This document shows positions 1 to 31,510 of a DNA stretch of 31,510 bases, piece by piece. This DNA comes from a virus, in the IMG/VR virus record IMGVR_UViG_3300042477_000469, positions 1-31,510 of that record. One strand, given 5' to 3'. Position 1 is the stretch's first letter, and every line of letters begins with the position of its first letter. Under the pieces are notes generated by a model. It was not told where the DNA came from. It searched no databases and was given only the letters and a program-made list of their open reading frames with translations. The translations under genes and the position numbers were made by a program.

Positions 1-12
1 GTGGCGACGACT
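1..12. repeat. Left copy of 12-bp terminal direct repeat (putative cos end)
   Basis: The sequence GTGGCGACGACT at the left edge is identical to the last 12 bases of the window. It lies just upstream of the small terminase gene, where cos sites sit in lambda-like phages, and 12 nt is also the length of the lambda cohesive end. A cohesive end duplicated at both ends of a linear record is the simplest reading. An assembly overlap cannot be excluded. Confidence 0.6.
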
Positions 13-51
13 CCCGTTGATTTTGCGAGAGTAACCTTAACAGAGTCTAGG

Positions 52-57
52 TTGACA
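52..57 (+). promoter_or_regulatory. TTGACA start-proximal element (small terminase)
   Basis: An exact TTGACA ends 15 nt before the ATG of the small terminase gene. No clear Shine-Dalgarno sequence is present, and no -10 box is found at the usual 16-18 nt. This is one of nine such sites in the window. Confidence 0.5.
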
Positions 58-72
58 GGTTGGCGGCTAACT

Positions 73-675
73 ATGACCGCCAGTGATTTAGCCAAGGAGT
101 GGGGATGCAGCCGGCAGGCCGTGGCCAAGTGGGTGGCTAAGGGTATGCCGTTGACCAGCATGGAGGAGGCCAGCGCATGGAGATCTGCAAATTCTCAAAG
201 GGCACCTAGATGTAGGGTCGTCCAAGCTGCTGCGGCTTACACGGACCCGGCCGGGCCGGTGAGCCTGGAGACGGCTGTACCAGGGGAAACGCCGGAAGTG
301 ACCGAAGTAAGGGAGCGATCCAACCGAGCAAAGGTTGCGGAGCGTGAAGCCATGAAACTTTTGGATCAAGCCAAGGAGGCCAAAGACGTTCACGGGATCC
401 GGCTGGCTTTGGACAAGGTAATAACGACCCAAGAGCGGGCCCGGGATGCGGCAGATGAGCTGTCCAAGGCCCGAGCGGTTGCCGGGATTATGATGACAGT
501 TACCCAGCACACCCAAGTGGTGGAGCGGTTGGCCGCAGAATTTCAGCGCGGCCTAGAGGCGCTGGTCAACAAGGGCAGCCGGCTTGTCGGAAAAAGCGCC
601 GAGGAGATCCATGATATTATGCGCGAGGAAACTGGTCGTACTTATGAGGCCATAAAGGCCCGCATGATTGCATGA
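73..675 (+). CDS. Terminase small subunit
   Basis: The 200-aa product begins with a helix-turn-helix of the Nu1/small-terminase type (SDLAKEWGCSRQAVAKWVAKG, about residues 3-23), which would recognise the packaging site. The middle and C-terminal parts are charged and helical (about 65-175), suited to oligomerisation. The frame is open back to base 1, but ATG 73 starts directly before the helix-turn-helix and has a TTGACA element 15 nt upstream, so it is preferred to a GTG at 1. The stop overlaps the large terminase start as ATGA, giving translational coupling. Function is inferred from the helix-turn-helix and the position immediately before the GpA-type terminase; the sequence is otherwise divergent. 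Confidence 0.8.
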   Translation: MTASDLAKEWGCSRQAVAKWVAKGMPLTSMEEASAWRSANSQRAPRCRVVQAAAAYTDPAGPVSLETAVPGETPEVTEVRERSNRAKVAEREAMKLLDQAKEAKDVHGIRLALDKVITTQERARDAADELSKARAVAGIMMTVTQHTQVVERLAAEFQRGLEALVNKGSRLVGKSAEEIHDIMREETGRTYEAIKARMIA

Positions 676-2465
676 CCATTACGTCATCATCACCAGTCCA
701 TGGGGCAGGGGCGGCTTTTAAGTTTCTGCGCCCCGCGGGGATGGATTCAGTGAGCCGTTGGGCGGAGCAAAGCATTTGGTTTTCTGAGCGGTACAGTCCT
801 AGCAAGCCCGGGAAGGTCAGCTTGGACTCCATGCCCTATCTGCGCGAGGTGCTCGACAGCGCCACGGCTCCGGGCGTGCATGAGCTGACGCTATGTTTTG
901 CGGTCCAGTGCGGTAAAAGCACGGCCCTGCAGCTCATGCTGGCCCACCGACTGACAAACAGGGCGACGCCCTGCATGGTGGTCCTGCCTTCGCTTAAGCT
1001 GGCACGCTCCATCAGCGCTGACCGATGGATGGAATTGGTGCAGAGCAACCCGTGCCTTAGCCGGCTTTGCCCGGACAATGACGATGAGATGAAGCTGGAC
1101 GAGCAGAGATTTCGATCTGGCACGGTTTGGTGGGTGGGCGCAGGGAGCGAGAGCAATCTTTCCAGCCGCAGTGTCGGCATGAGTATCGCCGACGAGATCG
1201 ACAAGTTTCCAGACTGGAACACCAAGGAGGCCGCTCCGCTTCAGCTAATCGGCGCCCGGATGGAATCTTTCCCGCACTGGCTTTATGTTCAGGCGTCCAC
1301 CCCGACGATCGACCAGGGGGTCAACATCTGGACAGAGTTTCAGCGCGGTGACCAGCGCTACTACATGGTTGCATGCCGCGAGTGCCATCATCAGTTCAAC
1401 CTGGAGTGGGAGGGCATTAAGTGGGACGAGTCCTCTTTTGAGGCAGATTCTGAGACGTGGAATTTTGAAAAGCTAAAGGCCACGGCCCATTACGAATGTC
1501 CGGGCTGCCGGCGGCAAATCCCTTTTAGCGAGCGCAATGAGATGATGCGGCAGGGCAAGTGGAAGGCCACAGCCCAAGGCGAGCCGGGGCGCCGCAGCTA
1601 TCACCTCAACGCGCTCTACAGCCCGCACAAGACCTGGGGCGAGCTGGCCGTGATGTTTATTCAGGACAAGGAAAGCATACGCGGGCTGCACCATTTTGTG
1701 AACAGCTATCTGGCCAAGACATGGACTCCGGCCGCGGCCACGGTTAAGCCCAGCGCCGTCGAGGATGTTATCAAGGCCAGCCCGGAATATCTGCTGGGCG
1801 AGTGCCCGATGGATCCGGATGGGCTGATGATGGCGGTGGACGTACAGCAGACGGAGCTGTGGTACACGATCCGGGCCTACGGCAAAAACGCAGGTAAGCC
1901 ATGGAGCGCGCTAGTGGACTACGGCCAGCTGATCGGCTGGGACGCAGTCCTGCAAAAGTTTGGGCAAAAGTATCCGGTGCGTGGCAAGGAGGGCGAAGGC
2001 CGAAGCTGCTTGGGCGGGTTTGTGGATTCTGGTTACGCGGCCCGGAGGACCGGAGGTGTGTACGAGTTTGTGATCAAGGCGGCCGGAAAGTTTTGGGCCA
2101 GCAAGGGCCGGGCGGCCAGCGCCGGGATGCGGGCCAGCGTGGTAAAGCAGGTCGTCGAGCACCTGGGCCGGACTCTGCCTTTGGTCCAGTACGACGATAA
2201 TGTTTTCAAACACACGCTTTACATCAACAAAATTAAGGAGCGTACCGGGGCGGACTGGTGGCTGCCGCGCAATCTGGGCCGCGACTACATCAGCCAGCTG
2301 ACGAATGAACGGCTGGTGGAGCGCAAGCTGCGCTATGGGCAGAGAGAGCTGACGTGGGAGGTGGTGGGCGCGAACCACTTGGGGGATTGTGAGAAGCTGG
2401 TGCTGGTGTTTTTAGAGCACGAACAAAACCGGCCCCAGGAGGCGGCCGCTAAATTGACAGCATGA
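672..2465 (+). CDS. Terminase large subunit, GpA family
   Basis: This 597-aa protein is the ATP-driven DNA-packaging motor and end-cutting nuclease that docks on the portal. The GpA-type Walker A variant QCGKST is at residues 79-84 and Walker B IADEID at 172-177 (D174, E175). A zinc-binding insert typical of GpA proteins is present as CREC (235-238) and CPGC (276-279). The nuclease domain opens with AVDVQ at about 388-392, where D390 is the likely first metal ligand. Length is normal for the family. The start overlaps the small terminase stop. GpA-family terminases usually generate cohesive ends, which fits the 12-bp terminal repeat of this genome. Confidence 0.96.
   Translation: MTITSSSPVHGAGAAFKFLRPAGMDSVSRWAEQSIWFSERYSPSKPGKVSLDSMPYLREVLDSATAPGVHELTLCFAVQCGKSTALQLMLAHRLTNRATPCMVVLPSLKLARSISADRWMELVQSNPCLSRLCPDNDDEMKLDEQRFRSGTVWWVGAGSESNLSSRSVGMSIADEIDKFPDWNTKEAAPLQLIGARMESFPHWLYVQASTPTIDQGVNIWTEFQRGDQRYYMVACRECHHQFNLEWEGIKWDESSFEADSETWNFEKLKATAHYECPGCRRQIPFSERNEMMRQGKWKATAQGEPGRRSYHLNALYSPHKTWGELAVMFIQDKESIRGLHHFVNSYLAKTWTPAAATVKPSAVEDVIKASPEYLLGECPMDPDGLMMAVDVQQTELWYTIRAYGKNAGKPWSALVDYGQLIGWDAVLQKFGQKYPVRGKEGEGRSCLGGFVDSGYAARRTGGVYEFVIKAAGKFWASKGRAASAGMRASVVKQVVEHLGRTLPLVQYDDNVFKHTLYINKIKERTGADWWLPRNLGRDYISQLTNERLVERKLRYGQRELTWEVVGANHLGDCEKLVLVFLEHEQNRPQEAAAKLTA
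2454..2459 (+). promoter_or_regulatory. TTGACA start-proximal element (gpW-like gene)
   Basis: TTGACA lies in the last codons of the large terminase gene and ends 13 nt before the GTG at 2473. A weak GAAGGG is also present between the two, so this is the least clear-cut of the nine sites. Confidence 0.4.
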
Positions 2466-2472
2466 AGGGCGC

Positions 2473-2793
2473 GTGGAGCGTGGGCTCATCTTTTCCCTTT
2501 GGATCCAGGCATCGAAAGACCCTGTGGCCCTCCGCCTTGCCTTGGAGGCTCTTGCGGCCGGGCAGGCCAACACGTTCACCAACGGGGGCAAGGTAATGGT
2601 CAGCGCATCCGTGGCCGGCAAATCGTTCAGCTACCAGCTGCAGCCGGGCTTTAATCCCGCTGGCGTCACCCAGCTGGCGCTTAACTGCTGGAAAGCCGTG
2701 AAGGATTTTACCACGTCCACTGAGGTCGAGGATTTTCTGACCAAGTCCACCGGCTCGGTCTCCTATCCGTCCTACCCGTCCGAGGTTTTCTAA
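2473..2793 (+). CDS. gpW-like head-tail joining protein
   Basis: This 106-aa protein lies between large terminase and portal, the position of gpW-type head-tail connectors in lambda-like phages. The segment AALAAGQANTFTNGGKVMV is of the family's short-repeat-then-Gly-Gly style, followed by predicted beta strands SASVAGKSFSYQL. It starts at GTG 2473 with GAAGGG 4-9 nt upstream; no ATG is available before the conserved part. A second frame opens at ATG 2462 directly on the terminase stop but ends after 44 Arg-rich residues and does not look like a protein. The assignment rests on position, size and general pattern rather than on a diagnostic motif. Confidence 0.65.
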   Translation: MERGLIFSLWIQASKDPVALRLALEALAAGQANTFTNGGKVMVSASVAGKSFSYQLQPGFNPAGVTQLALNCWKAVKDFTTSTEVEDFLTKSTGSVSYPSYPSEVF

Positions 2794-2794
2794 G

Positions 2795-4402
2795 ATGGGA
2801 TCCTGGGGCAACTGGTTTGGCCGGATTATCCGTGCGGGGGAAAACGACCAGCGCCGGCGCCGTTACATTTACGCCACGCCCCAAGACACCAAGACAGACC
2901 TGACGACCGCCAGCCGCCGGCAGGTGCTGGGGCTGGCCCGGTATTTTTACTACAACAACCCAGTGGTGCGCGGGGCGATCGACAGCATCACCCGCAACTC
3001 CATCGGCCCGGGCATCAAGTGCCAGGCCCGCACGGAGGACGAGGGCTGGAACCGCGCCACAGAGGAGTGGTTCCGCTCTTGGGAGATTGCCTGTGACGTC
3101 CGTGGCATTTTGGATTGGGCCTCGTTCCAGCAGGTGGCGTGCCGGGCGATGCTGCGGGACAACGAAGTATTTTGTCTTTTAATTGATAACGGCGATGGAT
3201 GGCCCCAACTGCAGATGGTCGAGGCCCACCGCTGCGAGACGCCGTCTTACCTTACGGGCGAAAAAAGGATTTTTGACGGGGTACGCACCAACGCCCAAGG
3301 CCGTCCGCTTTCCTACTACATCCGCACCGGGGACGGCGACAAATACACCGAGGTGCAGTCGTCCGACCTCTTGGTACTGGCCGAGCGAGACCGGCCGGAC
3401 GAGCTGCGCAGCATCTCCCGGCTGGTGACCTGCCTCAACCTTTTGCAGGATCGCGACGAGATTCTGGACCACGAAGTGCAGGGCGTGAAACGCGCCGGCG
3501 CCATCGGCCTTGCCTTGGAAGGGCAGGGAAACACCGGGTTTTTTGGGCCCGACAGCACCAGCGACGACGGCCTGACGACGGACAAGATCATGGGCGGCGG
3601 CGCCATCTGGAACCTGCCCGCCGGCAAGACACTCAAGGAAATCAAGAACGACCGCCCCGGACCCAACCTGCAGGAGTTCATGGATCAGATTTTGCGGGCC
3701 GCTGCGGCCGGCCTTGGCCTGCCTTACGAGTATTTGTGGAAAGCCGACCTGTCCGGCCCTTCGCAGCGCTTTGTCTTGGCACAAGCCCAGCGCCGTTTTG
3801 ACGAAGTGGCGCAAGCCATCACCAGCCAGCTGGTCAGCCGCGTCCGCCTATGGGCGCTGGCCAAGGCCATCAAGCGCGGAGACCTAACCCCGCCCCGCGG
3901 GATGGACCGCTGGTGGCAGGCGGTTTACCACACTCCCCAACGCACCACCATTGACGCCGGACGCGACAGCGCCGCCGACCGGGAGGATCTGAAGCTGGGC
4001 CTGACGACCATGGCGCACATCTACGCCAGCCGCGGAGAGGATTGGCAGGAGGCTGTGGATCAGAAAATTGCCGAGGCCACCTATATCCGGCGCAAGGCCG
4101 AGGAGGCCGGACTGATGGCCTCTGACGTCCAGTTTATCCCCAACCAACCGGCCCCGCTCGCCCCTCCGTCCGCCGAGCCGGCTGTTGACCAGACCGTTCA
4201 GCCGGAGCTGGCCGCACCTACCGTGACCGTCACCATGGCCGCGCCGGTGGAAGTGACCCAGCCAGACACCGCTCCGGCGGCCGTTTTGACCGAGGCTTTT
4301 ACCATGAAAGACGAGCCCGACCTAGAGCTGTCCGACAAGGAGCTCAATATGGTGGTCAAGGCGATCGGCCTAAAAAACAAAAAGCTAAAAAAGAAAAAGT
4401 GA
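2795..4402 (+). CDS. Portal protein, lambda family
   Basis: The 535-aa portal forms the dodecameric DNA entry channel at the capsid vertex, binds the terminase and nucleates head assembly. Features of lambda-family portals are visible: an N-terminal basic stretch, the LARYFYYNNPVVRGAIDSI region (about 48-66), repeated Trp and acidic motifs around EEWFRSWEI, and the core segment from LLQDRDEILDHEVQGVKRAG to GLPYEYLWKADLSG. The last 80 residues are a Pro/Ala/Val-rich linker ending in a Lys-rich tail, probably disordered. Length matches the family. Its TGA overlaps the GTG start of a micro-lipoprotein gene. Confidence 0.95.
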   Translation: MGSWGNWFGRIIRAGENDQRRRRYIYATPQDTKTDLTTASRRQVLGLARYFYYNNPVVRGAIDSITRNSIGPGIKCQARTEDEGWNRATEEWFRSWEIACDVRGILDWASFQQVACRAMLRDNEVFCLLIDNGDGWPQLQMVEAHRCETPSYLTGEKRIFDGVRTNAQGRPLSYYIRTGDGDKYTEVQSSDLLVLAERDRPDELRSISRLVTCLNLLQDRDEILDHEVQGVKRAGAIGLALEGQGNTGFFGPDSTSDDGLTTDKIMGGGAIWNLPAGKTLKEIKNDRPGPNLQEFMDQILRAAAAGLGLPYEYLWKADLSGPSQRFVLAQAQRRFDEVAQAITSQLVSRVRLWALAKAIKRGDLTPPRGMDRWWQAVYHTPQRTTIDAGRDSAADREDLKLGLTTMAHIYASRGEDWQEAVDQKIAEATYIRRKAEEAGLMASDVQFIPNQPAPLAPPSAEPAVDQTVQPELAAPTVTVTMAAPVEVTQPDTAPAAVLTEAFTMKDEPDLELSDKELNMVVKAIGLKNKKLKKKK

Positions 4403-4533
4403 TCCGGGTCCTCTTGGCTGCACTGCTGCTGGCCGGATGCCAAAAGCCAGCCCAGCCTAAGGCCGATCTGCCTGTTTATTCCGACATGGGCGCGGCGGCG
4501 GATGCCGGCCGCGTGGAATTTGACAAGCCCTGA
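4399..4533 (+). CDS. Micro-lipoprotein with YSDMGAAADAG motif (copy 1)
   Basis: This 44-aa gene starts at GTG overlapping the portal stop (GTGA). It encodes a lipoprotein signal peptide, MIRVLLAALLLAGC, with a good lipobox (LAGC, Cys14), so the mature product would be a lipid-anchored peptide of about 31 residues. Residues around LPVYSDMGAAADAGRV match a second small lipoprotein at 20817-20969. In the shared stretch the two genes differ mostly at third codon positions, which argues for selection on the protein. Function is unknown. Small phage lipoproteins such as T5 Llp block receptors against superinfection, and others act as outer spanins; neither role is demonstrated here. Its place inside the head operon is unusual for such a protein. 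Confidence 0.75.
   Translation: MIRVLLAALLLAGCQKPAQPKADLPVYSDMGAAADAGRVEFDKP
4520..4525 (+). promoter_or_regulatory. TTGACA start-proximal element (protease-scaffold)
   Basis: TTGACA lies inside the end of the micro-lipoprotein gene and ends 14 nt before the ATG at 4540. No Shine-Dalgarno sequence is present before that ATG. Confidence 0.5.
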
Positions 4534-4539
4534 CCGGAC

Positions 4540-5514
4540 ATGGCCGAAAAGAAATTTAAGGGCATCTCCGTCATCACTGCCGGCCCCGCCCTAGGCCACG
4601 GCATGGTCATCGACGCGGAGACTCTTTCCCAGGTTGTCGAAAAAGGGAACGAGGCCGGACAGGTCAAGGTCCTGTCGGATCACTCATCCAGCGTTTCAAA
4701 CATCATCGGCTATCTGGAAAACTTTGGGCTGGATGGCGGCCGCGTCCGCGCAGACCTGACTCTTTTTGAAAGCCATGACGGCTTTCAGTATTTCAGCGAG
4801 CTGATCACCACGCTGCCCGGCCAGATCGGCTTTTCCATCAGCTTCTCCGGCGTGCCCCGGGAGGCGGCCGACGGCACCCAGCTGGCCACCGTGCAGACGC
4901 TCTTTTCCGTGGATCTTGTGCTGACTCCGGCCGCCAACCCCACCGGGGTTTTCCATGCGCGGGTTGACAGCAAGCAAAACGCCGTGACCAAAACATCACA
5001 GGTTGAAGAAACCAAGCTAGAGACGCCCGCCACGGAAGCGGCGCCCGTAGCCCCGGCGGCCCCGGCGGCAGAGCCCGCCAAACTGGCCGAGCCCACCCTT
5101 TCCGACATCAACGCCAAGCTGGACGCCATCATGGCCATGCTGCAGGCCGATGCCGTCGAGGACGTGGTCGAGGAACCCATGACCGGCAAGCCCGAGGAAA
5201 GCAAAATGGAAGCCGCCGTGGAGGAAGCTCCCGTGGCCGAGGAACCCAAGGCCGAGCCCGTCCAGGATACCGTGGCCGCAGAAGCCAAGATCGAGGAGAT
5301 CAAGGCCGAAGCACCCGCGACCAACGAGGCCGCCGCTCTCAAGGCCGAGCTGACCACCCTCAAGATTGATCTGGAAGCCTCGCGTGGCATCAAGCCGCTC
5401 GAAGTTTCCGCTGAACAGAATTTCTCGCGTTCCGACCTGCTCTCGCAGTTCAACGCGGAAAAGGATCCCCGCCGCGCCGCGGAGATCTTCAAGAAAATCA
5501 AACTGGCGCGATAA
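4540..5514 (+). CDS. Prohead protease fused to scaffold domain
   Basis: In this 324-aa protein, residues 1-145 resemble a prohead maturation protease of the HK97/S78-like fold: a conserved His in KVLSDHSS (H48), the candidate catalytic Ser in GQIGFSISFSG (S99 or S101), and a following LFSVDLVLTPAANPTG strand with D125. Residues about 150-270 are Ala/Glu/Pro-rich with repeated EEP and EAK units and probably form a coiled or disordered scaffold. The last 50 residues are charged and may bind the capsid protein. Protease and scaffold on one chain is known in several tailed phages; self-cleavage would clear the scaffold after head assembly. It sits directly before the capsid gene. The His-Ser assignment is by pattern only. 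Confidence 0.82.
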   Translation: MAEKKFKGISVITAGPALGHGMVIDAETLSQVVEKGNEAGQVKVLSDHSSSVSNIIGYLENFGLDGGRVRADLTLFESHDGFQYFSELITTLPGQIGFSISFSGVPREAADGTQLATVQTLFSVDLVLTPAANPTGVFHARVDSKQNAVTKTSQVEETKLETPATEAAPVAPAAPAAEPAKLAEPTLSDINAKLDAIMAMLQADAVEDVVEEPMTGKPEESKMEAAVEEAPVAEEPKAEPVQDTVAAEAKIEEIKAEAPATNEAAALKAELTTLKIDLEASRGIKPLEVSAEQNFSRSDLLSQFNAEKDPRRAAEIFKKIKLAR

Positions 5515-5535
5515 CCCAAAGGATAACCAAACACC

Positions 5536-6414
5536 ATGGCTAACACACTCGGTTCCGTCTCGAACGGAAAGGTCATCGCCCAGCGTGCGCTGGAATTGCT
5601 GACCGAAAACTACAACTGGATCTCCGCCGGCGTGAGCGACTTCTCGGACGCCACCGCCCGGAAAGGCGATTCCATCACCACCCACATCGTCAGCATCCAG
5701 TCCGCCTCGGACTACAGCTCGACCGCCGGCTACGTTCCCGCGGACGTGACGCAGACCGATGTGACCGTGACGCTCAACAACTTCAAGCACACGACCTACG
5801 CGGTGAACGACGACGAGCGCACCAGCTCCAACATCAACCTGATCGAGCGTTTCGCCGAACAGGCCGCCCACGCGCTGGGCAAGGCGATGGTGGACTCCGT
5901 CCTGGCCCTCGTGACGACCCACTACAGCTCCACGCTGTCCGTGTCGGCCGATGCCATGACCTTCCGCTCCATCGTGAGCGCGGGTCTCTCGCTCGACAAC
6001 AACAAGGTGCCCATGGGCGGCCGCTTCGCGGTTCTCTCCCCGGGCAACTACGCCAGCCTGCTCAACGATTCCAACATCGTTGCCAACGCGCAGCGCAGCG
6101 GTGACGTCGTGGCCTCCGGCCAGATCGGCACCGTGGCGGGCATCTCCGTCTACGGCTACAACGGCCTTGCGGCCGGTGTGTCCAAGGGCTTTGTCGCCCA
6201 GCGGGAAGCCCTCGTCGTGGCGACCCGCCTCCCGGCGATCCCCGACGGCGTCAGCCTCCCCGGCAACGTCGAAGTGGTGACGGAACCCAAGAGCGGTCTC
6301 AGCCTGCAAGTCGCGGAGCACTACAACTTCCGCCTCGGCAGCCACGAGCGGTCCTACCGGATCCTCTACGGTGTTGGCCGCGGGCAGACCAGCAGCCTCG
6401 TCCGTATCGTCTAA
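5536..6414 (+). CDS. Major capsid protein (HK97-fold/P22-coat-like)
   Basis: This 292-aa protein is the likely major head subunit. It follows the protease-scaffold gene, has even composition with many Thr/Ser/Val strands, and shows the pattern of P22-coat-like HK97-fold proteins: an N-terminal helix (IAQRALELLTENYNW), a DVTVTLNNFKHTTYAVNDDE strand-loop block, and a late GISVYGYNGL to GFVAQREALVVATR segment typical of this group. AAAGGAT about 10 nt before the ATG serves as Shine-Dalgarno. A GC-rich terminator follows within 20 nt of the stop, which would let this product be made in excess over downstream tail genes. Confidence 0.9.
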   Translation: MANTLGSVSNGKVIAQRALELLTENYNWISAGVSDFSDATARKGDSITTHIVSIQSASDYSSTAGYVPADVTQTDVTVTLNNFKHTTYAVNDDERTSSNINLIERFAEQAAHALGKAMVDSVLALVTTHYSSTLSVSADAMTFRSIVSAGLSLDNNKVPMGGRFAVLSPGNYASLLNDSNIVANAQRSGDVVASGQIGTVAGISVYGYNGLAAGVSKGFVAQREALVVATRLPAIPDGVSLPGNVEVVTEPKSGLSLQVAEHYNFRLGSHERSYRILYGVGRGQTSSLVRIV

Positions 6415-6433
6415 GTAATTAGACCAACTGGTG

Positions 6434-6463
6434 GGCCGGCCGCATCGGGGGGTGCGGCCGGCC
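6434..6463 (+). terminator. Rho-independent terminator after capsid gene
   Basis: A perfect 11-bp inverted repeat, GGCCGGCCGCA (6434-6444) and TGCGGCCGGCC (6453-6463), encloses an 8-nt loop. It is followed by the pyrimidine-rich TTCCTCTCT. The U-tract is broken by C residues, so termination may be partial, leaving read-through into the glycosyltransferase and tail genes. Confidence 0.8.
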
Positions 6464-6478
6464 TTCCTCTCTAAAAAA

Positions 6479-8620
6479 ATGAACACCCCCCTTGTGTCTC
6501 TCGCCCTTATCGCCGGCCCAGCGGAGGGCGAGATTCTTTTTCGGCTCATCCAATCGGCCAAAGGCCTGTGGGATGAGGTCATCGTGGTGGCCGCCACCGG
6601 ATCCCAGCCGTATGACGATCTAAGGAAAGCCCTGCAGGACGCAGCCGGCGACGCCGGCACGTTTGCCGTCTACGCCAACGCCCCAGAAAATTCAGGCTGG
6701 CCGCACATCGATAACTTTGCCGCAGCCAGAAATCAGGCGTTCAGCCTAGCCAAGGGCAAGTTTGTCCTGTGGGCGGACTGCGACGACGTCTTTGAGCCCG
6801 GCCAAGCGGCCCTACACCGTGCCCAGATTGAGGCGAGGGAAGCTGGCAAGGAGGAGTGGGATCTGCTGGTCACCATCTATGACGTGCAAAACAGCGGGAT
6901 GCGCAACAACCGCCGGGAACGGATTTTCCGCCGGATGCCGGACGGCAAGCTCTCCGCCTTTTGGGAGCGACAGATCCACGAGAGGGTGAAGCCAGTGGAG
7001 GGAGCCAAGATCGGTCTGGCCAATCACCTGCGCATCCTGCACGCGCCCGCAGGGCCGAAGGTCACCTCCGCCGAGCGCAATAAGCGGATCATTGCCAGCC
7101 GACTGCAGGGCATCGGCATGGAGTGGTACTACCTATGCCAGGAGCATTTTCTAAAAAACCAATACAAGGAGGCCATCGGTCCGTGCCTCCTGGCGCTGGA
7201 ACACGACGACGTGGGCGCCACGGAAAAATATCAGCTCCACGTGCAGGCATCCATGATGCTGGCCGAGCGCAACAAGCGGCTGGAACACCTGGGCAAGGCC
7301 ATCACGCTTTCCCCGATGCGCCGGGAGGCGCACGGCCTTTTGGCCAGCGATCGGATGGATCACGGGGATTTTTCCACGGCCTATCACATTCTCAAACAGG
7401 TGGACGCCATGCCGTCCACGCAGGACTGGAACCAGGAGAACCGCTGGTATAAGCACCTACCGCGGCAGCTGATGGCGCAGTGTCTGCGGGCGCTGGGGCA
7501 GCACGACGACGCCAAGGCGTTGGTGCGGGACGGCTTCCGCGGAGCCTGGGGACGGATCACCGTCATCCACGCCGGAGAGCCCGATGACTGCCTAAAATCC
7601 ATGGCGCTCTATACGGACTGCGCGGACGCCTCCAACGGCATCCAGCACCTGCTGCTCACTCAGAAGGGCCACAAAATTGCGGACCGGCTGCACATTGTGC
7701 AGAGCGCCGATGAAGCCATCAGTGAGGCTCTGGGCGACTTGATCCTGACGGTAAAGGCCAAGGACGCACCACTGCCCGGCCTGCGCTGGGATGCGGCTTT
7801 GCTGGAGGACGGCACCGTGCCCCCCGGGGCGGAGCGGTTGCCGAATCTTGTGGATAAAAAAAATCAGGTGTTCATCGGCCTGACCACCACGCCAAAGAGG
7901 ATCCACACCGTCCTGCCCACCATCCAGAGCCTGCTGGCGCAGTCTATGCCGGCGGACGAGATCATCCTGTCCGTGGCCGAAAAGCTGGCGCGCACGGGGG
8001 AACGATTCCCGGAGATCCCCGCCGAGCTGCAAAAGCTGGCGGACGATGGCAAGATCACGATCTACCGCAGCCGCGATCACGGCCCGGCGACCAAGTTTGT
8101 CGGAGCTGTGCAAAACGGAATCGACTCCAAGACGCTTGGCCTAGACGACTTCGTGATCTGGTGTGACGACGACATCCTCTACTCCCCGCGGATGGTACAG
8201 ACGCTGGTGGAAAATTGCCCCGACGGGGCGGCCTTTGGCCTGTGCGGATTTTTTATGACCGGGCCGAAAGGCTACGCCATCGCACCCGACCACCTCGGCC
8301 ACGCGGAGATTTTGGAGGGCTTTGGGGCGATCGCCTGCCGGCTCAAGGATCTGCCGGACGTGACGCTTAAGTTCCCCAGCCTGACGCCCAAGGAGTTTGC
8401 CCAGCTGGACGAAAAGGGCCGGGCGCGTTTCATGGCGGATGATTTTGTCATGTCCCACGCCCTGCGGGAAAAGGGGACGCGCACGCTGGTCTGCGCCACG
8501 CCGGACTTTAACCGCACCAACGGCATCCGGATCCGCCCAGAAGGGCTGGGCGAGGACGCGCTTCAAAACAACAAGGGCACGGGCGGAAACCTTGCCGCCT
8601 ACGCGCTGCTTAAGGGATGA
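6479..8620 (+). CDS. Two-domain glycosyltransferase with TPR-like middle
   Basis: This is a 713-aa protein. Residues 1-210 form a family-2 type GT-A domain with FAAARNQAFSLAKGKFVLWAD leading to the metal-binding DCDD (100-103) and a later RRERIFRR segment. Residues about 220-440 are helical and TPR-like (repeated YHILKQ, KHLPRQLMAQCLRALGQHDDA). A second GT-A-like domain starts near residue 457 (VFIGLTTTPKRI), with DHGPATKF and a second acidic motif WCDDDI at about 560. It would transfer sugars from nucleotide donors to host envelope glycan or to virion protein. The start is ATG 6479 directly after the terminator; there is no Shine-Dalgarno, only an A-run. The stop overlaps the next gene, making a three-gene cassette. 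Substrates cannot be read from the sequence. Confidence 0.85.
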   Translation: MNTPLVSLALIAGPAEGEILFRLIQSAKGLWDEVIVVAATGSQPYDDLRKALQDAAGDAGTFAVYANAPENSGWPHIDNFAAARNQAFSLAKGKFVLWADCDDVFEPGQAALHRAQIEAREAGKEEWDLLVTIYDVQNSGMRNNRRERIFRRMPDGKLSAFWERQIHERVKPVEGAKIGLANHLRILHAPAGPKVTSAERNKRIIASRLQGIGMEWYYLCQEHFLKNQYKEAIGPCLLALEHDDVGATEKYQLHVQASMMLAERNKRLEHLGKAITLSPMRREAHGLLASDRMDHGDFSTAYHILKQVDAMPSTQDWNQENRWYKHLPRQLMAQCLRALGQHDDAKALVRDGFRGAWGRITVIHAGEPDDCLKSMALYTDCADASNGIQHLLLTQKGHKIADRLHIVQSADEAISEALGDLILTVKAKDAPLPGLRWDAALLEDGTVPPGAERLPNLVDKKNQVFIGLTTTPKRIHTVLPTIQSLLAQSMPADEIILSVAEKLARTGERFPEIPAELQKLADDGKITIYRSRDHGPATKFVGAVQNGIDSKTLGLDDFVIWCDDDILYSPRMVQTLVENCPDGAAFGLCGFFMTGPKGYAIAPDHLGHAEILEGFGAIACRLKDLPDVTLKFPSLTPKEFAQLDEKGRARFMADDFVMSHALREKGTRTLVCATPDFNRTNGIRIRPEGLGEDALQNNKGTGGNLAAYALLKG

Positions 8621-9291
8621 AAAAAACCCTGACGATCAGCGGCCACAGGCGGCCGGACTATTTCCAGCGCGTGCTGTCCGCGCTCTCCTTTTGCGATGGC
8701 GTCAGCGAGTACGCCGTCACTGCCGTGCTGGATCCCAGCGAGTGGACCGACCAGCTGGCCGATATCGCCCGTGGCCACGGCATGGCCGTGCATATTCCGG
8801 GAAAGCACCTTGGCTGCGGGGCGGCCATCCGGCACTGCTTGGCGCTGGGCTTTGAGGCGTCCGACTACCACGTTCATCTGGAGGACGACACCGTCCCCAG
8901 CCCGGACGCTTTGCGTTGGTTTGAGTGGGCCGGCCGTCAAGCCAGTCCCATGACCCTGACCATTTCCGGCTACAACCAGCACGCCGGAGATGCCGAGGCC
9001 AACACGGCCGGCTGGCGTCATTGGTTTACCCCGTGGGGCTGGGCCACGTGGCGGGACTATTGGGAAAAATATCTTTCGCCCTCCTGGGACGACTCTTTCT
9101 GGGACGGCGGGGTACAGCGCATCCGCGACAATTTGGGCATGGGGGAGATGTTCCCGCGCGTCAGCCGGATCCAGAACATCGGCGCCACCCGTGGCGCCTT
9201 TTGCCCATCAGAAGATTTTCACCGGAAAAATCAGCACACCACCCGCGTGGCTGGGCCGGAGGACAAAACAGAAAGGTGGATCATCACATGA
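8617..9291 (+). CDS. Glycosyltransferase, GT-A type
   Basis: This 224-aa protein begins MKKTLTISGHRRPDYFQRVL, the usual opening strand-helix of GT-A enzymes, and carries the DXD-like motif HLEDDTVPSPDAL (about residues 88-100). The block GWRHWFTPWGWATWRDYW (about 132-149) resembles the aromatic acceptor-site region of bacterial glycosyltransferases that act on short glycans. Its ATG overlaps the preceding stop (ATGA) and its own stop overlaps the next ATG. It is likely to act in series with its two neighbours on one glycan. Acceptor and donor are unknown. Confidence 0.8.
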   Translation: MKKTLTISGHRRPDYFQRVLSALSFCDGVSEYAVTAVLDPSEWTDQLADIARGHGMAVHIPGKHLGCGAAIRHCLALGFEASDYHVHLEDDTVPSPDALRWFEWAGRQASPMTLTISGYNQHAGDAEANTAGWRHWFTPWGWATWRDYWEKYLSPSWDDSFWDGGVQRIRDNLGMGEMFPRVSRIQNIGATRGAFCPSEDFHRKNQHTTRVAGPEDKTERWIIT

Positions 9292-10829
9292 ACTACGCAT
9301 TCCTTGTCGCCTACCGGGCCCGCCCGCCCCAGGAGTTTCGCAAACAGGAGCTGGAGGCCCTGATTGAAAACATCCGCACCGTCATGGCTCGCAACCCGCG
9401 GCACACCTACAAAATCTGGGTGGGTGAGCAGGACGACGACAAAAAGTTTAACCGCGGATGGCTGCTCAACGCCATTTTCAATGAAGCCGCGCGGGAGGAC
9501 GAAAACGCCTGCTTTATCCATGTAAATACCGACTACCAGCTGCCCGTGGCCGAACTGCCCGGAGAGCTGGAGGAGATGCCGGAAGGCTTTCTGGATCTGC
9601 ACGGTTACCCGCTGGCCTTGGGCGCATTCTGCGCCTTTTCCGCCCGGGCCTACCGCGCCTGCAACGGATTCCCCAACGACCTGTGGGGCTGGGGCGGCGA
9701 TGACTGGGCGATCTGGAAACGGATCGAGCTGGCCGGCCTCAAGGTGGATCGTCCGCCTCACCTCTACAACCGCTGGATTGCGGAAGGCAAGGAGCACGTC
9801 CGCGACGAAAGCAACAACGCCGAAAACATCACCAAGGCCCTGGACGTCACCGGCGCCAGCATGATGCAGAACGGTGCCAACACCGCCGCCTACTGGATCA
9901 GCCGATCCTCCAGCCCGGGCCTGCAGGGGGACGTGCGCTGGCGCAGCTTTCAGCAGCCCAAGCACTTTCTGGTCACCGGCGGCGCGGGCTTTATCGGCAG
10001 CCACTTGGTCGACGAGCTGTGCCGGACGTGGAACCGCGTGGAGGTGATCGACAGCCTGCGGTCCGGTTTCCGGCAGCAGGTCAACAACCGGGCCAGCCTG
10101 ATTGAGCGCGACATCAGCAGCTACGAATCCATCTGCCAGCTGTTTGACGGCAAGGACGGCGTCTTTCACCTTGCGGCCATCGCCCGCACGCCCTGGTGCA
10201 TCGAGGATCCGATCCTTTGCTATCAGACCAACGTGATGGGAACGCTCCACGTTTGCGAGGCCGCCCGGCAGGCCAAGGTGCCGCGCGTCGTCCTCTCCAG
10301 CTCCAACGTGGTCTACGCCTTTATGACCCCGTACCGCACCGGAAAGGAGGCTGGAGAGGGGATCGGCACCACCTACGCAGACATGTACGGGCAAAGCGTC
10401 ATTAGTTTGCGCTACAGCAACGTCTACGGGCCGCGCCAAAGTGAGACCGGGCCCAGCCCAAACGTCTTTGCCGCGCTCCGCAAAAGCCGGCGGGACGAGG
10501 GTAGGCTCGTCATCACCGGAGACGGCGAGCAGACGAGGGATTTCACCCACGTGTCCGACATTGTGCAGGGGAACCTTGCCGCCATGCGGTCCCGCCACTG
10601 CGGCGTCGTGGATCTCTGCACCGGAAAAAACTGGAGTCTAAACCAAGTGGCCCAGTGGTTTGGCGGCGAGATCCGCTACACGGATGAAAGGCCGGGCGAC
10701 GTGAAGCACATCGTCCAAAACCCGGAGGACGCCCGGCTTATTCTGGGCTGGGAGGCCAAGGTGAGCCTGGTGGACGGCATCCGTGACGTCCTGCCGGAAA
10801 TATCTTTGACACAAGCACCCACGGCGTGA
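9288..10829 (+). CDS. Galactosyltransferase-like / NAD-dependent sugar epimerase fusion
   Basis: This 513-aa protein has two domains. Residues 1-185 resemble beta-1,4-galactosyltransferases (GT7): FNRGWLLNAIFNEA (54-67), HVNTDYQLP (78-86, where the usual DVD metal motif reads NTD) and NGFPNDLWGWGGDDW (126-140). Residues about 225-500 are an extended short-chain dehydrogenase: TGGAGFIG (230-237), LAAIA, LSSSN (336-340), catalytic YRTGK (Y349-xxx-K353) and RYSNVYGPRQ (375-384). Such enzymes interconvert UDP-sugars, so the fusion may make and transfer its own donor. The loop between SSS and the catalytic Tyr is much shorter than in GalE-like enzymes. AAAGGTGG serves as Shine-Dalgarno. The open frame extends upstream to 8925, but ATG 9288 overlaps the previous stop and begins the domain. 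Confidence 0.85.
   Translation: MNYAFLVAYRARPPQEFRKQELEALIENIRTVMARNPRHTYKIWVGEQDDDKKFNRGWLLNAIFNEAAREDENACFIHVNTDYQLPVAELPGELEEMPEGFLDLHGYPLALGAFCAFSARAYRACNGFPNDLWGWGGDDWAIWKRIELAGLKVDRPPHLYNRWIAEGKEHVRDESNNAENITKALDVTGASMMQNGANTAAYWISRSSSPGLQGDVRWRSFQQPKHFLVTGGAGFIGSHLVDELCRTWNRVEVIDSLRSGFRQQVNNRASLIERDISSYESICQLFDGKDGVFHLAAIARTPWCIEDPILCYQTNVMGTLHVCEAARQAKVPRVVLSSSNVVYAFMTPYRTGKEAGEGIGTTYADMYGQSVISLRYSNVYGPRQSETGPSPNVFAALRKSRRDEGRLVITGDGEQTRDFTHVSDIVQGNLAAMRSRHCGVVDLCTGKNWSLNQVAQWFGGEIRYTDERPGDVKHIVQNPEDARLILGWEAKVSLVDGIRDVLPEISLTQAPTA
10806..10811 (+). promoter_or_regulatory. TTGACA start-proximal element (10826 gene)
   Basis: TTGACA lies within the last codons of the epimerase gene and ends 14 nt before the GTG at 10826, which has no Shine-Dalgarno sequence. 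Confidence 0.5.
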
Positions 10830-11137
10830 CCGAGCTGGACACCCTGATGACCGCCGGCCTTTCCGACATGATGGCCGGAGCCGGATCCGTGACCGCCTCC
10901 ATCGGAGGCACCACGGTCACCGGGATGTATACGCCCGGCGAAAAAAGCGGGGAGCTGGGCATGGGCGGCCTCGTCACGCCCGCCCCGGCAGAGTTTGTTT
11001 ATCCAGCCACGGCCGCCAGCGCCCCGGCTCAACTCAAAACCATCACCGTGGCCAACGCCACCAAGCGCGTGATGAGCACCCAGGAGGACGGCGGGCTGAT
11101 CACCGTCACCTTGGGTGACCCGGATGACGTGCGATGA
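10826..11137 (+). CDS. Putative head-tail completion protein
   Basis: This 103-aa protein is of unknown family. It starts at GTG overlapping the epimerase stop (GTGA), with a TTGACA element 14 nt upstream; an in-frame ATG at 10847 is the alternative. The pattern AGAGSVTASIGGTTVTGMYTP, then VANATKRVMSTQEDGGLITVTLGDPDD, is beta-rich like the small head-tail stoppers and completion proteins found between capsid and tail-tube genes. The gene resumes the structural order that the glycosyltransferase cassette interrupts. Assignment is by position and size. Confidence 0.55.
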   Translation: MTELDTLMTAGLSDMMAGAGSVTASIGGTTVTGMYTPGEKSGELGMGGLVTPAPAEFVYPATAASAPAQLKTITVANATKRVMSTQEDGGLITVTLGDPDDVR

Positions 11138-11553
11138 GCCTGCGCCTTTCGTTTGAAAGCAAGCTGACGGATTACCTGACCACCGTCAGTCCGTCCAAGC
11201 CGTCCGCCCTGCAGGTGCAGGCCGCCCATAAAATCACGGAGCTGGAGATGCCCGCCCTCGTCATCCACGCGGAAAGTGCGGAGACCATGGAGGAGGGGAT
11301 TCAGACCAACACCCGCAAGATCACCGTGCAGGCCAGCGTAATGACGCCCATCCAGGAGACGGCCACTGTGGCCAGCCACACTGCCGCCTTTTTATGGGCG
11401 GAGGCTAGGCTCAAGGATCGGGCCGCAATGATTTCCGGCATCACCGCCGGAGTCACCATCTTGGGCAGCCACATCCAGGCCGAGCGCACCGAGACCAACG
11501 AGCGGGCCATGGCCGACAGCCTGACCGCCATCTTTTACGTGGATCCGTCCTAA
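11134..11553 (+). CDS. Putative tail terminator / tail completion protein
   Basis: This 139-aa protein overlaps the previous gene by ATGA. An N-terminal helix (LSFESKLTDYLTTV) precedes ALVIHAESAETMEEGIQTNT and alternating strands and helices (KITVQASVMTP, HTAAFLWAEARLKDR), ending LTAIFYVDPS. This layout, with an adduct of two strands around a helix, matches tail-terminator proteins (gpU-like) encoded between head completion and tail-tube genes. No diagnostic motif confirms it. Confidence 0.5.
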   Translation: MSLRLSFESKLTDYLTTVSPSKPSALQVQAAHKITELEMPALVIHAESAETMEEGIQTNTRKITVQASVMTPIQETATVASHTAAFLWAEARLKDRAAMISGITAGVTILGSHIQAERTETNERAMADSLTAIFYVDPS

Positions 11554-11561
11554 AGCGGCGG

Positions 11562-11567
11562 TTGACA
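11562..11567 (+). promoter_or_regulatory. TTGACA start-proximal element (11584 gene)
   Basis: This TTGACA lies in a true intergenic gap and ends 16 nt before the ATG at 11584. No Shine-Dalgarno sequence and no -10 box are visible. Confidence 0.5.
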
Positions 11568-11583
11568 AAAAACGGAAATCCAA

Positions 11584-11865
11584 ATGGCCTACACCTACGG
11601 CACACCCGCCAGCACCACTCTTTCAGAAACAGTCGCAACTTCCTTTGAGCGGCTTTTCGTTCAGGGCGCCGATGGCGCCGTCAAAGCCGGCTTTAAGAAA
11701 TACGCCCAAGGCGAAAAGCGCGTGGAAACCTACAGCGGCACACTCCCCACGCTGGCCAGCGGCACGATGACCAATGGGGCCGTGGTGGGTTTTGAGTATC
11801 GCGAAACCAACACGGACGAGCCCCGCGTGACGGAAACGCAGCTGTCCTGGGGCGCCATTCCGTAA
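11584..11865 (+). CDS. Small tail protein of unknown family
   Basis: This 93-aa, Thr/Gly-rich, beta-strand-rich protein has no recognised domain (key segments FERLFVQGADGAVKAGFKKY and GFEYRETNTDEPRVTETQL). It sits in the head-to-tail interval directly before another small beta-rich gene. It could be a tail-tube or decoration-type component. Translation probably relies on the TTGACA-type leader, as no Shine-Dalgarno is seen. Confidence 0.5.
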   Translation: MAYTYGTPASTTLSETVATSFERLFVQGADGAVKAGFKKYAQGEKRVETYSGTLPTLASGTMTNGAVVGFEYRETNTDEPRVTETQLSWGAIP

Positions 11866-11875
11866 GGAGTAAATC

Positions 11876-12175
11876 ATGGCCGTAGGCACCACCATTTCCA
11901 TCAGCGGGCTCGTCGTCACCAATGCTACCCTCACCGGCACCGTCGATCAGTTGATCACCGAAAGCGGCACGGCCAACACCGTCCCGCCCGTGAAGGAAGC
12001 CTACAATGACCGCGTGGAAGCCAGCATCGAGGGCATCGACGACGGCTACACCGCCGCCGCCACTTTTACGGCCAAAGGGCTAACCTTCCAGACTACCAGC
12101 GTGGAGCGCCGCCGCACGCTTGGGGACGTGGCCAAGGTGTCCATCCGCGGCATCAATTACCCGGATCTGACCTAA
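11876..12175 (+). CDS. Putative tail tube protein
   Basis: This 99-aa protein starts with an excellent Shine-Dalgarno (AAGGAGTAAATC before the ATG), stronger than that of its neighbours, as expected for an abundant product. The sequence is beta-rich: TTISISGLVVTNATLTGTV, then DRVEASIEGIDDGYTAAATF and TTSVERRRTLGDVAKVSI. Its position before an assembly-type gene and the tape measure suits the major tail (tube) protein. It is shorter than most tube proteins (about 130-250 aa), so a minor structural role is possible. Confidence 0.5.
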   Translation: MAVGTTISISGLVVTNATLTGTVDQLITESGTANTVPPVKEAYNDRVEASIEGIDDGYTAAATFTAKGLTFQTTSVERRRTLGDVAKVSIRGINYPDLT

Positions 12176-12193
12176 GCCTCCGGGCCCCGCGCC

Positions 12194-12772
12194 GTGGCCC
12201 TGGACAAACTGTTTTCCGAGAGCCTGGTCAACCGGGACGATCACGTCGTCCTCGGCGTCCGCCTGCAGCCCTTGTCCCTCTGGCACGCCACGTTACTGGA
12301 GCTCATTGAAAGCCCGCTGTGGCACGGCAAAAGCGGCGTCACCATGACCGATCTGCGCCTGGCCGTTTCGATCTGTTCCGGCTCATGGCCGGAGTATCGC
12401 ATCCCGCAGGGATGGCGTCTCATGCTGTGGGCATTTCGCTCCCGGCGCTGCCGGCTGGCCGTGGAGGCCACCAAGTTTTCCGCCTACATCCGGGATTTTC
12501 ACGCCCCGCCGATGCTGTGGGAAAAGGAGCAGAAGGAGCGGCCGAAGGGGCCGGAGCTGTGCCCGTTGCCCCAGCCGCTGGACGTGGTGGCATGGCTGGT
12601 TCGGCACGGATTTGGCGAGGACAGGAGCTGGACTATGCCCATCGGGCTGGCGCACTGGTATTACGTGGCCATCGCCAAGCAGCGGGGCGCGGAGGTGGAG
12701 CTGGTCAGCCCGGGCGAGCAGGCGGCGATTGAGAAGGTCAAGGCCCGCCGCGGCATGCAGAGGGCTGGGTGA
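12194..12772 (+). CDS. Putative tail assembly protein
   Basis: This 192-aa protein of unknown family is Trp- and Leu-rich and mainly helical (LWHATLLELIESPLWHGK, LAHWYYVAIAKQRGAEVEL), ending in a basic tail. It lies between the tube-like gene and the tape-measure gene, the slot of tail assembly chaperones. In many phages that slot holds a frameshifted gene pair; no slippery heptamer with a matching second frame was seen here. The start is GTG 12194 without a Shine-Dalgarno. The stop overlaps the next start as TGATG. Confidence 0.5.
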   Translation: MALDKLFSESLVNRDDHVVLGVRLQPLSLWHATLLELIESPLWHGKSGVTMTDLRLAVSICSGSWPEYRIPQGWRLMLWAFRSRRCRLAVEATKFSAYIRDFHAPPMLWEKEQKERPKGPELCPLPQPLDVVAWLVRHGFGEDRSWTMPIGLAHWYYVAIAKQRGAEVELVSPGEQAAIEKVKARRGMQRAG

Positions 12773-13593
12773 TGGCCTTAAAAATATCCGTGGATGATAG
12801 GAAGTTTCAGCGCGCCCTAAAAAGATTTTACGCCGCCAGCGAAAAAGACCGAGCGGCTATTCTTAAGGCGCAAGGCAGGTTGATTTGCGTCAATTTGGCC
12901 TTTCAGACCGCTCCGTTTGGCAAAGACAAAGCCGCCAAGCTAAGAGGCGAGGGAAGCGCCCAAGCGGACATCAACCGCGTGTACAAGGGGCCGGCCATCG
13001 TGCACCGAAATATCTGGAACTCCGGGCAGGGGAAAGACCTGCAAAACATTGAGGACAGTCGGCAAGCCGCGGCCGCTTTCGTGCGGCTGGTGCGTGACGG
13101 CAAGACGGCAGAGGCAGAGAAACTTTTGCAGGATCTGCGGATTGATAAGCACAAGGAAGCCAAGGTGGCAAAATTCGATGCGGGCGTGGCCGTAAAGGCA
13201 GCCCGTCATGGGCCACGGAAAAAAGTGAGCCGCAATCAGTTCGTGCAGCTAGTGCCCACGGACTACAACTCGCTGAAGAAATTTGCCAAAAAAGTGCAAC
13301 AGCGCGTGGGCTTGGCCAAGGCCGGATGGGCCAGTGCCGCAAAATGGCTGGGCGGCATGCGGGATATTCCGGCCTGGGTGCAGCGCCATACGGATGGGCG
13401 GGCTCTCAGCAGCCTAGACGATCAAAGCCAAAGAGGCACACGGCCCTATATCAAAATCACCAACATGGTTCCCTACGTAAGCCGCTGCATTTCGTCGGGG
13501 CAAATCCAGCGTGCCCTTGACATCCAAAGGCAAAAAATGATTAAGGCAATTAACATTGCCACCTCCAAAGCGGCGAAGGCCAACGGGTTATGA
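12772..13593 (+). CDS. Tail morphogenesis protein (uncertain)
   Basis: This 273-aa basic protein opens MALKISVDDRKFQRALKRF, the beginning typical of HK97-gp10-like tail proteins (KVxGxxxLxxALKxL). It continues with a Lys/Arg/Ala-rich helical middle (DLRIDKHKEAKVAKFDAGVA) and the segment TDYNSLKKFAKKVQQRVGLAKAGW found in phage tail proteins that interact with the tube. ATG 12772 overlaps the preceding stop, and a GTG three bases earlier is less likely. The stop overlaps the tape-measure ATG. Codon use here is less GC-biased than in the neighbours. Confidence 0.55.
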   Translation: MALKISVDDRKFQRALKRFYAASEKDRAAILKAQGRLICVNLAFQTAPFGKDKAAKLRGEGSAQADINRVYKGPAIVHRNIWNSGQGKDLQNIEDSRQAAAAFVRLVRDGKTAEAEKLLQDLRIDKHKEAKVAKFDAGVAVKAARHGPRKKVSRNQFVQLVPTDYNSLKKFAKKVQQRVGLAKAGWASAAKWLGGMRDIPAWVQRHTDGRALSSLDDQSQRGTRPYIKITNMVPYVSRCISSGQIQRALDIQRQKMIKAINIATSKAAKANGL

Positions 13594-14723
13594 GTGAGTT
13601 AACCGTCAAGACAGGGGTGGACGCATCCGGCTTTGAGACCGGGCTCAACCGTCTGCAGGGCAGCGTCCGCTCCTTTGCGACCGCCGCTGGGGGGATTTTG
13701 GCCGGAGCGTTTGCGTTTGATAAGCTGATGTCGGGATTAAATGCCGCCATTCAAAAAGGCGATCAGCTGCAGGATTTGGCCAACAAGTTCGGCATCTCGG
13801 CCTCCAGCTTGCAGAAAATCGGGAACGCCGCCGAGTTGTCCGGCGCCAGCCTGGAAAGCGTGGCGGCCGCCATGAACAAGGCCGCCGTCAACGCCCAAAA
13901 AGCCGTGGCAGGCGACGAGGCGCTGGCGGCAGGGTTTTCCAGCCTGGGTCTTTCCGTTGAAAACCTGCGGGCGGCCAGCCCGGAAGATTTGCTGGCAGCC
14001 TTTAGCACCTCGCTTCGCAGCGGAGCGATTGCCGGGCAGGAGTTTAATCTGGCCGTGCAGCTTTTTGGAAGATCCGCCACGGATCTGATTCCAACGTTAT
14101 CGCAGGATTTTCAGTCCTTGGGTGAATCCATGGGCGTTATGTCCAACCAGACCATCGCCAATTTATCCGCCGCCTCTGATGCATTAAAAACATTCGGCAA
14201 CGGCGTGACTTTGGTTTTTGCCGGGGTCGTCAACAAAATCATGGAGGCCGTGGAGGCGTATAGCCGCTTTGCCGTCATCCGACCTATCATGCGGTTTTTT
14301 GACGATTCCAGGGCCAGCGCGGAATCTGTGCGGCAACGTGCCGCCCAAGTCGAAGCTTCAGCTACCACGGCAAATTTTCAAAAGGAGCGCGATCGCATGG
14401 ACGTGGCCGAGGCCCGTCAAGAGCTTCGCCTGATTGACGCGGGCGTTGCCGGAGCGGCCGCCGCTGAAAGGGTTTTGGCCAATCTTCAGCCGGAAGCCTT
14501 GGCGAGGCCGCAACAGGCCGAACGCCAGGCGGAAACCAGATCCTCCATGCAGGTGCTGGCCGATTCGCTTCAGCAGATGGGCGGAGGCGGTCGCTTCGCC
14601 CAGGTGGGCGGTGTTGACGTGATTCAGCGCGACCAGCTCAACGTCCTCAAAAACATTGAGAAAAACACCGCTAAGGCCGGCGCCACCTTTGACGGCAAGT
14701 CTTTTGATATCGGAGCCCAATAG
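13590..14723 (+). CDS. Tail tape measure protein (short)
   Basis: This 377-aa protein shows the conserved start of phage tape measures: a coiled N-terminus, the hydrophobic SFATAAGGILAGAFAFDKLMSGL (about 28-50), QDLANKFGISASSLQKIGNAAELSGASLESV (about 60-90), and ENLRAASPEDLLAAFSTSLRSG. A second hydrophobic helix, GVTLVFAGVVNKIMEAVE, and a long Glu/Arg/Ala coiled coil follow. Tape-measure length sets tail length at roughly 1.5 angstrom per residue, predicting a tail near 55 nm, which is short for a siphovirus. It supplies the strongest evidence that this phage has a long non-contractile tail. It overlaps the upstream gene by ATGA. Confidence 0.85.
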   Translation: MSELTVKTGVDASGFETGLNRLQGSVRSFATAAGGILAGAFAFDKLMSGLNAAIQKGDQLQDLANKFGISASSLQKIGNAAELSGASLESVAAAMNKAAVNAQKAVAGDEALAAGFSSLGLSVENLRAASPEDLLAAFSTSLRSGAIAGQEFNLAVQLFGRSATDLIPTLSQDFQSLGESMGVMSNQTIANLSAASDALKTFGNGVTLVFAGVVNKIMEAVEAYSRFAVIRPIMRFFDDSRASAESVRQRAAQVEASATTANFQKERDRMDVAEARQELRLIDAGVAGAAAAERVLANLQPEALARPQQAERQAETRSSMQVLADSLQQMGGGGRFAQVGGVDVIQRDQLNVLKNIEKNTAKAGATFDGKSFDIGAQ

Positions 14724-14725
14724 CC

Positions 14726-15415
14726 ATGCCCTACTACGAGCAGCCCGGCCGTACGACGACGACCGACAAGGACGGCAAGCAGATCCTTAACATCACCTTT
14801 ATCGGAACCGAAGCGGCTCCGGAGCCATCTGGGATTACCGGTACGCTGCGGTCCAGCACCGTAACCAGAGATGTGGCTGGACAAGTTCGCACCCAATATC
14901 AGTACGAAACGGATGCCGACACAGGAGCCGGCACTGGCTTCCAGCCTGTGCAGGTGGAGGTGGTTTCCGCCGTCCGCACCGTGCCGATCGAGGCGCATCC
15001 CAACTTCGGCGGCGAGGGCAGGGGGGGCTTCGTCACCGCAGCCGGCAAAAAAATCATCCGGGACGCCATCAACGTGCCAGACAAGAAGTTTTCTGATATT
15101 GAAACCGAGATCCGGGACTCCGGCTCAGAGGTTCCTCGCGCCCGCAGCTTGTACGGGTACCTGCTGGATGGCATCACCAGCTACTACGAGCCCTCGCTGG
15201 TTATCCGCAAGACCTACCAAGCCTCCAGCCCGCCTTCCGCCGGGCAGGTGGGCAAGATCGCCAACCCAGGCGTAAGCATCGCCGGCGTGCCCAAGGGCGC
15301 CACGTTTCTGCTGGTCAACGTCTCCGCCCGCGGCCAGTCCGGCGCCTACACCGTCACCGAGGAATATGAAATGAGCGGGGAGGGCGGCTGGGACACCTTC
15401 CTCTACGGTTCTTGA
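14726..15415 (+). CDS. Distal tail protein
   Basis: This 229-aa protein follows the tape measure, the position of distal tail or hub proteins. It is Thr/Gly/Tyr-rich with strands such as KQILNITFIGTEA, YQYETDADTGAGTGFQPVQVEV and GATFLLVNVSARGQSGAYTV. The YLLDGITSYYEPSLVIRKTY block and repeated PSAGQVGKI suggest a beta-sandwich. No enzymatic motif is visible. The ATG has no Shine-Dalgarno but a one-mismatch TTGATA ends 16 nt upstream, similar to the nine exact TTGACA sites. Confidence 0.5.
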   Translation: MPYYEQPGRTTTTDKDGKQILNITFIGTEAAPEPSGITGTLRSSTVTRDVAGQVRTQYQYETDADTGAGTGFQPVQVEVVSAVRTVPIEAHPNFGGEGRGGFVTAAGKKIIRDAINVPDKKFSDIETEIRDSGSEVPRARSLYGYLLDGITSYYEPSLVIRKTYQASSPPSAGQVGKIANPGVSIAGVPKGATFLLVNVSARGQSGAYTVTEEYEMSGEGGWDTFLYGS

Positions 15416-15417
15416 CA
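15412..15417 (+). promoter_or_regulatory. TTGACA start-proximal element (15440 fibre)
   Basis: TTGACA overlaps the TGA stop of the distal tail gene and ends 22 nt before the ATG at 15440. No Shine-Dalgarno sequence is present. Confidence 0.45.
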
Positions 15418-15439
15418 TTGATCCAGCACAAGTAATCCC

Positions 15440-17464
15440 ATGCCCCGCTATTACGTAGACTTAGACAACAATCGCCTCGTCACTGGGCCGCAATCCACCC
15501 AGCTGGCACCCACTCCCAAGCTGTATCAGGGCGACAAGCCCACGGTGGATGTCGAGCTTCTAACCCGCACCAACAGCGTGTTGGGCTATTACACCAGCGC
15601 AGCCAGCGCCATCAACGTGCGCGTGGGCACACTGGGCGGCTCCGCCGTGGCTTCCGCCCTTACGCTTTCCACCGTCACCCTTTCCGCCACGGCCACGGCC
15701 ACGGCCGGCATCGCCTTTGCCTCGGCCGTCACCGCCACCGCCACGGCGGCATTGAGCACGCCGGTAAGCGGATCCATTACCGCCACCTTTAGCCAGGTGC
15801 AGCTGCCGGTGATCACGCCAATATTAAAGCAAAACCGCGTGATCGGGATTGAGGCCCCAACTTGCGGCCTTTATTTCGGATCAACTCCCAGTGTGTTTTT
15901 CTCCGAGCCGGATATTTTTGATAAAAACGCTTTTATTACAAACGCCGTTGGTGTTTTGACCATGGACTCTGAAACTATCTACACCCCGCCCGACAACGAA
16001 AACTGGCCTGGCGTCATGTCCATTGTGGCTTTTCTGGATGTCTATCAGGCCAGCGGCGGCTCCAACGCGGGCTACGGATCCATCATCGCCAGGTCGGGGG
16101 CCGTCATCACGGTATCCACCACCACCAACCTGACGACCACGTTGACCCTTTCTGGTGTTGATGTTTTGGGCGGCACCGTCACCGCCCGGGCCACCAACGG
16201 AGCCAGCGATGGCGTTTCTCTTTATGGGCACGTCATCGTCCGGGCGCCCAGCAAGCGGGCCCAGTTGTCGTCAACCGTTTCTGGCGGCCTGCTTGGCCTG
16301 ACCATAACCAACATTGGCGACAACTACTCCAGCCCGCCCGATGTTTTTGTGGTGCCTCAACCGCAGGACTACACTCTGGGAGCTCACAAAACCGTAACCT
16401 CCGCCACTATTAGCGGCCGCACCACCGTCGTCACTTCCACGGCTCACGGCCTGTCTGCCGGCAGCCTGATCTACGTCGAGGCGCTCGACTATCAGGACAG
16501 CTACACAGGCGGGAAATACTTTGGGGTAAAGGGGATCTGGCCATTGGTTTCCGTCACCACGGACAGCATGACTTTTCGCATTGACCGTTTTGCGTCCGAG
16601 ACAATCAAGACGCTTTCCCTGGTCACCGCCGGCGCCAAGATTTATCCGGTGAACCTTTGCCGGACGCTCCAGTCCGCCACCGTGGCCTGCGCAGGCTCCG
16701 GCTACGCCGAAAACTCCTCAATTCCTTTTTCCATTTCCTCTGATTCCTGCGGCGGTCTGGCCGCCACGGGCGTGGTGTCCGTCTCCGCCGCCGGCGTCCT
16801 TGCCTCCGCCCGCGTGACCTGCTCGGGCAGCGGCTTCACCACCAGCTCCACCGTGGTCACTTTTGCGGCCTATAAGAAAGTGGCCGCCATTACCGTGACC
16901 TGTGCCGGAGCCGGCTACGTGGCCGCGCCGTCCGTCACTTTGGATGATTCCGCATATGTGCCCACCGCTCCCGGTGCGGCCCGGGCGCAAATTACCCCTG
17001 CCGTCAATGCCGACGGCACCATTCGCCTGGTGCTGGCCTCCGGCGGCTACGGCTACACCTCCGCCCCTACGATCACCCTTTCCGCCCCCACCGCCTCATG
17101 GCCCGTGACCGGATTTACCGTGACCTGTGCCGGGGCTGGCTATACCGAAGCCCCGTCCGTTTCCCTTGCCGGTGGAGGTGGCTCGGGCGCAGCCGCCAGC
17201 GCCATCCTAACCAACGGCTCCGTCACCTCCATCAGCCTGACCAGCGGCGGATCCGGCTACACCTCCGCCCCCACCGTCACCCTTTCCGCTCCTCCGGCCA
17301 GCGTGTACTACTCCAAGCAGATTGACCTTTCCGGCGCCTCCGTCATCACGCTGTTGGGCGGCAACAGCTCTGCCAGCGCCTACCTGCAGGTCGAGGAAAA
17401 GCGGGGCAGTGACACCACCGTCCTGGCCCAGCTCCCCGTCACCGTCGTCGCCCGCGTTTCATAA
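15440..17464 (+). CDS. Tail fibre / tip protein with Gly-Tyr beta repeats
   Basis: This 674-aa protein has an N-terminal anchor region, a low-complexity Thr/Ala/Ser/Val stretch (about 70-125), an Ig-like middle, and a C-terminal half with at least six units of the type G(S/A)GY-x-x-x-P-x-V-x-L (for example GAGYVAAPSVTL, GYGYTSAPTITL, GAGYTEAPSVSL, GSGYTSAPTVTL). Such repeats build elongated beta stems in phage neck and fibre proteins. A 19-bp and a 17-bp exact DNA repeat lie inside the unit array. It probably forms part of the tail tip or a fibre shaft. No peptidase or glycosidase motif is seen. Confidence 0.7.
   Translation: MPRYYVDLDNNRLVTGPQSTQLAPTPKLYQGDKPTVDVELLTRTNSVLGYYTSAASAINVRVGTLGGSAVASALTLSTVTLSATATATAGIAFASAVTATATAALSTPVSGSITATFSQVQLPVITPILKQNRVIGIEAPTCGLYFGSTPSVFFSEPDIFDKNAFITNAVGVLTMDSETIYTPPDNENWPGVMSIVAFLDVYQASGGSNAGYGSIIARSGAVITVSTTTNLTTTLTLSGVDVLGGTVTARATNGASDGVSLYGHVIVRAPSKRAQLSSTVSGGLLGLTITNIGDNYSSPPDVFVVPQPQDYTLGAHKTVTSATISGRTTVVTSTAHGLSAGSLIYVEALDYQDSYTGGKYFGVKGIWPLVSVTTDSMTFRIDRFASETIKTLSLVTAGAKIYPVNLCRTLQSATVACAGSGYAENSSIPFSISSDSCGGLAATGVVSVSAAGVLASARVTCSGSGFTTSSTVVTFAAYKKVAAITVTCAGAGYVAAPSVTLDDSAYVPTAPGAARAQITPAVNADGTIRLVLASGGYGYTSAPTITLSAPTASWPVTGFTVTCAGAGYTEAPSVSLAGGGGSGAAASAILTNGSVTSISLTSGGSGYTSAPTVTLSAPPASVYYSKQIDLSGASVITLLGGNSSASAYLQVEEKRGSDTTVLAQLPVTVVARVS
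16890..17271 (+). repeat. Internal direct repeats in fibre gene
   Basis: A 19-bp direct repeat (TTACCGTGACCTGTGCCGG at 16890-16908 and 17115-17133) and a 17-bp repeat (GGCTACACCTCCGCCCC at 17051-17067 and 17255-17271) encode the recurring Gly-Tyr beta units. Their offsets of 225 and 204 bp are both multiples of three, so recombination between copies would keep the reading frame and could change fibre length. Confidence 0.8.
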
Positions 17465-17473
17465 GGAGCGGCC

Positions 17474-18100
17474 GTGCCCAACGAGAAGCCCGACAGCTTC
17501 CAGTGCGGGACTTTTGAGGTCAGCCGCAACCCGGACGTACGTCAGTTTGTCGAAAAGCTCAACCGCTTGCGGGAAGCTGTGGACGCCTGCCGCGTCCAGC
17601 CCGGCGTGGGCTACACGGTGAACCGATCCAGCGGAGGCACCGTCCTATCCATCAAGGCCGGGGGCGCAGGCTCGCCCGTTCCCCCAGATCCGTACCCCTT
17701 CCAGGTGGAGTGGTTCAAGGAGGACGACGAGTTCTGTTTCCGCATCCAAGAGGATTCACGCCTTTTCCCAAGCGGAAAAATTGTGAGTCAGGCCGGCGAG
17801 ACGATCCGCACTGGCATCCGAGAGGTGACCGAGGACATTCTTATTTTGCTGCGCGTCAAGGTAACCATAGATTTTGAGGGATCTGATCCGGTGCAATCGA
17901 CCGAGCTTCTGGCCCGCAGGCTTTCCGTTTTTGCGGGCCGGGTGGAGCCGGCTTCCGGCGGGGCGCAAACCCACGCCAGCGCCGTGCTGGCGACTGTGAC
18001 GCCACAAAATGGGCTGGTGCAAAACGTGCGCACCCATCTGTCCATGGACTGGACAAACTACGCCGGATACAGCGCGCTGATCCCAGTCTCCACGCAGTGA
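17474..18100 (+). CDS. Tail tip/baseplate-type protein, unknown
   Basis: This 208-aa protein starts at GTG 17474 with a clear AAGGAGCGG Shine-Dalgarno. The opening DSFQCGTFEVSRNPDVRQFVEKLNRLREAV is helical. The segment VNRSSGGTVLSIKAGG is a strand-turn-strand often seen in the N-terminal parts of phage tail tip proteins, and PVPPDPYPFQVEWFKEDDEF links to a beta-rich C-terminal half. Its stop overlaps the next GTG (GTGA). It lies between fibre genes and is most likely a structural adaptor. No catalytic residues stand out. Confidence 0.5.
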   Translation: MPNEKPDSFQCGTFEVSRNPDVRQFVEKLNRLREAVDACRVQPGVGYTVNRSSGGTVLSIKAGGAGSPVPPDPYPFQVEWFKEDDEFCFRIQEDSRLFPSGKIVSQAGETIRTGIREVTEDILILLRVKVTIDFEGSDPVQSTELLARRLSVFAGRVEPASGGAQTHASAVLATVTPQNGLVQNVRTHLSMDWTNYAGYSALIPVSTQ

Positions 18101-18726
18101 TTCTGGCCTCCCAGCGCGACCCCTTTGGAGGCCGAAGTGCCTTTAACAAGGTTCCTTTTCTGATTTCAGGCCATCCATCGGATTACGGCATCCCGCCCTC
18201 ACGGATCGTGGAGATTGAAAGGGACGCGCTGGATAAGATTATTTTGCGCACCGAAAGCCTGACCGTTACCGGCAATGCCAGCGCGACCATCCAGGGCTTT
18301 GGATCCTTTAATCTTGTTGCCGGGACGGCAATCGGACGGCGTGAAAAGAAAAGAATTTTTGAGGCCACCAACTACGCCTTGCCCTTTGAAATGAGTAATC
18401 CCGCCGGCATGAGGTATCAATTTACCCCGCAAGAGGGCGATTCGGCGGATTCGGAGCCGGCCCTTGTTTTTTTGGGTGGGCTTGCCGCCGAAACTCCAGC
18501 AGATCAGGGGACGCCGGGATCTCTTTATCGAGACAGTGACGGAAAGTATTACCTGGGCAGCTTTGATTTTGTTTTGGCAATGGGTGTGGTTTTTACCACC
18601 TTTGGGCAGGGTTCGGCATTGGGAGGAGGTTTGGATTTTTTAGGAACAAGGATACCGCTTTATTGCACTGCAGCGCAGGGATCGGCGGAAATTACTGTAT
18701 CCTTAGGCCCAGACCTGCCCTTTTGA
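18097..18726 (+). CDS. Tail-associated protein, unknown
   Basis: This 209-aa product is of no recognised family, coupled to the previous gene by a GTGA overlap. It has short alternating strands, Gly- and Asp-rich loops (PADQGTPGSLYRDSDGKYYLGSF) and an EKKRIFEATNYALPFEMSNP segment. The GTPGSLYRDSDGKYY stretch resembles capping loops of short fibre or tip proteins. Codon use is somewhat more AT-rich than in the genes before it, the start of a trend that strengthens toward 20800. Confidence 0.45.
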   Translation: MILASQRDPFGGRSAFNKVPFLISGHPSDYGIPPSRIVEIERDALDKIILRTESLTVTGNASATIQGFGSFNLVAGTAIGRREKKRIFEATNYALPFEMSNPAGMRYQFTPQEGDSADSEPALVFLGGLAAETPADQGTPGSLYRDSDGKYYLGSFDFVLAMGVVFTTFGQGSALGGGLDFLGTRIPLYCTAAQGSAEITVSLGPDLPF

Positions 18727-18728
18727 CA
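18723..18728 (+). promoter_or_regulatory. TTGACA start-proximal element (18751 gene)
   Basis: TTGACA overlaps the stop of the preceding gene and ends 22 nt before the ATG at 18751. No Shine-Dalgarno sequence is present. Confidence 0.45.
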
Positions 18729-18750
18729 CGCCCGGCTTCGCCGTAACCCC

Positions 18751-19092
18751 ATGCCCGCACCCACCTACAACATCACGATCGAGCAGGGGGCGGACTGGAC
18801 CCGGGATCTTTTCCTCACCACCGCCACCCAGGGCACGATCGACGTCTCCGGCCGGACCTTTAAGGCCGAGATCCGCCAGTTCCCCAGCGGAACGGTGGCC
18901 ACCGCCATCGCCTGCAGCGTGGTCAGTGCGGCCGGCGGGCAGGTGCGGATGAGCGTGACCAGCGCGGCCAGCCTGCTCGTGCCCACCGCCGGGGCAAAGT
19001 GGGATCTGTTTATGGTGACCAGCGCTGGCGTTTCCTCCCGCTTACTGCAGGGATCCGTGGCTCTCAGCCCCAGGATCACGGTGACATCGTAA
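18751..19092 (+). CDS. Baseplate/fibre N-terminal-type protein
   Basis: This 113-aa protein begins MPAPTYNITIEQGADWTRDLFLTT and continues GTIDVSGRTFKAEIRQFPS. The E-x-G-A-D-W then I-D-(V/L)-S/T-G-x-T-F-x-A-x-I-R pattern is the recurring beta-sandwich N-terminal module of phage receptor-binding and baseplate-upper proteins. Here it stands alone, so it probably docks on the tail tip as an adaptor for the two fibre genes that follow. The hydrophobic LLVPTAGAKWDLFMVTSAG completes the fold. Confidence 0.6.
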   Translation: MPAPTYNITIEQGADWTRDLFLTTATQGTIDVSGRTFKAEIRQFPSGTVATAIACSVVSAAGGQVRMSVTSAASLLVPTAGAKWDLFMVTSAGVSSRLLQGSVALSPRITVTS

Positions 19093-19117
19093 ACGTAAAC
19101 GTAAACCTAAACGAAAA
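19088..19117 (+). repeat. Tandem CGTAAA hexamer tract
   Basis: Three perfect CGTAAA units (19088-19105) are followed by two degenerate ones (CCTAAA, CGAAAA). The tract spans the stop codon of one tail gene and the leader of the next fibre gene, ending 5 nt before its ATG. Slippage in the tract would change leader length rather than reading frame. Confidence 0.85.
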
Positions 19118-19122
19118 ATACC

Positions 19123-20148
19123 ATGTCTGACATCTATCTGTCCTTAACTGAAACCCCCTCCGTCGTAACGCTGTCCCAGCCCGTCATCGGCAGCTCCGTG
19201 GCCGCAACCGTAACAGTAGGCAACACCGTCACCGTGGCGCTGGACGCAAACAGCCTGGCGGCGTTGGAGAGCGTAACCGTCACCGTCGGCAACGTGACCA
19301 TCGGCAGCTCTATTTCCATTTCCAACTTCCCGGCCACTCAGGCCGTCAGCTTGGCATCGTTGCCAGCCTCTACCGTCACCATCTCCAACCTTCCGGCCAT
19401 CCAGGCGATTGCTGGCACGGTCACGGCGAATTTAGACCCCAACTCGTCTGTAATTTCAAGCCAAATTGAATCTGGAATTGGAAGCTACGCCGCAGATTTA
19501 GCCAACGACCCTTTCCCCATCTCTGGCACGGTCACGGTCGGAGCATCTTCGGTCACTTTTAATTCTTTTGTAGCAAAAAACTCAAGCGGTCAGTGGGCAA
19601 ATCTCACAACTGAAATTGGGTCAGGGTATGTTAATGCAAGAGTCTATTCTGCAGACAATATTCCATTTACAGCCACGGTCACGGTAGGCAACACGGTCAC
19701 GATTGCGGGGACAGTTACAGCCAGCCCCACAGGCACACAGACCATTGCGGGCACGGTCACGGTTGGCAATTCAATTACAGTTTCGAACATTCCTTCTAGC
19801 ATGAATGTTAGCGGTACAGTTACGGCTAATGTTAATTATCCATTTGGACTGCCATTTTATATTCAAGGGACTGTAAATTTACCAAAACCTACTTGGACTA
19901 ATTACTCTGGGTCAATCACAACTGCCGGAACCGCTGTCACGGCAATTAGCAATACATCCCGCTCGTATCTTTTAGCACAGGTCACCACAGGGCAAATGTT
20001 CCTAAATATAGGGGCTACCGCTACTACATTAAATAGTGTCTATTTTTCGGCAGGGCAGGGATTTGCTTGGGAAACCAGCGTACCGCAGGGATTGGTATCA
20101 ATTATTTCTGCCGTCACTGGAACTAATTATGTCTTGAAAGAGGGTTGA
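19123..20148 (+). CDS. Fibre shaft protein with GTVTVGN repeats
   Basis: This 341-aa protein is built largely from repeats of the type G-T-V-T-V-G-N-(S/T)-(I/V)-T-(V/I) (for example VTVGNTVTVALD, VTVGNVTIGSS, GTVTVGNTVTIAGTV, GTVTVGNSITVSN), a pattern expected for a trimeric beta-helical shaft. The last 90 residues differ (PTWTNYSGSITTAGTAVTAIS and a C-terminal beta domain) and may be the connector to the next protein. Base composition changes inside the gene: the first 300 bp are GC-rich and the rest increasingly AT-rich, suggesting a mosaic joint. No Shine-Dalgarno is visible; an A-rich leader with the hexamer tract precedes the ATG. Confidence 0.65.
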   Translation: MSDIYLSLTETPSVVTLSQPVIGSSVAATVTVGNTVTVALDANSLAALESVTVTVGNVTIGSSISISNFPATQAVSLASLPASTVTISNLPAIQAIAGTVTANLDPNSSVISSQIESGIGSYAADLANDPFPISGTVTVGASSVTFNSFVAKNSSGQWANLTTEIGSGYVNARVYSADNIPFTATVTVGNTVTIAGTVTASPTGTQTIAGTVTVGNSITVSNIPSSMNVSGTVTANVNYPFGLPFYIQGTVNLPKPTWTNYSGSITTAGTAVTAISNTSRSYLLAQVTTGQMFLNIGATATTLNSVYFSAGQGFAWETSVPQGLVSIISAVTGTNYVLKEG

Positions 20149-20149
20149 T

Positions 20150-20830
20150 ATGCCCTTTTTTCCGCAATTTTCAAATTTGTTTGTCCCTCCGTATGTTCCT
20201 GCTCCACCAGTGACGCCGTATGCTTGGTATAAGGCTGATGTTGGTGTTACTCAATCTAGCGGTCTAGTGACACAATGGAACGATCAGAGCGGTAATGGAA
20301 GGCATCTAACTGTACCGTCGGGAGCAACAGAGCCAAATTATATTTCAAGCGGTATAAATTCATTACCTTCAATTGAATTTCTTAGCGATAATGCACTCCA
20401 ATTAACTAATGACACAACAACAATTAAAAGTATTATTTCTGTTGTCAGATCATCCGCATCACTTAGTAATTACAAATGTATTGTTGAGGCGTATGGAGGT
20501 GGGCTTTATACCATTATTTCACAACCGAATTTTGGTTCTTATTGGGCATCATTTGTTGGGTATGCTGCAATCTCGACTTCCACAGATTATATTCTATCTG
20601 TAAGAACAGATGACGGTTTAGATACATATGGATATTTAAACACCACCGAATACCCTGCACCAGGGAGTGGGTTCCAACCAAGATCTCATATTACGGTTGG
20701 AAATGACTCTACCCTTGGACAGGCAATTAGCGGATATATATCAGAACTTATTTTATTTGATGTTGGATTATCTCAAGCTCAAATAAATTCATATATCTCT
20801 GATATGAACACAAAGTATGAAATTTATTAA
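20150..20830 (+). CDS. LamG-like receptor-binding protein
   Basis: This 226-aa protein carries a concanavalin/LamG-type jelly-roll: AWYKADVGVT (about 26-35), VTQWNDQSGNGRHLTV (about 40-55), a PSIEFLSDNALQL strand, and the closing ISELILFDVGLSQAQINSYISDMNTKY. These are hallmarks of bacterial and phage LamG domains that bind carbohydrate. At the end of the fibre cluster it is the best candidate for the receptor-binding tip. The gene is strongly AT-rich (my count for 20401-20460 is 30% GC) against the GC-rich genome, pointing to recent acquisition. AGAGGGT precedes the ATG. Its end overlaps the following lipoprotein gene by 14 nt. Confidence 0.75.
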   Translation: MPFFPQFSNLFVPPYVPAPPVTPYAWYKADVGVTQSSGLVTQWNDQSGNGRHLTVPSGATEPNYISSGINSLPSIEFLSDNALQLTNDTTTIKSIISVVRSSASLSNYKCIVEAYGGGLYTIISQPNFGSYWASFVGYAAISTSTDYILSVRTDDGLDTYGYLNTTEYPAPGSGFQPRSHITVGNDSTLGQAISGYISELILFDVGLSQAQINSYISDMNTKYEIY

Positions 20831-20969
20831 GCTAATTCTTTTGTGTTTGGCTTTTTTCTCTTGCTCTCCCAAGCGAGCGGACAACAACGCCCTGCCAAGG
20901 TATTCGGACATGGGCGCGGCCGCCGATGCTGGAAAAGTTGTCGCCCCGCCGGTGCCGTCCGGCCTGTGA
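20817..20969 (+). CDS. Micro-lipoprotein with YSDMGAAADAG motif (copy 2)
   Basis: This 50-aa protein has a signal MKFIKLILLCLAFFSC with lipobox FFSC (Cys16), leaving a mature lipid-anchored peptide of about 35 residues. It contains LPRYSDMGAAADAGKV, matching the 4399-4533 product. Over the 11 codons from Tyr to Gly all residues are identical while five codons differ silently, so the shared motif is under protein-level selection. The first half is AT-rich like the preceding receptor gene and the second half GC-rich, so the composition joint lies inside this gene. It precedes the lysis cassette. Function is unknown; superinfection exclusion is a reasonable guess. Confidence 0.75.
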   Translation: MKFIKLILLCLAFFSCSPKRADNNALPRYSDMGAAADAGKVVAPPVPSGL

Positions 20970-20972
20970 CCC

Positions 20973-21113
20973 ATGGCCACGCCATACCAGCAGCTGATTT
21001 CCATTCTTAAGTGGATGCAGGCCGAGGGGCTGGTCGAACTTTTCTACGACGATGCCGGCCGGGAGTGCGTCCGCATTACCCCGGAAGGCATGAAATTTGA
21101 GTTTGGAAAATGA
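20973..21113 (+). CDS. Small winged-helix-like protein
   Basis: This 46-aa protein has the pattern LISILKWMQAEGLVELFYDD and AGRECVRITPEGMKFEF, the recognition helix plus wing of a minimal winged-helix domain (wing with ITPEG). It could be a small regulator, or a remnant of one. Its ATG follows the lipoprotein stop by 3 nt, and its own stop overlaps the next ATG (ATGA). No partner domain is visible. Confidence 0.5.
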   Translation: MATPYQQLISILKWMQAEGLVELFYDDAGRECVRITPEGMKFEFGK

Positions 21114-21334
21114 GTGATTCCGATATTTTGACCGAGCTCCGCATCGCCGTGGCGAGGATTGAGCAGCGCCAGATACACATTCTGGAATTATTCGAGGATC
21201 ACAAGGGCAAGATGAAGGCCCTGGAGGATGAGGCCGGCACGATCAAAGGCCGGGTCTGGCTGATCTCCACCATCGTTTTCGGGGTGCTGGCCGCCGCCTG
21301 GGAGATCATAAAAAACAGGCTCCTCGGCCATTAA
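21110..21334 (+). CDS. Holin-like / XhlA-like membrane protein
   Basis: This 74-aa protein has a soluble coiled-coil N-terminus (LTELRIAVARIEQRQIHILELFEDHKGKMKALEDEA, split here for reference at residues 6-41) followed by one transmembrane helix near residues 50-68 (VWLISTIVFGVLAAAW) and a short basic tail. Soluble coil plus single C-terminal membrane helix is the layout of XhlA-type holin partners. It starts the cluster that runs into the candidate spanins and the endolysin, so a role in membrane lesion formation or its timing is likely. Confidence 0.6.
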   Translation: MSDSDILTELRIAVARIEQRQIHILELFEDHKGKMKALEDEAGTIKGRVWLISTIVFGVLAAAWEIIKNRLLGH

Positions 21335-21366
21335 TCGTTTCTTAACCCCTTAATCCCTAACTGCCT

Positions 21367-21372
21367 TTGACA
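21367..21372 (+). promoter_or_regulatory. TTGACA start-proximal element (21386 gene)
   Basis: This TTGACA lies in an intergenic gap and ends 13 nt before the ATG at 21386. No Shine-Dalgarno sequence and no -10 box are visible. Confidence 0.5.
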
Positions 21373-21385
21373 TGCCGGCCACGGC

Positions 21386-21550
21386 ATGGAAATCATCACC
21401 CACATCGCATCCAACTGGCAGTCCTACCTGGGCGTCGTCACCGCCGTGCTGGCCGCGGCCATTGCCGTCGCCACCCTGATCCCCGGGGACGAGCCGGAGC
21501 GGACGCTCCAGAAGATCGTCGATTTCATTTCGCAAATCTCCCGCAAATAA
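21386..21550 (+). CDS. Small holin-like membrane protein
   Basis: This 54-aa protein has a single strong membrane helix, YLGVVTAVLAAAIAVATLI (residues 14-32), then an amphipathic tail (DEPERTLQKIVDFISQISRK). A short N-terminal soluble part, one membrane span and a charged C-terminus is common among small phage holins. It lies between the XhlA-like gene and the spanin candidates. Holins are poorly conserved, so the assignment rests on topology and position. Confidence 0.55.
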   Translation: MEIITHIASNWQSYLGVVTAVLAAAIAVATLIPGDEPERTLQKIVDFISQISRK

Positions 21551-21559
21551 GGGGAGGGG

Positions 21560-21736
21560 ATGATCACCGGTGCCCTTACTGTCCTCGGCACCCTCTTGGC
21601 GCTGGTTCTCTGGTGGGTTCAAAACCGCGGGAAAAGCCGGCACGAATATCGGGACGCCATCATTGAGGCCGAGCGGCGCAAGCGGGACCAGCAGATTGAT
21701 TCGTGGTGGACTAAGCGCCCTCCTGCTGGCTCTTAG
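21560..21736 (+). CDS. Putative inner-membrane spanin (i-spanin)
   Basis: This 58-aa protein has an N-terminal membrane anchor (ALTVLGTLLALVLWWVQ, residues 5-21) and a charged helical periplasmic part (SRHEYRDAIIEAERRKRDQQIDSWW). It carries a strong GGGGAGGGG Shine-Dalgarno. It overlaps by 41 nt a downstream out-of-frame lipoprotein gene, the arrangement seen in Rz/Rz1 spanin pairs. At 58 aa it is much shorter than lambda Rz (153 aa), so a reach to the outer membrane would depend on its partner; it could instead be another holin. Confidence 0.5.
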   Translation: MITGALTVLGTLLALVLWWVQNRGKSRHEYRDAIIEAERRKRDQQIDSWWTKRPPAGS

Positions 21737-21950
21737 CCTTGCCGGCTGTGCCACGGTCACGCCGATTGCGGACGGCCCGCCTCCGCGCCCGGAAACGATC
21801 GAGGCGCTCATCTACGAGTGGGACAAGATCGAAAGAAAGGAAGGCCCCGCTCCGGCCGCTTACCGCGACCAGTACGTCTCCGCGCTTAAGGCTTTATCTG
21901 CAAGTCTGGCTGAAACAGAGAAGTGGCGCCACCGGGCCGAAAGCAAATGA
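21696..21950 (+). CDS. Putative outer-membrane spanin lipoprotein (o-spanin)
   Basis: This 84-aa lipoprotein starts at TTG 21696, the best available start since it begins exactly at a signal peptide: MIRGGLSALLLALSLAGC with lipobox LAGC (Cys18). The mature part starts ATVTPIADGPPPRPETIEAL and continues as a charged coil. Pro-rich lipid-anchored peptides encoded out of frame inside an inner-membrane partner are the hallmark of o-spanins (Rz1). The gene begins within the previous one and its stop overlaps the endolysin ATG. Longer GTG starts (21570) would bury the signal peptide. The role is disruption of the outer membrane in the last step of lysis. Confidence 0.6.
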   Translation: MIRGGLSALLLALSLAGCATVTPIADGPPPRPETIEALIYEWDKIERKEGPAPAAYRDQYVSALKALSASLAETEKWRHRAESK

Positions 21951-22447
21951 CCTGGCGGCAGATTGTTGACCGCAGTGAGGGCCACATCGCCAAGCTGGCT
22001 CCGGGATTCCGGGAGCGGGTGGCCAAGTGGTACCAGGAGCTGACGGCTAAAAGAATCCCGGTGCTGATCTACTGCTCCGTCAGGACACCGGCGGAACAGG
22101 ATGAGCTCTACGCCCAGGGCCGGACCAAGAAGGGGACCAAGGTGACCAACGCCAAGGGCACGCCCGTGGCACAATCGTTCCACTGCTACGCCAGGGGCAT
22201 TGATGCGGTGCCCGCCAGTCGTAACAGCGCCGGCGAGTACCTGGCCGCGTGGGAGGACACGACCACCTATGAAATCATGAGGAAGATAGGCGAGAAGCAC
22301 GGTCTGCGCTGGTTGTCTTGGGAGCTGCCCCATTTCGAGGACGGTACATTTAAGGACTGGCGGGCCTTGGCCGGCGTGGCCACATCCGCACCACAATCTG
22401 CCAAACCAACCAAGGCCGGACGCAAGGTGTCTATCCGCAAGCCATGA
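21947..22447 (+). CDS. Endolysin, M15-type (L-Ala-D-Glu) peptidase
   Basis: This 166-aa zinc peptidase would cut the peptide stem of peptidoglycan. The family signature is clear: SVRTPAEQDELYAQGRT (about 44-60), the metal block SFHCYARGID (H79 and D86) and a final LPHFED (H129). Conserved Trp-rich WLSWE precedes the last ligand. Length is typical of endolysins such as T5 Lys and A500 relatives. There is no signal peptide, so export depends on the holin-like neighbours. ATG 21947 overlaps the o-spanin stop; a GTG at 21923 adds eight residues and is less likely. Confidence 0.88.
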   Translation: MTWRQIVDRSEGHIAKLAPGFRERVAKWYQELTAKRIPVLIYCSVRTPAEQDELYAQGRTKKGTKVTNAKGTPVAQSFHCYARGIDAVPASRNSAGEYLAAWEDTTTYEIMRKIGEKHGLRWLSWELPHFEDGTFKDWRALAGVATSAPQSAKPTKAGRKVSIRKP

Positions 22448-22782
22448 CGCACGGCGTTACACCCCCGATGTCCAAGGAGCATGAGCTGCACCTAGCCTCC
22501 ATCATGGAGGCGTTCATCAAGGACTTTTCCAAGAAGTACCGCAAGGGGCAGGCGGAGCATGGCGGGGCCCTCTGGATGCGGCCGTGCTGGAGCGATGCCA
22601 TCAGCGAGGTGCTGGATCTGGTATCATATGTTTACACCCATAAGGTCCAGCTTTCCGTCATTGCCGATCTGGCGCTGAAGGGGGCGGAGGACAAGACCGT
22701 GGCTGCGGCGGACGCAAGGGAGAGCTGCGTGAGGATACTGCAAGTCCTTCAAGGCATGCCAGGGTACGAGGACAAAAAGTAA
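22444..22782 (+). CDS. MazG-like nucleotide pyrophosphohydrolase-type protein
   Basis: This 112-aa helical protein contains FSKKYRKGQAEHGGALW followed by WSDAISEVLDLVSYVYTHK, the arrangement K-Y-x-x-G-(Q)-x-E-H-G-G then E-x-x-D-x-x-x-Y seen in phage proteins related to all-alpha NTP pyrophosphohydrolases. These hydrolyse nucleoside triphosphates to monophosphates and pyrophosphate, perhaps to adjust dNTP pools or remove alarmone-type nucleotides. Only some of the acidic metal ligands of MazG (EExxE) are visible, so activity is uncertain. The start is ATG 22444 overlapping the endolysin stop; an in-frame ATG at 22468 is also possible. Confidence 0.5.
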   Translation: MTHGVTPPMSKEHELHLASIMEAFIKDFSKKYRKGQAEHGGALWMRPCWSDAISEVLDLVSYVYTHKVQLSVIADLALKGAEDKTVAAADARESCVRILQVLQGMPGYEDKK

Positions 22783-22798
22783 CAAGGCCCGCAACCCT

Positions 22799-22804
22799 TT
22801 GACA
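22799..22804 (+). promoter_or_regulatory. TTGACA start-proximal element (22819 gene)
   Basis: This TTGACA lies in an intergenic gap and ends 14 nt before the ATG at 22819. No Shine-Dalgarno sequence and no -10 box are visible. Confidence 0.5.
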
Positions 22805-22818
22805 CATACGGCGTAGCA

Positions 22819-23616
22819 ATGGCCCGCATTTTACTGGTCGTCAGTGACCTGCACTGTGGGTCTGAGGTGGGGCTTATGCCGCCCGACACCACCGTCCGCA
22901 CCGGGAACAAAATCTCCTTTGGCGGGAACGTGCACCAGGAGTGGCTGTGGGCGTGCTGGACGGACCTCCAAGCGCAGTTTGCCCGGATCCGCGGCAAGGA
23001 TAAGTACGCCCTTCTGCTTAACGGGGACCTCACGGAAGGCATTCACCACAAATCCATCGAAAGCCTTACGCAATCCATCGAGGATCACGCCAACATGGCG
23101 ATCGAGGCCGTGGGCGGTCTGGCTGCCAAGGCTCACAAAACCTTCGTCACGCTGGGCACGGAGGTGCACACCGGCCTGATCGAGCATTACATAGCAAAGA
23201 AGATCGGGGCCGAGGGCAAGGGGGCGAAGGCCAAGTGGCTTTTCCGTATGGCCGGATGTCTGGTGGATGTCACCCACCACATCGGCGTGACCAGCCGTGC
23301 CTATCTGGAGGCGACCAGCCTTTCCATCACCATGGGCAACGCCCGCCTCAACAGCATGCGCTGCGGCCAGGAGCCGGCCCGGATCTACTTGCGCGGGCAC
23401 CGGCACACCGGGGGCTGGTTCTCGGACGGGCAGGGGATGATCGGAGTCACCGGCGGATGGCAGTTTTTGACCCGCTACGGCCGCAAGGTCGTGCCGGACG
23501 CCATCCCCAGGCCCAGCGCCATGGTGCTGGACTGGCGACGTAAGCGGGACGGGGAGCTCCCGGAAGTAACGGAGATCGTGTTTACCCCGGATCAGGATGA
23601 AATCACCACAGTATAA
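22819..23616 (+). CDS. Calcineurin-like metallophosphoesterase
   Basis: This 265-aa protein contains the metal motifs of the superfamily in order: SDLHCG (D10, H12), LLNGDLTEG (68-70 NGD), GTEVH at 113-117 in place of the usual GNHE, a THHIG segment and GHRHTGG near residue 193. Such enzymes hydrolyse phosphomonoesters, phosphodiesters or nucleic acids with two metals. Phage copies often lie near replication or DNA metabolism genes, but this one sits between lysis and lysogeny genes beside a nucleotide-hydrolase-like neighbour. The substrate is unknown. Translation likely starts at ATG 22819 with the TTGACA element 14 nt upstream. Confidence 0.85.
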   Translation: MARILLVVSDLHCGSEVGLMPPDTTVRTGNKISFGGNVHQEWLWACWTDLQAQFARIRGKDKYALLLNGDLTEGIHHKSIESLTQSIEDHANMAIEAVGGLAAKAHKTFVTLGTEVHTGLIEHYIAKKIGAEGKGAKAKWLFRMAGCLVDVTHHIGVTSRAYLEATSLSITMGNARLNSMRCGQEPARIYLRGHRHTGGWFSDGQGMIGVTGGWQFLTRYGRKVVPDAIPRPSAMVLDWRRKRDGELPEVTEIVFTPDQDEITTV

Positions 23617-23890
23617 GCCGGAGGACCTGCAGGCCAGCGCCTGGCGGGCTGCCTTTAAAAAGGTGAACCAAAGCCAAGCGGAGTTAATCCCGCCGGGCTG
23701 GCATACGCCGGATGAAATCGCGGAGAAGCTGGGGTACTGCAAAGAGGTGGCCATGCAGAAGTGCCGGGAGATGGCCAAGGTGGGGATGGTGGAGCGGCGG
23801 GATTTTAAGGTGGCGTGGGGCCACATCGTGCGGCCGCGTCCGCACTATCGGCTGGTCAACAATCCGGCTCGTGGCCGTAAGCCCGGATAA
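23597..23890 (+). CDS. Winged-helix DNA-binding protein
   Basis: This 97-aa protein overlaps the phosphoesterase gene by 20 nt. Residues 34-75 form a helix-turn-helix with wing: GWHTPDEIAEKLGYCKEVAMQKCREMAKVGMVERRDF. The basic C-terminus (RGRKPG) fits DNA binding. It may be a transcriptional regulator of late genes or of its neighbours. Its 3' end overlaps the convergent minus-strand membrane protein gene by 35 bp, with no terminator visible between them. Confidence 0.6.
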   Translation: MKSPQYKPEDLQASAWRAAFKKVNQSQAELIPPGWHTPDEIAEKLGYCKEVAMQKCREMAKVGMVERRDFKVAWGHIVRPRPHYRLVNNPARGRKPG

Positions 23891-24086
23891 GCTGGCGCAG
23901 CAGGTTATTGGTGCGCTTGGTCTCGGTGATTTGTTCGTCCGCCTTGTCTTTTAGATCCTGCAAAAGGTGGCGGCACTTGTAGACGTAGTAGGGCATTAGG
24001 ATGGCCATGACGGCCAGCACGATCAGGCCGATCAGGATCGGCAGAAAGAACAGCGTCCAAGCCCCGTCAGCCGCTTCGGCAATCAT
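23856..24086 (-). CDS. Small membrane protein, minus-strand operon
   Basis: This 76-aa protein has a strong hydrophobic segment (LFFLPILIGLIVLAVMAILM, residues 12-31) and a charged C-terminal coil (CRHLLQDLKDKADEQITETKR). It is the second gene of a two-gene leftward operon, coupled by ATGA to the ribbon-helix-helix gene upstream. Membrane proteins expressed from a lysogeny region often protect the lysogen (superinfection exclusion), which is a hypothesis here. It has no recognised family. Confidence 0.6.
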   Translation of the reverse strand: MIAEAADGAWTLFFLPILIGLIVLAVMAILMPYYVYKCRHLLQDLKDKADEQITETKRTNNLLRQLIRAYGHEPDC

Positions 24087-24292
24087 ATCCCTTTTGTCCT
24101 AATTTTTGCCCGTGACCGACCGACCGCATATTTCGCAGGGGTCTCGTGGAGGGCGTTTCCCAGGTTAATCTCCCTTACCAAAAGCATGGTGACCAAGGCA
24201 GACAGGCTGACGCCCGTTCTTTTTGCGTGGCCTTCCGCCCTCCGCTTGACGACAGGATCGATGGTTAAGGTTGTCTTTTCCTTTTTCAGCAT
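24083..24292 (-). CDS. Ribbon-helix-helix repressor-like protein
   Basis: This 69-aa protein of the Arc/CopG type has the DNA-contacting strand KTTLTIDP (5-12), helix 1 VVKRRAEGHAKRTGV and helix 2 SLSALVTMLLVREI, then a basic tail. Such dimers bind short palindromes. The start codon lies 9 bp from an ACGTAT-N3-ATACGT inverted repeat, so it probably controls its own leftward transcription and that of the opposed gene. Its nearest relative in the window is the 24389-24556 product. It could be a lysogeny repressor, or an antitoxin without a visible toxin. Confidence 0.8.
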   Translation of the reverse strand: MLKKEKTTLTIDPVVKRRAEGHAKRTGVSLSALVTMLLVREINLGNALHETPAKYAVGRSRAKIRTKGI

Positions 24293-24300
24293 ATCAACGG

Positions 24301-24317
24301 TACGTATAAAATACGTA
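24301..24317. promoter_or_regulatory. Inverted-repeat operator O1 (TACGTAT-AAA-ATACGTA)
   Basis: This is a perfect 7-bp inverted repeat with a 3-bp centre. It lies 9 bp upstream of the leftward ribbon-helix-helix gene and would overlap its promoter region. The core ACGTAT-N3-ATACGT is repeated at 24363-24377. It is a good match to the short palindromes bound by Arc-type repressors. Confidence 0.75.
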
Positions 24318-24362
24318 TCCAGTCAAGGGCTCAAAAAAAAATTACAAAAAGGTCTTGCCAAC

Positions 24363-24377
24363 ACGTATACCATACGT
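24363..24377. promoter_or_regulatory. Inverted-repeat operator O2 (ACGTAT-ACC-ATACGT)
   Basis: This 6-bp inverted repeat has a 3-bp centre and the same arms and spacing as the operator 61 bp away (centre to centre). It lies 12 bp before the start of the rightward ribbon-helix-helix gene and just downstream of a TTGCCA that could be its -35 box. Two equally built operators flanking divergent starts suggest a switch. Confidence 0.75.
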
Positions 24378-24388
24378 ATTGAAGACGC

Positions 24389-24556
24389 GTGGCACGAGGA
24401 ACCCTAAACGGCAGGCGGGCGGAAAAAATTACGCTGACCATTCCTGCCTCGGTAAAAAAATCGGCTTTCCGTCATGCCGCTAAAAAGAGAATTTCGTTAA
24501 GCCAGCTCGTCACTCATCTCATCGCACGCGAGGTGGGGAATGGAAAAACAAGATAG
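24389..24556 (+). CDS. Ribbon-helix-helix protein, divergent partner
   Basis: This 55-aa protein starts at GTG 24389, the only ATG/GTG/TTG start that fits before the domain because an in-frame TGA lies at 24380. The sequence EKITLTIPASVKKSAFRHAA followed by KKRISLSQLVTHLIAREVG has strand, helix 1 and helix 2 of the Arc/CopG fold and aligns with the opposite-strand protein (TLTI, SLSxLVTxLxxRE shared). It is therefore a paralogous divergent regulator. It precedes the excisionase-like gene by 6 bp and may regulate it. Being very short, it is easily missed by gene finders. Confidence 0.75.
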   Translation: MARGTLNGRRAEKITLTIPASVKKSAFRHAAKKRISLSQLVTHLIAREVGNGKTR

Positions 24557-24562
24557 TCGTTT

Positions 24563-24946
24563 ATGATATCGGGGGCTTTCAACGGTGACGGTGCCATGGG
24601 AAACGGGAGGCCCCCGCATGCAGAATATCTGTCTGCCGCTCTGGCGAAGCGCGCTTTTAACCAGGCGATGAAACTGAAAGAGCTGGCGGCAGCTTACGGG
24701 ATTGCCTACGGCAAGATGCGCCGGATGTCTTTGGAGCCTGGGTTCCCCATCGTGCTGGGCGTGGTAGTGCCGGGGGATTTTGACCGCTGGCGGGCGGAGG
24801 CGGCTGGCCGGCGTCCACAAACCGGCGCAAATCCTCTACCTCGTGCCGGACGTACATCTCGTGAACTAGCTCTGAACCGTGGTTTAACAGCCGCATGGCC
24901 GCACCTATTGGCACACCTGCCCGGCGCAGATTCGACGCGCGCGTAA
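24563..24946 (+). CDS. Excisionase-like / AlpA-type small DNA-binding protein
   Basis: This 127-aa protein starts at ATG 24563 (ATG 24596 is an alternative). Residues about 35-80 resemble excisionase/AlpA winged helices: MKLKELAAAYGIAYGKMRRM followed by LEPGFPIVLGVVVPGDFDRW, the usual FPxxxG...xxxxxxW ending. The last 45 residues are antisense to the catalytic domain of the integrase and are probably non-conserved. Position beside the integrase and after a repressor-like gene supports a role in excision. Convergent overlap with the integrase is about 290 bp. Confidence 0.6.
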   Translation: MISGAFNGDGAMGNGRPPHAEYLSAALAKRAFNQAMKLKELAAAYGIAYGKMRRMSLEPGFPIVLGVVVPGDFDRWRAEAAGRRPQTGANPLPRAGRTSRELALNRGLTAAWPHLLAHLPGADSTRA

Positions 24947-25817
24947 CCCGGAGGCAGTGAAAACAGTGCAAATACAGCCCCAGCCTATCAAAGACCGGTC
25001 GAAAGTAGGTGGACGCCTTGGCCGGCAGACGGCAGGTGATCGGCAGCCCAGCCTTTTTCATGGCCGTAAGCATGGGCCGCAAGGTGGCCGGGATGGGCAC
25101 GGTAAAGGATTTGGCCGCCCCGCCTTTGGGGGAGGGGAATGTGATCGTGCCGTTATCCAAGTCCACACAGCGCAGGGGGATTTGGGTTTCCGCCAAGCGA
25201 CAGCCTGTGGCCAGGGAAATCTCAAAGGCCACGCGCATCCACTCCTTTCCGGCCGGCAGATTGGCCAAGGCAATGCGGACGCGGTCAATCTGCTCCGGGC
25301 TAAAGACCGGCTTAATCCTGCGCGGCTCGGCGTATTTAAGGCGGTAGTCGTCGAGCTCTCGGGTATGGATGCGGCCCAGCAGCCGGCCCTGGCGGTGGAT
25401 CCATTTCATGATTTTAATGTCTCGCAGGGCTTGGTTGCGGTGGACGGACCGGCCGGAGACCCGCCGGTCTGGAGAGATGCGCCACGGGATATACATTTCT
25501 GCCATCGCCGGGGTGAACTGCTCGGAGGTGATGCCTTGCTCCGTCATGAACAGCTGAAGCCAACGCCAGGAGTTTCGGTAATGGATCATGGTGGAGTGCA
25601 CGGCGGGGTAGCTCTGAATATGCGGCAGGATCCAGTCGTCCCGGGCCACCGGCCGCTTTTCGCGTACCGAAAGGCCGGCCGCTTCCTCAATGGCTCGGGC
25701 CCGGTGCAGAGGATTACCCACCAGCCAGCGCGTGCCCTTGGATCGCCACTGTCCGGTAGGGGATTTGAACCGCAGCCAGTACCAGGGCGAGTCTTTCCGG
25801 GCAAAAATCGAAGCCAT
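24657..25817 (-). CDS. int: Tyrosine integrase
   Basis: This 386-aa site-specific recombinase would insert and remove the phage genome at an attachment site. The catalytic set is present: R207 (TGCRLAE), K231 (SPKGG), H287-C-L-R290 (HCLR), H313 (LNHGS) and nucleophile Y322 (HEMYVRH). The N-terminal arm-binding part is basic with WYWLRFKSPTGQWRSKGT, and a core-binding domain spans about 60-160. About 48 residues after the core form a Pro/Ser/Arg-rich tail antisense to the excisionase-like domain and may be dispensable. Transcription runs leftward from the attP-like sequence. There is no clear Shine-Dalgarno; TTGATA lies 10 nt before the ATG. Confidence 0.95.
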   Translation of the reverse strand: MASIFARKDSPWYWLRFKSPTGQWRSKGTRWLVGNPLHRARAIEEAAGLSVREKRPVARDDWILPHIQSYPAVHSTMIHYRNSWRWLQLFMTEQGITSEQFTPAMAEMYIPWRISPDRRVSGRSVHRNQALRDIKIMKWIHRQGRLLGRIHTRELDDYRLKYAEPRRIKPVFSPEQIDRVRIALANLPAGKEWMRVAFEISLATGCRLAETQIPLRCVDLDNGTITFPSPKGGAAKSFTVPIPATLRPMLTAMKKAGLPITCRLPAKASTYFRPVFDRLGLYLHCFHCLRVTRASNLRRAGVPIGAAMRLLNHGSELVHEMYVRHEVEDLRRFVDAGQPPPPASGQNPPALPRPARWGTQAPKTSGASCRRQSRKLPPALSVSSPG

Positions 25818-25868
25818 CGGACAAGCGTATCAAATCGCTTAAATCCGCAAGATAAATAAGAGAACCCG

Positions 25869-26264
25869 ATGGAACTAATTAACCAAAACAACTCTTATCA
25901 TCGTCCTCGGGGGTTCAAATCCCTCCACTGCCACGGTTGGAATGACAGGAAGTTACGCAAGGGACGTGACAACAGCGTAACAAACAAGATTCATGACGGC
26001 GGATTTCGCCTCCTAATCGTCGCGCTCTGTGCGCGCGCGTTTATCGACCGCCGCCTGTTTGGCCTACGCAAGCCGGTGCCGTGTGTCCGGATCCAGCAAG
26101 AGTCTTTAACGGACCTGGAGTACTTCATTCACCGCCTTGCCCCCGTTCTCTGGGACATGGCGGGGCTGTGCCGCCTTAACGGTGACTATGCGCTGCGCCG
26201 CTGCCGCCAGCCGGCCAAGGGCTTCCCTGTAACGATTGGACTAACCACAGGAGGTACAGCATGA
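25869..26264 (+). CDS. Uncertain ORF spanning the attP-like site
   Basis: A frame of 131 codons from ATG 25869 runs through the tRNA-like 3' sequence and ends at TGA 26262-26264, overlapping the next ATG (ATGA). The coupling supports translation of its 3' part. The N-terminal 25-30 residues derive from the attP sequence and would be cut off by integration, so the real start may be internal; no in-frame start with a Shine-Dalgarno was found. The C-terminal part (LTDLEYFIHRLAPVLWDMAGL and YALRRCRQPAKGF) looks protein-like. No family is recognised. This stretch (about 25935-26260) would otherwise be the early-operon leader. Confidence 0.35.
   Translation: MELINQNNSYHRPRGFKSLHCHGWNDRKLRKGRDNSVTNKIHDGGFRLLIVALCARAFIDRRLFGLRKPVPCVRIQQESLTDLEYFIHRLAPVLWDMAGLCRLNGDYALRRCRQPAKGFPVTIGLTTGGTA
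25901..25934 (+). other. attP-like core: tRNA/tmRNA 3' end mimic
   Basis: The sequence contains a T-arm: stem GGGGG (25909-25913), loop TTCAAAT (the TTCRANY consensus, 25914-25920), stem CCCTC (25921-25925), then an acceptor-like CACTGCC and A. There is no matching 5' half or anticodon stem in the window, so it is only the 3' end of a tRNA or tmRNA, as found when a phage carries the end of the gene it integrates into. It lies 84 bp upstream of the integrase start. The host gene type cannot be decided here. Confidence 0.75.
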
Positions 26265-26413
26265 CGTGGGAAATCATAAAAAACATGGCCCAGCTGGTGG
26301 CGATTGCCACGGGATGGGCCCTAATTGTCGGCGCGGCTTGGGGGCTTATTGCTTTTGCCTTTTCTTTTGCCGCTTGGGCAATCCGTAAAACCATTGAGGA
26401 GGCCCGCAAATGA
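26261..26413 (+). CDS. Small membrane protein, early operon
   Basis: This 50-aa protein has a strong AGGAGGT Shine-Dalgarno 6 nt before the ATG. A hydrophobic segment from LVAIATGWALIVGAAWGLIAFAF (about residues 12-34, cited in part) gives one membrane-spanning region with short charged ends (MTWEIIKNM and RKTIEEARK). It is the first gene with a good ribosome site in the early operon. Function is unknown; early phage membrane peptides can interfere with host or with superinfecting phage. Confidence 0.6.
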   Translation: MTWEIIKNMAQLVAIATGWALIVGAAWGLIAFAFSFAAWAIRKTIEEARK

Positions 26414-26613
26414 GTGAGGCCGAAAAGCATCTGGTCATTGAAAACATGATCGCCGGACTGGTTGCCAAGTTTAACGCCACGCCGGATCTGGCGCGGCATG
26501 AACACGAAACCATGGATCCAGACGCATTGCGGGACTTAGTGGCCAAGCGGCCAGAGGAACCGGCTCCGGTGGGTTACGAGCACTTTGAACACCTGCGAGA
26601 GGAGGGAGCATGA
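26410..26613 (+). CDS. Small acidic early protein
   Basis: This 67-aa acidic protein overlaps its neighbours at both ends by ATGA. It is largely helical (EAEKHLVIENMIAGLVAKFN) with a His/Glu-rich C-terminus (GYEHFEHLREEGA). No family is recognised. The coupling in a row of tiny genes supports translation. Confidence 0.55.
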   Translation: MSEAEKHLVIENMIAGLVAKFNATPDLARHEHETMDPDALRDLVAKRPEEPAPVGYEHFEHLREEGA

Positions 26614-26780
26614 GCCTGACCACTAGACTCATGGCCTTCGCCGGATTCGTGACGATTGCAGATACAGGACGGGCGGTGCACGTGATCATTGACCGGCGCA
26701 AAAAAAACGCCCGGCTTAGACCGCACGATTCGCTCCGCGGCTACTACAAAAAGCTTAAGCACGTGGAGAAGGGCCGATGA
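26610..26780 (+). CDS. Small basic early protein
   Basis: This 56-aa protein has an uncharged N-terminus (LMAFAGFVTIADTGRAV) and a strongly basic C-terminus (RRKKNARLRPHDSLRGYY and KLKHVEKGR). It has GGAGGGA as a Shine-Dalgarno and ATGA overlaps on both sides. It could be a weak DNA- or RNA-binding peptide, or an inner-membrane peptide with a cytoplasmic basic tail. No family is recognised. Confidence 0.55.
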   Translation: MSLTTRLMAFAGFVTIADTGRAVHVIIDRRKKNARLRPHDSLRGYYKKLKHVEKGR

Positions 26781-26983
26781 TTGAGCCAACTAACGTAAGG
26801 GATTTGGAGCAGGAGGGTGTGCTGGGAAACATCAACCTATCGCAAAGCTGGAGTGCCGGGGTACAGGACGCGTTCCTCAATGCCCGGCGGGACATCTTAA
26901 TCCAGGGACTGGTCGCCCGAGTGGAGCGGCTGGAGGAGGTCTTGGCGGACTTCATCAGAAAACAAAAAGGAGGGCAACCGTGA
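26777..26983 (+). CDS. Small helical early protein
   Basis: This 68-aa protein carries a predicted coiled coil in its second half (ILIQGLVARVERLEEVLADF). It has ATGA overlap upstream and GTGA overlap downstream. No family is recognised. A coiled-coil adaptor or oligomeric regulator is possible. Confidence 0.55.
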   Translation: MIEPTNVRDLEQEGVLGNINLSQSWSAGVQDAFLNARRDILIQGLVARVERLEEVLADFIRKQKGGQP

Positions 26984-27078
26984 GTGAACTAGAACTAATC
27001 GTAAGACTAATTATTCCGGCCGCGGCGGTGGCGATATTCGCCATGGCATGGCCGGTAATCAAAAGCTGGGACGTCTGA
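26980..27078 (+). CDS. 32-aa membrane micropeptide
   Basis: This is a 32-residue frame from GTG 26980 with AGGAGG 5-10 nt upstream. It encodes one hydrophobic helix, LELIVRLIIPAAAVAIFAMA, then WPVIKSWDV. It overlaps the previous stop (GTGA) and the next start (TGATG). Size and composition fit a single-span membrane peptide. Its function is unknown, and it is short enough that non-coding status cannot be excluded. Confidence 0.5.
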   Translation: MSELELIVRLIIPAAAVAIFAMAWPVIKSWDV

Positions 27079-27590
27079 TGAGCTGGAGCGGCCCCCACTG
27101 TGATGCGGCGGAAAGGCCGGAGGCCAGCCATACCCCCGATATGGCTGCTCTTTGCGATAACCCCGTTGAAGCCCTGTACAGGGAAGCAACGGAATCGTAC
27201 TCCGGTGGGGGTCTGCCCGCTTTTGAGTCTTGGCTCAAGGTAACAACGGCAGACCAAGCCAGGCAGCTGACGATAGAAACTTTGTCCCGCGTGCTTCCGA
27301 TGCTGGTGAAGCCTGGAAACGTGAGGCTGCGGGTCTACGCGCTGATGTTTGCCATTAACAGCGATGCGTTAAACGGAGTATGGACGCAGACGGCTGCAGC
27401 AAAGGAAATGGGAGTGACGCGGGCGGCGGTAAGCAAACAGGTGCAGTGGTGGTTGGATTTCTTGGGATTCCGGCGCAACGCGCACACCAAAAGTGCGGAG
27501 GCGGTGGAGTCATATAGGACAGTGCAGCGCGAGCGGCACTGGAGACGGCAATCAATCGGAAAAAAAGGAGGGAAAAATGCAAATCATTGA
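27078..27590 (+). CDS. Helix-turn-helix replication or regulatory protein
   Basis: This 170-aa protein starts at ATG 27078 overlapping the micropeptide stop; the frame continues 30 bp upstream but without a better start. Residues about 120-145 form a helix-turn-helix: WTQTAAAKEMGVTRAAVSKQVQWW. The C-terminus is basic and Lys/Gly-rich (SIGKKGGKNANH). The N-terminal half is helical and lacks known motifs. It may initiate or regulate replication, given the downstream primase and helicase. Its 3' end overlaps the start of the next gene by 14 nt. Confidence 0.6.
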   Translation: MSWSGPHCDAAERPEASHTPDMAALCDNPVEALYREATESYSGGGLPAFESWLKVTTADQARQLTIETLSRVLPMLVKPGNVRLRVYALMFAINSDALNGVWTQTAAAKEMGVTRAAVSKQVQWWLDFLGFRRNAHTKSAEAVESYRTVQRERHWRRQSIGKKGGKNANH

Positions 27591-28209
27591 ACTAAAGCGC
27601 TTGGACCGTGAGGGCCGGGCGGTGGAAAAGGTGCCCGGGGTGCGGATTACGCCCAACGGGCTGGTGTTTGAAAAGGCGTTGAACATTGAGCAGTGGAAGG
27701 AGGTCGGCCGCTGGCTGCAGAGCTGTCGCCGGGCGCAGACTTGGCTGGACGCGGACTGGCTAAACTACGGCAAGAAGTCCTACGAGGCGGAGGATCTGCA
27801 GGAGGCCTTGGATCAGCTGGAGTTTAACTTTGGACCCAAGACAGAGGCGTTGGTGGCGTTGGGAACAGTCCCAATTGAGAAGCGGCGGCCGGAACTGACG
27901 GCGGCGCACTACCTGGAGCTGCAGAAACTTAAAACAACGAAAGATCAGGACAAGTGGGCCAAGCTGGCGGTGGCGGAAAAACTAACTCCTAACGATCTAA
28001 AGCGATCCATTGCTTCTGGTGAGGTGGTGCGCGGCTCGGACGAAAGATCCAGCGGAATCTGGACGCTGCAAGCCTGGGTGACGGAGTTTGAAATCTGGAA
28101 ACGAGATCTGCCGGAAGGATGGCAGCATGACGCAAGCTGGCACCGGATGGTCCGGGACTGGATCAAGCCGGTGATTGAGTTTGTCGAAACCGTAAAAGCC
28201 AAGGACTAG
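27577..28209 (+). CDS. ParB/KorB-like putative DNA-binding protein
   Basis: This 210-aa protein has the best Shine-Dalgarno of the operon (AAAGGAGGG, 3 nt from the A-run before ATG 27577). It contains LVFEKALNIEQWKEVGRWLQ, then a DWLNYGKKSYEA segment, then ELTAAHYLELQKLKT and PNDLKRSIASGE. The order LSxEEW..GR, DWLxYG, RRxELxxxHHxEVxxL, VxxLR is a widespread plasmid and phage pattern of unproven function, likely a helix-turn-helix DNA binder that may take part in replication or partition. It lies upstream of the primase and helicase genes. Confidence 0.6.
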   Translation: MQIIELKRLDREGRAVEKVPGVRITPNGLVFEKALNIEQWKEVGRWLQSCRRAQTWLDADWLNYGKKSYEAEDLQEALDQLEFNFGPKTEALVALGTVPIEKRRPELTAAHYLELQKLKTTKDQDKWAKLAVAEKLTPNDLKRSIASGEVVRGSDERSSGIWTLQAWVTEFEIWKRDLPEGWQHDASWHRMVRDWIKPVIEFVETVKAKD

Positions 28210-28428
28210 GTGCCGGATCTGGTTTGGTGGCGTGACGTGCTCGGCACGTTACGGGGGACGCTTGTGCGCATCCGGGAAGCTACGGCCAACCCGGATGTCC
28301 GCACGGCCATCGCCTTGGTGGATGCATTGCTACTGATGTCTGGAACAAAAAAGGAGGACGATAATGGACAACAAGTTAATCGAGGCGGCGAAAAACTACC
28401 GCCTAACTTTGCTGGAAAAGAAGTCTGA
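28210..28428 (+). CDS. Small protein with overlapping 3' end
   Basis: This 72-aa frame starts at GTG 28210 directly after the preceding TAG, with AAGGA just upstream. The first 45 residues (VWWRDVLGTLRGTLVRIREAT and ALVDALLLMSG) look like a helical domain. The last 22 residues run inside the next gene in another frame (65-nt overlap) and contain no notable pattern. No family is recognised. Confidence 0.4.
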   Translation: MPDLVWWRDVLGTLRGTLVRIREATANPDVRTAIALVDALLLMSGTKKEDDNGQQVNRGGEKLPPNFAGKEV

Positions 28429-28777
28429 GCATTACGAAAGGGAGCTGGAAAAGATCAGGCAAATGCTGGCGCAGCTAAGCCAAGAGGCAGTGCTGCGATC
28501 TGCCCTCAAGAGGCCTGAGCTAGCCCTGCCAGTCTTAGAGGTGCCAAAGGAAATCAGCTATCGACCGGAAAACGGTAAAAAGCAGCGCAATCGCACAACG
28601 CACGTGGTCGCGCAGCGCTGGGAATTTTGGCGCAAGCAGTATGAAGCGGGCATGACGGTATCCATGATCGCCAAGGCCTGGGACTGTGATCATGCCACGG
28701 TGTGCAACGCCAGAAGGTGCGGATGGAAACCATCCATCCGTGGGAAGCGGCGTGGATTTTTGGTCAAGTCATGCTGA
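28364..28777 (+). CDS. Small helix-turn-helix protein
   Basis: This 137-aa protein has an excellent Shine-Dalgarno (AAGGAGGACG before ATG 28364). It has an N-terminal coiled coil (KKSEHYERELEKIRQMLAQL) and a C-terminal helix-turn-helix: YEAGMTVSMIAKAWDCDHAT followed by CNARRCGWKPSIRGKRRGF, a basic recognition and tail region. It resembles short phage regulators. The stop overlaps the primase ATG. Confidence 0.6.
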   Translation: MDNKLIEAAKNYRLTLLEKKSEHYERELEKIRQMLAQLSQEAVLRSALKRPELALPVLEVPKEISYRPENGKKQRNRTTHVVAQRWEFWRKQYEAGMTVSMIAKAWDCDHATVCNARRCGWKPSIRGKRRGFLVKSC

Positions 28778-29637
28778 CGATAGAAGATCTCAAGGCTAAA
28801 ATCCCGCTTCCGGAAGCAGCCCGTCGGCTGGGCATTGCTGGATTTCCCGAAGGGCCGGGGAAGATGTGCAGCCCGATCCGGCAGGGGGACGAAAACCCCA
28901 GCTTTTCTGTCTGGCAGGGGGACAAAGGGCTGGTTTGGACAGACCATGGAACCAAGGAAAGCGGTGACCAGATCACGCTGATTGAAAAGGTGCGCGGGGT
29001 ATCGTCTAAAGAAGCAATCCGGATGCTGCGCGAGTGGGCTGGTGACCTTACTCCGGTACAGGACCGGAAGGATGGGAAACCTCAGCCTAGGATTGTAAAG
29101 GTGTACGATTACTTGGATGCAGACGGAAAGCTAAGGCATCAAACGCTACGCTATGATCCAAAGATGTTTCGCCAGCGTCGCCCGGCGGCCGAGGGCGAGA
29201 GGGCTGGCAACAAACAGGCCAGCCGAGACCGGGAGGGCAACTGGTGGCTGTGGACGTTGGCCGGAATCACGCCGGTGCTGTATCGATTGCCCCAGCTGTT
29301 GGCCAATCCAGATCTGGTAGTAGGAATTTTTGAGGGCGAAAAGGACGCGGATGCAGCGGCTCTAGCAGATGGCAAGATTGCGGCTACGACCTCTCCGATG
29401 GGGGCCGGCAAGTGGCGGGATGAATATACCCAGACCCTAGCCAAAAGGAGGGTGATAATTGTGCCGGACCGGGACAAGGCCGGACAGGATCATGGACTGG
29501 CCGTGGCCAAGGCTTTGCGGGACAAGGGCGGGTGCCAAGTGCGCATCGTGCGCTGGGAGTTGCTATGGCCGTCCGCCCCCATGGATGGGAAGGTGGATTT
29601 TTATGACTGGATGGACGCGTGGCGGAGGTCGGCATGA
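28771..29637 (+). CDS. DNA primase with TOPRIM domain
   Basis: This 288-aa protein would make RNA primers for phage replication. Residues 1-90 are a degenerate CHC2-type domain: GPGKMCSPIRQGDENPSFSV (29-48) and TDHGTKESGDQITL follow the family pattern, but only one of the usual zinc ligands (C33) remains. A TOPRIM domain follows: FEGEKDADAA (E188 catalytic) and IIVPDRDKAG (D233, D235). The start is ATG 28771 overlapping the previous stop; an upstream in-frame start at 28702 would add 23 residues within the preceding gene and is less likely. The stop overlaps the helicase ATG, so the two form a primase-helicase module. Confidence 0.85.
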   Translation: MLTIEDLKAKIPLPEAARRLGIAGFPEGPGKMCSPIRQGDENPSFSVWQGDKGLVWTDHGTKESGDQITLIEKVRGVSSKEAIRMLREWAGDLTPVQDRKDGKPQPRIVKVYDYLDADGKLRHQTLRYDPKMFRQRRPAAEGERAGNKQASRDREGNWWLWTLAGITPVLYRLPQLLANPDLVVGIFEGEKDADAAALADGKIAATTSPMGAGKWRDEYTQTLAKRRVIIVPDRDKAGQDHGLAVAKALRDKGGCQVRIVRWELLWPSAPMDGKVDFYDWMDAWRRSA

Positions 29638-31247
29638 AAGACGGCCAAGTGCTGGATGCTTTATGGGAGGCGAGCGCGGATGTTTCTGATTTTATCGGAC
29701 AATCTGACGTCGGCCAGGCTGTCGTCAGCAGCGTGCTGCCAAAGATCCGGCTGCCTGGTAATGGCCACAGAATAGGGCAAACGGCAGAGGATCTGGGCAA
29801 GGCGTTGCGTGATCAGGATCTGTTTGAGAGGGACGGAATCGTGCTGATGGTCAACCGGCGAGGCCGGCTATCGGTAATGACATCGGAGAAGTTTCACAGC
29901 TGGATTGAGGATTACGTTTCCCCTTACAAGCTAGGCGAGCGCGGCGAGGAAGCCGCCAGCATGAGCGACAAGTGTGCGGCCGGGGTGCTGGCCAGTGAGC
30001 AGTTTATTCGGGAACTAAGGCCGATTCGCAGAGTGGCTACGGTAAGGCTGCCGGTAATTCGGAAGGACGGGACGCTGGAGCTTTTGCCCGAAGGCTACGA
30101 TGCGGAGACGCAGGTGCTGACGAGGTCTGAAATGGAGCTGCAGGACGACATGAGTTTGGATCAAGCCAAAGCCGTTTTTGACCAGTGGATGGTTGATTTC
30201 CCATGGCCAATCAACGAAGCCGAGGCAGTTAGATCTAGGGCTGTGGCCTTGGCGGCGATGTTTGCACCATATCTTGACCTGATGCTGGCGCCTCGGGAGC
30301 CACGTCCCGCGTTTATTTTTTCAGCTAACTCGGAAGGTGCGGGCAAGACGTTGCTGTGCCGCCTAGCGGTCTGTCCGGTGTTTGGTCCCATGAGGATTAC
30401 GGCACCCCCGGAGGGAAGCGACAGTGAGGAGCTGACTAAAGCGCTAAACGCGGCGGCCATCAGTGGTGAGCCTTATCTGGTATTTGATAACTGGAGAGGT
30501 GAAATCAAGTCGTCCAGTCTAGAGGCGTTTATTACGGCCAACGTGTGGGGTGGTCGTGTGCTGGGGCAGTCGCGAAACTTCGAGGTCGAAAAGTCCTGCC
30601 TAATCTATGTCACCGCCAACACAGCAAGGGTCAATGCAGATATGCGCCGCAGGTGCCTTCAGCTTTCCCTTCACGTGCAAGAGGCAAAGATTGAGGAACG
30701 TAAGTACAGCCGAGCGATTAGCGAGGAGGACATCTTGGCGGCGCGACCGCAGTTGTTGGGTGCTTTGTGGGCTTTTGTAAAGCATTGGGACGATCAAGGC
30801 CGTACGCCAGGATCGGTAAACCACAGTAGCTTTCCTAGATGGTCGGCGCAGGTTGGTGGCATTGTGCAGCTGGTTACCGGGATCCATCCGTGCACGGCTC
30901 CGCTTGTAAGTGCTGACGATACTTTGGCAGACATGGAGAAGCTGGTGGGTGCTGTTATGGTGGACGAGTCACAGCCTTTGCTTGAGTTTCGTCCTGCTGA
31001 GCTGATGACCAAGTCTAGGGAAATGGGTTTATTTTCTTGGGTATTGGATGAGGACCCTAGTGAGGATGATCGGCAAGTGCGCAGGGAAAGGTCTGCTTTT
31101 GGAAAGATCTTGGCTAGGTTTGACGGCCGGACGTTTGGCTTAAAAAGGTTGGAAGTAAAAGGCGAGGGCCACGCCCGCATGATTCAGATCCACCATGTTG
31201 ACCACCATGTGGCTGACCATGCTAAGTCGCAACCCGCTCCCGCTTAA
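29634..31247 (+). CDS. SF3/D5-like replicative helicase ATPase
   Basis: This 537-aa protein has a P-loop FSANSEGAGKTLL (229-241), a Walker B reading YLVFDNW (281-287) with Asp-Asn, the family block SSLEAFITANVWGGRVLGQS (about 294-313), the sensor-like VTANT (326-330) and the arginine-finger RRR at 338-340. The order matches phage and plasmid replication ATPases related to D5/SF3 helicases that unwind DNA at the origin and move the primase. It starts at ATG 29634 overlapping the primase TGA; a GTG at 29619 is possible. The last 110 residues probably bind partner or DNA, with a His-rich end (IHHVDHHVADH) partly encoded by the repeat cluster. Confidence 0.82.
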   Translation: MKDGQVLDALWEASADVSDFIGQSDVGQAVVSSVLPKIRLPGNGHRIGQTAEDLGKALRDQDLFERDGIVLMVNRRGRLSVMTSEKFHSWIEDYVSPYKLGERGEEAASMSDKCAAGVLASEQFIRELRPIRRVATVRLPVIRKDGTLELLPEGYDAETQVLTRSEMELQDDMSLDQAKAVFDQWMVDFPWPINEAEAVRSRAVALAAMFAPYLDLMLAPREPRPAFIFSANSEGAGKTLLCRLAVCPVFGPMRITAPPEGSDSEELTKALNAAAISGEPYLVFDNWRGEIKSSSLEAFITANVWGGRVLGQSRNFEVEKSCLIYVTANTARVNADMRRRCLQLSLHVQEAKIEERKYSRAISEEDILAARPQLLGALWAFVKHWDDQGRTPGSVNHSSFPRWSAQVGGIVQLVTGIHPCTAPLVSADDTLADMEKLVGAVMVDESQPLLEFRPAELMTKSREMGLFSWVLDEDPSEDDRQVRRERSAFGKILARFDGRTFGLKRLEVKGEGHARMIQIHHVDHHVADHAKSQPAPA

Positions 31248-31264
31248 TTGATTTCATTAAAAGT
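31244..31264. other. AT-rich patch with short inverted repeat
   Basis: The stretch after the helicase stop (TTAAT, 7 nt, ATTAA, then AAAG) is the only AT-rich run in this otherwise GC-rich end and lies between two groups of the ACCATG repeats. It could serve as a strand-opening element of an origin. Confidence 0.4.
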
Positions 31265-31301
31265 GTCATGGTCATCATGGTAAGTTGCCTATCCGCCTGC
31301 T

Positions 31302-31419
31302 CTTACAGCCAAAGCTCTCCAGCGCGGGCGCGTGGGCGCGCGCGCGCGTTTGGGTACGGCCTGACCATGTTGACCATGTTGCCGTGTTTGGTAGTTGCTT
31401 TGCTGTATGAGCTTACAGC
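31302..31419. repeat. CTTACAGC direct repeat pair
   Basis: The 8-mer CTTACAGC occurs at 31302-31309 and 31412-31419, 110 bp apart, within the same 3' cluster. It could be a second type of protein-binding element. At this length chance is possible. Confidence 0.5.
31322..31348. other. Alternating GC tract (Z-DNA-like)
   Basis: A run of GCGCGGGCGCGTGGG followed by alternating CG dinucleotides forms a mostly purine-pyrimidine alternating tract. It is expected to adopt left-handed or unusual structure under supercoiling. It lies within the repeat cluster between the helicase gene and the genome end. Confidence 0.55.
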
Positions 31420-31498
31420 TGAACATGGTCGTGGACATGGTCCCTGCATGGTCGGACACCATGTGGGTAAGGAATCTTTTATATGCCTGTTGTCTGCG

Positions 31499-31510
31499 GT
31501 GGCGACGACT
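31499..31510. repeat. Right copy of 12-bp terminal direct repeat (putative cos end)
   Basis: These bases are identical to positions 1-12. Joining the two ends would place the repeat cluster directly before the terminase genes, as expected at a packaging site. Confidence 0.6.

Follow-up and report, generated by a model that had tools for sequence, protein, structure and literature searches.

A divergent pair of small genes beside the integrase gene of a phage contig probably forms an immunity-type switch for lysis-lysogeny or excision, built from two paralogous Arc-type ribbon-helix-helix (RHH) repressors which share operator specificity. The contig, below called the window, is the whole 31.5-kb stretch of IMG/VR phage DNA that was analysed. 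The sequence-only reading of this DNA had suggested a compact switch, and the idea is well supported by a cassette recurring in 21 related contigs, by operators placed within promoters, by exchange of the cassette as a block and by the absence of a recognisable CI-type repressor from 18 contigs. That the switch controls lysogeny is a further step which we infer; the genes directly under the rightward promoter would be those of the second RHH protein and of an excisionase-like protein.

Two divergent ribbon-helix-helix genes

A divergent pair of small Arc-type proteins (69 and 55 aa), separated by a gap of 96 bp, had been described earlier, and both open reading frames were found as described:

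24083–24292, minus strand: RHH-L, 69 aa, ATG start; Arc-type RHH protein by weak profile matches, strand KTTLTI being the putative DNA contact
24389–24556, plus strand: RHH-R, 55 aa, GTG start; paralogue of RHH-L, strand KITLTI

Alignment of the two proteins showed 51% identity over 41 aa, and included the TLTI and SLSxLVT patterns previously said to be common to both. In the relatives, the RHH-R gene starts with ATG or GTG at the equivalent position. RHH-L did not reach the cut-off of any curated RHH family (the best match, DUF6364, scored 24.9 bits vs 27.3 required), and RHH_5 and CcdA were also below threshold in the family libraries. Assignment to the RHH (MetJ/Arc) superfamily is thus a prediction based on fold and sequence pattern. 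The AlphaFold model of the RHH-L family, whose input alignment was headed by a class B relative and not by the window protein, has an extended N-terminus followed by helices 12-25 and 29-45, with a pLDDT of 69 (moderate confidence). The best Foldseek matches of this class B model were P22 Arc structures (prob 1.0, E 0.08), and a profile made from seven relatives matched Arc and CopG among PDB structures, the E-values being weak. When aligned with Arc, the RHH strand residues K/T/T fall on Arc positions Q9/N11/R13, which touch DNA.

Putative operators and promoters in the gap

Two inverted repeats of identical design, with centres 61 bp apart, had been claimed for the gap between the genes. Both were found to be exact: ACGTAT-N3-ATACGT occurs at 24302-24316 and at 24363-24377, and a search of the whole record with one mismatch allowed gave no further copy. 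Among 60,000 Markov-shuffled gaps, 12% contained at least one 6-bp inverted repeat, and none contained two that agreed in both the 6-bp arm and the loop. A better description of each palindrome is a pair of self-complementary hexamers with a pitch of 11 bp, which gives the following putative sites:

24301–24317, no strand: putative left operator, TACGTA-N5-TACGTA, including the palindrome 24302-24316
24362–24378, no strand: putative right operator, CACGTA-N5-TACGTA, including the palindrome 24363-24377; exact in the diverged relative G003 (IMGVR_UViG_3300042516_005084)
24384–24389, no strand: GACGCG, a weak third subsite on the right which continues the 11-bp pitch; G003 has GACGCA

In 18 distinct gaps, hexamers fitting TRCGYA with at most one mismatch formed 48 pairs at pitch 11 and 17 at pitch 22, with very few at neighbouring pitches; the Markov control for the 11-bp pitch gave a mean of 1.8 and a maximum of 7, and the motif was picked from the same sequences in which the pairs were counted. 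Among the palindromic hexamer classes tested, TRCGYA was first at pitch 11 and had little background at other pitches. Chance as the origin of the palindromes was ruled out by the shuffling and hexamer-pitch controls. Many promoters of the set contain three hexamers. Such arrays of 6-bp sites, one helical turn apart, would suit RHH dimers bound side by side, and it is very probable that the RHH pair acts on these operators.

A search for conserved operator pairs in relatives, which had been suggested earlier, gave a mixed answer: hexamer arrays do recur, but not every relative has the matched pair. In G003 the right operator is intact and the left one has been lost, which would make the rightward promoter the more essential target. 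Since the left hexamers are, in addition, degenerate in several class C relatives, regulation of RHH-L does not appear to be uniform across the relatives.

Apart from matches inside coding sequence, the putative operators are confined to the gap, and no copies were found in a scan near the replication genes. Three hexamers at 11-bp pitch are also present at G007:3177-3204, G018:6284-6311, G019:22963-22990, G020:20332-20359 and G021:22681-22708. These distal sites, conserved in five contigs, lie in frame within a glycosyltransferase-like coding gene, and were rejected as further operators, coding coincidence being likelier.

Promoter-like sequences were recognised on both sides of the gap:

24297–24326, minus strand: putative leftward promoter, TTGACT-18-TACCGT, ending 4 nt before the RHH-L start; 8/12 consensus matches, weak alone
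24355–24382, plus strand: putative rightward promoter, TTGCCA-16-TATTGA, ending 6 nt before the RHH-R start; 8/12 consensus matches

About one fifth of shuffled sequences reach a score of 8/12, so single promoter scores are weak. The positions recur among the relatives though the scores are modest: in most of them a TTGAC-type -35 sequence adjoins the array on each side, and the array occupies the 16-18-bp spacer. Because the -10-like hexamers end most often 6-7 nt upstream of the start codons, the transcripts would be leaderless or nearly so.

A conserved cassette exchanged as a block

With both RHH proteins, the integrase and the excisionase-like protein used as queries, 21 related contigs were obtained. 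The divergent RHH-L/RHH-R pair and a homologous convergent integrase gene were present in each (21/21), and an excisionase-like winged-helix (wHTH) gene followed RHH-R in 16 of them by a strict motif. The conserved unit consists of RHH-L on one side, and of RHH-R with the excisionase-like gene, converging on the integrase gene, on the other. Its neighbourhood in the window contains:

24596–24946 (ORF opens at 24563), plus strand: excisionase-like winged-helix gene, so named for its position downstream of RHH-R and its predicted fold
24657–25817, minus strand: tyrosine integrase gene, convergent to the excisionase-like gene; PF00589 above cut-off, PHROG integrase
23856–24086, minus strand: small membrane protein gene, its start in an ATGA overlap with the RHH-L stop; a variable slot in the relatives
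25906–25933, no strand: candidate attP core GGGGGTTCAAATCCCTCCACTGCCA, next to the start of the integrase gene and similar to the 3' end of a tRNA

The excisionase-like identity follows mainly from position. No family match above cut-off was obtained for this protein in family searches, and the matches of the fold search were weak, all with E above 0.1, the RdfS excisionase being at rank 6. The tail of the integrase gene shares ~290 bp (24657-24946) with the excisionase-like ORF on the other strand; in this overlap conservation is good for the excisionase-like frame but not for the C-terminus of the integrase. Several relatives have a similar tRNA-like site beside the integrase gene, with different sequences. 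These sites suggest integration into tRNA genes, and the attP candidate supports a temperate lifestyle.

The stretch encodes terminase, portal, endolysin, integrase and primase. Plausible genes run rightward, with the exception of those for the integrase, RHH-L and the protein after RHH-L. Between the capsid and tail genes (6431-10829, plus strand) there are glycosyltransferase-like genes and an ORF that combines domains of glycosyltransferase family 7 and of NAD-dependent epimerases, an unusual cargo for a 31-kb phage. Small wHTH-like genes, to which no role was assigned, are found elsewhere in the stretch. The phage collection contained no cultured-phage relative for class B RHH-L or for the integrase, and the genome contigs scanned for a prophage or host gave no match. 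A verrucomicrobial host is only a guess, because the best TerL match, in Akkermansia phage Moulinsart, has 30% identity.

In the relatives, the slot after RHH-L is occupied by several unrelated families or has no recognisable ORF: five contigs have a coiled-coil membrane protein there and eight a secreted-looking protein of the GGGGxSVR type, with others elsewhere. A variable slot for membrane or secreted-looking proteins is as expected of a transcript made in the lysogen, and these could be accessory genes expressed in that state. The same variability bears on whether the RHH proteins might be antitoxins or centromere-binding proteins, with the arrays as autoregulatory or centromere sites. 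Binding to short repeats in tandem is known of RHH antitoxins and of ParG/omega-type proteins, and the present RHH proteins have weak similarity to CcdA, MazE7 and RelB-like models. A toxin-antitoxin or plasmid-partition module is nevertheless highly improbable: the gene after RHH-L is not conserved, every copy of the cassette is tied to an integrase gene, and there was no PADLOC match. The toxin-antitoxin version was rejected, no conserved toxin being present in the operon, where the partner gene varies.

The relative G006 is 88% identical to the window in nucleotide sequence over 20938-23853 and 97% identical over 24623-28617. Between these segments lies the following feature:

24147–24622, no strand: exchanged block; G006 has no nucleotide match here and carries a class B RHH pair and class B operators instead

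The left edge of the exchange is within RHH-L, whose C-terminal tail is common to the window and G006. Related phages thus swap the RHH cassette en bloc, operators included. Strand TTLTI goes with TACGTA hexamers (window, G001, G002 and G003) and strand TN(L/V/I)(T/Y)L with TGCGCA-type hexamers, and both paralogues of each phage belong to the same strand class; three class C contigs have one-mismatch hexamers only. This match between hexamers and strand residues is suggestive and not strong statistics, because it probably reflects one evolutionary change. In nine phages the divergence of RHH-L correlated with that of RHH-R (r 0.88; 0/5000 permutations as high), vs correlations of 0.21 and 0.15 between the distances of RHH-L and RHH-R, respectively, and those of the integrase. 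The two RHH proteins diverge together and independently of the integrase. By analogy, block exchange combined with paired divergence is how immunity regions behave.

These observations also bear on the main rival explanation, according to which the RHH pair regulates only itself and the excisionase-like gene, and sets the timing of excision, a different repressor that escaped recognition being responsible for immunity and for repression of lytic genes. We consider this unlikely. Immunity regions are typically exchanged as blocks with a change of specificity, from which an excision timer would gain nothing obvious, and a CI-type family was not detected in the 18 contigs; yet the rival would fit the placement of RHH-R and the excisionase-like gene immediately rightward of the gap, adjoining the integrase gene, the limitation of the operators to the gap apart from coding matches, and the presence of the small wHTH-like genes elsewhere in the stretch.

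The repressor search agreed with the earlier statement that no CI/Cro-like repressor was recognised elsewhere. In the 18 contigs PF01381, PF12844, PF07022 and PF00717 gave nothing above cut-off, the CI-repressor, S24 and HTH_19 families being absent and HTH_3 having no match above cut-off; the search sees recognisable families only, and the contigs may be incomplete. In the positive control, phage Moulinsart, HTH_3 and HTH_19 were detected. Weak matches to HTH_3, below the cut-off, occurred in the window, G001 and G002, within a long ORF overlapping the tape-measure-like region; a CI/Cro-type repressor was not found elsewhere in the 18 contigs.

Comparison with known switches and a proposed mechanism

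The closest known kind of system is the immI region (Mnt/Arc/Ant) of P22. It, too, has two small divergent RHH repressor genes, mnt (minus strand) and arc (plus strand), with a 90-bp gap; its Arc operator (14798-14818) lies within the -35/-10 spacer of the arc-ant promoter TTGACA-17-TATATT, and Arc structures head the fold matches obtained for the RHH-L family. In contrast to the single hexamer type found here at both promoters, Arc and Mnt have separate operators of unlike sequences. The target in P22 is the antirepressor gene ant, whereas here it would be RHH-R and the excisionase-like wHTH gene beside the integrase gene. In addition, P22 has immI at a long distance from int/xis, a leader before arc, and C2 as its main repressor, whereas the present cassette is linked to the integrase gene and no C2-like repressor was found. 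The likeness raises the question of a secondary immunity system, in which the RHH pair would restrain an antirepressor-like gene and a separate main repressor would exist. In its favour, the divergent RHH genes of P22 immI are arranged alike, ~90 bp apart and with operators in between (PMC2629481). The gene after RHH-R, however, encodes a small wHTH protein beside the integrase gene and not an Ant-like one, and the 18 contigs yielded no C2-type main repressor, which makes this explanation very improbable.

Lambda-type CI/Cro immunity regions, including P22 immC, also have a divergent repressor pair with common operators overlapping both promoters, lytic genes linked on one side, and block exchange between otherwise similar phages. 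They differ in that CI and Cro are helix-turn-helix proteins with separate 17-bp operators, whereas here the proteins are RHH proteins with no S24 self-cleavage domain and the sites are six bases long at 11-bp pitch.

In the archaeal virus SSV1 the small RHH protein F55 binds tandem repeats at early promoters, and at the promoter of its own gene, and so keeps the virus lysogenic (PMC5569661). A small RHH regulator on tandem repeats at promoters is common to SSV1 and the proposed switch, but F55 is a single RHH protein acting on several promoters with a different repeat, and no divergent RHH partner is described in PMC5569661. The genes of the Pf4 repressor Pf4r and the excisionase XisF4 share an upstream region and are under mutual control, the repressor giving immunity, and in some Pf prophages the repressor gene is deleted and an Arc-family gene is found in its place (PMC7549136). 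The coupling of a repressor and an excisionase gene through a common upstream region resembles the arrangement proposed here; Pf4, however, is a filamentous phage with one repressor opposite xis, and not two RHH paralogues with common operators. In SPbeta, YosL is a predicted Arc-type protein in the lysis-lysogeny circuit (PMC10516654). A literature search for an RHH pair as the primary prophage switch, with subscription journals mostly outside its scope, brought up P22, SSV1 F55, Pf and SPbeta YosL, and no match.

For a switch of two RHH repressors with common operators, the following mechanism can be proposed. RHH dimers would bind the 6-bp TACGTA sites, 11 bp or one helical turn apart, and with the sites in the -35/-10 spacers of the two divergent promoters occupied, RNA polymerase would be blocked. 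Binding, repression, the protein dominant in the lysogen and immunity are all points that we infer: RHH-L would be the prophage repressor, and RHH-R a Cro-like early repressor. RHH-L, transcribed leftward like the integrase gene and the variable membrane gene, would hold the rightward promoter off in the prophage. Upon failure of RHH-L, the rightward promoter would make RHH-R and then the excisionase-like protein. RHH-R would damp both promoters in the manner of Cro and shut off RHH-L. The rightward transcript, reading through antisense to the integrase gene, may reach the replication genes. Because no operator copies were found at the replication genes, control of lytic genes would have to go via read-through, for which the rightward promoter offers the simplest but unproven route; no promoter or terminator was found in a simple scan between the integrase gene and the replication genes.

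Extended to the lineage, the proposal is more tentative, and we give it slightly less than an even chance: a whole lineage of temperate phages would make its primary lysis-lysogeny decision, and obtain its immunity, by means of two Arc-type RHH paralogues reading the same hexamer array, a CI/Cro-like system without helix-turn-helix proteins, whose specificity is swapped in nature as a ~0.5-kb cassette comprising both DNA-contact strands and the operators. If this is true, RHH proteins, which constitute a secondary immunity system in P22, can serve as the main prophage switch, and annotators could spot the switch in contigs without a findable CI-type repressor. The locus would also be a naturally occurring set of variants in which the specificity of two paralogous regulators shifts along with that of their binding sites. 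This set would make two matters testable with very small parts: the in-step re-specification of paralogous repressors and operators, and the number of immunity groups in an uncultured phage lineage.
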